55,927 nucleotides of DNA from a virus. The notes below the pieces were generated by a model. It made no database searches. It was not told the DNA's origin and worked only from the letters and a program-made list of their open reading frames with translations. The stretch covers positions 1 through 55,927 of IMG/VR virus record IMGVR_UViG_3300042389_000953. One strand, 5' to 3'. A program made the translations under genes and the position numbers. Positions 1 through 55,927 of the stretch are shown here, piece after piece (positions within the stretch are counted from its first letter, which is position 1; each line of letters starts with the position of its first letter).

Positions 1-70
1 GGCTGAGCTGTAGGGGCTGAGCTGTAGGGGCTGAGCTGTAGGGGCTGAGCTGTAGGGGCTGAGCTGTAGG
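1..70. repeat. Tandem repeat, 5 x 14 bp
   Basis: Five perfect head-to-tail copies of the 14-mer GGCTGAGCTGTAGG run from the first base. The array may continue beyond the window edge. It lies in the non-coding left end upstream of the packaging genes. Its function is unknown; tandem arrays here could be part of a packaging or origin region, or simply where an assembly broke. Confidence 0.9.
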
Positions 71-80
71 GGGTGGCCCG

Positions 81-157
81 CCCTCACCCCTCACCCCTCA
101 CCCCTCACCCCTCACCCCTCACCCCTGAGCCCTGAGCCCTGAGCCCTGAGCCCTGAG
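81..157. repeat. Two adjoining heptamer arrays, (CCCTCAC)6 then (CCCTGAG)5
   Basis: Positions 81-122 hold six perfect copies of CCCTCAC. These are followed without a gap by five perfect copies of CCCTGAG (123-157). The two heptamers share CCCT and differ in the last three bases. The region is non-coding. Such simple arrays change copy number easily, and I see no function in them. Confidence 0.9.
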
Positions 158-189
158 CCCTGGCCCGCTTAGCTAAGCGTGGCGACGTT

Positions 190-314
190 GCGCACCCTCG
201 CAGTAGCTAACCGCTGCAGAGCTGCGCACCCTCGCAGTAGCTAACCGCTGCAGAGCTGCGCACCCTCGCAGTAGCCAACCGCTGCAGAGCTGCGCACCCT
301 CGCAGTAGCTAACC
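190..314. repeat. Tandem repeat, 3.7 x 34 bp
   Basis: Three full copies and one partial copy (292-314) of a 34-bp unit, with a single T-to-C change in the third. Each unit contains the core GCTAACCGCTGCAGAG. This closely resembles GCTAACCCGCTGAGAG in the 24-bp repeats at the right end of the window (55768-55927). The similarity suggests that both arrays come from one repeat region and that the two ends adjoin in the intact genome. Confidence 0.85.
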
Positions 315-346
315 CGCCGCACCTTACGGCCGCCGATCACATCACA

Positions 347-428
347 CTAGCGTGATGTCGTCGGATCTCAGGCACAACGCTAGCGTGATGTCGTCAGGTC
401 CGAGGCATAACGGTAGTGTGATAGGGTC
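347..428. promoter_or_regulatory. 33-bp direct repeats upstream of terS; candidate cosB-like terminase-binding sites
   Basis: Two copies of a 33-bp unit starting CTAGCGTGATGTCGTC (347-379 and 380-412) are followed in phase by a degraded third copy (413-428, 11 of 16 core bases by my alignment). In lambda, three R sequences at cosB just before Nu1 bind the small terminase. Here a Nu1-like gene starts about 180 bp downstream. The role is inferred from position and copy number. Transcription-factor operators are the alternative. Confidence 0.35.
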
Positions 429-607
429 CTTCCTGGCCCCCCAGACCGCGAGGGGTTTCGAAGCGCAAATTATTCCTAGGCACGACGCTCAAAAGTTGTT
501 TCGATAGCACTAAAAACACACTTATCCCTACCCACAAAAAATCGAAAACCGGCCATGGTAGCACGGAAATCCACCCATGGCCTATAAGCAACGCTACAAT
601 CAGAAAC
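429..607. other. Non-coding leader before terS
   Basis: This stretch is richer in A+T than its surroundings. I see no convincing promoter, terminator or plus-strand gene in it. A 71-codon minus-strand frame crosses it, but I do not support it as a gene. It may hold the cohesive-end nicking site or the promoter for the packaging genes. Confidence 0.4.
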
Positions 608-1183
608 ATGGCACTGATTTCAAAGGCGGACGCGGCACGAGCCCTCGGCGTTACCAGTGAAGCGGTCTACGCAGCAATTCGTACAAACCGTCTATCGGTG
701 GTACGCACCGGGGACGGTCGTGAACTCGTAAATTCCGCCACCATGCGCGAGGAATGGGACCGCAACACCCAGAAACGCATCGGCCGCGGCCCTAAGCCCC
801 CTGCTGGAACGACCGAACGCACCCCTAAGCGGCCTGGGGAACTGACCCCCCAGGAGCGCCGCGATCAACAGGCCGATTCAGGCGGCAACCTGGCGGAAAC
901 CAACGAGGCCATACCCGATTACAACGAGTCCCGCGCCCGCACCGAGCACCTAAAAGCCGAGCTATTAGAGCTGGAACGCAAGGAAAAAGAGCGAATTTTG
1001 GTAAAAGCGGAGGAAGTTGAGGCCAAATGGGTCGAAATTATCACCATGGCCCGCACTAAGATTTTGGGTATCCCCACAAAGGCCAAACAGCGCATCCCCG
1101 ACCTCGACACCGACGCCATAAGCCTCCTCGACGACATCGTAAGAGAGACGCTGGAAGATCTCGCTGCTAAATCTGACGCCTAA
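608..1183 (+). CDS. Terminase small subunit, Nu1-like
   Basis: 191 residues. It is the DNA-recognition half of the packaging enzyme and should bind sites near the cohesive end and hand the DNA to the large subunit. The N-terminal 50 residues (ADAARALGVTSEAVYAA) form a helix-turn-helix of the Nu1/MerR type. The middle is polar and probably disordered. The C-terminal part (from about residue 120) is a charged helix followed by the LGIPTKAKQRIP segment typical of lambda-type small subunits. No Shine-Dalgarno precedes the ATG. The gene lies 10 bp before the large subunit, in the usual order. Confidence 0.85.
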   Translation: MALISKADAARALGVTSEAVYAAIRTNRLSVVRTGDGRELVNSATMREEWDRNTQKRIGRGPKPPAGTTERTPKRPGELTPQERRDQQADSGGNLAETNEAIPDYNESRARTEHLKAELLELERKEKERILVKAEEVEAKWVEIITMARTKILGIPTKAKQRIPDLDTDAISLLDDIVRETLEDLAAKSDA

Positions 1184-1193
1184 GTACTTACAC

Positions 1194-3062
1194 ATGGTAA
1201 CTACGCCGCTTAGCAGTATTGTTCGCCTGGAAAGTGCGGCGCTTAGCGCCTTCAAACCCCCGCGCCGCCTCACGCTTAGCGAGTGGGCCGACACCTACGC
1301 CTACCTCAGCGTCGAGAGCAGCGCCGAGGGTGGCCGCTGGCACACCCTCCCCTACCAGAAGGGGATCATGGACGCCATAAGTGATCCGCTAATTGAACAA
1401 GTAACCCTTATGAAGTCGGCACGTGTTGGCTACTCCAAAATCCTCAACCATGTAATCGCCTATCACATCCACCAAGACCCCTGCCCCCTGATGTTGGTGC
1501 AGCCCACCATCGAAGACGCGCAGGGCTATTCCAAGGAAGAAATCGCGCCCATGCTGCGCGACACCCCCTGCCTAGCCGGCCTCGTAAGCGACGCCAAAGC
1601 TAAGGACGGCGCCAACACGATCCTGCAGAAGCAATTTCCGGGTGGAACGCTAAGCCTTGTCGGGGCCAACTCGCCGCGGGGCTTCCGTCGTGTGAGCCGC
1701 CGCGTCGTCCTGTTCGACGAAACCGATGGCTACCCGCCCTCGGCTGGTACGGAGGGCGACCAAATCAAGCTCGGCATCCGCCGAACCGAGTATTACTGGA
1801 ACCGCAAAATCGTCGCCGGCTCCACCCCCACCATCAAGGACTTCAGCCGCATCGAGCGCCTCTTCGCCCAAGGCGATCAGCGCCGCTACTTCGTGCCCTG
1901 CCCCCACTGCAACCACATGCAGTACCTGCGTTGGGCTCAGATGACCTGGACCGACAACGACCCCTCCACCACCGCCTACAAGTGCGAATCCTGCAACGAA
2001 CTCATCCCACACTCTAAGAAGCGTTGGATGGTCGAACGCGGCGAATGGCGCTCCACAATCCCCGGCAACGGCAAGCACGTAAGTTTCCACATTTGGGCCG
2101 CCTACTCCTATTCCCCCAACGCCTCATGGTCTAATTTGGTCGAAGAGTTCTTGGAGTCGAAGAACGACGCCGAGCAACTAAAGACCTTCGTAAACACCGT
2201 CTTAGGCGAGGTCTGGGAAGATGAATACGCCTCCAAGATCGGCGCCTCCGCCCTGCTGGAACGCACCGCCAAGGAGACCTACCAAGCCCTCATCGTCCCC
2301 TCCTCCGCCCTGGCGCTCACGATCGGCTGCGACTGCCAGGACGACCGCCTAAGTCTCAGCGTCTGGGCGTGGGGACGCGAAGAGGAGGCGTGGCTCATCG
2401 ACCGCAGCAAACTCTACGGCGACCCCTCACGCCCCGACGTATGGAAACAACTCGACGAAGTATTAGCACGTCCATTCTTAAGCGAAGACGGAATTGACCT
2501 GCGAATTAGTGTGTGCGCAATCGACTCTGGCGGCCACCACACCGCCACCGTCTACGCCTACGCCCGCGACCGCGCCGCCCAGGGCGTCATCGCCATCAAA
2601 GGCATGTCCACTAAGGGCAAGCCACCAATCGGCAAGGCCAGCAAGGTCGATCTCAACCACAAAGGCCAAACCTTACGCAAAGGCGCCCAAGTATTCCCCG
2701 TAGGCTCCGACGCTATCAAATCGCTGCTATTCGGCCGCCTAAAACACAACGAACCCGGTCCCGGCTACCTCCACTTCCACGCCAAAACACCCCTCGACTA
2801 TTTTGAGGAACTAACTGCCGAAAAGCAGGTAATGCGCTACAAGAACGGCTACCCCCAGCGCGTCTGGGTAAAGAAGAGCAGCCAGCCCAACGAAGCCCTC
2901 GACGAACTCGTCTACGCCTACGCCTCCCTGCACCGCCTCTACCAGCTCTACGACCGCCGCACCATTTGGGAGCAGCTGGAACGCAAGCTCCGCCCCTCCC
3001 CCGACGACGCCCCCTCCCAACCCGCCCGCTCCTCCGCCGCCTTCAACGTCCTCGGCCGCTAA
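1194..3062 (+). CDS. Terminase large subunit, lambda gpA family
   Basis: 622 residues, close to lambda gpA (641). It is an ATP-driven DNA translocase and nuclease that docks on the portal. Visible motifs are the gpA-type Walker A KSARVGYSK (residues 74-82), Walker B VVLFDE (171-176), a CxxC...CxxC zinc-ribbon insertion (C236, C239, C264, C267), and the nuclease segment GCDCQDDRL around D380-D384. The gpA family normally makes cohesive ends, so the virion DNA probably has cos termini. The stop is followed by about 100 bp of non-coding DNA with five TAAG/CTTA motifs. Confidence 0.95.
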   Translation: MVTTPLSSIVRLESAALSAFKPPRRLTLSEWADTYAYLSVESSAEGGRWHTLPYQKGIMDAISDPLIEQVTLMKSARVGYSKILNHVIAYHIHQDPCPLMLVQPTIEDAQGYSKEEIAPMLRDTPCLAGLVSDAKAKDGANTILQKQFPGGTLSLVGANSPRGFRRVSRRVVLFDETDGYPPSAGTEGDQIKLGIRRTEYYWNRKIVAGSTPTIKDFSRIERLFAQGDQRRYFVPCPHCNHMQYLRWAQMTWTDNDPSTTAYKCESCNELIPHSKKRWMVERGEWRSTIPGNGKHVSFHIWAAYSYSPNASWSNLVEEFLESKNDAEQLKTFVNTVLGEVWEDEYASKIGASALLERTAKETYQALIVPSSALALTIGCDCQDDRLSLSVWAWGREEEAWLIDRSKLYGDPSRPDVWKQLDEVLARPFLSEDGIDLRISVCAIDSGGHHTATVYAYARDRAAQGVIAIKGMSTKGKPPIGKASKVDLNHKGQTLRKGAQVFPVGSDAIKSLLFGRLKHNEPGPGYLHFHAKTPLDYFEELTAEKQVMRYKNGYPQRVWVKKSSQPNEALDELVYAYASLHRLYQLYDRRTIWEQLERKLRPSPDDAPSQPARSSAAFNVLGR

Positions 3063-3164
3063 GCCGCAGCGCCCCCACGCCTCGCGTCCACTAAGCCAGC
3101 GCAGTGCTTACCGCGTATCACTGCAACGCTTACCACCTAGACTTAGGCGAAACGTAGTAGTCAG

Positions 3165-3416
3165 ATGGCGTCTCCAGCTGCGCAACGTCTAGCGGACCTG
3201 GAAGCAGTAGAAGCCGCTATTCGCACCCTTATCTCAGGTGCGCAAGAATATCGGATCGGCACACCTACAGGTGGTCGTATGGTGAAACGCGCCGACCTGG
3301 CGCAGCTCATCCAGTGGCGCGATCAGCTCAAAGCCGAAATCGCCCGCGACCGCATGGCCAACAGCCTGAACGCCGGCCGCGGCGATGGTCGCTCCCTCTA
3401 CGTCCGCTTCAACTGA
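3165..3416 (+). CDS. Head-to-tail joining protein, gpW-like
   Basis: 83 residues. It is a small protein between terminase and portal, the position of lambda gpW, which sits below the portal and stabilises packaged DNA. The N-terminus is helical and is followed by a turn-rich part (YRIGTPTGGRMVKRADLAQL), then a helix and a basic tail, as in gpW-type joiners. Size and gene order (terL, W, portal) support the call more than any single residue does. The portal gene begins 6 bp after the stop. Confidence 0.7.
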   Translation: MASPAAQRLADLEAVEAAIRTLISGAQEYRIGTPTGGRMVKRADLAQLIQWRDQLKAEIARDRMANSLNAGRGDGRSLYVRFN

Positions 3417-3422
3417 GCCACC

Positions 3423-5015
3423 ATGGGCCTTCGCACTTGGTTCCGCCGCCAGCTCGCCATTGCGCGACACGGCCGCCGCGCCTACGACGCCGCTAAGTGG
3501 AACCGCTTCACGGCTGACTTCCTCGCCTCCGGCAACAGCGCCGACGCCGAGATCCGCGGCAGCCTCAAGGTGCTACGCAACCGCAGCCGTGCGCTGGTCC
3601 GCGACAACCCCTACGCCCGCCAAGCCAAGCGCACCACCCAAATCAACGTCGTCGGCGCCCGCGGCATCCAAATGCAGCCCCAGGTGCTCCGCCCTGACGG
3701 CAGCGAAAAGGACGAGCGCCGCAACGCCGCCCTCCTCGCCGCCTGGAACCACTGGTGCCGCCCCGACTCCTGCGACGTAACCGGCCGCCTCAGCTTCCAC
3801 GGGATCGAACTCAGCATCGTCGGCGCCCTACCCGAATCCGGCGAGATCGGCATCCGCCTGGTCCGCCAGCCCATGGGCCGCAGCAAAGTCCCCCTAAGCC
3901 TGGAGCTAATCGAAGCCGATCAAATCGACGACGAATACACCGGACTTAGCGACCGCCCTAAGCACTACTGGCGTATGGGTGTTGAGCTAAATGAATGGGG
4001 CAGGCCCACCCGCTACGCAATTCTGCGTAAGCACCCTGGTGACGTTGAGTTCACCAACTACATCGGCAGTAATGAGAAGCATCTCTTTATTGATGCTGCC
4101 GATTTTATACACGTTTTTATGCCTGAGCGCGTCGGGCAGACACGCGGAGTCCCCTGGTTCGCCTCGGTAATTACTACGTCGTGGAATCTCGGTAAGTACG
4201 AGGAGGCGCACTGGACGCGGAAGCGTGTGCAGGCCAACAGCCTCGGCTGGATCCAGACCCCCGAGCCTGAGACCTTCGGCAGCACCAACCCCGACGGCAC
4301 GCCCGCCCTGGAGGACAGCAAGCGCCTCTGGAACACCGAGCCCGGCAGCTACAACTTCTTGCTCCCCGGCGAAACCGCCATCCCGCCCGACTTCGGCCCC
4401 GACGACGGCCAATACGAAGCGGTGGTACGCACCCTCGCCCGCCGCTTCGCCGCCGGCTACGGCTGCTCCTACGAGACCCTTAGCCGTGACTTTTCGGACA
4501 CCAATTACAGCTCCTCCAGGCTCAGCATCTTGGAAGACCGTGATCACTGGCGCGTAATCCAGTCGGTACTAATTCAGCAGGTACACCAGCGCGTATTTGA
4601 GGAGTGGCTCGCCGCGGCCGCGCTCGCTGAGCTGCCCATGCCGATGTTCAGCGACGTATGGACCCGACCTGAGCGCTACAACACCCCGCACTGGCAGGCT
4701 CGCGCCTGGAGCTGGGTCGATCCGGCCAAAGAGATGAAGGCCATGGAAATGAGCCGCGCCCTGCAGCTCCAAACCCACGCCGAACAAATCATGGAGTACA
4801 CCGGCAACGACTTCATGAGCACCATGACCACCATCAGCAAGGAGAACGAACTCAAACAAGAACTCGGCCTAAGCGGCGCCTCCCCCGCTCCCACCTCCAC
4901 CGATCCACCCACAGAAACCCCCGGCCGCAACATCGAACCCCTCTACTTAGAGGGCGAGGACGAGCCCATCAACCTCCGCACCGACCTCAGCGCCGCCGCT
5001 AAGCCGCAGCGCTAA
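3423..5015 (+). CDS. Portal protein, lambda gpB family
   Basis: 530 residues, close to lambda gpB (533). It forms the dodecameric ring at the head vertex through which DNA enters and leaves, and it nucleates head assembly. The sequence follows the lambda-type portal pattern: a basic N-terminus, DNPYARQAKRT, the IEADQID segment, FIHVFMPERVGQTRGVP, and GCSYETLSRDFSDTNYSS before the long C-terminal helix region. The C-terminus is Pro/Thr-rich. The stop TAAGC is followed by 64 bp of CTTA-rich spacer. Confidence 0.9.
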   Translation: MGLRTWFRRQLAIARHGRRAYDAAKWNRFTADFLASGNSADAEIRGSLKVLRNRSRALVRDNPYARQAKRTTQINVVGARGIQMQPQVLRPDGSEKDERRNAALLAAWNHWCRPDSCDVTGRLSFHGIELSIVGALPESGEIGIRLVRQPMGRSKVPLSLELIEADQIDDEYTGLSDRPKHYWRMGVELNEWGRPTRYAILRKHPGDVEFTNYIGSNEKHLFIDAADFIHVFMPERVGQTRGVPWFASVITTSWNLGKYEEAHWTRKRVQANSLGWIQTPEPETFGSTNPDGTPALEDSKRLWNTEPGSYNFLLPGETAIPPDFGPDDGQYEAVVRTLARRFAAGYGCSYETLSRDFSDTNYSSSRLSILEDRDHWRVIQSVLIQQVHQRVFEEWLAAAALAELPMPMFSDVWTRPERYNTPHWQARAWSWVDPAKEMKAMEMSRALQLQTHAEQIMEYTGNDFMSTMTTISKENELKQELGLSGASPAPTSTDPPTETPGRNIEPLYLEGEDEPINLRTDLSAAAKPQR

Positions 5016-5079
5016 GCCGCCCCACTGCCCCTTAGCACTTACCGCCCCCACGCCCCACCGCCCCTTAGCGCCTCCGCTT

Positions 5080-8000
5080 ATGGCCAACGTCAACGGCACC
5101 GAGATCAACCTCATGCCCACCAAGGGGATGCGGGCCGAGGCCGAGCGCTACCGCGCCTGGAAGGCCGAGGGACGCAAAGGTGGCACCTCCGTAGCAGCCC
5201 GCCGCGCCACCCAAATCCTCAGCGGTAATGAGCTGAGCCCCGCCACCGTCATCACGATGTCCGCCTGGTTCGCTCGCCACGAAGTGGACAAGCAGGGCGA
5301 CGGCTACTCACCGGGCAGCCCCGCTTATCCGTCACCCGGCCGCGTCGCCTGGGCCGCCTGGGGCGGCGATCCCGGCAAGACCTGGGCCGACGCTAAGGCC
5401 AAAACCATAAAAAGCGCCACCGATAGACTGCACAACACAACAACTATGGCCGTGATGGACGCCACCGCCGATCAGCAACGCGAGCTGACGCCAGACCTTA
5501 CAGCTCCCCAAGTTGCGCTCTACGAAGCCTTGGAGGAAATTGTCGATGATCTCGGTCAGTTTGATCAGGGCATTGGCGCTCACGGCGCTCATTACATGCC
5601 TGTCAGCCCCTTCGCCAGCGAAGGGATGCAGTGCTCCAACTGCATCTTTTACGCCGGCCCTCGCGCTTGCGAAGTCGTCGCTGGCGACATCGCCCCCGAA
5701 GGCGCCTGCAAGTTCTGGATCATCCCAGAACAGCTGCTCACCCCCCAGGCTGACGCCTCAGCCGAAGGCCGTACCGCTACCTCTGCCGATGAAGTGCGCC
5801 TCGCCGCTAAGTCTGTGCGTGACTACGCAGCCCAACGCGCCGCAGCCGGCGAGCTGAGTGAGGGCGATTTCGTTGCCTGGCAGTCCAGCGGTGGCACGGC
5901 CCGCGGGCGCATCGAACACGTCATGCGTACCGGCACCCTCGGCGTCCCCGGCAGCGACTTCAGCATCGACGCCTCCGCCGACGACCCCGCCGCCCTGATT
6001 CGCATCTACCGCCCTAAGCAGGACGGCTGGAGCGAAACCGAAACCCTCGTCGGCCATAAGTTTTCGACGCTCCGCAAGATCGAGCCCCTCGACGAACCTT
6101 CGGACGACAGCGAAGACGACCGCAGCCTGGAACAGCGCCCTTACCCCAACGAACACGCTGCCCGCCTCTTAGACCCCGGCCAGTTCGACCGCTTCCGCCG
6201 CAAGAACAACGACTTCGCCCAAGGTATCGACTCCATTTACGGAATCAAAGGCGACGATCCCGTGCGCCTACAAGCCCTACGCTTCGACGCCGCACGCTTT
6301 ACAGTAAGTGAAGCTAAGAAGTGGCTTAGCGATCACGACTACACGCCCATCTCCTTTGAGCCCGCTACAGGCAAGTCCATGGACGGCAAAATCGACATCA
6401 AGGCCATCAGTAAGGAAGTGCTTAGGCGCGAAGCTCCGCAAGGTCTCCGCGTCGAAGAAAGCACCACTACGGGGCTTACCTTTAGCTTCAGCTCCGAGGC
6501 GCCCGTGGAGCGCTGGTGGGGCCGCGAGGTGCTGATGCACGATGACGGCGCCATGGACCTGGCCCGCATGAACGACGGCGGCCCCTGGCTCTGGAACCAC
6601 AACCGCGACGTGGTGCTCGGCGTCGCCGAAAAAGCCTGGCTTGGCGACGATCGCCGCCTCTACGTCAAAACGAAATGGAGCCCCAACACCACCGAAAAAG
6701 GCACCGAAGAATACAAGCGTCGTCGTGACATCGAAGCGGGCATCGTCCGCAACGTATCCTTCGCCTACGAGATCAACGATGTGCGCGAAGCATCCAACGG
6801 CGACATGCAAGTAGTGGGCTGGAACGTTCTGGAAGTCTCCTCAGTAAGCGTGCCCGCCGACCAGACCGTTGGCCTGGGCCGCGCACTCGACGACACCAAC
6901 ACATCTCCCACGCCACTTACGACGCAAGAAACAAATCAAGCGTCAACCCCTACACTAGAAACTAAGCAGACCGCCGAGCGCGGAGCTGACTTCCCCCAAG
7001 ATCCTCCATCCATGGAACAAGCCACCAACGTTCAGGAGGTCCAATCCGCCGCTCGGCAGTCCGAGCGTGAGCGTGTTGCGGCCATCCGCGCCATGTGCGC
7101 CCAGCACCAGATCGGCACCGATCTGGCTGACACCCTCATCGACAACGAATCCACCCTCGACCAAGCCCGCGAAGCCGTGCTGAACCAAATCGGACGCACC
7201 CGCGTCGAAGTCCAAGGTCGCGTCCATGACGACGACTCCGCCGCCCTCGGCCTCACCGACAAGGAAGTTCGCAGCTTCTCCTTCGTCCGCGCCCTCAACC
7301 ACCTCATCGCCCCCGGCGATCGCGCTGCCCGCGAAGCCGCCGCGTTTGAAATCGAGGTCGGCAAGGCTGCCGCCGAGAAGTATCAGCGCTCCTCCAACGG
7401 CATCGTCATCCCCAACGAAGTGCTCCGCCGCGACCTCGTGGTCGGCACCAGCACCGCCGGTGGCAACCTCGTCTCCACCGATCTGCTGAGCGGCAGCTTC
7501 ATCGACCTCCTGCGTAACCGCATGGCGATGATGCAAGCCGGCGTCACCATGCTGAGCGGCCTCCAAGGCAACGTAAGCATCCCGAAACAATCTTCCGCCG
7601 CGACCGCTTACTGGGTCGGCGAAAGCGGCTCACCCACCGAGAGCCAGCAGGCAATCGAACAGGTGAACATGACGCCCAAGACCGTGGGCGCCTTCGTCGA
7701 TTACAGCCGCCGCCTGCTGCTCCAGGCTTCGATCGACGTGGAGTCGATGATCCGTGCCGACCTGGCCAAGATCATCGCCCTTGAGCTGGACCGCGCTGCC
7801 ATCTACGGCACGGGCTCCACCAACCAGCCCCTCGGCCTGACCAACACCACCGGCATCGGCGCTCAGACGATCAGCACCTTTGGCACCTTCGCCGAGTACA
7901 TCGGCATGGAAACCGACGTGGCGACCGCCAACGCCGACGCCGGCTCGATGCGCTACATCATCAACGCCGCCGCCCGCGGTGCCCTCAAGAGCACCAGCGT

Positions 8001-8253
8001 CGCCGGCACCGAAGCCAAGTTCGTCTACGAGAACGACGAGATCAACGGCTACCCCGTGATCGTGAGCAACCAGCTCGGCAACAACGACTGCCTCTTCGGC
8101 GACTTCTCCCAGTTCGTCGTGGGCATGTGGTCCGGCCTCGACCTCACCGTCGATCCCTACGCCGGCTCCACCGCTGGCACGGTCCGCGTCATCGCCCTCC
8201 AGGACGTTGACTTCGCGGTCAAGCAACCTGGCGCCTTCTGCTTCGGCACCTGA
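5080..8253 (+). CDS. Prohead protease-major capsid protein fusion with extra N-terminal domains
   Basis: 1057 residues, about the sum of a protease and a capsid protein plus roughly 400 more. Order: a small Arg/Lys-rich domain (15-120); a four-cysteine cluster C185, C188, C197, C210, resembling an iron-sulphur or zinc site; a TUDOR-like beta segment (about 258-330); a phage-specific domain (about 345-425); a HK97/U35-type prohead protease with likely His507 and Ser560; an Ala/Glu-rich delta-like region (about 640-700); and a HK97-fold capsid domain to the C-terminus. The protease should cut itself away from the capsid part during maturation. The start is CTTATG without Shine-Dalgarno. TAAG/CTTA motifs are common in the protease half but nearly absent from the capsid half. 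Confidence 0.9.
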   Translation: MANVNGTEINLMPTKGMRAEAERYRAWKAEGRKGGTSVAARRATQILSGNELSPATVITMSAWFARHEVDKQGDGYSPGSPAYPSPGRVAWAAWGGDPGKTWADAKAKTIKSATDRLHNTTTMAVMDATADQQRELTPDLTAPQVALYEALEEIVDDLGQFDQGIGAHGAHYMPVSPFASEGMQCSNCIFYAGPRACEVVAGDIAPEGACKFWIIPEQLLTPQADASAEGRTATSADEVRLAAKSVRDYAAQRAAAGELSEGDFVAWQSSGGTARGRIEHVMRTGTLGVPGSDFSIDASADDPAALIRIYRPKQDGWSETETLVGHKFSTLRKIEPLDEPSDDSEDDRSLEQRPYPNEHAARLLDPGQFDRFRRKNNDFAQGIDSIYGIKGDDPVRLQALRFDAARFTVSEAKKWLSDHDYTPISFEPATGKSMDGKIDIKAISKEVLRREAPQGLRVEESTTTGLTFSFSSEAPVERWWGREVLMHDDGAMDLARMNDGGPWLWNHNRDVVLGVAEKAWLGDDRRLYVKTKWSPNTTEKGTEEYKRRRDIEAGIVRNVSFAYEINDVREASNGDMQVVGWNVLEVSSVSVPADQTVGLGRALDDTNTSPTPLTTQETNQASTPTLETKQTAERGADFPQDPPSMEQATNVQEVQSAARQSERERVAAIRAMCAQHQIGTDLADTLIDNESTLDQAREAVLNQIGRTRVEVQGRVHDDDSAALGLTDKEVRSFSFVRALNHLIAPGDRAAREAAAFEIEVGKAAAEKYQRSSNGIVIPNEVLRRDLVVGTSTAGGNLVSTDLLSGSFIDLLRNRMAMMQAGVTMLSGLQGNVSIPKQSSAATAYWVGESGSPTESQQAIEQVNMTPKTVGAFVDYSRRLLLQASIDVESMIRADLAKIIALELDRAAIYGTGSTNQPLGLTNTTGIGAQTISTFGTFAEYIGMETDVATANADAGSMRYIINAAARGALKSTSVAGTEAKFVYENDEINGYPVIVSNQLGNNDCLFGDFSQFVVGMWSGLDLTVDPYAGSTAGTVRVIALQDVDFAVKQPGAFCFGT

Positions 8254-8258
8254 TCGCC

Positions 8259-8483
8259 ATGAGGATCGAGATCCTTCGCTCAGTGATGGTCTCGGGGGAG
8301 CCGGTAAGCGCCGGCTCCATCCTTGAAGCCACCCCCGCTGACGCCCATCTGCTCATCGGCATGAACAAGGCGCAGCTCGCCCCCGAGCCCGCTCCCGAAC
8401 CTGCCGTAGAGCCCGCCCTCATCTGTGAGGCCCCCAAGCGGCCCCGCAAAACCACCCCAACCCCCACCGCCGAGGAGGCTTGA
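8259..8483 (+). CDS. Small protein after the capsid gene
   Basis: 74 residues. The N-terminal half (MRIEILRSVMVSGEPVSAGS...) is a compact beta-type segment often found in a small gene right after the capsid gene in siphophages. The C-terminal half is a low-complexity Pro/Glu/Ala tail. It lies 5 bp after the capsid stop and 3 bp before the next gene, so it is co-transcribed with them. It is probably a minor head protein, but no function can be read from it. Confidence 0.65.
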   Translation: MRIEILRSVMVSGEPVSAGSILEATPADAHLLIGMNKAQLAPEPAPEPAVEPALICEAPKRPRKTTPTPTAEEA

Positions 8484-8486
8484 CCA

Positions 8487-8876
8487 ATGGCCCTCATTCA
8501 ACAGGCGCTCGACAAGCTTGAGCTGCTGTCCTTCCACGCTACCGCCGCTCGCACCGCGACCGGCAGCGCCACCGGCCTCGACCTGCAGGCATACGACGGC
8601 GATGTCGTGCTCGTGCTCGACTCCGCCGCCGCCAGCGCCGGCACCAACCCCACCCTCGACGTGACCGTCGAGGCCAGCGACACCCTCGGTGGCACCTACG
8701 CCGCCGTCACCGGCGCCGCCTTCACCCGCGTCACCAGCACTGCCTCGCACCAGAAGCTCGTGATCAGCTCGGATGAAACCGCCCGCTTCGTTCGCGTCAC
8801 CTACACGATCGGTGGCACCAGCAGCCCCTCCTTCACCTTCTCGGTGAATGGCCTTGGCGTCAAGAAGTACGGCTAA
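8487..8876 (+). CDS. Probable head decoration or structural protein
   Basis: 129 residues of Ala/Thr/Ser-rich beta pattern without signal peptide or membrane segment. It has an Ig-like or jelly-roll character (LDVTVEASDTLGGTYAAV, then FVRVTYTIGG). Its place after the capsid gene and its composition suit a capsid decoration or connector protein. A strong terminator follows, as expected for the end of the highly expressed head operon. The assignment is by position. Confidence 0.6.
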   Translation: MALIQQALDKLELLSFHATAARTATGSATGLDLQAYDGDVVLVLDSAAASAGTNPTLDVTVEASDTLGGTYAAVTGAAFTRVTSTASHQKLVISSDETARFVRVTYTIGGTSSPSFTFSVNGLGVKKYG

Positions 8877-8890
8877 GCCGCACCTCCACC

Positions 8891-8934
8891 AAGCCCAGCT
8901 AGGCCGCGCACCGTCGTCGCTTAGCTGGGCTTTT
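8891..8934 (+). terminator. Rho-independent terminator after the head genes
   Basis: Perfect 11-bp arms AAGCCCAGCTA (8891-8901) and TAGCTGGGCTT (8922-8932), with a 20-nt loop and TTTTCC. It separates the capsid operon from the connector genes. Confidence 0.8.
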
Positions 8935-8954
8935 CCTTACGCACGTTGCCTCCG

Positions 8955-9389
8955 ATGATCACCGAAGACACCGGCCTGTACCTAGCCGACTTCGGCGTAA
9001 GCGTTGTGGCAGGCACCGCATCCGGCCTAGGCATTCTCGACATGCCCAGCGAACTAATCGTCGATGGCCAAGTAATCAGCACCGAATACACACTTACTTG
9101 CGAATCCTCTAAGTTTGGCGACCTACTCTACGGCTCAAAACTTACCGTAAACGGCGCAGCCTATACCGTACGCGCCAACGTCCTAATTAGCGACGGGGTG
9201 TTCACGCAACTATCCTTACAACGCGACCTGGAAACCACGCACAGCACTTCCACCACCCCGATTAGCGCTAACGGTGCGAGGGTCTCGATCGACGACCTCG
9301 GCCTAGATCAGCTCAACCCACTGATCGACGGCGGTGCCGCCTCCACCACTTACATTGATGGCAACGACATCAGTGGGGGTACAGCATGA
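8955..9389 (+). CDS. Head-tail connector (stopper-like) protein
   Basis: 144 residues from ATG 8955; a TTG nine bases earlier is possible but less likely. The middle of the protein (FGDLLYGSKLTVNGAAYTVR, then a DGVFTQLSL strand) resembles small beta-barrel head-tail joining proteins of the lambda FII/stopper type. Its position between the capsid genes and the tail completion gene agrees. The stop overlaps the next start as ATGA, so translation is coupled. Confidence 0.6.
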   Translation: MITEDTGLYLADFGVSVVAGTASGLGILDMPSELIVDGQVISTEYTLTCESSKFGDLLYGSKLTVNGAAYTVRANVLISDGVFTQLSLQRDLETTHSTSTTPISANGARVSIDDLGLDQLNPLIDGGAASTTYIDGNDISGGTA

Positions 9390-9988
9390 GCACCATCGCC
9401 CAGATCCAACTGCGCACGGACACCGCAGCGGCCTGGACCGCTGCCAACCCCACGCTCCTCTCCGGCGAGATGGGCATCGAGTCCGACACGCGCAAAATCA
9501 AGGTCGGCACCGGCTCCACCACCTGGAACGCCCTCCCCTACTTCCTGGCCGGCGTCCACGTCCGCGGCCAAGCCAGTTACGCCAACACCGGCACCGTAAG
9601 CATCGCCACCCAAGGCACCTACGTCTCCACCGGCCTAACCGCAACCTTCGACTCCACCACCGCCTACGGCCTAAGCCTCGGCACCACCGACCTTTTCGCG
9701 CTGAAAAACACGAGCGGCTCTGCGCAGCTCGTAAGTGTAAATGCAGCCGTTGATGCACATGCCGGTAACAACCAGATTATTGGGCTTCGCCTAGCTAAGA
9801 ACGGCACAGGCATTACCGAAACCGAATGCCGTACCTTTAGCAGCAGTAATGACGCCCCGCTAATTACGCATTGGCTTGTCAACATGGCCGCCAACGACGA
9901 ACTTAGTCTGCAGGTAGCCAACCACAGCAATAATACAAACATCACGCTTAAGCGAGGCCGCATCGTCGCCTTCGGAGTAAGTCAGTGA
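9386..9988 (+). CDS. Structural protein with a tropism-determinant-like N-terminal domain
   Basis: 200 residues. The first 55 (IQLRTDTAAAWTAANPTL, then ESDTRKIKVGTGSTTWNALPY) match the small N-terminal domain known from Mtd-like and fibre-type proteins, which usually anchors a trimeric fibre. The rest is a Ser/Thr-rich beta region (FDSTTAYGLSLGTTDLFAL) that could be a head fibre or decoration domain. Its location among connector genes is unusual for a tail fibre. It is coupled by ATGA upstream and GTGA downstream. Confidence 0.6.
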   Translation: MSTIAQIQLRTDTAAAWTAANPTLLSGEMGIESDTRKIKVGTGSTTWNALPYFLAGVHVRGQASYANTGTVSIATQGTYVSTGLTATFDSTTAYGLSLGTTDLFALKNTSGSAQLVSVNAAVDAHAGNNQIIGLRLAKNGTGITETECRTFSSSNDAPLITHWLVNMAANDELSLQVANHSNNTNITLKRGRIVAFGVSQ

Positions 9989-10410
9989 CAACCAAGCGCG
10001 AGCAAATCCTTAGCGCGGTGCGCACCACGCTCATCGGCACCGTTGGCGTTGGCACGCGCATCTACCGCAGCCGCGTCGAGCCGGTGGCACGCGCCGAGAG
10101 CGCCGCCCTCATCGTCGAGCCCGTAAGCAACGTGCCGACGCAGAACACATCGCTGCCCACACTCGATCACACACTAAACATGCGCGTGGTAATTATCGTG
10201 CGCGATGCGGTACCCGATCAAGCCGCCGATCCCATAATCGAGTCGCTGCACAGCAAACTAATGGCCGACCTTACTCTGGGCGGTCTCTGCATAGACATCC
10301 AACCAGGCCCCACCGAATTTACCTTAGAAGCTGCCGACACCCCCGTAGGCGTAATTTTCAACAACTTCCGCGTCCTTTATCGCACGCAAGTGGCAACGCT
10401 AAGCAGCTAA
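9985..10410 (+). CDS. Tail completion (gpU-like) protein
   Basis: 141 residues, GTG start overlapping the previous stop (GTGA). The pattern of an N-terminal helix (REQILSAVRTTLIG), central strands (HTLNMRVVIIVRD), a helix (DPIIESLHSKLMAD) and late strands (VIFNNFRVLYRT) fits the lambda gpU/tail-terminator fold. These proteins close the tail tube and contact the head connector. The gene sits just before the tail tube gene, where such a protein is expected. Confidence 0.6.
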   Translation: MTTKREQILSAVRTTLIGTVGVGTRIYRSRVEPVARAESAALIVEPVSNVPTQNTSLPTLDHTLNMRVVIIVRDAVPDQAADPIIESLHSKLMADLTLGGLCIDIQPGPTEFTLEAADTPVGVIFNNFRVLYRTQVATLSS

Positions 10411-10465
10411 GCCCGCAAACTGTGCCATGTCCGCCACGTAGAATCGCCGCAGCCCCCAAGCACTT

Positions 10466-10687
10466 ATGGCAAGAACTACAGCACCATCCGAGGATGTCCT
10501 GAGCAGCGAAGTTGCTGAGGACAGTCTGCAAGAGCTGGAACAAGAAGCCGCAGCAGAATCTGTTGAAGCGCCCGCACCTATGCTTATTGATGAGTACAGC
10601 GGCCAAGGCGGCTCGTACACCCTCGACTCCTCAACCGGCCAGCGGACGCTTGTGCAGCGTACGCAGCATTCAGACACCCCCAGGTAA
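10466..10687 (+). CDS. Small acidic protein of unknown function
   Basis: 73 residues, rich in Glu, Ala and Ser and probably largely disordered. The start has the CTTATG context without Shine-Dalgarno, shared by many genes here. It ends 6 bp before the tail tube gene. I recognise no domain; its position suggests a minor tail or chaperone-like role. Confidence 0.55.
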   Translation: MARTTAPSEDVLSSEVAEDSLQELEQEAAAESVEAPAPMLIDEYSGQGGSYTLDSSTGQRTLVQRTQHSDTPR

Positions 10688-10693
10688 TTCACG

Positions 10694-11857
10694 ATGGCAC
10701 TCCTCACTCGTAAGCGCCTCCTCCTGGCGGAGATCGAGGCCACCTACGGCTCCGACCCCTCTCCCTTGGGCACCGACGCCGTGCTGGTCCGTGACCTCAA
10801 CATCACGCCGGTCCAGAGCGAGAGCGTCAACCGTGACCTCGTTCGTCCTTACCTGGGCGCCTCTGAGCAGCTGCTCGCCAACGTTCGCGTCGAATGCACC
10901 TTCAGCGTTGAACTGGCCGGAAGCGGCGCTGCCGGCACCGCACCCCGCTACGGCTCGATCCTGAAAGCCTGCGGCTTCGCCGAGACCGCCGTCAGTCCCG
11001 CCGTCACCGGCACCGCCACTGCGGGCGCCCTGAACAGCATCACGCTGGCGGTCGGTTCCAGCGCCACCAACGACGCCTACAAGAACCAGATCATCCGCAT
11101 CACCGGCGGCACTGGCAGCGGCACCGTCGCGCTCGTCACCGGCTACGTGGGCTCTACCCGCGTCGCCTCCCTCCGCGCCCTTGCCGGCGACGTCACCCCT
11201 GACAACACCAGCGTCTACAGCATCGGTCTCCAGACCATCTACACCCCCGTCAGCAGCGCTTTCAGCTCGGTAACCCTCTACTACAACATTGACGGGGTTC
11301 TCCACAAGCTCACCGGCGCCCGTGGCACGTTCTCACTGAACACCACTGTCGGCCAGATCCCGACCCTCGACTTCACGATGACGGGCATCTACAACGCCCC
11401 CACCGACACCGCCGCGCCTTCCGTAACCTACGCCGACCAGGCCGCACCGCTCGTCTTCAAGGCAGGCAACAGCGGCGGCTTCAACCTCCTCGGCTACTCC
11501 GGCTGCCTCCAGTCGGTTGCCATGGACATCGGCAATAGCATCATCTACCGCGAACTCGTCGGCTGCACCAAGGAAGTGCTGCTCACCGATCGCTCGGTGT
11601 CCGGCACCGCAACGATCGAAGCACCCACCATCGCAGGGAAGGACTACTTCACCACCTCTCTCACCGACAACGCTCTCGGCGATCTTTCCTTCATCCATGG
11701 AACGACCGCCGGTAACATCGTCTCGCTGGTTTCCAACCGCGTGGACATCGGAGCGCCCAGCTACTCCGACCAGGACGGCATCCATATGCTCGCCCTGCCC
11801 TACACCGCTGTGCCCTCCACCACCGGCAACGACGAGATCCGCCTGATCTACGCCTGA
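10694..11857 (+). CDS. Major tail (tube) protein
   Basis: 387 residues. The N-terminus (KRLLLAEIEATYGSDPSP, then VRDLNITP) is characteristic of siphophage tail tube proteins. Further on, VECTFSVELAGSG and ILKACGF fit the tube fold. The protein is longer than the minimal tube, so the second half may form a surface domain. The gene is followed by a very strong terminator, matching high late expression. Only two TAAG/CTTA motifs occur in about 1.16 kb, in contrast to neighbouring non-coding DNA. Confidence 0.85.
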   Translation: MALLTRKRLLLAEIEATYGSDPSPLGTDAVLVRDLNITPVQSESVNRDLVRPYLGASEQLLANVRVECTFSVELAGSGAAGTAPRYGSILKACGFAETAVSPAVTGTATAGALNSITLAVGSSATNDAYKNQIIRITGGTGSGTVALVTGYVGSTRVASLRALAGDVTPDNTSVYSIGLQTIYTPVSSAFSSVTLYYNIDGVLHKLTGARGTFSLNTTVGQIPTLDFTMTGIYNAPTDTAAPSVTYADQAAPLVFKAGNSGGFNLLGYSGCLQSVAMDIGNSIIYRELVGCTKEVLLTDRSVSGTATIEAPTIAGKDYFTTSLTDNALGDLSFIHGTTAGNIVSLVSNRVDIGAPSYSDQDGIHMLALPYTAVPSTTGNDEIRLIYA

Positions 11858-11880
11858 GCCACGCCGCCGCGCACCACCAG

Positions 11881-11911
11881 CCCCCTAAGCCACGCCGCTT
11901 AGGGGGTTTTT
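11881..11911 (+). terminator. Strong Rho-independent terminator after the tail tube gene
   Basis: Perfect 10-bp stem CCCCCTAAGC (11881-11890) / GCTTAGGGGG (11897-11906), a 6-nt loop CACGCC, then TTTTT. Confidence 0.92.
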
Positions 11912-11940
11912 GCTGCGATGCCGCTTACGCGAAAAGCGCC

Positions 11941-11946
11941 TACACT
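11941..11946 (+). promoter_or_regulatory. Candidate -10 element before the tail chaperone gene
   Basis: TACACT lies 36 bp before the CTTATG start at 11982 and just after the strong terminator, so a new transcript must begin near here. The same TACACT occurs 38 bp before the 18811 gene. I see no clear -35 element. Confidence 0.35.
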
Positions 11947-11981
11947 AAGCCGGTACATCCAGTAACTCATCCGAACAGCTT

Positions 11982-12308
11982 ATGGCGTTCGTTCGCAAGA
12001 AGGTCAAAACCTTCAAGTGGCCTGTAACCATCGAAGAACCCGCTGACGGCGGCACGTTCGACTCCAGCACCTTCGACATCACCTTCAAGCGCCTGGGCCG
12101 TAAGGAGTTCGGCAAACTCAGCGAGAAGGGCGATCTGCCCCTGCTCAAAGCCGTCGTGCTCGGCTGGAACGGCATCAGCGACGAAGACGGCACCGACCTC
12201 CCCTTCTCCATCGAAGCGCTCACCGACTTCGCCGACGACCCCTACTGGGTGCGCGGTGTCCTGAAGGCTTACACCGAGACCTTCGACGGCGCTAAGTCGG
12301 GAAACTGA
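11982..12308 (+). CDS. Tail assembly chaperone, gpG-like
   Basis: 108 residues, produced when ribosomes read straight through to the TGA at 12306. By analogy with lambda gpG it coats the tape measure and recruits tube subunits, and it is not part of the finished tail. The sequence is small and mixed alpha/beta (KRLGRKEFGKLSEKG, LPFSIEALTDFADDPYW). Start CTTATG without Shine-Dalgarno. The slippery heptamer at its very end allows a longer product. Its place between tube and tape measure genes is diagnostic. Confidence 0.75.
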   Translation: MAFVRKKVKTFKWPVTIEEPADGGTFDSSTFDITFKRLGRKEFGKLSEKGDLPLLKAVVLGWNGISDEDGTDLPFSIEALTDFADDPYWVRGVLKAYTETFDGAKSGN

Positions 12309-12661
12309 AGGGTGCGGCGGAGTTCTGGGTAGGCGGTAAGCAGGAGGAAGATAAGACCGAAGACGATGCCAAAGTCTTCGGCTTAGTCTTACCCGAAGAC
12401 GCGAAACCCAAACCCGCCGCCCCTTACGAGGTCTGGGACGAAAACTGGGACATCGTAATGATGTTCCTAAGAATGCAGACGCAGTGGAACACCACCATGG
12501 CGGGCTACCTAGGCTTGAAATACGAGGTGCTGCTGATGCCTGGCGGTCTGATGGATCTATACTGCGTGGACGACCGCCTCGACATGCTGGAGGGCCTGCA
12601 GATCATGGAAACTGCCGCTCTCAGCGCGTTGGCTAAGGGGGAGGATAAGCGGGATGGCTAA
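11982..12661 (+). CDS. Tail assembly chaperone frameshift product, gpGT-like
   Basis: Predicted 226-residue fusion made by a -1 frameshift at 12299-12305. The first 108 codons are those of the gpG-like protein. Reading then continues from 12305 for another 118 codons in the -1 frame. The extension is acidic, then hydrophobic (ENWDIVMMFLRMQTQWNTT, then GLKYEVLLMPGG), resembling the T-domain/DUF1799 part of chaperones that binds the tube protein. The extension frame is open without a good start of its own near the junction, which supports frameshift expression. It ends by overlapping the tape measure start. Confidence 0.8.
12299..12305 (+). promoter_or_regulatory. Programmed -1 ribosomal frameshift site GGGAAAC
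   Basis: The heptamer is phased as tcG GGA AAC TGA, the canonical X XXY YYZ arrangement, three bases before the zero-frame stop. Lambda uses GGGAAAG at the same gene boundary. Confidence 0.85.
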
Positions 12662-15600
12662 GCAGATTGAGGATATTGTTGTACAGCTAGGTATCCAAGG
12701 TTTTGAAGAATTAAATAAGCTACGCAGTTCCTTTAGAGAACTTACAAAAGTAACAAGAGGTACGGATGATCAGCTTAATGCTGCTCGCAAACGGCTGCTT
12801 GAGCTAAAAACCGAATTAGGAGATACCGCCCGAGCTAACAAGGGACTTACCGATGCCTTTACTGCTTTAGTCGGCGAGGCTAGGCGCGGCTCCGACGTAT
12901 GGCAAAGCCTAAATAAAGACTTGGCACAGTTGCGCCAAGAGTCACGCCTTACAGACACGCAAATTACAGCCTTGCGTGACATTATTGTCGATGAGTCAAA
13001 GGCTCATGCGCAGTCCGCAGTATCTATACGCGAGCATGTAAAATCTCTTCAAGACCTCAGAAATCAAGCTACCTTAAACGGCAAAGTACACCAGCAGCTA
13101 GGCGCAGATATTCAGCGGCTTACAGCTACCTTAGAACAGGGAGAAATAACAAACAGAAAGCATTACAGTTCCTTGACCGCCATGCTGGCGGTAAAGCCAG
13201 ACAAGGTACTTAAGCAATGGGAAGACTACAATCGCATCCTTAAAGAAGGTACTGCATCCGCCGACAAGCTGGCTACGGCACAACGTCGCCTCAATCAGCT
13301 TTCTGGCGCCCCACGCATCCTGGAACGCCGCCGCGTAAGCGAATCCGCAGCAATAACACAAGACCCTGAGTACCTACGCCGTTTTGGGTTTGAAGGTGCC
13401 TCCCTGCCCGAATTACCGAATACAAACGCTGCCTACGCACAACAAATAAAGGAACTGCAGCAAGACCTCGCTAACTTAGACCGCAACAGTATTGAATACC
13501 TGCAAACGCTTATGCAGCTGACGGGCGTGCAGCGGCAGTCCACTGAGGTGGCACGCGGCTACGCTCAAGCGCTGCTAATGGGCGTACAAACCAAAACCGT
13601 AGCAAACAGTACACGCAATTTACAGGAAGTAGTAACAGCGTTGCGTGCAGAAATGCAGCAACTTGATACCACAACCTCCGAAGGCAGTGCTGCCTACGCA
13701 CAAAACGCTAACCAGGTTCGTGTTTTAGAAAAACAGCTTAACGATCTTGCTGGCGCATATCGTAATGTAAGCACTATGGCGACGCAGGCTGCCACAGCCG
13801 AGCAGAACGCCGCTAATAAGCGCATACGCGATAACTATTTCAACCGAGCTGCAGTTGCACGCCAGGAGCAGGCGATTGAGGAACTGGGGCGCCGTGTACG
13901 TGAAGGTGTGGCTAACACTCCTCTGCTACTACCTGCGGCTGGCCAAACCTCTGCCGCTGGTACGGGCGCTGCGATTAGCGGCGGTGCCCGTCGTCTCGTT
14001 CCAGGGCGCACTGAAGTCACGTTTGGCCCATCCGAAGGTCAAGCACCCACGAGGGGTAGTCGCGCGTTCCTCGATGAGCGTGCGGTTCTACGTGGTGGCG
14101 ATCTGCCTAGCGCTGCTGTAGGCGTATCTCCAGCACTAGGGGGACAGTTAGCCGCTCAATTCGACAATTTGGGCAAATCTGCCGAACGAGCACGCCGCCC
14201 CTTGCGCGACATTTATGTTGATATTGATAAGACTACAAAAGCAAGTAACGGCAGCGTAAATAGTCTGGAAGCGCAGATAGGCGCTTGGACAGAACTACGC
14301 AATGCCGTTGGCCGTACCGCGCCCGCTTTTGATACAGCAACTAAGAAACTGGAGCAGCTCACGGCACGACGCGAGCGTCTTACCGGGGGCCGCCGCCTAA
14401 GCGGGATGCAGCTCGCCCAGGGCGTCGGCGCGGCGCTTAGTGGTGGCATTTTTGGCGGCCCCGAGGGCCTGATCGGCGGTCTCGGCGGCTTGGCCGTGGG
14501 CGGCGTGGGCGGCGCCTTCGCTGGCGCAGCCGCTGGTGCGCAGGTCGGCATGTTCCGCCAGCAGCTCAGTGGCGTCACCGACTATTCGGCCCGCATCGAC
14601 AAGCTGCAGATCGCTCTGCGGGGCATTCTTGGCTCCCAGGACGCTTACACCCGCGCTTTGGCAGCTGCTGACTCCGCGACCCGCGATCTCAACATCCCCC
14701 AGGAGATTGCGATCCGAAGCATGACCCAACTAAGTGCCGCTGTGACCGGCGCCGGTGGAACGGTTACCGACTCGGCCTTCGCGTTCCGTGCAGTAAGCGA
14801 GGCAGTGAAAGCCACTGGTGGCAACGCCGAGCAGGCCGATGGCGCCCTCCTCGCACTCACGCAGGTATTCTCCAAGGGCAAGGTCAGCGCCGAAGAACTT
14901 AACCAAATCGCTGAGCGTCTACCCGGCACATTTGTCCTATTCGCCAAGGCGGCCGGCATGACCGGCCCTCAGCTGCAAAAGGCGCTCCAGGAAGGCCAAG
15001 TAGGTCTGAACGACCTAATGAAGTTCCTGCAGCTAATCAGTACTGAGTACGGACAAACGGCACTCAAGATCGCCAAGTCCAGCCAAGAAGCCGGCGCTCG
15101 TTTGACAGTTGCAATGCAAAACATGCAACTAGAGGTAGGACGCGCTCTGCAACCTCTGGGTGCCGATTTGCAAAACGCATTTGCCATATTTATAACCGAC
15201 ATCACACCTGCCGTAGTCGCTGCTGCACAAGGGTTTGTGGGCGTGGCTAAGGCAATCGGTGCTGCCGGTGATGCGTTTATGGATTTCACAGCACCTGTAC
15301 GGGATTTCTTCGCCACGGGAATGCCTGCATACCTACAGGTTGCTAAAGCGTTTTGGGATAGTATCGCCAACGATGTCTCTGCGTTCTGGACTCGTATTGG
15401 CAGTTTCTTCACAGGATTGCAAACAATAAGCTCTACAGCGTTAAAGGCTATCGGTATAGACGTGGGAGGGCTAGGAGATACCATGCAGATAGTGGCCACT
15501 AATGTAGGTAAGTTCTGGTCTAGCATTTTTGACTTCATCAAAGGCCGCTGGCGCGAAACCGTCAGCAACATGATCAACTACAGCAATCCTTTGCTGGCGG

Positions 15601-17687
15601 GCCTCAAACTGCTTGGAATTGCAGATGTAGGCCAGGCTGTAACAAAGGGTATAGCGGCGGGTGCTACCGCAATGTCACCTATATTTAAGCTTCCGCAGGC
15701 GCAGCAGAGCACTGCAGAAAGCCCGTCCGTATTCCCCTCCCCTGCCACAGACGAGGAAAAGAAGAAAAAAGCAGCCAAGGACAAAGCAGAGAGAGAGCGC
15801 CAAGCCGCGGCCGCCGAACAGCAGCGCCTGGCCAACACCCTGCTCGACCAGCAGCTGCGTGCAGCCGACAGGGTATTCCAGCACCAAATCGAGCTGGACC
15901 GTCAACGCTACGAACTACAAAAACGCCTAGACGACGCCCAAGCACAGAATCGCATCATGCGCGAAACTGGTGCAGCACGCGACATCGTAAGCAACTTTGA
16001 GGATCTGCAGCGCAGCCTCCGCGAAATCGAGGAGCGCCGTGTCCGCGCAGTTCAAGACGTACGCCTGGCCAAGCAGACGCAACAAAGCGCTGCAGTACGT
16101 GCCACCTTTGCAGACCAAGGTGCAGCGGCACTAAGCGCCGGTGGTACGGGCATCAGTGCTACTGCCATCGCAAAGGCAACTGCAGAGGCAGCAAAATTCA
16201 CAGGCATCGCAAACCAGTGCTCTGAGGCTGTTAAGAGCTTCTACAAGTCTTTAGGTATAACTTTGCCCGGTGTAACTGCATGGGCAGACACAGTACGCAA
16301 TGCAGGTACGGTTATGCGGGACTGGAGTAAACTGCGTCCCGGCGATATTGTTGCTACTGGGCGTCCCGGCGATACTCCGCATGTAGGCGTGTATACAGGT
16401 GGAAATAATGTGTTCCACCAGTCTCGTAAGCGCGGTCTTACTGCTGGTAACTACCCCGATTTGGATTATTTCAAATCAGGGTATTTCGTACGTCCCACAC
16501 AATCTGCCGGAACCGCGCGGATGCCCACAGGCGCCGCAGCCCAGCAGAATCGCGCAATCAGAGCGAGCGGTGGTGCGGTTATCGAGGGTCTCGACGTAAA
16601 CAAGGCCGAAGCGCAGCTACAACTTATCGAAGCCAACGTATCTAAGGAACGCGCTACCTTATTTGAGCAATTCACGCTCAAGGCCACAGATGCCCTTAGG
16701 CAACAAAACGCGACAATGCGCGATAGTAACGAACTGCAGACTCTGCGTAACCGCCTCACCCTAGAAGGCGTGCGCCCTGAGTTTGTAGACCTGGAAGAAC
16801 GCTTACTCGGTATCAGGCAAGAGCAAAACCAAGCACAAACTACGTACAATCAGCTTGTTAAAGCTAACCCCGATAGAGCAGCCGAACTTCAGAGCGTCTT
16901 AGCTGCGCAGAACGAACAGTACGCCGAGCGTGCGCGGCTTTTGCGAGAAAATGCAGAAGCTGCAGAAGCCTTCAACAAGGCGATGCGCACTCGCCAAGAC
17001 GAGCGCATCGGCCTCGGCTTGCGCGAAGGCGCCGAAGCTTACGTCCAGTCGATCGGCACCATGCGCGAGGCCACGGCCCAGCTCGCCCAGACCGGCATCA
17101 AGGGCGTCGAGGACGCCATCTTCAGCCTCGTCACCACCGGCACCGCCAACTTCCAGGAGTTCGCCGCCTCGATCCTTAGGGATACGGCTCGCATGATCAT
17201 TCAGCAAATGGTGCTGCGCAGCATCATGCAGATCATCGGCGCCATTGCTCCTGGTGGTTCGCCAGCATCGGCCCTTGTTCCTGGTATGCCCTTCAACCCT
17301 GCGAGCATCCCCGGCATGGCATTTGGCTATGGCGGAGTATTCGCCAAGAATAATGTGGTGCCCTTTGCCATGGGCGGCATCGTCGATAAGCCGACGCTTT
17401 TCCCCTTCGCCAATGGCGGCGCCGGCCGCCTCGGACTTATGGGTGAGGCTGGCCCGGAAGCCATCATGCCCCTACGCCGCCTCCCCAGCGGAAGGCTGGG
17501 CGTCGAGGCAGGCGGCGCTGGAACGGGCGTCGTCGTCAACGTGAACGTGGACGCCAAGGGCACCGCCGTCGAAAGCGACCAGAGCAACGGCCAAGCGCTC
17601 GGCGCAGTCGTAGGCGCAGCCGTGCGTGCGGAGATCGTCCAGCAACAGCGCCCAGGCGGACTGCTTGACTCCAGTCGCCGGCGATGA
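12654..17687 (+). CDS. Tape measure protein with an embedded peptidoglycan hydrolase domain
   Basis: 1677 residues. It sets tail length and is ejected ahead of the DNA. Order: long coiled-coil N-terminal half; a glycine-zipper segment (about 590-630); the conserved tape-measure domain (about 642-800); a membrane-like region (about 850-1000); a charged coiled coil; an NlpC/P60- or CHAP-like domain with likely Cys1189 and His1243 (GDTPHVGVYTGGNNVFHQS); and a C-terminal GEAGPEAIMPL motif typical of tape measures. This start has a real Shine-Dalgarno (GGGGGAGG, 12637-12644), unlike most genes here. At about 0.15 nm per residue the tail would be near 250 nm. The hydrolase probably opens the wall during injection. 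Confidence 0.9.
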   Translation: MAKQIEDIVVQLGIQGFEELNKLRSSFRELTKVTRGTDDQLNAARKRLLELKTELGDTARANKGLTDAFTALVGEARRGSDVWQSLNKDLAQLRQESRLTDTQITALRDIIVDESKAHAQSAVSIREHVKSLQDLRNQATLNGKVHQQLGADIQRLTATLEQGEITNRKHYSSLTAMLAVKPDKVLKQWEDYNRILKEGTASADKLATAQRRLNQLSGAPRILERRRVSESAAITQDPEYLRRFGFEGASLPELPNTNAAYAQQIKELQQDLANLDRNSIEYLQTLMQLTGVQRQSTEVARGYAQALLMGVQTKTVANSTRNLQEVVTALRAEMQQLDTTTSEGSAAYAQNANQVRVLEKQLNDLAGAYRNVSTMATQAATAEQNAANKRIRDNYFNRAAVARQEQAIEELGRRVREGVANTPLLLPAAGQTSAAGTGAAISGGARRLVPGRTEVTFGPSEGQAPTRGSRAFLDERAVLRGGDLPSAAVGVSPALGGQLAAQFDNLGKSAERARRPLRDIYVDIDKTTKASNGSVNSLEAQIGAWTELRNAVGRTAPAFDTATKKLEQLTARRERLTGGRRLSGMQLAQGVGAALSGGIFGGPEGLIGGLGGLAVGGVGGAFAGAAAGAQVGMFRQQLSGVTDYSARIDKLQIALRGILGSQDAYTRALAAADSATRDLNIPQEIAIRSMTQLSAAVTGAGGTVTDSAFAFRAVSEAVKATGGNAEQADGALLALTQVFSKGKVSAEELNQIAERLPGTFVLFAKAAGMTGPQLQKALQEGQVGLNDLMKFLQLISTEYGQTALKIAKSSQEAGARLTVAMQNMQLEVGRALQPLGADLQNAFAIFITDITPAVVAAAQGFVGVAKAIGAAGDAFMDFTAPVRDFFATGMPAYLQVAKAFWDSIANDVSAFWTRIGSFFTGLQTISSTALKAIGIDVGGLGDTMQIVATNVGKFWSSIFDFIKGRWRETVSNMINYSNPLLAGLKLLGIADVGQAVTKGIAAGATAMSPIFKLPQAQQSTAESPSVFPSPATDEEKKKKAAKDKAERERQAAAAEQQRLANTLLDQQLRAADRVFQHQIELDRQRYELQKRLDDAQAQNRIMRETGAARDIVSNFEDLQRSLREIEERRVRAVQDVRLAKQTQQSAAVRATFADQGAAALSAGGTGISATAIAKATAEAAKFTGIANQCSEAVKSFYKSLGITLPGVTAWADTVRNAGTVMRDWSKLRPGDIVATGRPGDTPHVGVYTGGNNVFHQSRKRGLTAGNYPDLDYFKSGYFVRPTQSAGTARMPTGAAAQQNRAIRASGGAVIEGLDVNKAEAQLQLIEANVSKERATLFEQFTLKATDALRQQNATMRDSNELQTLRNRLTLEGVRPEFVDLEERLLGIRQEQNQAQTTYNQLVKANPDRAAELQSVLAAQNEQYAERARLLRENAEAAEAFNKAMRTRQDERIGLGLREGAEAYVQSIGTMREATAQLAQTGIKGVEDAIFSLVTTGTANFQEFAASILRDTARMIIQQMVLRSIMQIIGAIAPGGSPASALVPGMPFNPASIPGMAFGYGGVFAKNNVVPFAMGGIVDKPTLFPFANGGAGRLGLMGEAGPEAIMPLRRLPSGRLGVEAGGAGTGVVVNVNVDAKGTAVESDQSNGQALGAVVGAAVRAEIVQQQRPGGLLDSSRRR

Positions 17688-18760
17688 CGACATTTTCATA
17701 CACACCCGATTTTCCTGCAGAAGAGCGGTCGCAGCCGCGCATCCGTGGGTACGAGGCAAACGGATTCACGCTCCGCGTCGAAGATGGAATAAACCTTCTC
17801 ACAGATAAGTGGCCGCTTACATTCTCCGCTCGCAACTCCACCGATCGCACGAATCTGCTGAGCTTCTTCGCCACGCAGAATGGCACAACCCCCTTCACCT
17901 GGGTAACGCCCTTCAACGAAACCGCTCAATTTATCTGCACAACTTGGGACTTAACCCTCGACTCGTGCCACCTTACAACAATCTCCGCTGAGTTTCAACT
18001 GGTCTACGTACCAGGGCAAACCAACATAGCCGTAAGTAATGTACCTGTAACCGCCTTTACATGGATCCCTGATTTCACTACATCAAGAAACTTAGATAGC
18101 AAAGCGCGTAGATCCGAATACGGGGATGGTTACGGACAGTCCGTAACTTTCGGCATAAACGCAGCAACAGAGAAGTGGTCACTCGTACTCAATAATCTCA
18201 CCAACACGCAACGTGATGCCATTCGCGCTTTCTTGCGTGGAGCGGCTCGCACACCCTCATTTGAATGGCAGAACCCCTTAGGCGACACCGGCGACTATAT
18301 CTGCGATGCCTGGACAACAACCTTTAACAAGTTTAACAACAGTTCGATTCGTGCTGACTTTACACGAGTCTACGGTACGTTCCTTGTGTCCTTCGCAGGC
18401 TACGCACCAGGCTTCAGCGAAGTCATCTCTTACGACTTTGCAGGTGGCTTCGCTTATCCTTCGGCTCCTGGCATCAATGCAACGATCGAGGCGGACTTTA
18501 CGGCCGGTATTGCCTCCGCACCAGCGCCCGGTATCAGCGTAATTATCGACGCAGACTTTACCGGGGGTGTAGGCTACACCGATACGCCGTCACCGCCACC
18601 TACAGGTGCAGATAGCTCCGCAAGCTTCTGGAGCGACTGGGCTTACTACGATCCCGACATATTCTTGTACGCGCAAGCAGCGGCCGAGACCCCCGTGTAC
18701 TGGAATAGATGGCAGTCCTGGACCGAAGACCCTCCGCTGCTGTTTGAGGAGTCGTCCTAA
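17684..18760 (+). CDS. Minor tail protein with two gpM-like domains
   Basis: 358 residues, coupled to the tape measure by ATGA. Residues about 1-110 and 125-245 each follow the lambda gpM/minor-tail pattern: a YTPDF or WIPDF start, an RRSEYGDGY or RIRGYEANGF strand, W...L helix-turn elements and an F..W.NPL/VTPF segment. It is therefore a tandem duplication inside one protein. The C-terminal 110 residues contain short DFxxGxxxPxAPG-type repeats and a Trp-rich end. It should sit at the tail tip between tube and hub. Confidence 0.75.
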   Translation: MTTFSYTPDFPAEERSQPRIRGYEANGFTLRVEDGINLLTDKWPLTFSARNSTDRTNLLSFFATQNGTTPFTWVTPFNETAQFICTTWDLTLDSCHLTTISAEFQLVYVPGQTNIAVSNVPVTAFTWIPDFTTSRNLDSKARRSEYGDGYGQSVTFGINAATEKWSLVLNNLTNTQRDAIRAFLRGAARTPSFEWQNPLGDTGDYICDAWTTTFNKFNNSSIRADFTRVYGTFLVSFAGYAPGFSEVISYDFAGGFAYPSAPGINATIEADFTAGIASAPAPGISVIIDADFTGGVGYTDTPSPPPTGADSSASFWSDWAYYDPDIFLYAQAAAETPVYWNRWQSWTEDPPLLFEESS

Positions 18761-18773
18761 GCCTCGCTACACT
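18744..18773 (+). promoter_or_regulatory. Candidate promoter before the 18811 gene
   Basis: TTGAGG (18744-18749) and TACACT (18768-18773) are separated by 18 bp, a good sigma70-type arrangement. It overlaps the end of the gpM-like gene and could drive the accessory tail genes. Confidence 0.4.
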
Positions 18774-18810
18774 GAGCACATAAGCGTCCAGCCTCTACGC
18801 CCTACCTGTT

Positions 18811-19179
18811 ATGGCAGCGCCAAACATCAAATCAGGCAGCTCGGTCACGACGGTCGTCGGTAAGACCGTGGGCTACGCAGTGACAACCTCAATGGCTGCG
18901 GCGCTGAGCAATGGCGCCGGCTCGGGCAAGGTGCTGAAGATCAACAGCGTCTACTGCTCCAACGTGGACGGTGCAGCGGCCGCTGACATCTCGCTGCAGC
19001 ACTGGGACGGCACCACCGGCTACGAGTTGGCCCACACCATTACGGTCCCAGCCGACGCCACGCAGGTGCTGGTCACCCGCGAGGCATACATCTACCTGGA
19101 GGAAGGCCACAGCCTCCGCGCACAGGCCAGCGCTGCCGGTGATCTGGAGCTGGTCATCAGCTACGAGGACATCAGCTGA
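18811..19179 (+). CDS. Small virion-associated protein of unknown function
   Basis: 122 residues of beta-rich sequence (VLKINSVYCSNVDGAAAADIS, ITVPADATQVLVTR, YLEEGHSLRAQASAAGDLEL). This pattern of alternating strands with an NVDG turn is common in small tail-associated proteins of marine and freshwater phages. It is preceded by a candidate promoter, and the start is TTATG without Shine-Dalgarno. It is probably structural, but its role is unknown. Confidence 0.6.
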   Translation: MAAPNIKSGSSVTTVVGKTVGYAVTTSMAAALSNGAGSGKVLKINSVYCSNVDGAAAADISLQHWDGTTGYELAHTITVPADATQVLVTREAYIYLEEGHSLRAQASAAGDLELVISYEDIS

Positions 19180-19214
19180 TCTACTCCATCTGACTTGCCC
19201 CTGAGGATTGACCC

Positions 19215-20252
19215 ATGCCTGTCACCAAGCAAACCTATACCGCCGCCCCTACATGGACAGCGGCTGATCTTGCCACCATTTACCGCTCCGCGTTTATTGA
19301 TGCAGGGCTGATGACAGACTGGCACGACAGCTTCTTGTCCGGGTCGGTTGAAAACCGTGTACTGCGGATTCAGTACGACGTAAGCAAAACATACGGCACC
19401 ACTTTTTATTGGTTCCAGTTTAGTACAGATGGAGCGTACCTGCATGTCGCCACCGGTTGGAATACATCTACCGATGTCCCAACAGGTACGCAATACCTTG
19501 ATTTCTTCTCCACACTTACCAACGCAACAGGAAACCACTGGCGGTTTTCGGGGACATTAAGCAATACCACTGCAGCAAACCTGATTCGCTATTCATCTGG
19601 AACTCATCACTGGTTCGTCTCGCAGCAGACTACTACGCGCCAAGTATTTACAATTCAGCCAGCCAGTCACGCTCTGCAATCTTGGATCAATCTTGATCGC
19701 GGATTCTATAGTGGCTTTGCCGGTGTTTTTACGCAGAGCATCAGTACAAGCTCGTCCCTCGCATTTACTCGCGGGCCAGCGCTTAGAAGGGATATTATCG
19801 TCGGTCCCTCATTGAATGGTTCTACGTCTGCTAGCAATTACTCTAGTACCTCGGCCACTTTAGCGTTACTGGCTTATCTTGTGCCTGGGCATGTAAGCAA
19901 TAGCTACACTGGAAACATTCAAAGCCAAATCGGCTCAACCAGTGGCACTGGAACTAGCTCCGGGGCTCGATGCGGCGCAATCGTGTTACCAGTTGGCTTT
20001 TCTAGCTCAAACCCTGCCTACACCACGAACAGCATCCCGGTCTTCCACTCGATGCCGTTTACGCCATACTCGACCACGACATTAAACTCAGACTTCGGCA
20101 TCACGTTCCATTACGCCACTAACGTATTCGGTTTCCAAGATAAGTTTATCGTTACCGCTGGCACCGAAGAGTGGGAAACCCTTGCGTTTTCAAATGCGTC
20201 TGTTGGCGACGGCACAACGCCTAGCGTTGCTTTCCTTGCAAGGGTTGTGTAA
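19215..20252 (+). CDS. Probable tail-associated structural protein
   Basis: 345 residues rich in Ser, Thr, Gly and aromatic residues, with no signal peptide or membrane segment. No known domain is recognised. The composition and regular beta pattern suit a tail-tip or fibre-like protein, and the neighbours on both sides are fibre-like. The next gene starts within its TAA stop (TAATG, one-base overlap), so the two are translationally coupled. Confidence 0.6.
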   Translation: MPVTKQTYTAAPTWTAADLATIYRSAFIDAGLMTDWHDSFLSGSVENRVLRIQYDVSKTYGTTFYWFQFSTDGAYLHVATGWNTSTDVPTGTQYLDFFSTLTNATGNHWRFSGTLSNTTAANLIRYSSGTHHWFVSQQTTTRQVFTIQPASHALQSWINLDRGFYSGFAGVFTQSISTSSSLAFTRGPALRRDIIVGPSLNGSTSASNYSSTSATLALLAYLVPGHVSNSYTGNIQSQIGSTSGTGTSSGARCGAIVLPVGFSSSNPAYTTNSIPVFHSMPFTPYSTTTLNSDFGITFHYATNVFGFQDKFIVTAGTEEWETLAFSNASVGDGTTPSVAFLARVV

Positions 20253-20545
20253 TGGCCGATCAGAACCAATCGCCTGCATCACAGGCCAGCGTAAACCTGT
20301 CAGCCCTGGCGTATCCGCTGACGATCGCTGGTACGCCAACATGGCAAGCGTTGCCGCCACTGTCTCTTACAGTTATCGGCGGCAGTTTCTCAATTAGCAT
20401 CGGTGGCGCCGGCGGTAGCACCACGAACCTGCTCACCCCCGCCGCGCTACTCGGCAAAAACGCATCTGTATCGACTTCGGGCGCAAACGGAATGTGGACT
20501 CTACGCGACCAGCTCGCAGCCAAACGTGCCAGCGCATGGCCATGA
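20252..20545 (+). CDS. Short fibre-linker-like protein
   Basis: 97 residues. The central part is glycine/serine-rich (GGSFSISIGGAGG). The C-terminus reads GMWTLRDQLAAKRASAWP, a short motif that in phage fibre genes marks a domain boundary; a related form is near the start of the next protein. It overlaps the previous stop by one base. A 14-codon frame starting ATGA at 20542 bridges to the next gene and may maintain coupling. Confidence 0.55.
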   Translation: MADQNQSPASQASVNLSALAYPLTIAGTPTWQALPPLSLTVIGGSFSISIGGAGGSTTNLLTPAALLGKNASVSTSGANGMWTLRDQLAAKRASAWP

Positions 20546-20585
20546 CCCTACCCCGCCACGTCGCACTACACAGGAGGATAAGCTG

Positions 20586-21344
20586 ATGCTCGGTTTCAAC
20601 GGTGGCCTCATGGGCGTGCGCCGCACGGCAACAACTGGAGCGGCGTCTGGACTGTGGTTCCAGAATGAACAGAGCGTCGCTAGGCGAGCTGGGATTTGGC
20701 CGCTAGTAGGCGCAGATCCGTCTTATGCAAACGTGAGCCTGCTGCTGCACATGGATGGCAGCAATGGCAGTACGACATTTACAGATAGTGGGCCAAATGC
20801 AAGACCAGTTACGCGCACAGGCAATGCACAGATCAGTACTGCACAAAGCAAGTTTGGCGGCGCATCCGGATTGTTTGACGGATCAGGTGACATTTTAAGC
20901 GTTCTTGATTATGCAGACATGGAAATGACTGCAGATTTTACGATTGAGTGCTTTGCTTACCCGACCGTAACCACCGATAAGATCATTGCTGGCCACAATG
21001 TGCAAAACGTACAGCTGTTTAGAATTAACAGCGGCGCCACAGGCAACATATCGGTCTATCTTAATGATACTGTCCTTAGCAATACAGCAGCGGGAATTAC
21101 GGCTAATCAATGGCACCACTTGGCAGTCTCTCGCACTGGTTCAACAACTAGAGTGTTTGTTGATGGCACGCAGATCGGCAGCTCCAATACCACATGGACA
21201 GGCTCATTTAAGTTTAACCTGATTGGCGGTATGTTTGGCCTCGACTTCCAAGGCTATATTGACGAGTTCCGCGTGACCAAAGGTGTAGGCAGGTACAACA
21301 GCGCAAGCTTTACCGTGCCAACAGCAGCATTCCCTGATTTCTGA
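20586..21344 (+). CDS. LamG/concanavalin-like domain fibre protein
   Basis: 252 residues. I chose ATG 20586 because AGGAGG (20572-20577) lies 8 bp upstream; the frame is open to 20403 but without support. The N-terminus MLGFNGGLMGVRR and the GLWFQNEQSVARRAGIWP motif are followed by a laminin-G-like beta sandwich (LLLHMDGSNGSTTFTDSG, WHHLAVSRTGSTTRVFVDG, FQGYIDEFRVTKGVGRY). Such domains usually bind carbohydrate, so it may recognise the host envelope. Confidence 0.75.
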   Translation: MLGFNGGLMGVRRTATTGAASGLWFQNEQSVARRAGIWPLVGADPSYANVSLLLHMDGSNGSTTFTDSGPNARPVTRTGNAQISTAQSKFGGASGLFDGSGDILSVLDYADMEMTADFTIECFAYPTVTTDKIIAGHNVQNVQLFRINSGATGNISVYLNDTVLSNTAAGITANQWHHLAVSRTGSTTRVFVDGTQIGSSNTTWTGSFKFNLIGGMFGLDFQGYIDEFRVTKGVGRYNSASFTVPTAAFPDF

Positions 21345-21775
21345 TGCTGTACTCCCACAACACCACCACCCCAGCGCCCCTCCCCCACCGCATCCGCTTT
21401 GCGGACGGCAGCACCCGCACGGACGCCAGCACCTTCACGCCTGACGAGCTGGAGCGTGCGGGCTACAGCGGCCCATACGAGCGCCCCGAGTGCAACCCGA
21501 AGCTGGAAACGATCGACTGGGACAGCGAGGCGCTTGAGTACGTCGTGCGTCCGTACAGCTTCGATGAGCTGCAAACGCAGCACGCCAAGGTCCGTCAGCA
21601 GCGCATCGAGCTGCTCAAGGCCAGCGACTGGACGCAGATCACCGACTACGACCTCGGCGCTGATCGTGAAGCCTGGGCCGCCTACCGCCAGGCCCTGCGC
21701 GACTTGGCCGATGCGCCCAACCCGTTTGACATCACCTGGCCGCAGCCGCCTGTACCCGACACGCCGCAGGTGTGA
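21344..21775 (+). CDS. Probable tail fibre assembly chaperone-like protein
   Basis: 143 residues. The C-terminal half (RIELLKASDWTQITDYDL, WAAYRQALRDLADAP, ITWPQPP) is the signature of small proteins encoded next to tail fibres and usually annotated as fibre assembly chaperones. The start overlaps the preceding TGA by one base (TGATG). It probably assists folding or attachment of the lectin-like protein just upstream. Confidence 0.65.
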   Translation: MLYSHNTTTPAPLPHRIRFADGSTRTDASTFTPDELERAGYSGPYERPECNPKLETIDWDSEALEYVVRPYSFDELQTQHAKVRQQRIELLKASDWTQITDYDLGADREAWAAYRQALRDLADAPNPFDITWPQPPVPDTPQV

Positions 21776-21844
21776 AGTGCAGCACAGCCACGGTAACCGC
21801 TACAGTTGTCATAACTCCAGCGGTTCTACTCTCTTCGTAAACCC

Positions 21845-22267
21845 ATGGCCAGCCTAATCTACCTATCGTGCCTGGACGACAGCGCTAAGGGCAACATAGA
21901 CTTCGACACGGATACGTTTAAGGTTTTGCTTGTCTCTGCGTCCTACGTACCGGACAAGCTTACCCATACTAAACGTTCCGCTGTAACCAACGAGGTTACT
22001 GGCACGGGTTACACTGCTGGCGGTGTTACCTGCACCTGTACGGTTGCAAAGTCCACGGTAAACAACGAAGTCACGCTTACATTCGCTGCTGTGAACTGGC
22101 CGACAGCAACACTAACGGCCCGTGGTGCCGTCTACTATAAGTCCAGGGGTGGAGCGTCATCAGCAGACGAGCTTATCGCCTACGATGATTTCGGCGCAAA
22201 CATCGCAAGCACCTCCCAGACTTTCTATCTCAACTCTTCGGTCCTTACTCTGCGCAACCTGACATGA
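21845..22267 (+). CDS. Conserved small structural protein
   Basis: 140 residues with the pattern NIDFDTDTFKVLLVSASYVPD, GYTAGGVTCTC, AVNWPTATLTARGAVYYKS and YDDFG. I recognise this as a family widespread in siphophages and cyanophages, but no function is known to me. The last bases overlap the next start as ATGA. Confidence 0.65.
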   Translation: MASLIYLSCLDDSAKGNIDFDTDTFKVLLVSASYVPDKLTHTKRSAVTNEVTGTGYTAGGVTCTCTVAKSTVNNEVTLTFAAVNWPTATLTARGAVYYKSRGGASSADELIAYDDFGANIASTSQTFYLNSSVLTLRNLT

Positions 22268-22686
22268 GTACCATCGTAACCCGTTCCGGCAAGGGCACAC
22301 CCCTTACTCACGCCGAACTCGACAGTAATTTTAGCAACCTGAACACTGATAAAGCCGGCTACGTCACAGGCGAAGGTGGTGCGGTAAGTCAAGCAACCAG
22401 TAAGGCAACAGGCGTAACGCTTAATAAGCGATGCGGTCAGATTACGCTTAACGGCGCCTCTCTCGCAGCAGCCACTACCGTAAGCTTCACGCTTACAAAC
22501 AGCACAATCGTAGCCACTGACATCGTTGTACTGAACCACGTATCGGTAGGTAACCTAGGCGACTATGCGCTTAGCGCTAGGGCCGCAGCAGGATCCGCAA
22601 CTATCGCAGTACGCAACCTCACTGCCGGTTCACTTTCTGATGCACTCGTCGTTGGCTTTGCGGTAATCAAAGCAACCGCCGCGTAA
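22264..22686 (+). CDS. Tail-associated protein with a fibre-type N-terminus
   Basis: 140 residues. The N-terminus STIVTRSGKGTPLTHAELD followed by SNFSNL is a short peptide common at the start of phage fibre proteins, where it acts as an attachment peptide. The rest is Ala/Thr/Val-rich beta sequence. It is coupled to the previous gene by ATGA and lies directly before the gpL-like gene. Confidence 0.6.
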   Translation: MSTIVTRSGKGTPLTHAELDSNFSNLNTDKAGYVTGEGGAVSQATSKATGVTLNKRCGQITLNGASLAAATTVSFTLTNSTIVATDIVVLNHVSVGNLGDYALSARAAAGSATIAVRNLTAGSLSDALVVGFAVIKATAA

Positions 22687-22689
22687 GCA

Positions 22690-23448
22690 ATGAATTACGT
22701 TGTACTCGGATATTACGTATCTGGGTATGCCGAGGGCGACTCGGTTATCACGTCCTCGCTCCAGGAGGTTTCCCCTGGAGCGGTAATTGAGTTGTTCCAG
22801 CTCGTACTGAATACCGCACAACACGGCATAAACCAGACATTCTACTTTCACGCTGGCACCAATCAGCTGGAGAGCAACGTAGTTTGGCAAGGAAATACGT
22901 ACCAGGCGTTTCCCATCGAGGCCGAAGGGTTTGAGTGGGACGGCCAAGGCTCCTTGCCCCGCCCTAAAATCCGCGCCGCCAACGTCCTAGGAACCTTATC
23001 AAACCTCATACTCTCCTTACCCGAAGGCTTAGAAGGTGCCAAGGTCGTACGCATCCGCACCCTGGCACGCTTTCTCGATGCCGTCAACTTTCCGTCCAGC
23101 ATTAACCCAACCGCCGATCCCAACGCCTCGTGGGAACCGGAAATTTACTACATAGACAGAAAAGCGTCGGAAACTCGCACAGCAGTCGAGTACGAATTAG
23201 CCAGCGCATTCGATCTTGTAGGCGTTAGAGCCCCTAAGCGTCAATGTGTTGCCCGCTGCCAATGGGTCTACAGATCGGCCGAATGTGGCTACACAGGACT
23301 CACCTATTTCAACGACAAGGATCAGCCCGTAGGCTCTTCTGCACAAGACTCGTGCAGCAAGCAGCTCTCCGGGTGTGAGCTACGATTCGGGCAGTACGCC
23401 CAACTGCCATTCGGTGGCTTTCCGGGCATTGGAACCTTCTTCGTATGA
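22690..23448 (+). CDS. Minor tail protein L-like, iron-sulphur tail tip protein
   Basis: 252 residues, with close resemblance to lambda gpL over its length: [40 protein letters not shown], and the C-terminal cysteines C190, C199, C222 and C229 in contexts ([22 protein letters not shown]) that match the cluster-binding residues of gpL. C186 is an extra cysteine. The protein should be an inter-domain hinge between tube and hub. An N-terminal extension of about 30 residues is present. The stop overlaps the next start (ATGA). Confidence 0.85.
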
Positions 23449-24149
23449 GCTGGAAAGACGCTGCACTAAGCCATGCACAAGCGCTCGATCCGCACGAGTC
23501 ATGCGGCCTTGTTGTAATTGTAAAGGGCAAGGAAACTTATTGGCCCTGCAAAAACATCGCAACTTACCCAGAGCAGATGTTCAGCATCTGCCCAAACGAT
23601 TATGCGGAAGCGGAACAGGCTGGCGAAGTTGTGGCCATAGTACACAGTCATCCGGCATTTCCGACTACCGCTAGCAACGCAGACATGGTTGCAGCGGAAA
23701 AGACAGCTTTGCCCTGGCACATCGTCAACCCCAAAACGCTGGCCTGGGGCACCTACACGCCCTGCGGCTACACCGCACCGCTCATTGGCAGGGAATGGGT
23801 CTGGGGCGTGCAAGATTGCTGGACTCTCGTCAGGGACTGGTACGCAGAGCAGGGTATCGCCTTGCCCGACTGGGAGCGCCCAGTAAACCCTCTTGACTTC
23901 GCCGACGCACCTATCTTCGATGCGTGCTGGCCCGCCGCCGGCTTCAGGGAACTAAGCGACGACGAAGACTTACAACCTGGCGACGCACTACTTATGTCGA
24001 TCCAGTCAAACACAGGACTGAATCACTGCGGCGTCTACATCGGTGATGGCATGGTACTCCACCACCTACGCGGAAGACTCAGCAGCCGCGACATCTACGG
24101 AGGTTGGCTCCTTAAATGTACCGGAAGGAGGTTGCGTTATGTTGCGTAA
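23445..24149 (+). CDS. Tail assembly protein K-like: JAMM protease plus NlpC/P60 domain
   Basis: 234 residues. The N-terminal MPN/JAMM domain has all expected metal ligands: E18, H67-S-H69, S77 and D80 (HxHx7SxxD). The C-terminal NlpC/P60 domain has C125 ([10 protein letters not shown]) and H194 ([11 protein letters not shown]). Lambda gpK has the same two-domain build and acts in tail tip assembly and possibly wall penetration. The gene follows L, as in lambda, with ATGA coupling. Its 3' end overlaps the gpI-like start by 11 bases. Confidence 0.88.
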
Positions 24150-25293
24150 GATTCGGCTATACGGAAGCCTTGCGAAATTCGTTGGCACCCGAGTCCTAGA
24201 GGCAGACGTACGCACAGCAGCAGAAGCCGTGCGCTTTCTTGTCACTAATTTTGATGGGCTTGAACAGCACATGGCTGACAAGCATTACAAAGTAATCACG
24301 CATACCGCAATAACACTAGACGAACTACATGATATAACTAATGTAGACACCATTAAGATTGTGCCAACCGTCGAAGGCTCCGGTCCCGTGGGCCGTATTT
24401 TAGCTGGCATCGGACTTGTCGTTCTTTCCTTTTTCGTCCCATTTGCTGCTCCTTTGCTTCTTGGTATAGGCGCAAGCTTGGTGCTCGGCGGCGTAGCACA
24501 ACTACTCACTCCCGTTCCACGAGTAGGGCAAGGCGAAGCGTCGATAACAGATACAAAAAGAAGTTATAACTTCTCTGGTATTCAGCAGACGAGCCGAGCT
24601 GGCACGCCAGTGCCGCTTGTTTACGGCAAGACCCTAGTAGGCAGCGTTGTTATATCCGCAGGTATTTCTGACGAGGTACAGGTAGGAGCTTCCGCCCCAC
24701 CGCCCACAATTACAATATCTGGCACACCTCCAAACCAAATACTTACCGCGCCAAACGTATGCGAAATAAGATCAATCCAATGGTTCCGCAACGGTGTGCC
24801 TATCCCCGGTGCAACGCAAAGTCAATACGCACTCACGCCACAGGACTACGACCAAACGATTACTGCCAACATTGTATGTTTCGACGGCAGTACAGTAATC
24901 ACCGATAGCTTCGACGTACCCTTTGAGCCAACTGCCTACACGTACTGGCGAGCAGTCAGGGACGCGTACGTATCTCCATGGGGCTCTACCGCAACCACCA
25001 GGCCTATCTGGGCAACACCGTTTAACCCAGGTCTTAAGCCAGTTACGCAGTTTTGGTTCGGAGGCGGAACCATCATGGTGCAATCAGGGAGCGCGGGCGG
25101 CGCTTTGGCTGAGATATACGGCACGAGCATAACCGGCGGCGGCGTAGCAGTCTTTTACTACTATTGGACCGGCGGCGTTACTCCCGAAGACCCCTTTGAA
25201 ATAGGCACACCATTTAGCTTTGAATTTAGCAATGATGCCGTTAATGTCATCGCAACTTGGGCCGGCGTGGAAGACGCATCGCCCCCCTGGTAA
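24139..25293 (+). CDS. Tail assembly protein I-like, copy 1
   Basis: 384 residues from ATG 24139, chosen for the Shine-Dalgarno AAGGAGG at 24125-24131. The first ~185 residues match the gpI/TAI family: a small beta-grasp domain ([15 protein letters not shown]), a hydrophobic glycine-rich hairpin of membrane character ([20 protein letters not shown]) and the [21 protein letters not shown] motif. The C-terminal ~200 residues are Ig-like ([20 protein letters not shown]) and unrelated to those of copy 2. It should be needed for tail tip assembly. Confidence 0.82.
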
Positions 25294-25297
25294 TTTT

Positions 25298-25459
25298 ATG
25301 CTTACGCTACTTACGCAGGTCGAAGCCAACGAGCGCCTAACCGTATGCCATACCTGCGAGCACTACATAAGGCTGACTGGGCAATGCTCTCTGTGCTATT
25401 GCTTTATGAACGCTAAGGTGTGGGCTAAGGGTGCGCAGTGCCCAATTAGCAAGTGGTAA
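25298..25459 (+). CDS. Small cysteine-rich (DUF6171-like) protein between the two gpI copies
   Basis: 53 residues from ATG 25298. The cysteine pattern (VCHTCEHY, GQCSLCYCFMNAK, QCPISKW) suggests binding of one zinc ion. It matches a small family found in tail or baseplate regions of T4-like phages and cyanophages, ending CPxxKW. It is inserted between two gpI paralogues, 4 bp after the first and 4 bp before the second. Its role is unknown. Confidence 0.65.
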   Translation: MLTLLTQVEANERLTVCHTCEHYIRLTGQCSLCYCFMNAKVWAKGAQCPISKW

Positions 25460-25463
25460 GCCC

Positions 25464-26702
25464 ATGACAGACGTTATCCATGCCGATCCCAGGGGCCGCC
25501 CCGCACTGCGCAAAATTAGGCTATACGGAAGTCTTGCAAAATTTATAGGCCGTAGGACACTACAAGCTGACATAAGCACAGCAGCGGAAGCCGTACGCTT
25601 TTTAGTTGCTAATTTTGCAGGGCTTGAGCAGCACATGGCTGACAAGCACTACACGGTGATTACGCACACTGCGCTAACACAAGACGAGCTGCATGACCCG
25701 ACAAGCATCGATACCATCAAGATCGTTCCAGTCGTTGAAGGCACTGGTCCGGTAGGTCGCATCCTGGCAGGCGCTGCCCTCATCGCATTGTCATTCATCA
25801 TCCCATTCGGAGCACTACTTGCTCCGCTAGTTCTGGGTGTCGGCGCAAGCCTAGTGCTCGGCGGCGTATCACAACTACTTACTCCAGTGCCCAGAATAGA
25901 CCAAGGCGAAGACTCAATAACAGACACAAAAGAAAGCTATAACTTCTCAGGTATCCAACAGACAAGCCGCGCTGGTACGCCAGTGCCGCTCATTTACGGT
26001 AAGACCCTAGTAGGCAGCGTTGTTATCTCTGCGGGCATATCAGACGAGATAAAAACAGGCAATAGCGAGCCCGAAGAAATGACAGTATTCCCTGCTGACA
26101 TACCGGCTGGTATAGGTAGTGCGCTATACCCATTTGAGGGCTCAAATAGTCCATGTGGCTTAAGCAACCTCAAGTCAATCACTTGGTATAAGGATGGCGT
26201 CAAGCTTGTCACTATTAACTACAACCCTGGAACAAACACGTACACTTACGTGGCGGAACCCGGCCAGTACATGCCCGCATGGCTTAATGCAACCAGCGCC
26301 ACACCCGGCGTACTAGTGGTTGGCATCCACGGCGCGGGTACATATGTTGCAGTAACCGAATGCCTGGATGGCTCGCAATACGGCAAAGCAAAAGTTGTAG
26401 GCAACACTCAGCCTTATGCAATAGACTGCGGTGATATGCGCTATAGATTTATGGTGTCAAACAGCGCAAGCATCTTTACAGTTCCCGCTGGAGCCCCGCC
26501 ATTTGTAGAGCAAACTGATCCCACTGTCAATGTTGTTAGAGGCGTCGATTGTGACGGCAATGTCACCAATAGCTGGGGAATAATTAGCTGGAATCCTATT
26601 ACAGATCCAGGAATTACTCTGAGCGTGATTGACTTGCAAGTAACGTATAATAACGGAGTGACCTGGAGCACGTATATTGACTACGCAGTGGACGCCCCGT
26701 AA
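25464..26702 (+). CDS. Tail assembly protein I-like, copy 2
   Basis: 412 residues from ATG 25464. Residues about 11-195 repeat copy 1: my hand alignment shows 16 differences in the first 89 aligned residues, and the [16 protein letters not shown] segment is identical. The C-terminal ~215 residues are beta-rich and different from copy 1. The pair arose by tandem duplication with replacement of the C-terminus, or by insertion of a second allele. The stop TAATG couples to a tiny frame before J. Confidence 0.82.
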   Translation: MTDVIHADPRGRPALRKIRLYGSLAKFIGRRTLQADISTAAEAVRFLVANFAGLEQHMADKHYTVITHTALTQDELHDPTSIDTIKIVPVVEGTGPVGRILAGAALIALSFIIPFGALLAPLVLGVGASLVLGGVSQLLTPVPRIDQGEDSITDTKESYNFSGIQQTSRAGTPVPLIYGKTLVGSVVISAGISDEIKTGNSEPEEMTVFPADIPAGIGSALYPFEGSNSPCGLSNLKSITWYKDGVKLVTINYNPGTNTYTYVAEPGQYMPAWLNATSATPGVLVVGIHGAGTYVAVTECLDGSQYGKAKVVGNTQPYAIDCGDMRYRFMVSNSASIFTVPAGAPPFVEQTDPTVNVVRGVDCDGNVTNSWGIISWNPITDPGITLSVIDLQVTYNNGVTWSTYIDYAVDAP

Positions 26703-26773
26703 TGGCTAGTGTTTCTGCATTGTTCTCATCCCGCCGCATCGTTAAGTTAGAATGTGCCAACTCGTGCAATTAA
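26702..26773 (+). CDS. Tiny coupled frame before the J-like gene
   Basis: 23 codons (MASVSALFSSRRIVKLECANSCN), starting inside the previous stop (TAATG) and ending 4 bp before a GTG that can start the J-like protein. It may pass ribosomes on to J. The coding potential is too short to judge. Confidence 0.25.
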   Translation: MASVSALFSSRRIVKLECANSCN

Positions 26774-26777
26774 GAGC

Positions 26778-29024
26778 GTGAATACCGAAAAGGACATGCA
26801 CCGCACGCTCGTCTCCGGCGCGGGCGGCAAAGGTAGCGCACCAGCTCCGCGCAAGCCTAGGACCGACGCGGACAGCCTCAACTCCACACAATACGCTAAT
26901 GTCCTCGACCTAATTTCTGAAGGCGAAATCGAAGGCTTGGTAGACGGCTACAAGTCAATTTTCTTCAATAATACAGCACTTCAGAACTCAGACGGTTCAT
27001 ACAACTTTCAAGACGTAGAGATCCACCTACGCAGCGGCACACAAACCCAGACCTGGATCCCCCTAGCCAGCGGCGGCGTAGAAGACGAAAAACCAGTCGG
27101 CGTCGAGGTACAGCAGGCATTCCCCATCGTAAAGACGATCACAGACATTCAAGTAGACGCAGTACGAGTTACTATCTCCATTCCGTCGCTGCAGCGAATT
27201 GACCAGGATACCGGCGACACCTTAGGCACCTCTGTCTCGCTAAAAATATCAGTCCAGTATGCCGGCGGCGGCTACACCGATGTAATTACAGACACTATCT
27301 CGGGAAGAACATCAGACGAATACCGAAAGCTTTACGTAGTGCCGCTGGCCGCACGCTCTGCAGGAATAAGCGCAGATATAAAAGTTACGCGCCTTACAGC
27401 AGACAGCAGCGATCAGCTTCTGAATAACAAGACGATATGGAGTAGCTACACCGAAATTATCTACGCAAAACTGCGCTACCCCAATAGCGCTCTCGTCGGC
27501 ATCCGCGTAAATGCACAACAATTCAACTCCATCCCACAACGCAGTTACCTAATCAAAGGCATCAAGGTTCAGATACCCGCCGGTGTAACCGTCGATCAAA
27601 CGACGGGTCGCATCATCTACCCGCCCAACTTCATCTGGAACGGAACCCTCGGAGCTGCGGTCTGGACATCCTGCCCCGCATGGATCCTCTGGGATCTGCT
27701 CACAGAATCGCGCTACGGTTTCGGCGACCACATCAAAGCCACACATCTCGATAAGTGGGCTTTCTACGCCGCCTCTAAGTACGCCAACGAGTTGGTTGCG
27801 GATGGCTTTGGCGCTGAGGAAGCCCGCTTCTCCTGCAACGCAAATATCCAGACATCAGAGGACGCCTACAGACTCGTAAACGACCTCTTATCCGTAATGA
27901 GATGCCAGGGCTTCTGGAGCGCTGGAGCGCTCACCGTCGTCCAAGATCGTCCCGCAGATCCCGCATACCTATTCACCCTCGCTAACGTATCCAAGGACGG
28001 ATTTGTCTACAGCAATTCCAGCCTAAAGACGCGGCCTAATGTGGCCGTTGTAAGCTATTTGGATCTTGATACGCGCGACACAGCTTACGAGGTAGCTGAG
28101 GATGTCGAGCTTGTAAATAAGTATGGTGTTTTAAAAACAGAAATAAGCTCGTTTGCCTGCACAAGCAGGGGCCAAGCTAACCGCCTGGGGCGCTGGCTAA
28201 TCTACACCGAACGCTACGAAAAAGACGTTGTTACGTTCCAGTCCGGGCTGGAGGCTGGGCAAAAAATCCGTCCGGGTCAGATCATCAAAATCTCCGACCC
28301 CCTCTACGCTGGTTCGCGTCGTGCCGGTCGCATTGCCGCAGCGACCAGCACACAAATTACAATCGACAACGCAGCAGAAACCGATCTAAGCGGTGCGGCA
28401 TCAAGCTCCCTTGTTTCTGTAATTCTGCCGGATGGCACGCTAGAAACCAGGCAGGTCTCCACAATCGCAGGCGGTGTAATCACCGTTACACAGCCCTTCA
28501 GCATCACACCTAATGCAAATTCGATCTGGGCACTGGAGACCGCGATCGTAGAGACAACCTTATGGCGCGTCTTAGGAATAAAGGAAGAAGACGGCTCCCA
28601 ATACGCAATAACCGCAATAGCTTATAACCCTGCGAAGTACGCTTACGTCGAGGATGCGGTGCCGCTTCAGCCACGGCAAGGCACTCAACTAAATCCACTT
28701 CCGCCGGCCCCCCAGAATGTGCGTGGTACGGAGATCGACTTCGACCGCAACGGCGTCACCGTCAAGAAGCTCACGTTCTTCTGGACGGCACCCCCTGGCA
28801 TCGGACAGTTCAGGGTTAAGTACCGGCCCGAGTCGGACTATTTTGTGACCGTAGACGTTCAGGGTTTCGTGTTTGACGTAGAAAACCCCAAGCCCGGTAA
28901 ACACTACATACAAGTATCTAGCATTTCGTCTAGCTCAAACCTTAGTCAAGCTGTTCTGGGCGAATATACAATAGGCCCCTACGTAGTTACCGACTACGTT
29001 GACGCGGACTACGGAACCGCGTAA
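26778..29024 (+). CDS. Central tail hub/host specificity protein, lambda gpJ-like
   Basis: 748 residues from GTG 26778; GTG 26754 and ATG 26796 are in-frame alternatives. The N-terminus has the gpJ signature (SLNSTQYANVLDLISEGEIEG), followed by the hub domains (IKGIKVQIPAGVTVDQTTGR, CPAWILWDLLTESRYGFG, GFWSAGALTVVQDRPADP) and a fibronectin-III-like domain from about residue 650. It lacks the long C-terminal receptor-binding part of lambda gpJ (1132 residues), so adsorption is probably delegated to the fibre genes downstream. It closes the tail tip. Confidence 0.85.
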   Translation: MNTEKDMHRTLVSGAGGKGSAPAPRKPRTDADSLNSTQYANVLDLISEGEIEGLVDGYKSIFFNNTALQNSDGSYNFQDVEIHLRSGTQTQTWIPLASGGVEDEKPVGVEVQQAFPIVKTITDIQVDAVRVTISIPSLQRIDQDTGDTLGTSVSLKISVQYAGGGYTDVITDTISGRTSDEYRKLYVVPLAARSAGISADIKVTRLTADSSDQLLNNKTIWSSYTEIIYAKLRYPNSALVGIRVNAQQFNSIPQRSYLIKGIKVQIPAGVTVDQTTGRIIYPPNFIWNGTLGAAVWTSCPAWILWDLLTESRYGFGDHIKATHLDKWAFYAASKYANELVADGFGAEEARFSCNANIQTSEDAYRLVNDLLSVMRCQGFWSAGALTVVQDRPADPAYLFTLANVSKDGFVYSNSSLKTRPNVAVVSYLDLDTRDTAYEVAEDVELVNKYGVLKTEISSFACTSRGQANRLGRWLIYTERYEKDVVTFQSGLEAGQKIRPGQIIKISDPLYAGSRRAGRIAAATSTQITIDNAAETDLSGAASSSLVSVILPDGTLETRQVSTIAGGVITVTQPFSITPNANSIWALETAIVETTLWRVLGIKEEDGSQYAITAIAYNPAKYAYVEDAVPLQPRQGTQLNPLPPAPQNVRGTEIDFDRNGVTVKKLTFFWTAPPGIGQFRVKYRPESDYFVTVDVQGFVFDVENPKPGKHYIQVSSISSSSNLSQAVLGEYTIGPYVVTDYVDADYGTA

Positions 29025-29048
29025 GCTCTGCCTATCGGCTGTCACTTC

Positions 29049-29186
29049 ATGACTGTCAAAAGCAAAACCGGCACCGCCCGCGTCGAGCATGTACCAGGCA
29101 AGCCCAAGCTCACCCGCCAAGGTCAGGGCCAGCACAGCAAACCCAGCCACGGCCGAAAGCTGCGCCGCGGCCAAGGTAAGCCGTAG
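29049..29186 (+). CDS. Small basic conserved cyanophage-type protein
   Basis: 45 residues (MTVKSKTGTARVEHVPGKPK then LTRQGQGQHSKPSHGRKLRR). Very rich in Lys, Arg, Gly and His. The SKTGTARVEHVPG...RGQGK pattern is one I associate with a small conserved protein of cyanophages. It may bind nucleic acid or be an internal virion component. It sits between J and the fibre genes. Confidence 0.6.
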   Translation: MTVKSKTGTARVEHVPGKPKLTRQGQGQHSKPSHGRKLRRGQGKP

Positions 29187-29257
29187 CGCTGTGCCGCAGC
29201 GCTGCCATAGTGCGGAGCTGCAGCCGTTTATGCAAGCCTTGTCGCTAAGCTGAGCTT

Positions 29258-29596
29258 ATGGCGATCTCCCCTGGCACGTACGACATCACCCTGCAGCGCA
29301 GGGCGGACTATAGCGTCACGCTCCAGTTCAAGGACAGCACCAACACGCCCATCGACCTAACGGGCTGGACCGCCGCGGCTCAAGCCTGGAACGAATACCG
29401 CACCACAAAATACGCCGACTTTACCGTAAGCTACACCAATAGGCTTACAGGTACTATTGCGCTGTCGCTTACAGACGATCAAACCGCTACCTTCCCCACC
29501 ACCGCCTATTACGACGTACTGCTCACAAATCCCAGCGGCCTAAAGGAATATTACCTAGAGGGCGCTATTTATGTGAGTGAGGGATACACTGCATGA
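29258..29596 (+). CDS. Fibre-associated structural protein (BppU-N-like)
   Basis: 112 residues with a beta pattern ([58 protein letters not shown]) that I recognise from small proteins placed just before phage side fibres and from the N-terminal domain of upper-baseplate proteins. The start is CTTATG without Shine-Dalgarno. It is coupled by ATGA to the collagen-like fibre gene and probably connects that fibre to the tail. Confidence 0.65.
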
Positions 29597-31095
29597 CAGC
29601 CGTAAGTGTAAGTACAGAGACTATTACGGTTGTAATTACAGAAGGTAATGGTAATACCGCCGTTGTAAGCTCTCCCAGCTCTGCTGTACTGATCGAAACG
29701 GTTGGTGTTGGTCCGCAAGGTGCCAGCTACGTCGGCGCAACCGGGGTCACCGGCCCAGTCGGCGCCACTGGCGTTGTAGGCGTAAGCGGCGCTACGGGCG
29801 TTGTAGGCGTGAGCGGCGCTACTGGTGTTGTTGGTGTTACGGGCGCTACTGGAGTTGTCGGTGTAAGTGGTGCCACGGGTATTGGTATTACCGGGGCTAC
29901 AGGCGTTGTTGGCGTGACTGGCGCCACGGGAGTTGTCGGTGTTACGGGTGCTACTGGTGTTGTTGGCGTTACAGGCGCTACTGGGGTAATTGGCGTAAGT
30001 GGTGCCACTGGTGTTGTAGGCGTAAGCGGCGCAACTGGCGTTGTTGGTGTTACTGGCGCCACGGGCGTTATTGGTATAAGCGGTGCCACTGGGCCTGTTG
30101 GAATTACTGGGGCTACTGGCGTTGCAGGGATTAGCGCCGCAGGCCGCATCTGGTACTTCCACCAAACCAATTCGGACATCAGCGGCTACGAATCTCTCCA
30201 GCCGGATACTCCTGACGCCGATCCACAGGATGACATGACCGCCGTGGTCATCGACACTGCTGGCCAGGTCATCATCGAAGAGTTTGCTAGCGACCCCGGC
30301 GATCCAGCTCTTACCGAAATCCCCGCAGGCGAATATGAGTTTCGGTACTGGGCCTATGCCAGCACCGCCAGCGGCAGCACCAATCTCGTCTTCAAGTTCT
30401 ACAAGCGCAATACCAGCGGCACCGAAACGCTGCTGTTTGAAATCGACAGCCCAGAAATCGACGCACTAAGCAGTAATTTTTACACCACGCTATACACCGC
30501 AGTTAACTCATTTGTTATTGCTGAAACCGATCGCATCGTCGTCAAGGTCTACGCCGAAACAACACACACCAGCAACGTAACCGCGCACTTCCTGCACTCT
30601 GGCGCGACGCCCAGCAGCATCCGCACCGCCATCACCCTGGGCTATGTCGGCCCTCAGGGCGCCACGGGTATCGGCATTACTGGAGCCACCGGAGTCGTCG
30701 GTGTGAGCGGCGCCACGGGCGTCGTCGGCGTCACCGGGGCCACAGGGGTTGTCGGAGTCACCGGGGCCACTGGGGTCGTTGGCGTGACCGGAGCCACTGG
30801 AGTTGAAGGGGTTACAGGCGCCACGGGCGTTGTCGGTGTGACGGGAGCGACGGGAGTTGAGGGCGTTACGGGCGCCACAGGTATCGGCATCACTGGCGCC
30901 ACTGGAGTTGTCGGCGTAAGCGGCGCGACGGGCGCCGTTGGAGTCACTGGAGCTACCGGCGTTGTTGGCGATGGTGATAAGGGAGACATCACCGTCTCCA
31001 ATAGCGGCCTTACGTGGACTATCGACCCCGGCGTAGCTACAAATGCTAAGTACGGCCGTATTCTCGCTGCCCAGTATGGTGCAGCAATGCCCTGA
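29593..31095 (+). CDS. Collagen-like fibre protein
   Basis: 500 residues. A short N-terminal anchor (1-45) is followed by two Gly-X-Y blocks (about 46-180 and 355-460) built mainly from [12 protein letters not shown] nine-residue units, with occasional GIGITGAT breaks. A globular beta domain (about 182-350) separates them: [45 protein letters not shown]. The C-terminus is [19 protein letters not shown]. The protein should trimerise into a rod with a globular knob in the middle, forming a side fibre. Confidence 0.85.
29726..30129 (+). repeat. 27-bp coding repeats, first collagen block
   Basis: About fifteen imperfect 27-bp units encode nine-residue Gly-X-Y repeats. Synonymous codons vary strongly between units, which would reduce slippage while keeping the protein repeat. 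Confidence 0.85.
30656..30975 (+). repeat. 27-bp coding repeats, second collagen block
   Basis: About eleven or twelve imperfect 27-bp units. The unit types include GAT-GVE-GVT, which the first block lacks. Base usage is more GC-rich than in the first block. Confidence 0.85.
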
Positions 31096-31113
31096 CCCCC
31101 GCCTGTAGTCATC

Positions 31114-31566
31114 ATGGCCGCAAACACCTCACCGATCTGGACGCTGACCCCCAACGTCTCAGGCGTTGACATCACAAACACGGTTGCAAACGTCAACACC
31201 ACCGCCCCCGGCACCATCGGGACCAACTGTTTCCTGGCGTTCACTTCCGGCGCAGACGGCTCCTACCTGCAGAAGATCCGCTTCTGCTTCGTTTCAACCA
31301 CTGGCGTTATCTCTCCCGTCGCCGCAACATTGCAGGTGTATTTGTCCACCATCAACACTGGTGCGACAACTTCAGCCAACACTGACTTGATCGCTCAAGT
31401 CCATGCCGCACCGCAAACAATTACGCTGGTCACAGCAGCACCATACCCGATTGAAATTCCTTTGAATTTTGCAATCCCGGCCAGCAGGTACATCTTAGTA
31501 ACCCAGTCCGTTGCTCAAACCACCAACGCCAACTGGCACGCAGTTGTAATCGGGGGTAACTACTAA
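31114..31566 (+). CDS. Fibre-associated protein of unknown function
   Basis: 150 residues, Thr/Ala/Asn-rich beta sequence without membrane segments. Segments such as [16 protein letters not shown] and [14 protein letters not shown] resemble small virion proteins encoded next to fibres in cyanophages. Its stop overlaps the next start by one base (TAATG), so it is co-translated with the glycine-rich protein. No function can be assigned. Confidence 0.55.
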
Positions 31567-32510
31567 TGCTCAACCTATTTGACATTCCAAAAGCTAAAAC
31601 AGGTTACTTGAGCGCCTTTCCGGGTTGTTCTTACGCTATCAACGAGAACTGGCTGACTTGGGAGAAACCTGCCGGGATTAGCATGATTTACATCATGTGC
31701 ATTGGCCCTGGTGGTGGTGGTAGCAGTGGATTTCCAAGCGCTACCAGTACCGCCAGGGGAGGAGGCGGTGGTGGTGGAAGTGGCAGCGTTTCAACAACGC
31801 TAATTCCGGCCGCACTATTGCCTGATATTTTGTACGTTCAGCCTGGAGCTGGAGGAAGAGGAGGCGCGTCTTCAACAACTACCAGTAATGCTGGAGTAAA
31901 TGGCTCGAACAGTATTGTCTCCATAGCTCCCATCAATACGGCTTTTTACAACGTTTGTGTCGGGAATAACGGAAGTCCGGGTGGCGCAGCAAGTGCAACA
32001 GCTGTCGGCGGCGGCGGCAGCGCGGGCAGTGCTATTACGGTAGCTGGTAGTTGCCGCATAGCCTCGCTAGGAATTTTTACTAGCTTCGCTGGGCAGAATG
32101 GTGCTGCAGGCGGCGCAGTTGCTAACGGAGCAGGTGCCTCAATTACCTATCCCACAACCGGGATACTTTTATCTGGCGGTGCTGGAGGAGGTGGGGGTTC
32201 AACTGGCGCGGGCGGCGCTATCGCAGCGCCCTCCCCTCAATTTGATACTTTAATCCTTTTCACAGCATTATCAGGAGGCGCCGCTGGCGCAACCGCGGGC
32301 AACGGCTCTCCTGGGCACGAGCGACGTACTCCCCGGCTGTCTTGTGGTGGAAGTGGCGGCGGCTCCAATAGCGGCAATGCGCTCGGCGGTCACGGCGGCA
32401 CCGGCGGGCCGGGCTCCGGCGGTGGCGGTGGCGGCGCTGGTGGAACAACAGGCGGCGGTGGCGCGGGCGGCAACGGCGGCCCCGGCCTAGTGCTGATTTA
32501 CTCGTGGTAA
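31566..32510 (+). CDS. Glycine-rich tail adhesin-like protein
   Basis: 314 residues. After a short globular start (PGCSYAINENWLTWEKPAGI then SMIYIMCIGPGGGG), most of the protein is runs of glycine with Ser, Ala and Asn. It ends GGPGLVLIYSW, a typical end for this family. Polyglycine sandwiches of this kind form the receptor-binding head in some T-even adhesins, so a tip role in adsorption is plausible. It is translationally coupled to the upstream gene. Confidence 0.65.
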   Translation: MLNLFDIPKAKTGYLSAFPGCSYAINENWLTWEKPAGISMIYIMCIGPGGGGSSGFPSATSTARGGGGGGGSGSVSTTLIPAALLPDILYVQPGAGGRGGASSTTTSNAGVNGSNSIVSIAPINTAFYNVCVGNNGSPGGAASATAVGGGGSAGSAITVAGSCRIASLGIFTSFAGQNGAAGGAVANGAGASITYPTTGILLSGGAGGGGGSTGAGGAIAAPSPQFDTLILFTALSGGAAGATAGNGSPGHERRTPRLSCGGSGGGSNSGNALGGHGGTGGPGSGGGGGGAGGTTGGGGAGGNGGPGLVLIYSW

Positions 32511-32520
32511 GCGGGTACTA

Positions 32521-33621
32521 ATGAGTACAGCAAAACCACGCCTACATCTAATCGGCATCTTCCACACCCAACACACCGCCGCCTACAGCCACTGCGCCTT
32601 TACCGGCAAAGCCCTGCGCTTCCCGCGCATGATGCAGACGCAGGGCTACACCGTTATCGAATACAGCAACGAAGGCAGCGCAAGCACTGCCGACGAGCAT
32701 GTAGTGCTGATAAATGCCGCCGAATTTAACGCGCTATACAACCGCAGTGAAACCGACTTCCACGGCAACGATGCCACGATGGGCAGCACGGGTCACCAAC
32801 TATTTGAACAGCGCCTTATTCCTGCCCTGCAAGAACGCCTGCAACCGCAAGACATCATTTGCCACCCATTCGGTCAAGCGCACCAGCATCTGATGACCGT
32901 ATTTCCAAATCACCAACACGTTGAAACCGGAATCGGCTATCCCAACTTGATGCCGAATAGCTTTCGTATTTTTGAATCCTACACTTGGATGCACTATCAC
33001 CAAGGCAAGGAAAACTGCAACGGCAAAAACTACGAATGGGTCGTCCCCAACTACTACGACCTGAACGACTGGGAACCGAGCTACGTACCAGGGCAATACC
33101 TAGCCTTCCTGGGACGCATCACTCCCCTCAAGGGCATCGACACCATCAAGGCCATCGCTGATTACAGCCCCTGGCCAATCGTGCTCCACGGTCAAGGCGA
33201 TCCATCCCCGTGGGCTCACCCCAACATCGACTATCGAGGCCCTATCAGCGGCACCGCCCGCAGCGACTTTCTCCGCAACGCTCGCGCCCTGCTGGCGCCC
33301 ACCGTCTTCACCGAGCCGTTCTGCGGCATGGCAGTAGAAGCCATGCTGTGTGGCACGCCCGTCATCTCCGTGGACTACGGCGCCATGACAGAAACAGTGA
33401 TCGAGGGCATCAGCGGCTTCCGCTGCCACACCCTGCAGGACTGGATCGACGCCATCCACGCAGTTGACATCTTAAATCGCCGCACCATCGCTTACATCGC
33501 CCGCTCCAGGTGGTCACTGGAAACCTGCGGCGCCCACTACGACAAAATCTTCCGCCAACTCAACGACCTCTACCGTGGCGGCTGGTACGAAGGGGTAGGC
33601 GACAAGCTTTATAGTACTTAA
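32521..33621 (+). CDS. Glycosyltransferase, GT4-like
   Basis: 366 residues. The C-terminal half has the GT-B pattern: YLAFLGRITPLKGIDTIKAI, IVLHGQGDP, ARALLAPTVFTEPFCGMAVE followed by AMLCGTPVISVDYGAMTETV with the ExxxxxxxE donor-site motif. The N-terminal half carries the acceptor Rossmann domain. It lies between fibre and lysis genes. It could glycosylate fibres or capsid, or modify the host surface to block superinfection. The TAAG motif is near background here, unlike its surroundings. Confidence 0.75.
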   Translation: MSTAKPRLHLIGIFHTQHTAAYSHCAFTGKALRFPRMMQTQGYTVIEYSNEGSASTADEHVVLINAAEFNALYNRSETDFHGNDATMGSTGHQLFEQRLIPALQERLQPQDIICHPFGQAHQHLMTVFPNHQHVETGIGYPNLMPNSFRIFESYTWMHYHQGKENCNGKNYEWVVPNYYDLNDWEPSYVPGQYLAFLGRITPLKGIDTIKAIADYSPWPIVLHGQGDPSPWAHPNIDYRGPISGTARSDFLRNARALLAPTVFTEPFCGMAVEAMLCGTPVISVDYGAMTETVIEGISGFRCHTLQDWIDAIHAVDILNRRTIAYIARSRWSLETCGAHYDKIFRQLNDLYRGGWYEGVGDKLYST

Positions 33622-33705
33622 CGGCACCTACGGAATCGCCCGCCGCGCAGCTTGCCAAGTGCGCTAGGTGGAGTCGCTAGGCTGCTGGTGCGACCCGTTT
33701 TCAGC

Positions 33706-33855
33706 ATGGCACTCACACCCGAGGACATCACCGGCATCGCCGTAGCGCTGCTGGCCGGTTCCGAACTGCTGGCCCTCGTGCCTGGAATCCGCGCCAACAG
33801 CTGGACGCAGCTCATCCTCGCCGCACTGCGCGGCATCGCATCTCGCAAGCGCTAA
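33706..33855 (+). CDS. Small membrane protein, possible holin
   Basis: 49 residues from ATG 33706. One hydrophobic segment (ITGIAVALLAGSELLALVPG) is followed by an amphipathic helix and a basic end (RGIASRKR). The MALTPEDIT start and the position just before the lysis cassette match a small membrane protein that is frequent in cyanophages. A pinholin-like role is possible but not shown by the sequence. The frame is open upstream to 33652. Confidence 0.6.
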   Translation: MALTPEDITGIAVALLAGSELLALVPGIRANSWTQLILAALRGIASRKR

Positions 33856-33859
33856 GCCA

Positions 33860-34120
33860 ATGGGCGAGCCAACGCACGGCGAGATCCTCCGCGCCATCGG
33901 CGTACTGGAAGGCCAGCTGAAGCAGCTGCTGGATGCCGCCATAAGTGACAAAGGGGAACGCAGCAGCTTGGGCGTTCGTGTTGGCCGCCTTGAAACGCGC
34001 ATGGCGCAAGTAATCATCCTCGCAGTGGTTGCTGCAATGCTCAGCCCCATCATCTGGTCTGAGATCAAAGGCGCCTTTGCTTATCGGCAGTCGCTTCCTC
34101 AACACATGCAACGCCCATGA
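33860..34120 (+). CDS. Small membrane-anchored lysis protein (XhlA-like)
   Basis: 86 residues. An N-terminal coiled-coil helix (EILRAIGVLEGQLKQLLDAA) and a GRLETRMAQ stretch lead to one transmembrane segment (VIILAVVAAMLSPIIW). This layout resembles XhlA/holin-associated proteins. It lies between the small membrane protein and the endolysin and is coupled to the latter by ATGA, so a part in membrane permeabilisation is likely. Confidence 0.6.
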   Translation: MGEPTHGEILRAIGVLEGQLKQLLDAAISDKGERSSLGVRVGRLETRMAQVIILAVVAAMLSPIIWSEIKGAFAYRQSLPQHMQRP

Positions 34121-35295
34121 CTTCCGGCCCATTGCGCCTAAGCGACCTGTTTAAGTTCTACCGCGGCCTTCCGCATCAAATGGCCGCCGTAAGCGAATTG
34201 GAAGCAGCAATAAACAAACGCGCTCCCCAACTCCTAAGCCGCGATCAGAATTGGTTCAAAACTTGGAGCGTCCCAGGCAAACAGACCGACCTCGCGGATG
34301 CGATCCAGCTAATCAAGGATTTTGAAGGCTGCCATCTTAGCGCCTATCCCGATCCGCTAAGCGGCGGCGATCCTTGGACGATCGGTTACGGCACAACGCG
34401 CTATGGCGCTGGCGACCCTGTAAAACGCGGCGACAAGATCAACGTAATCGAAGCCGATATGCTTCTCCGCCTTGAGGTGGACCGCATCGCCGAACGTCTC
34501 CGCTCCACCATCCCAACCTGGAACGCCTTAGGCGACCCACAACGCTGCGCACTCGTAAGTTTCGCTTACAACTTAGGCGCCGACTTTTACGGTAAGCCTG
34601 GGTTCGACACCATCAGCGCAGCGCTGCGCGACAAGGACTTTGCTGCCGTACCAGCGGCACTGCTGCTTTACCGCAACCCTGGTACGAATGTCGAAGCCGG
34701 CCTACTGCGCCGCCGTAAGGCCGAAGGGGCACTGTGGCAAAAAGGAAGCCCACAACTGCAACAGCAGGGCATTTTGTTGCGCGTTCCTTATGAGGCACAG
34801 AACGACAACCGCTCAGGCACCGGCTACCGCGAATGCTTCAGCAGCAGCGCTGCCATGGTAAGTCGGTTCTACGGCAAGGTAAGCGGCGACGACGCCTATA
34901 ACAAGATCCGCGCCAGGTACGGCGATACCACCGATGCACAAGCGCAGATAAAAGCGCTGCAATCCTTAGGACTTAACGCGCGGCTGCGCACGAACTGTAA
35001 TCCCGCTGTAATTGACACCGAATTAGAGGCAGGACGCCCCGTGATGGTCGGCTGGCTGCACAAGGGGCCTGTCGGTGCGCCTACCGGCGGTGGCCACTGG
35101 AGCGTGATCATCGGCGCTACCAGCGGCGCCTACATCCACAACGATCCGAACGGCGAGGCCGACATGGTGAACGGCGGCTACGTCAACCACACCAAAGGTG
35201 CCGGAATCGCCTACAGCCGTAAAAACTGGTTGCGCCGCTGGGAGGTTGATGGCCCCGGCACCGGCTGGGCAATGCTTGTAAGCCACGCCCCTTAG
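34117..35295 (+). CDS. Two-domain endolysin: GH24 lysozyme plus C39-like peptidase
   Basis: 392 residues. Residues about 60-208 form a T4-type lysozyme with the catalytic set E70, D79 and T88 (DFEGCHLSAYPDP, DPWTIGYGTT) and the FAYNLGADFY helix. Residues about 220-390 form a papain-like C39_2 domain with C240 (YRECFSSSAAM), H327 (GGHWSVIIGA) and N342/D343 (IHNDPNGEAD). Together they could cut glycan and peptide bonds. There is no signal peptide, so export depends on the upstream membrane proteins. It is coupled by ATGA. Confidence 0.88.
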   Translation: MTSGPLRLSDLFKFYRGLPHQMAAVSELEAAINKRAPQLLSRDQNWFKTWSVPGKQTDLADAIQLIKDFEGCHLSAYPDPLSGGDPWTIGYGTTRYGAGDPVKRGDKINVIEADMLLRLEVDRIAERLRSTIPTWNALGDPQRCALVSFAYNLGADFYGKPGFDTISAALRDKDFAAVPAALLLYRNPGTNVEAGLLRRRKAEGALWQKGSPQLQQQGILLRVPYEAQNDNRSGTGYRECFSSSAAMVSRFYGKVSGDDAYNKIRARYGDTTDAQAQIKALQSLGLNARLRTNCNPAVIDTELEAGRPVMVGWLHKGPVGAPTGGGHWSVIIGATSGAYIHNDPNGEADMVNGGYVNHTKGAGIAYSRKNWLRRWEVDGPGTGWAMLVSHAP

Positions 35296-35306
35296 GCTAA
35301 GTACAC

Positions 35307-36176
35307 ATGGAACCCAATCTTGTGAACATCACATCTATACGCAAGACACCAGAGCTCCTAGAGCTGCGCATCCCCTACACAACCTTTAGCGAAACAGCGA
35401 CATTCCTGCTACTTAGTGACATCCACTTAGATAACCCAAAGTGTGACCGTAAGCTGCTGAGCAAACATCTAGACGAGTGCCGAGCGCAGAATGGCCACGT
35501 TCTTATGTTTGGAGATGTGCTCTGCCTGATGCAAGGCAAGAAGGACCGCAGAGCAAGTAAGGGCGACATTCGCCCCGAGCATTTAGGCGGCAACTATTTC
35601 GACCTCGTATTCAGTGAGGCGGCGGAGTTCTTCAAACCGTGGCAAGACATTATCCTTATGGCAGGCGACGGCAACCACGAAACTGCCGTAAGCAACAATC
35701 AGGAAATCGACCCATTAGAGAATGTTGTGCGGCTGATGCGCAACAACGGCAGCAACATCGAGCACATGGGTTATCAAGGCTGGATCAGGTTCAGCTTTAC
35801 GCAGGACAACAACAGCAAGACCAGGCGCTGCATGTTGTTCTTTCATCACGGCGCCTGGGGCGGCATCGTCACCAAGGGCGTTATGGCCGGCGGTCGCTAT
35901 GCGGCGGTCGCTCCGGACGCCGATGTCCTGGTCAGTGGCCACAACCACGAGCGCAGCGTTGTCGCCCATTCCTGTTATCGCGTCGATCAAAACGGCCGCG
36001 CCTGGGTGGAGCAGCGCTGGCACGTCCAGTGCGGCACCTACAAGCAGGAGTTCGGAGGAACCGGCGGATGGGCGGTGGAACGCATCGTCATGCCAAAGTC
36101 ACTCGGCGGAATCTGGCTTACACTGCGTCCACGCACTCGCGGGGGCGTTGAAATTACCTGCACCCCCACCGTATGA
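35307..36176 (+). CDS. Calcineurin-like metallophosphoesterase
   Basis: 289 residues. All canonical two-metal motifs are visible: DIH (D38, H40), GD (D70), GDGNHE (N123, H124), HH (180-181) and GHNH (212-214). Substrates of phage members range from nucleotides to DNA ends, and the family cannot be narrowed further from sequence. It follows the lysin by 11 bp and is coupled to the next small gene by ATGA. Confidence 0.85.
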   Translation: MEPNLVNITSIRKTPELLELRIPYTTFSETATFLLLSDIHLDNPKCDRKLLSKHLDECRAQNGHVLMFGDVLCLMQGKKDRRASKGDIRPEHLGGNYFDLVFSEAAEFFKPWQDIILMAGDGNHETAVSNNQEIDPLENVVRLMRNNGSNIEHMGYQGWIRFSFTQDNNSKTRRCMLFFHHGAWGGIVTKGVMAGGRYAAVAPDADVLVSGHNHERSVVAHSCYRVDQNGRAWVEQRWHVQCGTYKQEFGGTGGWAVERIVMPKSLGGIWLTLRPRTRGGVEITCTPTV

Positions 36177-36355
36177 GGCAGTACGTTCTTGAGATCGAGT
36201 ACACCATCGTCGTCGAAAGTGAAGACGACGATCCCGAAACTGTAAGTGACGATTTCGCCTCCCGTCTCACAGAGTTAGCTCCATCGAACGACCATATCTT
36301 AGGTCTTTCGGTCAACGTCCTACCCATCCCGGAGTTGCGTGGATCATCAGATTGA
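36173..36355 (+). CDS. Small acidic protein of unknown function
   Basis: 60 residues with a beta-alpha-beta pattern (QYVLEIEYTIVVESEDDD, then a helix, then ILGLSVNVLP). It is coupled upstream by ATGA and overlaps the HNH gene downstream by 17 bases. No family recognised. Confidence 0.5.
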   Translation: MRQYVLEIEYTIVVESEDDDPETVSDDFASRLTELAPSNDHILGLSVNVLPIPELRGSSD

Positions 36356-36638
36356 TGGCACATCTCTCGTCCCCAAGCGCTCCGCTAAGCAGCGATTCAG
36401 ACAGCAGATCTTTGAAGCGTGGCAACACTGTTGCGCCTACTGTGACGCCGCCGCCGATACCTTAGATCACGTCAAACCACGGCATAAAGGTGGCAACACC
36501 GTTGTCAGCAACTTAGTTCCTGCGTGTCGTACCTGTAACCGCAGCAAGGGCAGCGAGAACTGGCATGACTGGTTCAGTGCTCAATCGACCTGGACCGCAG
36601 CACGCGCAGCAAGGATTCAGGATTGGCTGGACGATTAA
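36339..36638 (+). CDS. HNH endonuclease
   Basis: 99 residues, GTG start. The HNH core is clear: CCAYCDAAADTLDHVKPRH, GGNTVVSNLVPACRTCNRSK, with two CxxC zinc pairs and the catalytic DH pair. Small free-standing HNH enzymes in phages can act in cos cutting with the terminase, or as homing or host-DNA nucleases. The gene is far from terL, so a role in host DNA breakdown or homing is as likely. Confidence 0.85.
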   Translation: MDHQIDGTSLVPKRSAKQRFRQQIFEAWQHCCAYCDAAADTLDHVKPRHKGGNTVVSNLVPACRTCNRSKGSENWHDWFSAQSTWTAARAARIQDWLDD

Positions 36639-36762
36639 GTAGGTGCTGATAGAACTCGACGGCTTTCCAGTCCTCCACGAAGTCACGCTCCATCCCCACG
36701 TAGCTAACACGCCACACCGGCGCACCAGCGCCATCTATGCGTTGTAGACGAGGTAAGCCCAT
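36574..36762 (-). CDS. Possible small minus-strand gene overlapping the HNH 3' end
   Basis: 62 codons starting MGLPRLQRIDGAGAPVWRVS. The amino-acid composition looks protein-like (SYVGMERDFVEDWKAVEFYQ) and fills the otherwise empty stretch 36639-36762. It overlaps the HNH gene by 65 bp on the opposite strand. If unreal, 36639-36805 is simply intergenic. Confidence 0.3.
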   Translation of the reverse strand: MGLPRLQRIDGAGAPVWRVSYVGMERDFVEDWKAVEFYQHLLNRPANPESLLRVLRSRSIEH

Positions 36763-36805
36763 TGCCTTAGCATAAGGGCTAAGCCTTCGTGCCCCCGGTG
36801 TTTCA

Positions 36806-37114
36806 ATGGCTAATGAAGACGCTGCGTTACCCTCAACACATTGGCTTGTACCACAGCTCGATCTGCAAACACAGCTGCGCTTAGAGGTGGATCGCCGCAC
36901 CGCTGCTAAGCTAAGCCGCGACGAACTCTCAGTCCTAGTAGACAAGCTAATCGTTGACTGGTATCACCGCAGCGCTCTCGTTGACAACCTCTTAGGGCGC
37001 ATACGCAGCATGGAAGTTGAGCTAGCGCTGCTAATGGTAGAACCCGGCCCTGCTGATCCAACCGAAGAGCACTACGAGTGGGCCGCCGAACTTCTACGCG
37101 ACCTAGGCCACTAA
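36806..37114 (+). CDS. Helical protein of unknown function
   Basis: 102 residues, mostly helical (LRLEVDRRTAAKLSRDELSV, LVDKLIVDWYHRSALVDNLL, RIRSMEVELALLMVEPG). The pattern of a DELxxLVDxLIxDW helix and a heptad-like second helix resembles a small family seen next to replication genes in cyanophages. It is the last plus-strand gene before the convergent minus-strand block. The stop lies in the terminator stem. Confidence 0.6.
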   Translation: MANEDAALPSTHWLVPQLDLQTQLRLEVDRRTAAKLSRDELSVLVDKLIVDWYHRSALVDNLLGRIRSMEVELALLMVEPGPADPTEEHYEWAAELLRDLGH

Positions 37115-37130
37115 GCTACGCAGCTTAGTG
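37109..37130. terminator. Bidirectional hairpin between convergent gene blocks
   Basis: Perfect 9-bp stem CACTAAGCT / AGCTTAGTG with loop ACGC, overlapping the stop codon of the plus-strand gene. There is no strong T run on either side, but its place between converging operons suits a terminator. Confidence 0.55.
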
Positions 37131-37167
37131 ACGCAGCTTAGCGCTAAGTCGCACGGTGTCCGCCACG

Positions 37168-37446
37168 CTACTTATCGAGCCAAAACGCCACACAATCCTT
37201 AGCGTGCTTACCGCCGCTGCGCTTGCCCTCGGGGAATCCCAGGCCGCACGATCCCTCGATGAACTGCCAGTGGATGCACTGCTGGCAGCGCGTTTTTCCA
37301 TTCGTCGCCACCAGGGCATCGGCGTAGAGCTGCTCGGCCTCCATAAGTGCCGTCTCCAGTTCCGTGCCACGCAAAGGCAGCTCCAGCACGCCCTGCTTCG
37401 TCTTAAGCCGCAGCATCCACCCCTCAGCCTGGGGGATCAGCACCAT
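37168..37446 (-). CDS. Small cysteine-containing protein
   Basis: 92 residues from ATG 37446; an ATG at 37476 would add 10 residues and a longer overlap with the upstream kinase. The C-terminal half has four cysteines (RCQQCIHWQF, SCGLGFPEGKRSGG, DCVAFW), probably a zinc site. The CxxCxHW...CGLGFPE pattern is one I associate with cyanophages. It is the last gene of the minus-strand operon. Confidence 0.6.
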   Translation of the reverse strand: MVLIPQAEGWMLRLKTKQGVLELPLRGTELETALMEAEQLYADALVATNGKTRCQQCIHWQFIEGSCGLGFPEGKRSGGKHAKDCVAFWLDK

Positions 37447-37987
37447 CCTGCCCGAGTGGTATCTGAGAGACGGCATGAAGCAGCTGCTCTAATGTTCCAT
37501 CGTTCTCAATATAACGCGCAAAATGGGGCCAATCATCTAGGCTTCCCTCCGAAGCGTGCGTGTGCGTATTAACCATTCCTTTACGCGTAATCTTCCACAT
37601 TTCACCCCCTAAGCTGCGGATTAGCTCTGCTTCATTTTCAAACCTTACGTCGTCCACAACAACGTACTCGTGCCGCTTAATACGTGCTTGCCATACGCGC
37701 AGCCACACATCAGGCGCTATGCAAGTTCTTCCCCATTCTGTGCCCAAGGTCTGCAGCAGGTGGCGCGTACTAACACCTAAGTCGGCGAGCACAATCTCCT
37801 TATCGACGTAAAGCCGCTGCGCAGCTTGTTCTGGCGTATAGCCAATACTTACAAGCAGCGGAAATACCATTTCCTTCAACGGCTCTGCGAAGGGCACCCG
37901 CACATAGACGCTGCGTTCCAGCGCATGACTAACCACCGTCTTACCGCTACGAGGCGCAGGAGAATAAAGCCCAATAAGCTTAGTCAT
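37424..37987 (-). CDS. Deoxynucleoside monophosphate kinase-like protein
   Basis: 187 residues. The P-loop GLYSPAPRSGKT (residues 6-17) is followed by a lid and substrate region (VPFAEPLKEMV, LLQTLGTEWGR, YVVVDDVRFENEAELIRSLG) typical of phage dNMP kinases, including the DDVRFENEA segment. It would convert dNMPs from degraded host DNA to dNDPs for phage replication. It is coupled to the sigma factor gene by ATGA. Confidence 0.8.
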   Translation of the reverse strand: MTKLIGLYSPAPRSGKTVVSHALERSVYVRVPFAEPLKEMVFPLLVSIGYTPEQAAQRLYVDKEIVLADLGVSTRHLLQTLGTEWGRTCIAPDVWLRVWQARIKRHEYVVVDDVRFENEAELIRSLGGEMWKITRKGMVNTHTHASEGSLDDWPHFARYIENDGTLEQLLHAVSQIPLGQDGADPPG

Positions 37988-38865
37988 ACAAGCCTCACTG
38001 ATTTCAAGCGCAGACGCATTTTAAGGTGTGCAGCCTCGATGCGCTGCCTGATGCGTTCTCTTGAAACATTATCCTCAGCTGCGATGCTCGACAATGACAT
38101 CGGTTCGCCGCCATTAAGCCCGTATCTGCGCTGGATCGTAAGCAGTTCGCCTTCAGTTAGGCAAGCGAGGGCGATCTGGAACATCGCCTGTTTTTCATCC
38201 TTCTCCATGCAATCCTTCTGCCTATCCAGCGAATCGGTGTCAGGGATAAGCTCCAGGATCGGACTACCCGTCTCACTTACTAAGGCATCGAGGCTGCGAT
38301 GCCAGGCGTTCCGGGCTAGCAGCGTCTGCATGTGCGCAACCTCAACATCTGCCTCTGCCGCCATCTGCGCAACAGTTGGCATCTTGCCGTGCTCCTGCAA
38401 ATGCGCTTTCTGAAAGCGCACCACCTTATACACCTTGTCGAGTCCGTGCTGCGGAACACGGATAAGCCGCTCCTTAGCGTCAATGCCCCGCGTAATTGCC
38501 TGCCTTACCCACCAATAGGCGTAAGTGGAGAACTTATAGCCCTTACTACTATCGAATAGCTCAACGGCGCGTGTAAGCCCAAATGCACCTTCCTGTACTA
38601 AGTCCATAAGTTCCATGCCGCTGCCATTTAGCCGCCGCGTGTACTGCTTAGCAACACTGACAACCAACCTAAGATTGCAGTTAATCAGCTTACGCTTAGC
38701 GCGTTCAGCCACCTTAAGTGTGCGCTTCTCTTGAGCACTAAGTTCCTGCTTATCGGCTAGGGCAGTGCCGCATTCGATTTGACGCGCTAGTTGAATCTCC
38801 TGTTCCGCGGTAAGCAGCGGATACCTAGCGATTTCGTTTAAGTAATCCTTAACAGAGTCGGTCAT
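37984..38865 (-). CDS. RNA polymerase sigma factor, cyanobacterial group-2 type
   Basis: 293 residues. Region 1.2 (DSVKDYLNEIARYPLLTAEQ), region 2.1-2.2 (LVVSVAKQYTRRLNGSG, DLVQEGAFGLTRAVELFD), region 2.4 (KFSTYAYWWVRQAITR), region 3 and region 4.2 (SLSSIAAEDNVSRERIRQRI) are all present. The N-terminal sequence is the one typical of cyanobacterial SigA/B/C/D proteins. It probably redirects host polymerase to phage promoters. It may have been acquired from the host. Start CTTATG. The regions are intact, so it should be active. Confidence 0.92.
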   Translation of the reverse strand: MTDSVKDYLNEIARYPLLTAEQEIQLARQIECGTALADKQELSAQEKRTLKVAERAKRKLINCNLRLVVSVAKQYTRRLNGSGMELMDLVQEGAFGLTRAVELFDSSKGYKFSTYAYWWVRQAITRGIDAKERLIRVPQHGLDKVYKVVRFQKAHLQEHGKMPTVAQMAAEADVEVAHMQTLLARNAWHRSLDALVSETGSPILELIPDTDSLDRQKDCMEKDEKQAMFQIALACLTEGELLTIQRRYGLNGGEPMSLSSIAAEDNVSRERIRQRIEAAHLKMRLRLKSVRLV

Positions 38866-38919
38866 AAGCTTGATGGGGATTTGCGTAGGTTACCAAGCAA
38901 CGCGGTTAAGCGCTGCAGC

Positions 38920-39138
38920 TTACTCTTGGCCTGGTTCAAGCAGCTTTACAGTTCGTCGCCTTCCAGCCTTTTCGATCCACCGGAAAGCATCGCTGGGTAG
39001 GAGCAGCTCAGGCGCCTGGAGCGTGTACCAGCGGTGCTCACACGCTTGGCAATGCCTCCTTCTTACGATCTGATCACCATCGGCATAAGCCGTCATAACA
39101 ACGCTATTGCGCTGGCACGCACATCCTGGGCATCGCAT
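38920..39138 (-). CDS. NrdR-like zinc-ribbon protein
   Basis: 72 residues. MRCPGCACQRNSVV, then DQIVRRRHCQACEHRWYTLQ is the N-terminal zinc ribbon of NrdR (CxxC...RRRxCxxCxxRWxT). The ATP-cone domain that senses dATP in NrdR is absent. NrdR represses ribonucleotide reductase genes. A ribbon-only version could compete for NrdR boxes or serve as a different regulator. Start CTTATG. Confidence 0.7.
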   Translation of the reverse strand: MRCPGCACQRNSVVMTAYADGDQIVRRRHCQACEHRWYTLQAPELLLPSDAFRWIEKAGRRRTVKLLEPGQE

Positions 39139-39143
39139 AAGCG

Positions 39144-39473
39144 CTAAATTACCGTCTTAGTGTTGAATTGGGGGTCTGATTCGTCCAGACCATGGGCCAG
39201 CGGATCGAACGAGCCTTCGACATTAGCATCCCCAACAGGCGCTGGAACGTCCCCCTTCCTCTTAGCATCCATGTCCGCCAAGCTGCTAAGCCACGAGTCC
39301 AACGCCTCGCGCATAGGTAGCCCCTTCCCAACACTTAGGAAGCGGCGCAACTCTTTCACGTCGCGCACGAACACCGAAGTGCCGCTGGAGTAGGCGATAA
39401 AGTAGCGCCCATTGTAATCGCGCCCAGTCTCGATAGATTGGTGCAAACTCAGGCGTAGGGTGTCGCGCTTCAC
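39144..39473 (-). CDS. Protein of unknown function
   Basis: 109 residues, GTG start overlapping the previous stop (GTGA). The first half is beta-rich (LRLSLHQSIETGRDYNGRYF), with a YSSGTSVFVRDVKELRRFL segment. The second half is polar and probably disordered. I recognise no domain. It belongs to a chain of small overlapping minus-strand genes. Confidence 0.55.
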   Translation of the reverse strand: MKRDTLRLSLHQSIETGRDYNGRYFIAYSSGTSVFVRDVKELRRFLSVGKGLPMREALDSWLSSLADMDAKRKGDVPAPVGDANVEGSFDPLAHGLDESDPQFNTKTVI

Positions 39474-40129
39474 TGCTCAGCCTCCCGCTTAGGCACCGGC
39501 TCAATAGTTGTTACGCAGTGTCGCTCAATGATCAGCTTGTGGGGGCCATGTTGCGAGTAGGTCTGCAGGTAGCGATTGCCTTCTCGTTTAACATCATCCA
39601 AGCTGTAGGCGGATCCACCGGCCTGCCACTCACCCTCGGCGTCGTGCAGTTCCCAGGCGTAGTGAACGTCCTCCCGCTTAGGCACCGGCTCGATGGCGGG
39701 GCGGCCCCACAAAGGCACAGGCTCTTTGTTGCCCGACTTGAAGCGGGCAACCTTTTCGTCAAGCGTTACTTTCCAGTTCTCACGCCAGCGTTCTCCATCG
39801 AAGTCGGGTTCACCTCGGTACATCCATGCCGTCGGCCCCTGCGGCTCGGGCCTGGCGTGTTGCCAGCGGCTGTCGGGATGGCTCAAGATTGCCTCCGCCA
39901 ACGCAGCAGCGCCTTTGTCGTGGTTGCCGTCAACCCTACGGATGATTGCAGCCAAACGCAGAATGTCATCTACTTCGGGCATTGGCCCCTGCGGCTCGGG
40001 CTGGGCTTCCAGGGCGGCGCGGGCGCGATAAACCAAGGCGTCTTTGTTGGAGGGTGCCGTCATGTATCTGTTGATGCACCACTCGTAGGCTTCAACCAGC
40101 TCAGCGCACAGCGCACGGAAGTCAATCAT
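39470..40129 (-). CDS. Modular picocyanobacterial-type protein with PEPQGP and EPVPKRE linkers
   Basis: 219 residues. A helical N-terminus (FRALCAELVEAYEWCINRY, LVYRARAAL) is joined by PEPQGP linkers (twice) to a second helical segment and a YRGEPDFDGERW segment. EPVPKRE linkers also occur twice. The linker DNA is repeated nearly exactly, for example CCTCCCGCTTAGGCACCGGC near 39481 and 39671. This mosaic style is one I associate with Synechococcus/Cyanobium and their phages. Function unknown. ATGA coupling upstream, GTGA downstream. Confidence 0.65.
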   Translation of the reverse strand: MIDFRALCAELVEAYEWCINRYMTAPSNKDALVYRARAALEAQPEPQGPMPEVDDILRLAAIIRRVDGNHDKGAAALAEAILSHPDSRWQHARPEPQGPTAWMYRGEPDFDGERWRENWKVTLDEKVARFKSGNKEPVPLWGRPAIEPVPKREDVHYAWELHDAEGEWQAGGSAYSLDDVKREGNRYLQTYSQHGPHKLIIERHCVTTIEPVPKREAEQ

Positions 40130-40629
40130 TGGTTTGCTTGGTCATAAAGGGCATTGACGACGATGCCGCGATCGACGGGCCAAAGATCCAAAGGAGCTTC
40201 ATTAAGCCACAAGGCCACCTTCCGGATCGCCGTGCGTGCCATGGAGTTCTGATCCTTGATACTCTCCATCAAGGCATCGCCTACCTGCTGCACCAGCGAG
40301 CTTTCAATTTGAGAGGAATCAGGAGATGGCTTAATCTTGGGTAGCAACTGGTCAAGGGCTTGCTGCACCTGATCCGGTGTTAGCCGCAGCGGCTTGCTGA
40401 TTTGATAAACCTTTGACGCTTCGCGTTCGGCAGCCTCTAGCGACTCGACTCGTGTAAACAAAGCCACGATGTTGGAATTGGTTTCGACAACGTGCTTGTG
40501 CGTCGCAGCTTCTAGCGTTTCAATCCTGGCGCGGAGTTCAAGAATTGCAGAGCAATCAGAGCTGCCAACTACATCGGCGCATTTCTGAACTTGGTTCCAC
40601 TGATCGGACGTTGCTTTGTAATCAGTCAT
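40126..40629 (-). CDS. Coiled-coil protein of picocyanobacterial type
   Basis: 167 residues from ATG 40629; six more codons are open upstream. The N-terminal part (TSDQWNQVQKCADVVGSSDC, AILELRARIETLEAATHKH) matches a short motif I associate with proteins of marine Synechococcus and their phages. A coiled coil and a charged helix follow (PLRLTPDQVQQALDQLL), then a C-terminal helix (ALWLNEAPLDLWP). Function unknown. Confidence 0.6.
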   Translation of the reverse strand: MTDYKATSDQWNQVQKCADVVGSSDCSAILELRARIETLEAATHKHVVETNSNIVALFTRVESLEAAEREASKVYQISKPLRLTPDQVQQALDQLLPKIKPSPDSSQIESSLVQQVGDALMESIKDQNSMARTAIRKVALWLNEAPLDLWPVDRGIVVNALYDQANQ

Positions 40630-40702
40630 TGAGAGCTTCCAGTGCACGGCGAATAATCTTTACTTGGTCCGTATCAAACACAATAAGCTGGGGTGAAGTC
40701 AG

Positions 40703-40858
40703 TCATTTAGCTCCAAGGCAGAATATTTGGGCTGGACGGTTGTCATACAGTTTTTGGCAGGCTTGCCACTTTTGCGGCAACCACCACCAAGCGATTGCAA
40801 ATGTAATCAGAAGAGTTGCTACTGTGGCAATCGCAATGAACTTGTCGTCGTCAGTCAT
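40703..40858 (-). CDS. Small single-span membrane protein
   Basis: 51 residues from ATG 40858. One transmembrane helix (FIAIATVATLLITFAIAWWW) is followed by LPQKWQACQKLYDNRPAQIF, a conserved tail I associate with small picocyanobacterial and cyanophage proteins. It overlaps the upstream gene by 8 bases. Function unknown. Confidence 0.6.
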   Translation of the reverse strand: MTDDDKFIAIATVATLLITFAIAWWWLPQKWQACQKLYDNRPAQIFCLGAK

Positions 40859-41084
40859 TGCCACCCTCCAGCTCGGCGGCGATGGCGAGGAGTTCGGCGC
40901 GGATTTTGAGCTGACGGTTGAACACGTCAGCAGTGCAGTCGTCTGGGATGGGTGACGCCACCTGATCCGCTGCAGCTCGCAAGGCGGCGGCGAGGCACTC
41001 CACGTCACACTCCAATGGTTCATCTAGCCAAATGCTGCGATAGGCATCCAACACCGCCTGAGCGGCGGGGGAGAGTTCAATCAC
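40851..41084 (-). CDS. Small helical protein of picocyanobacterial type
   Basis: 77 residues, GTG start. The pattern LSPAAQAVLDAYRS, CLAAALRAAADQV, KIRAELLAIAAELEG is one I associate with short proteins repeated in Synechococcus and Cyanobium and their phages. It overlaps its neighbours by 8 bases on each side, so the three genes are translated as a unit. Confidence 0.6.
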   Translation of the reverse strand: MIELSPAAQAVLDAYRSIWLDEPLECDVECLAAALRAAADQVASPIPDDCTADVFNRQLKIRAELLAIAAELEGGND

Positions 41085-41196
41085 AGCAGCACCTCACGAC
41101 AAAGGCCATGACCGTGGCCATCAACGCTAGCCAGGGATGATTGCCGATCGCCAGGCAGGCCGTGGCGATCATCAGCAGCCAGATCAGGTAGTACAT
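41077..41196 (-). CDS. Tiny membrane protein
   Basis: 39 residues (MYYLIWLLMIATACLAIGNH then PWLALMATVMAFVVRCCCD), almost entirely hydrophobic with two possible spans. A GAGGAG Shine-Dalgarno lies about 10 bases upstream. Its end overlaps the next gene by 8 bases. Confidence 0.5.
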   Translation of the reverse strand: MYYLIWLLMIATACLAIGNHPWLALMATVMAFVVRCCCD

Positions 41197-41223
41197 CAGC
41201 CCAACTCCTCGCTGTAAAACGCG

Positions 41224-41421
41224 CTAAGGGGTCTCGCTGTAGAACGCGCTAAGGGGTCCGTAGACACGCTGCAGATCAGGGAAAGCCGCAAACAACGTAA
41301 GCCTGTTGGACGGATCTGCAGCCAAGCCTGCGTCAGCAAGCTTGCGCATAAAGTTGCCTCCGAACCTCTGCGCGGTAAGCAGGGTGTGGATTTGTTGCTC
41401 AGCAGTAAGGGGTGATGACAT
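41224..41421 (-). CDS. Small helical protein of cyanophage type
   Basis: 65 residues from CTTATG at 41421. The sequence AQRFGGNFMRKLADAGLAAD then LFAAFPDLQRVYGPLSAFY follows a short conserved family I associate with cyanophages. No function is known to me. The frame is open further upstream, but without a good start. Confidence 0.6.
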   Translation of the reverse strand: MSSPLTAEQQIHTLLTAQRFGGNFMRKLADAGLAADPSNRLTLFAAFPDLQRVYGPLSAFYSETP

Positions 41422-41486
41422 AAGTGGTAAGTGGTAAGTGGTAAACGTAGAGCAGGAAGCGTCGCAGCTTAGGGAAGCGCCGCGGC

Positions 41487-41930
41487 TTAGGGGACGAACC
41501 ACCTGCGCTGGCCCGTTGACTCGATCCAAGCCTGGTACGCAGCCCGTGCTTTGTCAAGCACTTCCTGTTCGATCTCCCGAAGCTCGGCTTCGCCGAACTC
41601 CTCAACGAGCATAGCACGAAATTGTGCCTTGTAAATACGGTCGTATTCCGACCGCTGCAGCACCGTCGTACCGCCTTGCCGAAGGCTGTGCGCCTCGGTG
41701 GCGAACTTGAGCGCGATGCGCTTCTTGGTGCCGATCTTATGCAGCCAGTTCTGATCCAGAGGAATGCCGCTGGAACGCTCCTTGGCCTTGGCCTCGGTCA
41801 CAGCATCACTGAGCGCCGCAACAACGTCACTCAGCTCCTTATGAAATTCCATAAGTTCCAAGTCGCTAAGCTCGCGCAACTTGTCGAACTCAACTTCGGT
41901 GGACAAAGCGTTACTAAAAAACGTAAGCAT
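41487..41930 (-). CDS. Helical protein of unknown function
   Basis: 147 residues from ATG 41930. Helix-rich and charged throughout (FDKLRELSDLELMEFHKELS, then LSDAVTEAKAKERS), with a C-terminal segment QEVLDKARAAYQAWIEST. It could be a DNA-binding or bridging protein. It belongs to the middle of the minus-strand replication operon. No family recognised. Confidence 0.55.
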   Translation of the reverse strand: MLTFFSNALSTEVEFDKLRELSDLELMEFHKELSDVVAALSDAVTEAKAKERSSGIPLDQNWLHKIGTKKRIALKFATEAHSLRQGGTTVLQRSEYDRIYKAQFRAMLVEEFGEAELREIEQEVLDKARAAYQAWIESTGQRRWFVP

Positions 41931-42010
41931 CAACAGTAAGGGGGTGTGGGTAAGGGGAGGCCGCACATCGTAAGTGGTATGCGGCCGGTGGTGCAGCTAA
42001 GCAGCGCAGC

Positions 42011-42358
42011 TCAGACGGGGCAGGCCGCCTCAGCCTTAGCTTCAGCCTTGGCCTTGGGCTTACGGCCGCGCTTGGCGTCGGTCTCGGGGGGCTTCGGACC
42101 AGCAATCAGGTAGCAGCCGGTGCCATCCGCCTTCTTACGCACGGAGAATTTCACCGTGGTCGAGTTGGCAGTCATCGTGCCAGCCACCTGGCTGATGGTG
42201 GTGGCGCGGTAGCCGGCCTCGGCGTCGTGCGTGTCATAGGCGACCTCGATGGCCTCACCGACCTGCAGAGCGGCAAGCGCATTCCGCAGCGGGGTCGTTT
42301 TCGATGTGCGCGTGGCACGGCCCGGCAAATCCGCAGCCGACAGAACAGAGAACGTCAT
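42011..42358 (-). CDS. Small protein with a basic tail
   Basis: 115 residues from CTTATG at 42358. The N-terminal 80 residues have a compact alpha/beta pattern (LRNALAALQVGEAIEVAY, TTVKFSVRKKADGTGCYLIA). The C-terminus is a Lys/Ala/Glu-rich tail (RGRKPKAKAEAKAEA), resembling AT-hook or histone-like tails. It may bind DNA. A similar architecture occurs in small phage transcription-related proteins. Confidence 0.55.
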   Translation of the reverse strand: MTFSVLSAADLPGRATRTSKTTPLRNALAALQVGEAIEVAYDTHDAEAGYRATTISQVAGTMTANSTTVKFSVRKKADGTGCYLIAGPKPPETDAKRGRKPKAKAEAKAEAACPV

Positions 42359-42413
42359 AAGTGGTGCGTAAGACGCATGGAAAGCAGCAGCTTAAGCATG
42401 GCACAGCTCGATG

Positions 42414-42656
42414 TCAAGCCTGGAGTCTTCCCTGCACCTGATTCTGAATGCTCTTGCGTCTAAGCGCCTGGTCTTGTGCCTCGGCCAGGTTGTAGGCCGC
42501 GGCCTCGGTCGAACGCTTGATGGCCGAGTACAGCAGCTCCCGCGCATAAGCCGTGGTACGCATCCCGGCATCCTGCGCCAGCTGCTCCAGCAGCTCCGCC
42601 CTATGCGGATCCAGCAGGAGCTGGTAATACCGCTTGCTGCCGTGCAACCTCGCCAT
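42414..42656 (-). CDS. Possible ribbon-helix-helix-type DNA-binding protein
   Basis: 80 residues from CTTATG at 42656. The sequence KRYYQLLLDPHRAELLEQLA then QDAGMRTTAYARELLYSAI reads as a strand followed by two helices, the ribbon-helix-helix order. The C-terminus is an Ala/Gln-rich helix. It is probably a regulator; no operator can be named. Confidence 0.55.
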   Translation of the reverse strand: MARLHGSKRYYQLLLDPHRAELLEQLAQDAGMRTTAYARELLYSAIKRSTEAAAYNLAEAQDQALRRKSIQNQVQGRLQA

Positions 42657-42681
42657 AAGTGGGTGTGACAATGTACTAAGC

Positions 42682-42951
42682 CTACCACCGCGCGGCGGGA
42701 TCGACGTGCTTCCGCCACGCATTGCTCTGCTGCCTCCGCGCCGAGCCGCGCTGCTTAGCGCACCCCTTCCTCACCAACCTGGCGAACTCCAAGAACTCCG
42801 CAGCCCGCTGCAGATCCGCAACGCTCGCCTGCCGCATCTCAGCCTGCAGCCACGCAACCATAATTTCGCGTCCCGTCCGCACTAAGCCGCGCCGCATCGC
42901 GCCACAAGCTAAGCAGCGCTGTACGCCGCCGCTTAGCCCGCCGCCCCACAC
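42682..42951 (-). CDS. Small basic protein downstream of the polymerase
   Basis: 89 residues if started at the GTG immediately after the polymerase stop (TAG-GTG). An ATG at 42897 gives 71 residues and starts the better part (GREIMVAWLQAEMRQASVAD, LQRAAEFLEFARLVRKGCAK). It is helical and basic, possibly DNA-binding. It overlaps nothing else on this strand except a few bases of the unused upstream part of the next gene. Confidence 0.45.
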   Translation of the reverse strand: MWGGGLSGGVQRCLACGAMRRGLVRTGREIMVAWLQAEMRQASVADLQRAAEFLEFARLVRKGCAKQRGSARRQQSNAWRKHVDPAARW

Positions 42952-44820
42952 CTACTTAGCGTCGGCCCAGGTTTTGCCGTAATTGGCCTCGGCCAGCGCC
43001 GGGATTTCACCCAGCCATAAGCTCTCTGCGCTCTCCATGCACTCCTGCAATATCCCCATCCACTTGGTTTCCTCCCCTTCCTTGACAAGCAGCAAAATTT
43101 CGTCGTGAATAACAGCGGCTAAGCGGGCCTCAGCTTCGCTGGCACGGCTTAGTGCGGGCCACAGCTTGCCCAACGCACACTTCAAAATCGCCGCACCACT
43201 CCCCTGCACCGGCGTATTACACCTGACAGTAACCCTATTCATATCCCCAGGCAAGTAACGCCGCATCCCACTAAGCGGAATGCGAGTCTCAGCCCACTTG
43301 TTCCCGCTCGACTCGTAACTAATTTGTGCATTGCGCTTTTGCCACTCGTTAACGCCGCTATAAGTGCTGTGGAACGTATCCCTAATCTGCTGCGCTTCCT
43401 CAAGCGTCATAGTAATACCCATAGCACCGGCATAATCCCTAAGACCACTCGCACCCGCGCCATACAACAAGCCGAAATTTGCAGACTTAGCCACTTGCCT
43501 GCGTTGTTTCATCTCCTTAGCGTCCTCAACCGGCTCGCCATAAATCGCCTCAGCGGTAATGGTGTGCAAGTCCTTGTCTGCCTGGAACGCTGCAATCATC
43601 GTTTCGTCCTCGGCAACGGCCGCGGCCAAACGCAGCTCCATTTGCCCGAAGTCAGCGCACACAAAGTTCCAGCCTTCCGGCGCCTCAGCGGCAACCCTAA
43701 ACGAATTGTCACGCGGAACTTGCTGCAGATTCGGCTCAACACAACTCATGCGTCCAGTTTCTGTACCCAACTGCATATAACCAGAACGAATAAAGCTATC
43801 GTCTTGCTGATGCTTTATGAGTGAGCACACCATCTGCCTACGCTTCTCGGCACGCTTCCACAGCAAGTAGGTCTGGACAACAGCGTGGTCCGCTGCGTAA
43901 GTACGAAGCGACTTCCGTGACGCACTCGGTTTACCGTCCAACAACGGAACAGTCCCAAGAAGCGTTGTAAATTTCGCAATAAGCTGCTTCGGCGAGTTCA
44001 GGTTGAATCCCGCCGGCTTCTTCGTACCAAGCCTTACAGCGCCTTCTGCCCTGGCCCGCAGGTTGAAGCTTCCGTCCTCGTCGCGGGGCAGCTTCTCCGA
44101 CTCCGGCAGCGCCGCATCCAAATCCTCGACGAACTTTTTGCCGTACATCTCGATGTCGCGCTCCAGCGATTCCTGCACCTCGACAAGCTTCTGCCGATTG
44201 AACGGGAGCCCGGTGCGCTGCATCTGCGCCATGGCCGGCAAGCACTTGCACTCCAACCCGAACGCTGCCGTGAGGCGTGCCACCGCCAACCGTTCCTGCA
44301 GCACTAGATCGAGATCGAGCAGCGCCTGCACGTCCGCTGCCGCGTAGGCCAGCTGTTCCTTGCTCAGGACTGGTGCGCTCCAATCGCTCGCCTGCAACTC
44401 CTTGCTGAGCGTGCGCTCCAGGTAACGCTCCACCACAAACCCCAAGCCATGCTTGAGATTCGGAACACCATTGGTAAGCAGCTTAGATGCCAACATTGTG
44501 CAGTAAGTCACGCCGTTGGGAATAATGCCGTGCTCCTGCAACCAACCCAAATCAAACACCGCATTGTGCGCGATGTAAGTGCGCGGTGTAGCAAAAAAGT
44601 CCCTTACTTGCTGCCACCCCTTCTCATCCAGCTCCCAGCAGTCAATAACAACAATGGCGCGGTCGCGGGCACCGATCTGCAGCAACCGCAGCCCACCAAC
44701 AACCGGCTGCAGCCCAGTGGTCTCTGAGTCAAACGCCACCGTCACCGACGCGGCAACCTTCCACAAATGCTCAACACCAAACAGAACAGGCGGCATAGCC
44801 GACGCAACAGGCTCAGACAT
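42952..44820 (-). CDS. DNA polymerase, family A, with 3'-5' exonuclease
   Basis: 622 residues. The exonuclease domain has D31 and E33 (AFDSETTGL), N86...D90 (HNAVFDLGWL) and the AAADVQALLDLD third motif. The polymerase domain has motif A VCADFGQMELR (about residue 388), motif B KSANFGLLYG (about 443) and motif C VIHDEILLL (about 568). Motif A has Phe-Gly where E. coli Pol I has Tyr-Ser. There is no 5'-nuclease domain, as in T7-type polymerases. It should be the phage replicase with the adjoining primase-helicase. Confidence 0.95.
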   Translation of the reverse strand: MSEPVASAMPPVLFGVEHLWKVAASVTVAFDSETTGLQPVVGGLRLLQIGARDRAIVVIDCWELDEKGWQQVRDFFATPRTYIAHNAVFDLGWLQEHGIIPNGVTYCTMLASKLLTNGVPNLKHGLGFVVERYLERTLSKELQASDWSAPVLSKEQLAYAAADVQALLDLDLVLQERLAVARLTAAFGLECKCLPAMAQMQRTGLPFNRQKLVEVQESLERDIEMYGKKFVEDLDAALPESEKLPRDEDGSFNLRARAEGAVRLGTKKPAGFNLNSPKQLIAKFTTLLGTVPLLDGKPSASRKSLRTYAADHAVVQTYLLWKRAEKRRQMVCSLIKHQQDDSFIRSGYMQLGTETGRMSCVEPNLQQVPRDNSFRVAAEAPEGWNFVCADFGQMELRLAAAVAEDETMIAAFQADKDLHTITAEAIYGEPVEDAKEMKQRRQVAKSANFGLLYGAGASGLRDYAGAMGITMTLEEAQQIRDTFHSTYSGVNEWQKRNAQISYESSGNKWAETRIPLSGMRRYLPGDMNRVTVRCNTPVQGSGAAILKCALGKLWPALSRASEAEARLAAVIHDEILLLVKEGEETKWMGILQECMESAESLWLGEIPALAEANYGKTWADAK

Positions 44821-44832
44821 AGATCCAAAGCG

Positions 44833-44866
44833 ATAAAGAGACGCCCCAGCCTAAGCCTGGAGCGCC
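44833..44866 (-). terminator. Hairpin between primase-helicase and polymerase genes
   Basis: On the minus strand GGCGCTCCAG and CTGGGGCGTC pair over 10 bp with two G-U pairs, followed by TCTTTAT. It may attenuate transcription into the polymerase gene. Confidence 0.5.
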
Positions 44867-44902
44867 CCTTACCCTAGCACACCGTAAGCGGTGGCGCCAC
44901 GC

Positions 44903-45124
44903 TCACACGCTCGGCGACTTGCCCACCCTGCCGCTGGTCCGTGGCGTCGATCCAGGCGGCTTGGCATCCTCGCGCCAGCCATGCGGCGGCTCTGGCATCC
45001 ACGCCGCCAACTGCACAAGGAACGCCGTCAACCGCTCCTCGTCCTGCTTGGCCTTGCGCAGCGCTTTACTCACGTTGCGTCCCACGAGTCTCGCCTCCGT
45101 GGGGGTAGCGCCGCTCACTTCCAC
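44903..45124 (-). CDS. Small protein after the primase-helicase
   Basis: 73 residues, GTG start overlapping the end of the primase-helicase by 10 bases. The helix (LVGRNVSKALRKAKQDEERL) is charged and the C-terminus is Pro-rich and probably disordered. No family recognised. The overlap and the lack of any other gene between primase and polymerase support it. Confidence 0.45.
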   Translation of the reverse strand: MEVSGATPTEARLVGRNVSKALRKAKQDEERLTAFLVQLAAWMPEPPHGWREDAKPPGSTPRTSGRVGKSPSV

Positions 45125-47622
45125 AGCTCCTCCGCCTCCCGCCGCAGCCGCTCCAGCTCCTCGACGCTCCGCTCAGTGGGCTCAGCGAGCCTCGCGCGTA
45201 TAGTTTCCGTATCTGTCCCATCAGGGCCACTTCGCTTGCGCTGCAACGGCTTTGCAATGGGACACACTTCCTCTTTTTCGGGAAGTGTCCCATCTGTCGT
45301 ACCAGCACCGCTCACGTTTTCCACAACCACACCCTCACCTGTGGAAAACTCCTCATCGCTAATGGGACACACCCCCTCGTTTTCACCCCCCTGTCCCATT
45401 GCAGAATCCGTTCCAGCACAAGGATTTTGCCCTATGGGACACGTTCTACCTACTTCTACGCGCGAGGAACTTAAAACCGCCTGGTAATGGTGGAGCGCCT
45501 TACCCCCTTTCTCGGCCTGAGTCTTATCTGCGACACAGATGAGACCGCGCTTCTCCAAGCGCTGCAGCGCCTTCCTGATCGCTGTGACCCTGCCGCCCAC
45601 GATCGGATCGGCGTTCAGCTCTGCCCTGGTACGCGCCTCGGGGTAGATCACGCGCAACCGCGCCAGCACGCGGTCGGTGATGGCGCTGGGGCCTGTCTCC
45701 GCTGGATCGACCTCTGGCACGTAGTCGCTGAGGGTGAAGGTCAGGTCGTCTTCCAGCTTCAGCAGCAGCCCTGTGCCCCCACGACCGCTCCGCGACTTCT
45801 CGATGGCTATGAGACGCGCATTCGCCCCCACAGCCTCCTGCTGGCGCTCTGAGGGCCGTTTCAGCGCCCACACCTCATCCACGGCATCCCTAATTGCCGA
45901 AGTCCCCCTAAAGCCGCCCTGCTTATTCGCGTGGTGAATAATTACGATGGTTGCTGCCGGAAACAGCACACCATTATTTCGCGTAAGCCAATACAGCGGC
46001 GTAGCAAAATCACTCTTGTTCTCATCGAACGCCTTACCACCACTACACCCAATAAGCGAATCAATCACCACAAGGCTTGGCCGTAGCTCCTCCATAAGGC
46101 TTATGAACTGGGCGTAGCGCTGGAGCGCCCAGTCGGTGCGGATCGTGACCGGCGCGTGAGCGGGCATCTCGACCTCCTGGAGCTGCTCCTGGAGCTGCAC
46201 CAGCGGCTGGTCGCCGTTCAGCAGCAACACAGGCCCCTGCTGGACCGGCACATGCTTCCCGCGAATGACGAACGGCAGCCCCATCGCAACATGCTTCGCC
46301 ATCGTCCACGCCGCCATTGACTTACCATCGCCACCAGCCCCATAAATGAGTACAACAGACGGGCTAGGCAGCAGATCAGGAATGAGGTACTTACGCTCAA
46401 ACTCCTGCTCCATAAGTTGCGCGATCGACATGGTATCTGTCTGACCCTCGTACTGGATCTGATCAACCAGCAACCGCTCCAGCGCCTCCTTATCCCTATA
46501 CCCCGACTCCACCGCCAGCGCGTGCATCTTGTAATTCAGTTCCGCCGGATTATCAATCTGCAACACCTCCTTAGCCCGCCTAATTACTTCGGCGAAGTCG
46601 AGTACGACATGGCGGTAAGCCTGAGCCTGTGTGCTCTCGACCTCCTCAAGCGTTGCCCTGCTGGAGTCCTGAAATCGCAACCTCCCTGGGTCGTACTCAT
46701 CCGCCAGCTTCACCAAGCTGCCCAGCCCCAGGTTCCCCGGCTTCCCGACCCGCTCCACAAGGCGCGGCCACTTCTCCTCGCACGGGTTCCCCTTCGTCCA
46801 GTCGTCTTCAAACGCCGGGTCTTGCTCGCTCCATGCCGTCCACAGCGCCAAGCCCATCTCACTTGGCAGCGCCTCAGCCACCATCGCGCCGATCTGCCAC
46901 CACTGATCCTCACTCCCCCTGCCCAGGTGGGGCATGACCTGCAGGCAGTCGTGAACGATCTCTGCAACCTCATCGCTGGTCCGACCCGAGAAGTCCAGGC
47001 CGCGGCGATTCTTCACCAGGCCCTGCACCGGCGCATCCGCCTGCTTCCGCGCCCGCATCTCAGCGAGCAACCACTCCGGCGCATCGGGAATCGCATCAAA
47101 GCTCCCCGAAACCAGCTTGTAGTGCCCCGGCTTGGCCTTACCGTCCCTCGACCCCGGATAAGCACCGGCAATTACGCCCTGCATCCCCCATAAGATTTCG
47201 TAGCCGCTGTTTCCTTGGCTAAGCGTCATACCGCGCACTAAGGCGCGTTGATCGGCTGGCACGCGAAAAACGAACTTGGCCGCATTCGGTTTTGTGCTTC
47301 GCACTTGCGGAGCATCGGCAATGGAATCGCCCCACTTCTTAAGCAGCGCAGCAAGATTCGCATCGACATCCAGAATTACGATGCCGTCGCTGCGGATGCC
47401 TGTGAACAGGCCCACGGCCTGGAACGTCTCGGGCTTCTGCTCCAGCAGCAACGCCACATCCTCCGGGTTGAACCGGCGGTGGTGGGACGCCTCATGTGGC
47501 GCCTTCCCTTGGCTCTCCGACTCGTGCTTCCCGAACTTGACCCCTTTGGCGTAGATGGGGGCGTAAGCGGGGCCTACAGGCAGTGTTCGCACGAAGCGAA
47601 TCAGCCCTTGGTGCGTGTTCAT
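45115..47622 (-). CDS. Primase-helicase: Prim-Pol domain plus RepA/RecA-like ATPase
   Basis: 835 residues. The N-terminal Prim-Pol domain has the metal pair D85/D87 (IVILDVDANL), RSTKPNAAKFVF and YEILWGMQGVIAGAYPGS. A PriCT-like region follows (about 210-310). The RepA-like ATPase has Walker A GAGGDGKS (428-435) and Walker B LVVIDSL (about 515). A winged-helix-like segment (TRAELNADPI, ALQRLEKRGLI) comes before a polar tail from about residue 720. The gene's DNA for that tail holds the candidate origin at 45214-45441. It should prime and unwind DNA for the polymerase. Confidence 0.9.
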   Translation of the reverse strand: MNTHQGLIRFVRTLPVGPAYAPIYAKGVKFGKHESESQGKAPHEASHHRRFNPEDVALLLEQKPETFQAVGLFTGIRSDGIVILDVDANLAALLKKWGDSIADAPQVRSTKPNAAKFVFRVPADQRALVRGMTLSQGNSGYEILWGMQGVIAGAYPGSRDGKAKPGHYKLVSGSFDAIPDAPEWLLAEMRARKQADAPVQGLVKNRRGLDFSGRTSDEVAEIVHDCLQVMPHLGRGSEDQWWQIGAMVAEALPSEMGLALWTAWSEQDPAFEDDWTKGNPCEEKWPRLVERVGKPGNLGLGSLVKLADEYDPGRLRFQDSSRATLEEVESTQAQAYRHVVLDFAEVIRRAKEVLQIDNPAELNYKMHALAVESGYRDKEALERLLVDQIQYEGQTDTMSIAQLMEQEFERKYLIPDLLPSPSVVLIYGAGGDGKSMAAWTMAKHVAMGLPFVIRGKHVPVQQGPVLLLNGDQPLVQLQEQLQEVEMPAHAPVTIRTDWALQRYAQFISLMEELRPSLVVIDSLIGCSGGKAFDENKSDFATPLYWLTRNNGVLFPAATIVIIHHANKQGGFRGTSAIRDAVDEVWALKRPSERQQEAVGANARLIAIEKSRSGRGGTGLLLKLEDDLTFTLSDYVPEVDPAETGPSAITDRVLARLRVIYPEARTRAELNADPIVGGRVTAIRKALQRLEKRGLICVADKTQAEKGGKALHHYQAVLSSSRVEVGRTCPIGQNPCAGTDSAMGQGGENEGVCPISDEEFSTGEGVVVENVSGAGTTDGTLPEKEEVCPIAKPLQRKRSGPDGTDTETIRARLAEPTERSVEELERLRREAEELWK
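45214..45441. other. Candidate replication origin: six alternating octamers around an inverted DnaA-box pair
   Basis: TGTCCCAT occurs at 45214, 45286 and 45392, and its complement ATGGGACA at 45257, 45362 and 45434, so orientation alternates strictly. Start-to-start distances are 43, 29, 76, 30 and 42, nearly a mirror image. In the centre lie GTTTTCCACA (45316-45325) and TGTGGAAAAC (45340-45349). TTTTCCACA is the form I know for cyanobacterial DnaA boxes. The octamers fall in different codon phases of the primase gene (Cys-Pro-Ile, Met-Gly-Gln, Asp-Gly-Thr), so protein constraint does not explain them. Lambda also has its origin inside a replication gene. Confidence 0.6.
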
Positions 47623-47626
47623 GCGC

Positions 47627-47632
47627 TACAAT
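47627..47632 (+). promoter_or_regulatory. Candidate -10 element of a short leader transcript
   Basis: TACAAT follows GC directly and overlaps the primase start region on the other strand. A transcript from here would meet the terminator at 47654-47688 after about 50 bases. Confidence 0.4.
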
Positions 47633-47653
47633 CCTATGCGTGAAGAGGCATCG

Positions 47654-47688
47654 CGCCCCTCGACAGCCCAGCTGTGAGGGGCGTTTTT
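47654..47688 (+). terminator. Rho-independent terminator or attenuator before the 47820 gene
   Basis: CGCCCCTC (47654-47661) pairs with GAGGGGCG (47676-47683), with an inner ACAGC/GCTGT stem, then TTTTT. It lies upstream of the plus-strand operon, with no plus-strand gene before it, so attenuation of a leader is more likely than ordinary termination. A 13-codon frame (ATG 47636) ends inside the hairpin. Confidence 0.75.
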
Positions 47689-47819
47689 CACTGTAAGCCC
47701 TTGGCCTTGAAAGCGCAACGATGTACTACGCCATGGGTTGCCAGCCGTGCTACGCTGCGTAAGCACTCGGCACCGCCCCTCCGGGCACCGCCTCCTGCAT
47801 CCACACCCCACAACCTCTT

Positions 47820-48398
47820 ATGGGACTCCTTTCCAAGACCGCCCAAGCCGCCGTCGCTGGCGGTGGCGCCTACCTGAACCCCGGCAAGATCGCCGCGGGC
47901 TCGGCCGTCCGCTTCTGCCTGCTCAGCGAAGAACCGCTTGAGTTCTACGAGTGCTGGGGCGAAGGCGCCGACGGCAAGGCCAAACCCTTCCGCTTCGACT
48001 CCGAGCCCAGCCCCGACGACATCGCGCTGGCCATGGGCGACTTCAAGCGCCGCATGAACCGCGAGGGCAACGGCTTTGAGGCTGTCAAGTTCTGTCTCGC
48101 CATCCCCTGCTACAACTTTGAGGCAGCTCAGGTGCAAGTCCTGCAGCTCAGCCAGAAGTCGATCATCCGCGAACTCGACGCGGTAAGCCAGATGGAGGAC
48201 TACTCCGACATCCTGGCCATCGACTTCCTGCTCGGCAAGGAGGGCAGCGGCCTGAACACCGAATACAAGCTCACCCCCGTCCCCCGCAAGAAGGGTGCCG
48301 ACAAGGCCATCGCCGAAGCCTGGGAAGAGACCCGCTCCGCCGGCTTCGACATCAGCAGGCTGCTGGACGGCGCCGATCCCTTCAAGCCCGCCGAATAA
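47820..48398 (+). CDS. Single-stranded DNA-binding-like protein
   Basis: 192 residues from CTTATG. The pattern (a K/G-rich start, GSAVRFCLLSEEPLEFYECW, KPFRF, FCLAIPCYNFEAAQVQVLQL then SQKSIIREL, YKLTPVPRK) resembles the OB-fold single-strand-binding proteins of cyanophages, including the LQLSQKSII strand-helix element. The C-terminus is acidic. It opens the plus-strand replication operon next to a nuclease. TAAG motifs are rare in it, as in other highly expressed genes here. Confidence 0.6.
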   Translation: MGLLSKTAQAAVAGGGAYLNPGKIAAGSAVRFCLLSEEPLEFYECWGEGADGKAKPFRFDSEPSPDDIALAMGDFKRRMNREGNGFEAVKFCLAIPCYNFEAAQVQVLQLSQKSIIRELDAVSQMEDYSDILAIDFLLGKEGSGLNTEYKLTPVPRKKGADKAIAEAWEETRSAGFDISRLLDGADPFKPAE

Positions 48399-48448
48399 GC
48401 TGCGGCACCGCTAAGCGTAAGCTGCTGCACACATAAGCTGATGTGCGG

Positions 48449-48454
48449 TAGATT
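48449..48454 (+). promoter_or_regulatory. Candidate -10 element of a second short leader transcript
   Basis: TAGATT lies 36 bases before the terminator at 48490-48521. A five-codon frame (ATG 48476, MSTHEE-stop) starts after it and ends in the hairpin. The layout repeats that at 47627-47688. Confidence 0.3.
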
Positions 48455-48489
48455 CACCCTTACGCTTAGTTGGGTATGAGTACGCATGA

Positions 48490-48521
48490 GGAGTAAGTGT
48501 TGCACCACTTACTCCTTTTTT
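48490..48521 (+). terminator. Strong Rho-independent terminator
   Basis: Perfect 10-bp stem GGAGTAAGTG (48490-48499) / CACTTACTCC (48506-48515), a 6-nt loop, then TTTTTT. It ends the transcript of the 47820 gene or acts as a leader attenuator for the nuclease gene. Confidence 0.9.
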
Positions 48522-48547
48522 GTGTAAGCTGTTACAGCTACGTTGCG

Positions 48548-49378
48548 TTGCTGTCGTTGTCCACTCTTGATCCCACCGAAGCACTAAGCGGCTTAGCTAA
48601 GTGGAAGCTGGAGCGTGACGACGAAAGTGACCCTAATGGGCGTATTTACCGCGATAAGCAGGGTGAAATTTACCATAGCGTTACCCGTATTCTTAAAGAG
48701 ACCAGTAATAGCAAGGCGGCGTTGGAAGCTTGGGCCGCCCGCTTAGGCGAAGAACGCGCCGCCCAGGAGCGCGACACCGCAGCGCAACGCGGCACGCTCA
48801 CCCACAACTGCGCCGAGTACCTGCTGCGCACCGCCAAGCGCATGGCCGACTCCACCGCTAAGCGCCGCAACTCCTGGTACACGAAATCAGACGGCCTAGG
48901 CCGCGCTCCGGCTCCTCTCACCAGATGGGCACTTACCCAGGTGCTGCCCAGCGTCCCTAAGGCCGGTCTTAGTGCTGCCGGCTATCGCCGCGGCTTGCTC
49001 GGCTGGATAAGCGAAAACGTAACCGCAATCCACGCCATTGAATTTAGCGTGCATCATCCTGCAGGTTTCGCCGGCACCTGCGACGGACTAATCGACTATA
49101 AAGGTAAGGGGCCTTTCGTCGCAGACTGGAAAACCTCCTTCAACAAACGCTCCGAAGAACTCCTTACCGACTACACCGACCAGATCGGCGCCTACAGCCT
49201 CGGCCTACGCCACCTAACCGGCATCCAAGCCGTAGGCGGCCTCATCGTCGTAGCACGCCGCGCCGGTAAGCCGGATGTGCGCGAACTAAGCGCCTTGGAA
49301 GTGCGTGGCGCCGAATGCCGCTACTTAGAGCGCTGCGAAGCCTACTTCGATGCGTTGCATAAGCAGCTAAGCAGCTGA
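48548..49378 (+). CDS. RecB-like PD-(D/E)XK nuclease
   Basis: About 276 residues if started at TTG 48548; TTG 48557 is as likely, and the open frame extends into the terminator at 48497. The N-terminus has YHSVTRILKETSNSKAALEAW and RGTLTHNCAEYLL, as in RecB/Cas4-family phage exonucleases. The core is FAGTCDGLIDYKGKGPFVAD then WKTS (D...DxK), with a TDQIGAYSLGL motif after it. It could process DNA ends for recombination or degrade host DNA. Confidence 0.8.
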   Translation: MLSLSTLDPTEALSGLAKWKLERDDESDPNGRIYRDKQGEIYHSVTRILKETSNSKAALEAWAARLGEERAAQERDTAAQRGTLTHNCAEYLLRTAKRMADSTAKRRNSWYTKSDGLGRAPAPLTRWALTQVLPSVPKAGLSAAGYRRGLLGWISENVTAIHAIEFSVHHPAGFAGTCDGLIDYKGKGPFVADWKTSFNKRSEELLTDYTDQIGAYSLGLRHLTGIQAVGGLIVVARRAGKPDVRELSALEVRGAECRYLERCEAYFDALHKQLSS

Positions 49379-49414
49379 GCGGTTGCGCAGCGTACGGCGA
49401 TAAGTCTTGTCACC

Positions 49415-49453
49415 TAAAATGGTTGGAGCTGCGGCGTAACAGCGCCCAGCTCC
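49415..49453 (+). promoter_or_regulatory. Promoter-like element and structured leader
   Basis: TAAAAT (49415-49420) is followed by a hairpin: GGAGCTG (49425-49431) pairs with CAGCTCC (49447-49453), plus a GGCG/CGCC inner stem. No T run follows, so this looks like a stable leader for the 49481 gene. Confidence 0.4.
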
Positions 49454-49480
49454 CGGATCACTCACCGAAATTGAGCAACC

Positions 49481-50242
49481 ATGGATATTCAAGCAAACCT
49501 CGGCGGCCTCTGGACCTGCGATCTCGGTGAGATCCGCATGACACCCCAGGGACAGCCCAGCGTTTTCGACATGATCAAGGTGCTTGGGGGGAGTAGCAAC
49601 CCCAGACGCGACTGGGCGCGTATCACTGAGTCCCACCCTGAGGTTGTACCAAAAACGGACAACCTCAAGTTCCCCGGCCCCGGCCAGCGTGAAACCCCGA
49701 TCGCCCGCACCAAGGAGGACGCCTACTACATCCTCGGCTTGCTGCCTGGAGCGGTCGGCCGGAAATACCGCGAGCAGGCCGCTGAACTGTTCAGCCGGTT
49801 CCTTGACGACCCCGCCTCAGTTGCGTCAGCCGCTGTCGAGCGGATGTCTGACGAGGAGCGCGATCGGCTTGAAGCCCGCCTAAAGGGAAAACGTACCAGG
49901 CATGTGTTTACAGATGTGCTTAAAGATCATGGAGTAGTGCAAGTGGGATACGGGAACTGCACTAATGCGGTTTATGTGCAAATACTTGGAGCTACCGCAC
50001 GACAGCTAAAAGTAGGAATTGCCGCCACTAAAAACCTACCCGTGCAGCGCGTAAACCCCCGCGATCACTTCTCGGTACAGCAGCTCGGCGACGTTGAAAC
50101 CGCAGAGCGTATTGCAGCCGGCCAAATTCGCCGCCACTCCGCGCACGGAAACACTGCCGTAGAGCACGTAGTCCTCCACAGCGCCGCCTACACACGTCGC
50201 CTTCTCGACGGCGATATTGACATACCCGGCCTAAGCCACTAA
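49481..50242 (+). CDS. Antirepressor-like (BRO/Rha-like) protein
   Basis: 253 residues. The N-terminal half (SVFDMIKVLGG, WARITESHPEVV, KFPGPGQRETPIA, AYYILGLLPGAVGRKYREQA) matches a domain found in phage antirepressor-type and cyanobacterial proteins. The C-terminal half (VFTDVLKDHGV, GYGNCTNAVYVQILGATARQ, NLPVQ) resembles the BRO C-terminal domain. Such proteins bind DNA or inactivate repressors. No repressor is visible in the window, so the target may be host or prophage encoded. Confidence 0.55.
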   Translation: MDIQANLGGLWTCDLGEIRMTPQGQPSVFDMIKVLGGSSNPRRDWARITESHPEVVPKTDNLKFPGPGQRETPIARTKEDAYYILGLLPGAVGRKYREQAAELFSRFLDDPASVASAAVERMSDEERDRLEARLKGKRTRHVFTDVLKDHGVVQVGYGNCTNAVYVQILGATARQLKVGIAATKNLPVQRVNPRDHFSVQQLGDVETAERIAAGQIRRHSAHGNTAVEHVVLHSAAYTRRLLDGDIDIPGLSH

Positions 50243-50278
50243 GCTGGTTGGCGTGCTCCTCCTCCGGGGCGGTTAGGT

Positions 50279-50318
50279 CCAACTCCCAGACGTTTTGCGG
50301 CGTGGGGGGAGTTGGGTT
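50279..50318 (+). terminator. Terminator, first of a tandem pair
   Basis: CCAACTCCC (50279-50287) pairs with GGGAGTTGG (50307-50315), followed by GTTTGTTT. Confidence 0.65.
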
Positions 50319-50329
50319 TGTTTCTGAGA

Positions 50330-50358
50330 GACCTCCCGGTTGGCGCCGGGGGGTCTTT
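50330..50358 (+). terminator. Terminator, second of a tandem pair
   Basis: GACCTCCCGG (50330-50339) pairs with CCGGGGGGTC (50346-50355) with one G-U pair, then TTTCGCTTT. With the preceding hairpin it makes a double stop after the antirepressor-like gene. Confidence 0.8.
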
Positions 50359-50427
50359 CGCTTTGTTGGCTCAGCGCTGCTTAGCACCCGCACCCCTTAG
50401 CCTCTTAGCACTGCAGCGCCCCCACTT

Positions 50428-51120
50428 ATGGCTCGCACAATCGAGTTCGACGTGGAGCGCATCTTCCGTAAGCTGAATGTGCTGGAAGGTACGCAGATCA
50501 AATACGCCGCTAAGCGGACCATGGCTCGCTTCGGCTATGAGGCCCGCGAGTACCTTGTAATGAAGATGGTAGGTAGCTTTAAGAATCCCGTTGACTACAC
50601 ACTACAGTCACCGCTATACGATAAGCAGCTAATTGAAACACCTAACAGCGTCGCCGTAAGATTATACATTAGCACTGATAGCTCTAAAGGTAATGCGCCA
50701 ACCTCCTACCTTTACCCGGTGGATCGCGGTAGCGCATCCAACGAGGCCTACTTAGGCCGCTTTGCACGCGGCTTGGCTAAGACTGGCGTAACGACTAAGT
50801 TTCCGGTGCCGTATAAGCAAGGTTCTAAAGTACAGCGCAATAAATTCGGCAATATGGAAGGTAGCCAGTACCAAGAGGTGCTAAAAGCGGTGCAGCGGAA
50901 AGGTGGAACGATCTTCGCCCTGCCGAACGGCTCCCCAGGCGGCCTGCTGCCTCCCGGCATCTACAAACGCGAGGGCCGATCCGCCTTCCTCCTCTTCGCG
51001 CTCCTCAACAGCACTCCTACCGTCTACTCCCCATTCGACTCCTACAACGCCGTCCGCCTTCTGGCCAACCAACGCCTCCCTAAGCTGATAGGCGAAGAAC
51101 TGGCCAAAGCCCTGCGCTAA
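50428..51120 (+). CDS. Tail completion (gpZ-like) structural protein, displaced
   Basis: 230 residues from CTTATG. The pattern IKYAAKRTMARFGYEAREYL, then YLYPVDRGSASNEAYLGRFA, KFGNMEGSQYQEVLKAV and LLPPGIYKREGRSAFLLFAL resembles minor tail/tail completion proteins that are usually encoded between head connectors and tail genes. Here it sits alone among replication and accessory genes, after a double terminator. Alternatively it could be an unrelated DNA-associated protein; confidence in the family is moderate. Confidence 0.5.
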   Translation: MARTIEFDVERIFRKLNVLEGTQIKYAAKRTMARFGYEAREYLVMKMVGSFKNPVDYTLQSPLYDKQLIETPNSVAVRLYISTDSSKGNAPTSYLYPVDRGSASNEAYLGRFARGLAKTGVTTKFPVPYKQGSKVQRNKFGNMEGSQYQEVLKAVQRKGGTIFALPNGSPGGLLPPGIYKREGRSAFLLFALLNSTPTVYSPFDSYNAVRLLANQRLPKLIGEELAKALR

Positions 51121-51252
51121 GCTGCGCCGCTAAGCTGCGCCGCTGCGCTGCTGCGCCGCTTAGCTTACGTTTTACAACACCCCTTACACGACCCCTTACC
51201 CCGCTTCAGCTTACGTGTGCTACGCTTACTCGTGTTCAACCCCTTAGCACCG

Positions 51253-51984
51253 ATGCTTACACCCCTTATCCGCCTGGCCGACGCCGCCTACCGCGCTGGC
51301 GTCCCCCTTATGTCAGACGCCGCCTTCGATCGCCTGGCCAGCCTCGCCCCCAACGCCCTGCCCCCACTTTCCACGCTGCTTAGCCTCGACTGCCACCCCG
51401 ACCCGCACGACTGGCTGGAGCGCAACCCCGGCCCCTACGCCGTCCAACTCAAAGCCGACGGCGTAAGCGTCAACCTCGTCTACCTCGACGGCCGCTTCAG
51501 CCACGCCCACCTACGCAGCGGCCGTGACTGCACCGATGCTGCCCTCCGCGCTGGTGCGCTGCTCGACCTCCCCGGCTCCCCCGTGGGCCGCGTCGAAGTC
51601 CGCTGCGAGGCCATGGCGTTCGCCTACACAAACCCCGGCAAGCCCCCCACCCGCAACGCCTGCGCCGCCGCCCTCCGCCGTAAGGGGCTGCAGGACAAAC
51701 TCAACCTCAGCCTGCTCGCTTTCGACATCACCGGCATCGACGCCATCACCACACACTGCGGCGCCCTCACTTGGCTCAAGTGCGCCGGCTTCGCCACCCT
51801 CGACGCCCTGGAAGCCGCCACCGCCACCGAGGTGCTTGAGCTGTTCGACGCCTTCTGCGTCTGCCAGCCCACCCTGCCCTTCCCCTGCGACGGCATCACC
51901 GTCAAGCTCGACTCCAAGATCCGCCAACGCCAGCTCGGCAACGACTCCCGCGCCCCTAAGTGGGCGATAAGCATGAAGCCGTAA
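51253..51984 (+). CDS. Minimal NAD-dependent DNA ligase-like adenylation domain
   Basis: 243 residues from ATG 51253. Ligase motifs are visible in order: KADG (K67, motif I), a VEVRCEA segment (E119, motif III), NACAAALRRK resembling the LigA NPRNAAAGSLRQ stretch, CDGITVKLDS (motif IV) and KWAISMKP (motif V). The OB fold, zinc finger, helix-hairpin-helix and BRCT domains of normal LigA (about 670 residues) are missing, as is a clear Ia domain. It may seal nicks poorly alone, or have another adenylation or nucleotide role. Confidence 0.75.
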   Translation: MLTPLIRLADAAYRAGVPLMSDAAFDRLASLAPNALPPLSTLLSLDCHPDPHDWLERNPGPYAVQLKADGVSVNLVYLDGRFSHAHLRSGRDCTDAALRAGALLDLPGSPVGRVEVRCEAMAFAYTNPGKPPTRNACAAALRRKGLQDKLNLSLLAFDITGIDAITTHCGALTWLKCAGFATLDALEAATATEVLELFDAFCVCQPTLPFPCDGITVKLDSKIRQRQLGNDSRAPKWAISMKP

Positions 51985-52044
51985 GCCGCGCAGCGCTAAG
52001 CCGCGGCACTAAGTCGCCCCAACGTCCTACGCACGCACCTACTC

Positions 52045-52446
52045 ATGTCCTTAGCTCGTCAGCTCTATCCAAACGCCTTTCAGCGTAAGTACCAGCGCAT
52101 TGACAATTACGAACCCATAATCAACCATTTAGGCAAACCCTTAGTACACACAGACACAGATCCTTATCAAGGAGACGCGCTAGTCCTACTTCGCACAGAT
52201 ACCGGCTACGGCTTTCTTGTATTCGGTTATGGCAGCTGCTCAGGTTGCGACGCCCTGCAAGCCTGCGATTCCTACGAAGACTTAGAGTCTTTAATCGACG
52301 ACCTTATCGCGTCCATGAAAACCTTCGACACCTTGGCCGATGCGCAACTTCACATCGCAAACAACAACTACCACGAATTGCGCTACCATTACCATCTAAA
52401 GGAATGGCAGGAGTTTCGCTCCGCCTGCCTAAGCCTCGACGCCTAA
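52045..52446 (+). CDS. Cyanophage-type protein of unknown function
   Basis: 133 residues. A central GYGSCSGCDALQACDSYEDLE segment with three cysteines and a tyrosine- and histidine-rich C-terminus (NNNYHELRYHYHLKEWQEF) mark it. The SGCDALQA pattern is one I associate with small proteins encoded near cyanophage replication genes. A metal site is possible. The stop lies in a 14-bp direct repeat (CTAAGCCTCGACGC, twice). Confidence 0.6.
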   Translation: MSLARQLYPNAFQRKYQRIDNYEPIINHLGKPLVHTDTDPYQGDALVLLRTDTGYGFLVFGYGSCSGCDALQACDSYEDLESLIDDLIASMKTFDTLADAQLHIANNNYHELRYHYHLKEWQEFRSACLSLDA

Positions 52447-52501
52447 GCCTCGACGCCTAAGCCGCGGCACTGCCCCACACCACGTACCCACACTTAGTCT
52501 C

Positions 52502-52738
52502 ATGAGTCTCACCCCCATGCCTGGCACGCCCCTCACCCCGGAGCGCCGCCCCCTTACACCCACCGCCGCCTTACGCGAGGCCAAACTCCGCCTAGCCAAC
52601 GACATCGAGAACCTCCTCGACACCTTCACTAAGCTGACGGACCTAAGCGTAAGTGAAATCTATGTAGAGCAAGTGCTCATGCACACGCCTCACCCCACAT
52701 TCAACCGCCACCTCGTACGCCTGCGCATAAGTCTGTGA
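52502..52738 (+). CDS. Small protein of unknown function
   Basis: 78 residues. A Pro/Thr-rich N-terminus (MSLTPMPGTPLTPERRPLTP) precedes a helix (LREAKLRLANDIENLLDTF) and a short strand end (HLVRLRISL). The first 14 bases from the CTCATGAG core recur at 53345-53358. It is coupled to the next gene by GTGA. Confidence 0.55.
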   Translation: MSLTPMPGTPLTPERRPLTPTAALREAKLRLANDIENLLDTFTKLTDLSVSEIYVEQVLMHTPHPTFNRHLVRLRISL

Positions 52739-52884
52739 ACCGCAAACTCCTCACAATCTGCGACGTAATCTGCTTCGCAATCACGGCTGGAACGATCGCC
52801 CTGCTCGCCTGGGGCATCACCACCTACCCCTCCCCCACCCACAGCGGCACACAACCCCTAAGCCGCCCCACACCCACGCGCTAA
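52735..52884 (+). CDS. Small membrane protein
   Basis: 49 residues, GTG start overlapping the previous stop (GTGA). One transmembrane segment (VICFAITAGTIALLAWGITT) and a Pro/Thr-rich tail. Function unknown. Confidence 0.5.
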   Translation: MNRKLLTICDVICFAITAGTIALLAWGITTYPSPTHSGTQPLSRPTPTR

Positions 52885-52938
52885 GCGCTACGCCGCCCAA
52901 CTGCCCCTTACCCCTTACCCCTTACCACGCCGCAGCTT

Positions 52939-53115
52939 ATGACCCTCCTACCGTTTACCTGCAGCGCGTCCCGTCCTGGTGCGCCACTTATCCGCATCGG
53001 CATCCTGGCCCGCTCCAAGAGCGACGCCCACACCACCGCCACCGAACTCTTCCCCGCCTATACCATCGGCCTTGTCGAACTCAGCCCCGAGTGGACCGAT
53101 AAGCACGACGCCTAA
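52939..53115 (+). CDS. Small protein of unknown function
   Basis: 58 residues from CTTATG (MTLLPFTCSASRPGAPLIRI then GILARSKSDAHTTATELFPA). Preferred over the longer overlapping frame at 52979 because of the start context and the TAAGC stop typical of this genome. No domain recognised. Confidence 0.5.
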   Translation: MTLLPFTCSASRPGAPLIRIGILARSKSDAHTTATELFPAYTIGLVELSPEWTDKHDA

Positions 53116-53153
53116 GCTTCCACGCATCCAAGCACCTACGCCGCCCCTTACTT

Positions 53154-53351
53154 ATGACAGCATCCAACCTGCAACTTACGCAGCTTAAGCGTTACTGGTT
53201 CCAGATCGAGTCCACTAACCAAATCCAGTGCGTGTGGGCCGTAAGCTTTACCGAGGCCAAAGACAAAGCCGCTAAGCGTTACCTACCGCAGTGGCGTGGC
53301 ATCAGCTGGATCGACGTAAGCGGCGGCACCTCCACAGGGCGAGACTCATGA
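53154..53351 (+). CDS. Small protein of unknown function
   Basis: 65 residues from CTTATG. The sequence KRYWFQIESTNQIQCVWAVS then FTEAKDKAAKRYLPQW reads as two strands and a helix, a small alpha/beta fold. The stop overlaps an ATGA that opens a 16-codon frame beginning MSLTP, like the gene at 52502. Confidence 0.55.
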   Translation: MTASNLQLTQLKRYWFQIESTNQIQCVWAVSFTEAKDKAAKRYLPQWRGISWIDVSGGTSTGRDS

Positions 53352-53403
53352 GTCTCACACCCCAGCGCCTAAGCTCCGCCACTCCCCTTACCCCTTAGCA
53401 CCT

Positions 53404-53712
53404 ATGCCGCGCCTCCTTACCCGCCACCAACTGCTAAGCCTCTACTACACCATCCCCACCACCTCCACTTACGAAGACCGCTTAGTCGCCTATGGCAATG
53501 CGGTCCAGTCCTGGCTAAGCAGCCCCGAATCGGAAGATCCGCGCAGCCCGCTCTCCTCCCTCTGCTTACCGCAGCGCATTTACGGCGCCCTCCGCCGCGC
53601 CGGCTACACCTACGTCGATGACGTGCGCAACGCCACCGACGCCCAACTGCTCAGCGCCCGCGACTTCGGCCCTAAGGGGTTGCGCCTGCTCCGCCAAGCG
53701 CTAAGCGGCTAA
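53404..53712 (+). CDS. RNA polymerase alpha-CTD-like protein
   Basis: 102 residues. The C-terminal ~52 residues (LPQRIYGALRRAGYTYVDDV, then NATDAQLLSARDFGPKGLRL) align with the C-terminal domain of the RNA polymerase alpha subunit: the helix after LPxR, an ATDAQLL helix and the FGPKG helix-hairpin-helix turn. By my alignment Arg265 and Gly296/Lys298 equivalents are kept while Asn268 and Ser299 are replaced by Gly. The N-terminal half is unrelated. It could bind UP elements or transcription factors in competition with host polymerase. Confidence 0.65.
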   Translation: MPRLLTRHQLLSLYYTIPTTSTYEDRLVAYGNAVQSWLSSPESEDPRSPLSSLCLPQRIYGALRRAGYTYVDDVRNATDAQLLSARDFGPKGLRLLRQALSG

Positions 53713-53753
53713 GCGGCTAAGAGGCGGTGGAACGCTCACCGCTGAGCCTGTGT

Positions 53754-53759
53754 TACAAA
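53754..53759 (+). promoter_or_regulatory. Candidate -10 element before the DUF932-like gene
   Basis: TACAAA within TGTTACAAAATC, about 100 bp before the GTG at 53860 and after the TAAGC stop of the alpha-CTD-like gene. No clear -35. Confidence 0.3.
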
Positions 53760-53859
53760 ATCTTACGTGGCCTGGCTGTCCAGCCTAAGTGGGCGGCGAT
53801 GCCTTAATGTACTTGCACAGCGCACCAATAGCGCTCCCCCACCCCTTCACTTAAACACC

Positions 53860-54990
53860 GTGACTTACCTGCTCACCAACCAGGCCACCCACTCCGACAC
53901 CACCGAGGCCCGCAGGGTCTCACGGATGCAGCGCCACGAGATCACCAGCGGCTACAGCCGTGACCGCCACCTCCTGCTCACCTCGCCGCCGCAGATCGCA
54001 CTGCAGGCCGGTGGTACGCCCATCGGCCCCGACGCCACACCCCGCCAAGCCTTCGCCGCAGCCGGCGCCGACTTCGCCGTAAGCGCGAAGCCGATCGCAT
54101 TCGACAACGCTGTCGAGTACGGCGGCGATGCCCCTGAGTCCGACTGGCGCTGCGTAAGCAGCCACAAGGCGATCGTCCGCGAGGACATCGGCCGCTGCCT
54201 GGGCATTGTGGGTCGTAATTACACCCCCGTTCAGAACGAAGCGCTCATCGGCCTCTTCGACTTCCTGCACGAAGACGCCAAGATCGACAACATCGTCACC
54301 CTGCGCCACGGCGCTAAGACGATCGTGACCGCATCCCTGGCGATCGAAGGTGAGGTGAAAGAGGGCGACACCATCCGCCGCTACCTGCACGCCTTCAACA
54401 GCTTCGACGGCAGCAGCAGCCTTGGCGTGTTCTTCAGCGACATGCGCATGGTCTGCAGCAACCAGATCTCTTACATCACCGGCAAGGGCGCCCGCAAAGC
54501 CTCCAAGGCTGGCGAGGGCCTGCTGATGCGCCACACCTCCGGTGTGCAGGAGTTCGCCAAGCGACTGCCCCAGCTCATCGACCTGCAGAACCGCTGCTTT
54601 GAGCAAGACCTCGCCGAGCTGCGCCCCCTCACCACCATGCGCCTCACCACCGAGGCGGCCCGCGCCATCCTTGAGGCCACCTTTGCCGACAAGCTGAGCA
54701 CCCCCGTCACCGACAAGGACAGCGGCAAGAAGCGCCAGCGCACCCTCGACGACCTCACCGAAATCCCCCTCATCCGTTCCCACTACGGCAAGGGCACCGG
54801 CATCGGCATCGACACCGCCGACAAGTCCGTCTGGAACATGCTCCAAGCCATCACCCAGAACCAAACCCACGACCTGGGCCGCGGCGCCACCGACCTGGAC
54901 CGTGCCCGTGCCCGCCTGGAATCCCTCTGGGGCGGCGACTCCGCCAAGCGCATCGCCCGCGCTAAGCAGGCGTGTCTCGCCGCTATCTAA
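53860..54990 (+). CDS. DUF932/phage-plasmid-like protein (TIGR03299-type)
   Basis: 376 residues from GTG 53860; the frame is open further upstream without support. The sequence follows the family: DWRCVSSHKAIVREDIGRCL, IVGRNYTPVQNEALIGLFDF, GAKTIVTASLAIEGEVKEGD, LHAFNSFDGSSSLGVFFSDM and RMVCSNQ. Members occur in phages and plasmids near recombination genes; a role in DNA metabolism is assumed but unproven. GC-rich coding with few TAAG motifs suggests good expression. Confidence 0.75.
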   Translation: MTYLLTNQATHSDTTEARRVSRMQRHEITSGYSRDRHLLLTSPPQIALQAGGTPIGPDATPRQAFAAAGADFAVSAKPIAFDNAVEYGGDAPESDWRCVSSHKAIVREDIGRCLGIVGRNYTPVQNEALIGLFDFLHEDAKIDNIVTLRHGAKTIVTASLAIEGEVKEGDTIRRYLHAFNSFDGSSSLGVFFSDMRMVCSNQISYITGKGARKASKAGEGLLMRHTSGVQEFAKRLPQLIDLQNRCFEQDLAELRPLTTMRLTTEAARAILEATFADKLSTPVTDKDSGKKRQRTLDDLTEIPLIRSHYGKGTGIGIDTADKSVWNMLQAITQNQTHDLGRGATDLDRARARLESLWGGDSAKRIARAKQACLAAI

Positions 54991-55054
54991 GCCGTAGCGC
55001 TGCTTAGCCGCAGCGCTACTTAGCCGCAGCGCTGCTTAGCCGCAGCGCTACTTA
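54991..55054. repeat. Tandem repeat, 4 x 16 bp
   Basis: Four copies of GCCGCAGCGCTRCTTA, with R alternating G, A, G, A and one T in the first copy. Each unit has a self-complementary AGCGCT and a CTTA. It fills most of the gap between the DUF932-like gene and the 55083 gene. Confidence 0.85.
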
Positions 55055-55082
55055 GCCCCACTTACCCCTCGCCCTACCAACC

Positions 55083-55370
55083 ATGTCTACGTCCCTCCTC
55101 TACTTAGCCGACCACTTCACCTACGAGCAGCGCATAAGCCCGCCGCCGACCGCCTACGGCCGCACCGCCTCGGGCTACGGCAACAGGATCGCCACCGATT
55201 GGCTGGTACGCATAAGCGGCAGCACTGGTACGCAGCCCGCTCTCTACGGCGGCGACTGCCGCTGGCGCCGCGTCTACGCGACCTGCTGGAGCAACTCCGC
55301 CTCCCTCTGGGTAAACGTGCCGGGGCATCGCTTCTACTTCCGCGACTGCGACCTAAGCCACACGGCGTAA
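55083..55370 (+). CDS. Small conserved phage protein
   Basis: 95 residues. The pattern TAYGRTASGYGNRIATDWLV, then CRWRRVYATCWSNSASLWV and YFRDCDL matches a short protein family found in many phages, with an SGYGxKxPT start and an RWRRVYxxCxSN core. No function is known to me. It is the last gene of the window and ends 15 bp before a hairpin. Confidence 0.65.
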   Translation: MSTSLLYLADHFTYEQRISPPPTAYGRTASGYGNRIATDWLVRISGSTGTQPALYGGDCRWRRVYATCWSNSASLWVNVPGHRFYFRDCDLSHTA

Positions 55371-55384
55371 AACGCTGGTACGAC

Positions 55385-55409
55385 AGCGCTCCACTAAGCC
55401 TGGAGCGCT
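55385..55409 (+). terminator. Hairpin after the last gene
   Basis: Perfect 9-bp stem AGCGCTCCA / TGGAGCGCT with loop CTAAGCC. A TTTT run follows only 12 bases later, so termination efficiency is uncertain. Confidence 0.5.
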
Positions 55410-55435
55410 AAGCTAATAAGTTTTAAGTTGCGCTT

Positions 55436-55544
55436 GGAAAAATTTGAGACATGCGCACTGCCGGTTCTTTAAGCAAAATTTTACGCACGCCTAAGCCGAA
55501 AAATTTAGGAACTTGCGGGGGGTCGGTTCTTAAGGCACTTTTTC
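55436..55544. repeat. Imperfect AT-rich direct repeat, about 48 bp twice
   Basis: Copy 1 (55436-55483) and copy 2 (55497-55544) share GAAAAATTT near the start, CGGTTCTTTAAG/CGGTTCTTAAG in the middle and a final run of T. This is the most AT-rich DNA near the right end and could be a melting region, promoter pair or part of the packaging site. Confidence 0.6.
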
Positions 55545-55630
55545 ACACACACAAACTTACACAACTTCTCGCACCCCCTCACCCACTCCGGCAGCGAGGC
55601 GGCGCCCCGCGCCCCCACAGCTCCCGCCGT

Positions 55631-55723
55631 GTACACCTGTACTATAGTACAAGTGTACGCTAGTACAGCCGTACCTATAGTACAGCCGTACCGTAGTACA
55701 GCCGTACGCTAGTACAGCCGTAC
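55631..55723. repeat. GTAC-rich palindromic repeat array
   Basis: Twelve GTAC tetramers occur in 93 bp. The second part is built from units with the core TAGTACAGCCGTAC (four copies). A perfect 14-bp palindrome TGTACTATAGTACA lies at 55638-55651. It is non-coding. It could bind a dimeric protein many times over, or fold into a cruciform. Confidence 0.85.
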
Positions 55724-55767
55724 TGCCCCTGCCGGCCCATGCGGTCATGCCGGTAGCGTTATAAGGG

Positions 55768-55927
55768 GTTAGGTAGGCTAACCCGCTGAGAGTTAGGTGA
55801 GCTAACCCGCTGAGAGTTAGGTGAGCTAACCCGCTGAGAGTTAGGTGAGCTAACCCGCTGAGAGTTAGGTGAGCTAACCCGCTGAGAGTTAGGTGAGCTA
55901 ACCCGCTGAGAGTTAGGTGAGCTAACC
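55768..55927. repeat. Tandem repeat, 6.7 x 24 bp, running to the window end
   Basis: Six full copies and a 16-bp partial copy of GTTAGGTGAGCTAACCCGCT-GAGA; the first copy is slightly different. Each unit contains the inverted repeat GTTAG-GTGAG-CTAAC. The core GCTAACCCGCTGAGAG resembles the core of the 34-bp repeats at 190-314. The array is cut by the window edge. Confidence 0.92.

Follow-up and report, generated by a model that had tools for sequence, protein, structure and literature searches.

An orientation-free TAAG word iterated in one lineage of phages, likely of picocyanobacteria

Introduction

Why does a gap of 132 bp between two phage genes hold eight copies of the tetramer TAAG or its complement CTTA? 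The gap, at 51121-51252, lies in the viral record IMGVR_UViG_3300042389_000953, which was analysed here over its entire 55,927 nucleotides (the window). A sequence-only reading had drawn attention to this cluster and proposed that the word is concentrated in quiet DNA while the most highly expressed genes avoid it, either as an iterated signal comparable to HIP1 of cyanobacteria or as a motif with a cost in abundant mRNA. The features discussed below are listed in Table 1, and about 380 related viral loci served for comparison.

Table 1. Genes, modules and the TAAG-dense leader of the window
Feature	Coordinates	Strand	Remarks
Head/packaging module (terminase, portal, protease-capsid, first part of tape measure)	1..15000		TAAG-rich, M1 1.6-2.6
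Protease-capsid fusion	5080..8253	+	17 sites in 5080-7029, 2 in 7030-8253
Tail-tip/host-specificity module (lambda gpL/K/I/J-like, collagen-like, lectin-like proteins)	15001..33000		No clear excess
Lysis, sigma, replication and early module	33001..55927		TAAG-rich, M1 1.95-3.8
Sigma-70 factor	37984..38865	-	Top NCBIfam model TIGR02997 (cyanobacterial, RpoD-like), with a score under its cut-off
PolA-family DNA polymerase	42952..44820	-	TAAG-rich phages form one branch on its tree
Primase/helicase (PriCT_2, AAA_25)	45115..47622	-	Unrelated DUF3987 helicase in its place in TAAG-rich G025
Weakly SSB-like protein	47820..48398	+	phrog_1607, E 3.5e-6; conserved in the TAAG-rich lineage
PD-(D/E)XK exonuclease	48497..49378	+	Identity of at least 64% in TAAG-rich loci, at most 57% in TAAG-normal loci
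phrog_1924 minor-tail-like protein	50428..51120	+	In the exonuclease set, together with the ligase-like gene only in TAAG-rich loci; also in TAAG-normal L272
Intergenic leader with 8 TAAG/CTTA sites	51121..51252		Entire gap between 50428-51120 and the ligase-like ORF
Small NAD-dependent-ligase-like protein, 243 aa	51253..51984	+	Adenylation domain with KADG motif

TAAG is the most over-represented tetramer of the window

The initial counts were confirmed. One TAAG and seven CTTA lie at 51121-51252, where the base frequencies of the window, taken over 129 start positions, predict about 0.7, and the other dense stretches that had been named hold 4 sites at 3063-3164 (39/kb), 3 at 5016-5079 (47/kb) and 29 at 52440-53400 (30/kb), against 10.9/kb overall. 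Across the window, which has a GC content of 58% and in which no tRNA genes were found, there are 326 TAAG and 285 CTTA, or 611 sites. With strands pooled, the observed/expected ratio is 2.06 under a zero-order model and stays above one after Markov correction, at 1.89 for the first order (dinucleotide) and 1.43 for the second (trinucleotide); under all three models TAAG/CTTA ranks first among the 136 strand-symmetric tetramers by over-representation.

The excess also persists when synonymous codons are shuffled gene by gene, with 465 sites seen and 263 expected (1.77-fold, z 15), and by this measure too TAAG tops all tetramers. The hand-made ORF list used for these shuffles reads 37156-37423 (267 bases) out of frame; repeating the shuffle on an automatic ORF set gave the same answer (1.72-fold, z 12.8, rank 1). 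Sense-strand counts are about equal (239 TAAG, 226 CTTA), each in excess, and all five possible codon placements of the word are over-represented: 2.45-fold in phase 1 and 1.65-fold in phase 2 for TAAG, and 1.64-, 1.50- and 1.65-fold in phases 0, 1 and 2 for CTTA. In the core modules the density is 21.8 sites/kb in intergenic DNA and 10.4/kb in coding DNA; after Markov correction the difference is modest (2.72 vs 2.12).

The tetramer itself appears to be the unit, since 5-8-mers containing TAAG add little over maximal-order Markov expectation. An extended motif (GCTAAGC, CCCCTTAC) was rejected for this reason, CCCCTTA still being common upstream of starts. No helical phasing or regular spacing of the sites was found.

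Given the intergenic density, the probability of eight sites at exactly 51121-51252 is 0.008, and a null model with class densities typically yields 8-9 sites in the densest 132 bp of the genome. Against the background of the genome-wide and intergenic excess the cluster is thus unexceptional, and we rejected an operator array at this place because its count is within what intergenic density yields. The motif was chosen after viewing the sequence, which could speak for a statistical or assembly artefact; we consider this explanation next to negligible, as the word ranks first of 136 under several models and dozens of contigs from this lineage, each assembled independently, show the excess while relatives lack it.

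Start, stop and leader contexts of the word

Several local contexts of the word stand out. About 20 genes end in TAAGC, as had been noticed, and most TAA stops read TAAGC. CTT directly precedes the start codon (CTTATG) at 5077, 10463, 11979, 29255, 47817, 50425 and 53151, and also at the minus-strand starts 38865 and 42358, while CCCCTTA lies shortly upstream of the starts at 5080, 35307, 51253, 53154 and 53404. These sequences could possibly form a translation-initiation or promoter context. CCCCTTA is further found three times head-to-tail at 52904-52924 and as doublets at 53384 and 51180/51192, and an intergenic stretch at 41208-41257 consists of two tandem 25-nt copies (96% identical) with CGCTAAGGGGT inside.

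The ATG at 51253 is probably the start of the ligase-like ORF, since conservation in the alignment of relatives extends across this codon. Two relatives at 77% identity have kept the elements ACACCCCTTAC and CCCCTTAGCACC-ATG-CTTACACCCCTTATC of the leader before it, a conservation that may reflect a local regulatory use of the TAAG word. An Rfam search for structured RNA gave no match.

These start and stop contexts and conserved leader elements speak for an mRNA-level or regulatory motif, whether it acts through start and stop context, through a promoter-like CCCCTTA or through a cost in abundant mRNA. We nevertheless regard such a motif as a very improbable cause of the excess: the majority of sites are intragenic, with near-equal numbers on the two strands and all phases represented, the capsid gene shows no avoidance beyond codon choice (see below), and the start and stop contexts can arise locally from the general excess.

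Modular distribution along the genome

The proposed avoidance of the word in highly expressed genes, those for capsid and tail tube, could not be upheld. The capsid domain (7030-8253) holds 2 sites where shuffling predicts 1.5, and 10694-11857 holds 2 where it predicts 2.4, so that there is no avoidance beyond codon choice; the first 2 kb of the same protease-capsid gene (5080-7029) hold 17 where 5.6 are expected. An expression cost was rejected on the capsid counts, which match synonymous expectation, and the mRNA-cost motif also fails on the finding that TAAG and CTTA are alike in excess on the sense strand. Nor is an enrichment in quiet DNA supported: the TAAG-poor part of the genome is the exchangeable tail-tip/host-specificity module.

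Indeed, the real contrast is modular, with head, lysis and replication modules rich in TAAG and the lambda-J-like tail-tip module not. Coding M1 is 2.12 at 0-15 kb and 33-56 kb and 1.12 at 15-33 kb, where it ranges from 0.8 to 1.5 in 3-kb windows. The same pattern was replicated in five related genomes (G007, G022, G025, G031 and G010). A collagen-repeat protein (29593-31095) separates the tail-tip genes from a glycine-rich protein, after which comes a glycosyltransferase (32521-33621).

TAAG-rich backbones with lysozymes about 95% and sigma factors 99% identical bear different tail-tip types, and the tail-tip genes in such backbones have an M1 of 0.6-1.1 even next to flanks at 2.3-2.7. Outside the lineage, the tail protein of the window has its closest relative (77%) in L405, from a TAAG-poor phage with a different sigma factor. 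From these comparisons, tail-tip genes appear to be exchanged with TAAG-poor phages. Since such an exchange needs co-infection, TAAG-rich and TAAG-poor phages must have hosts in common at least sometimes. Two genomes, G012 (L182-L184) with a second terminase/portal set and G006 (L178-L179) with a second tape measure, may be chimeric assemblies or unusual mosaics and were for this reason left out of the exchange argument.

Distribution among related phages

Comparison with related phages places the TAAG excess in one lineage of uncultured viruses, with sister phages normal or depleted. Viral contigs with terminase large subunits 90-99% identical to that of the window are mostly TAAG-rich and those at 77-81% mostly depleted; a second TAAG-rich group lies around L032-L041 and L075. 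By the sigma factor, relatives of at least 63% identity are mostly rich and those below 58% poor. By the exonuclease, all nine loci of at least 64% identity are rich (M1 1.4-2.7) and no locus of at most 57% is (M1 0.57-1.14). In the longer records, synonymous shuffling gives ratios of 1.48-1.89 for the lineage, 1.2-1.6 for the second terminase group and 0.42-0.76 for other relatives together with S-LBS1, S-CBS1, S-CBS3 and KBS-S-2A. Under this control no tetramer separates rich from poor clades more strongly than TAAG. The excess, about twice expected, thus appears as a property of one lineage that is absent in close relatives.

On the terminase tree the TAAG-rich label needs five changes, whereas on the DNA polymerase tree a single branch sets the TAAG-rich phages apart (9 of 39 rows), with a support of 100/100 and recovery in 100% of bootstraps. 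The trait therefore tracks the replication backbone better than the head.

To look for the word in unrelated phages, contigs were chosen only for holding CCCCTTACCCCTTA; they had a median M1 of 0.85, and the sole strongly rich one, G031, turned out to be a relative. Two unrelated viral contigs, L216 and L276, contain runs of CCCCTTACCCCTTA with four matches each, possibly a telomere-like or iteron repeat; L276 has no TAAG excess.

The gene order of the window, with lysozyme (+), sigma (-), a minus-strand early block, a plus-strand block and the terminase, matches that of S-CBS1, S-CBS3 and S-LBS1, the best phage matches of its sigma factor include Synechococcus phages, and GATC is in excess. 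Judged by synteny, sigma type and GATC excess, the host is likely to be found among picocyanobacteria, tiny freshwater or coastal cyanobacteria. In a search of genome collections, terminase relatives were seen only in MAG contigs of doubtful origin.

The main rival to a selected, backbone-linked word is a host signature, in which the phages ameliorated towards a TAAG-rich host lineage and received the tail-tip module from phages of other hosts. That phage tetranucleotide usage generally tracks host range is the textbook expectation (PMC1360066), the TAAG bias is slow and backbone-wide, and the GATC excess and gene order common to picocyanophages indicate that host-like signatures do occur here. 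On the other hand, the swapping of tail-tip modules requires host cells shared between rich and poor phages, which argues against a pure host signature without excluding it, and the picocyanophages S-LBS1, S-CBS1, S-CBS3 and KBS-S-2A are depleted in TAAG (synonymous-shuffle ratios 0.42-0.74). We see a host signature as a real possibility, if a doubtful one.

Gain and loss at synonymous sites

Turnover was followed at four-fold sites with identical neighbours, comparing the window with relatives against matched controls. Between the window and a relative, TAAG and CTTA change less and arise more than controls in all four registers, and by the combined gain/loss effect they rank 3rd and 7th among 163 scorable words. 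With several references pooled, the TAAG-rich phages show a loss of 0.75 (95% interval 0.63-0.89) and a gain of 1.61 (1.30-1.95), the pooled loss ratio in one of the four registers, xTA|AG, being only 0.92; the TAAG-poor relatives show a loss of 1.12 (0.93-1.32) and a gain of 1.00 (0.84-1.16). These are unpolarised pairwise differences between non-independent relatives, so the intervals are optimistic.

As the control in the poor clade shows no effect, the bias cannot be put down to sequence context in general, and the lower loss together with the higher gain in rich phages means that the word is maintained now and not passively inherited. TAAG is thus a DNA-level, orientation-free and frame-free word of one lineage, currently maintained. 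Since this lineage keeps gaining and retaining it and close relatives do not, something reads or favours the word.

The reduced loss is unexpected under a simple one-way mutational bias and expected under weak selection or a two-way repair-like bias. The latter could be neutral, with the polymerase or repair of the lineage creating and protecting TAAG in a context-dependent manner, for instance by VSR-like patch repair. In line with this, the trait follows the DNA polymerase clade, and any equilibrium bias would act in all frames and in intergenic DNA. Its simple one-way form predicts normal loss, contrary to the reduced loss seen, and neither a Vsr nor a methyltransferase was detected among the Pfam-scanned proteins of the window. 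We consider a neutral bias unlikely as the origin of the excess.

Candidate readers of the word

The primase and the sigma factor are unlikely readers, because there are TAAG-rich relatives without homologues. The primase of the window has no match in TAAG-rich G031 or in L321, and with the helicase replacement in G025 it is not common to all carriers, which makes a primase recognition word improbable; a homologue of the sigma factor is absent from G031 by tblastn, making this factor an unlikely cause as well. The two genes flanking the leader were rejected as a cause: they do not suffice, as TAAG-normal L272 has both, and the first is minor-tail-like. In the ligase-like protein no OB or other domains were found beside the adenylation region, and it is possibly a minimal ligase or nucleotidyltransferase. 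The polymerase, the exonuclease and the SSB-like protein remain as candidate readers.

Two other genes were noted in passing. A 102-aa protein encoded at 53404-53712 matches the C-terminal domain of the RNA polymerase alpha subunit (Pfam E 2.3e-7). The phage encodes a sigma factor as well, and the two possibly form a transcription takeover pair. In the TAAG-poor G012, a helicase is fused to an N6/N4 DNA methyltransferase (L183:15904-18162).

Discussion

We tentatively favour, with a probability of roughly 40%, the view that TAAG is an iterated, orientation-free word under weak selection, linked to the backbone of one siphovirus lineage that most likely infects picocyanobacteria. Over the entire backbone (head, lysis and replication modules) TAAG would be maintained at roughly double the expected frequency, and the two-way bias would reflect weak selection per site with a scaled coefficient of about 0.5-1, a size that gives a 1.6-fold gain and a 0.75-fold loss. 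Such selection would act because TAAG is read in DNA by something that travels with the replication backbone, e.g. the polymerase, the SSB-like protein or exonuclease, or an interacting replication-repair protein. The tail-tip module would lack the excess because it was repeatedly swapped in from TAAG-poor phages, too recently to equilibrate.

Several points weigh against selection on a backbone-linked word. Any vertically inherited trait would show the same distribution, the lineage of the phages may coincide with one of hosts, and a mutation or repair bias that depends on context and works both ways would look like selection. The linkage to the polymerase is not proof of cause, as the whole backbone has the same history as this marker. 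A more specific proposal, that the phages themselves evolved a genome-wide, non-palindromic 4-bp word which is read in either orientation by some part of their replication and repair backbone and weakly selected at hundreds of sites, as a host-independent, phage-encoded counterpart of HIP1, seems somewhat unlikely to us. Our literature searches found no report of a TAAG word.

Why genomes should keep short words in many copies, as with HIP1, has been asked for a long time. In the present case one phage clade is strong in the word and relatives with the same proteins are depleted in it, and rich head modules can be set against freshly swapped tail tips that lack it. With countable gain and loss and this modular contrast, the phages offer a small comparative system for separating selection, mutation bias and host signature. 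On a practical level, TAAG can serve as a marker for assigning metagenomic fragments to the lineage and for dating module swaps.

Among known systems, Chi and other recombination sites are likewise short words in excess, and they can shield the DNA of phages against nucleases of the host. Chi sites have 5-8 bp and are orientation-biased, whereas TAAG has 4 bp and, by its near-equal counts (326 TAAG vs 285 CTTA; 239 vs 226 on the sense strand), shows no strand or orientation bias. The deviations in tetranucleotide usage described for phages (PMC1360066) are alike in being lineage-wide tetranucleotide biases, and differ in that here one tetramer dominates and its sign switches between close relatives, TAAG tracks the replication module and not the terminase, and synonymous turnover is two-way. 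The cyanosiphoviruses S-LBS1, S-CBS1 and S-CBS3 (PMC6157547) share with the window the order terminase-portal-capsid-tail-lysozyme followed by a minus-strand sigma and early block, the terminase of S-LBS1 being 46% identical; the genome of the window is larger, contains a PolA-family polymerase and an exonuclease, and has an excess of TAAG where theirs are depleted.

The closest parallel is HIP1 (GCGATCGC) and the other highly iterated sequences of cyanobacteria (PMC4390886). HIP1 itself occurs once in the window. Unlike HIP1, TAAG is a 4-bp word that is not palindromic, resides in a phage lineage and reaches about a 2-fold excess compared with the much larger excess of HIP; no cognate methyltransferase was seen among the Pfam-scanned window proteins. 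Its iteration through coding and non-coding DNA applies to the backbone modules and not to the tail-tip module. The suggestion of a HIP1-like iterated signal held for a word that is in excess on either strand, in each codon phase and between genes, and that one lineage maintains; it did not hold for the palindrome. TAAG is HIP1-like in behaviour only: as with HIP1, a short word is iterated above expectation in coding and non-coding DNA, in a lineage-specific manner, with other words in some relatives.
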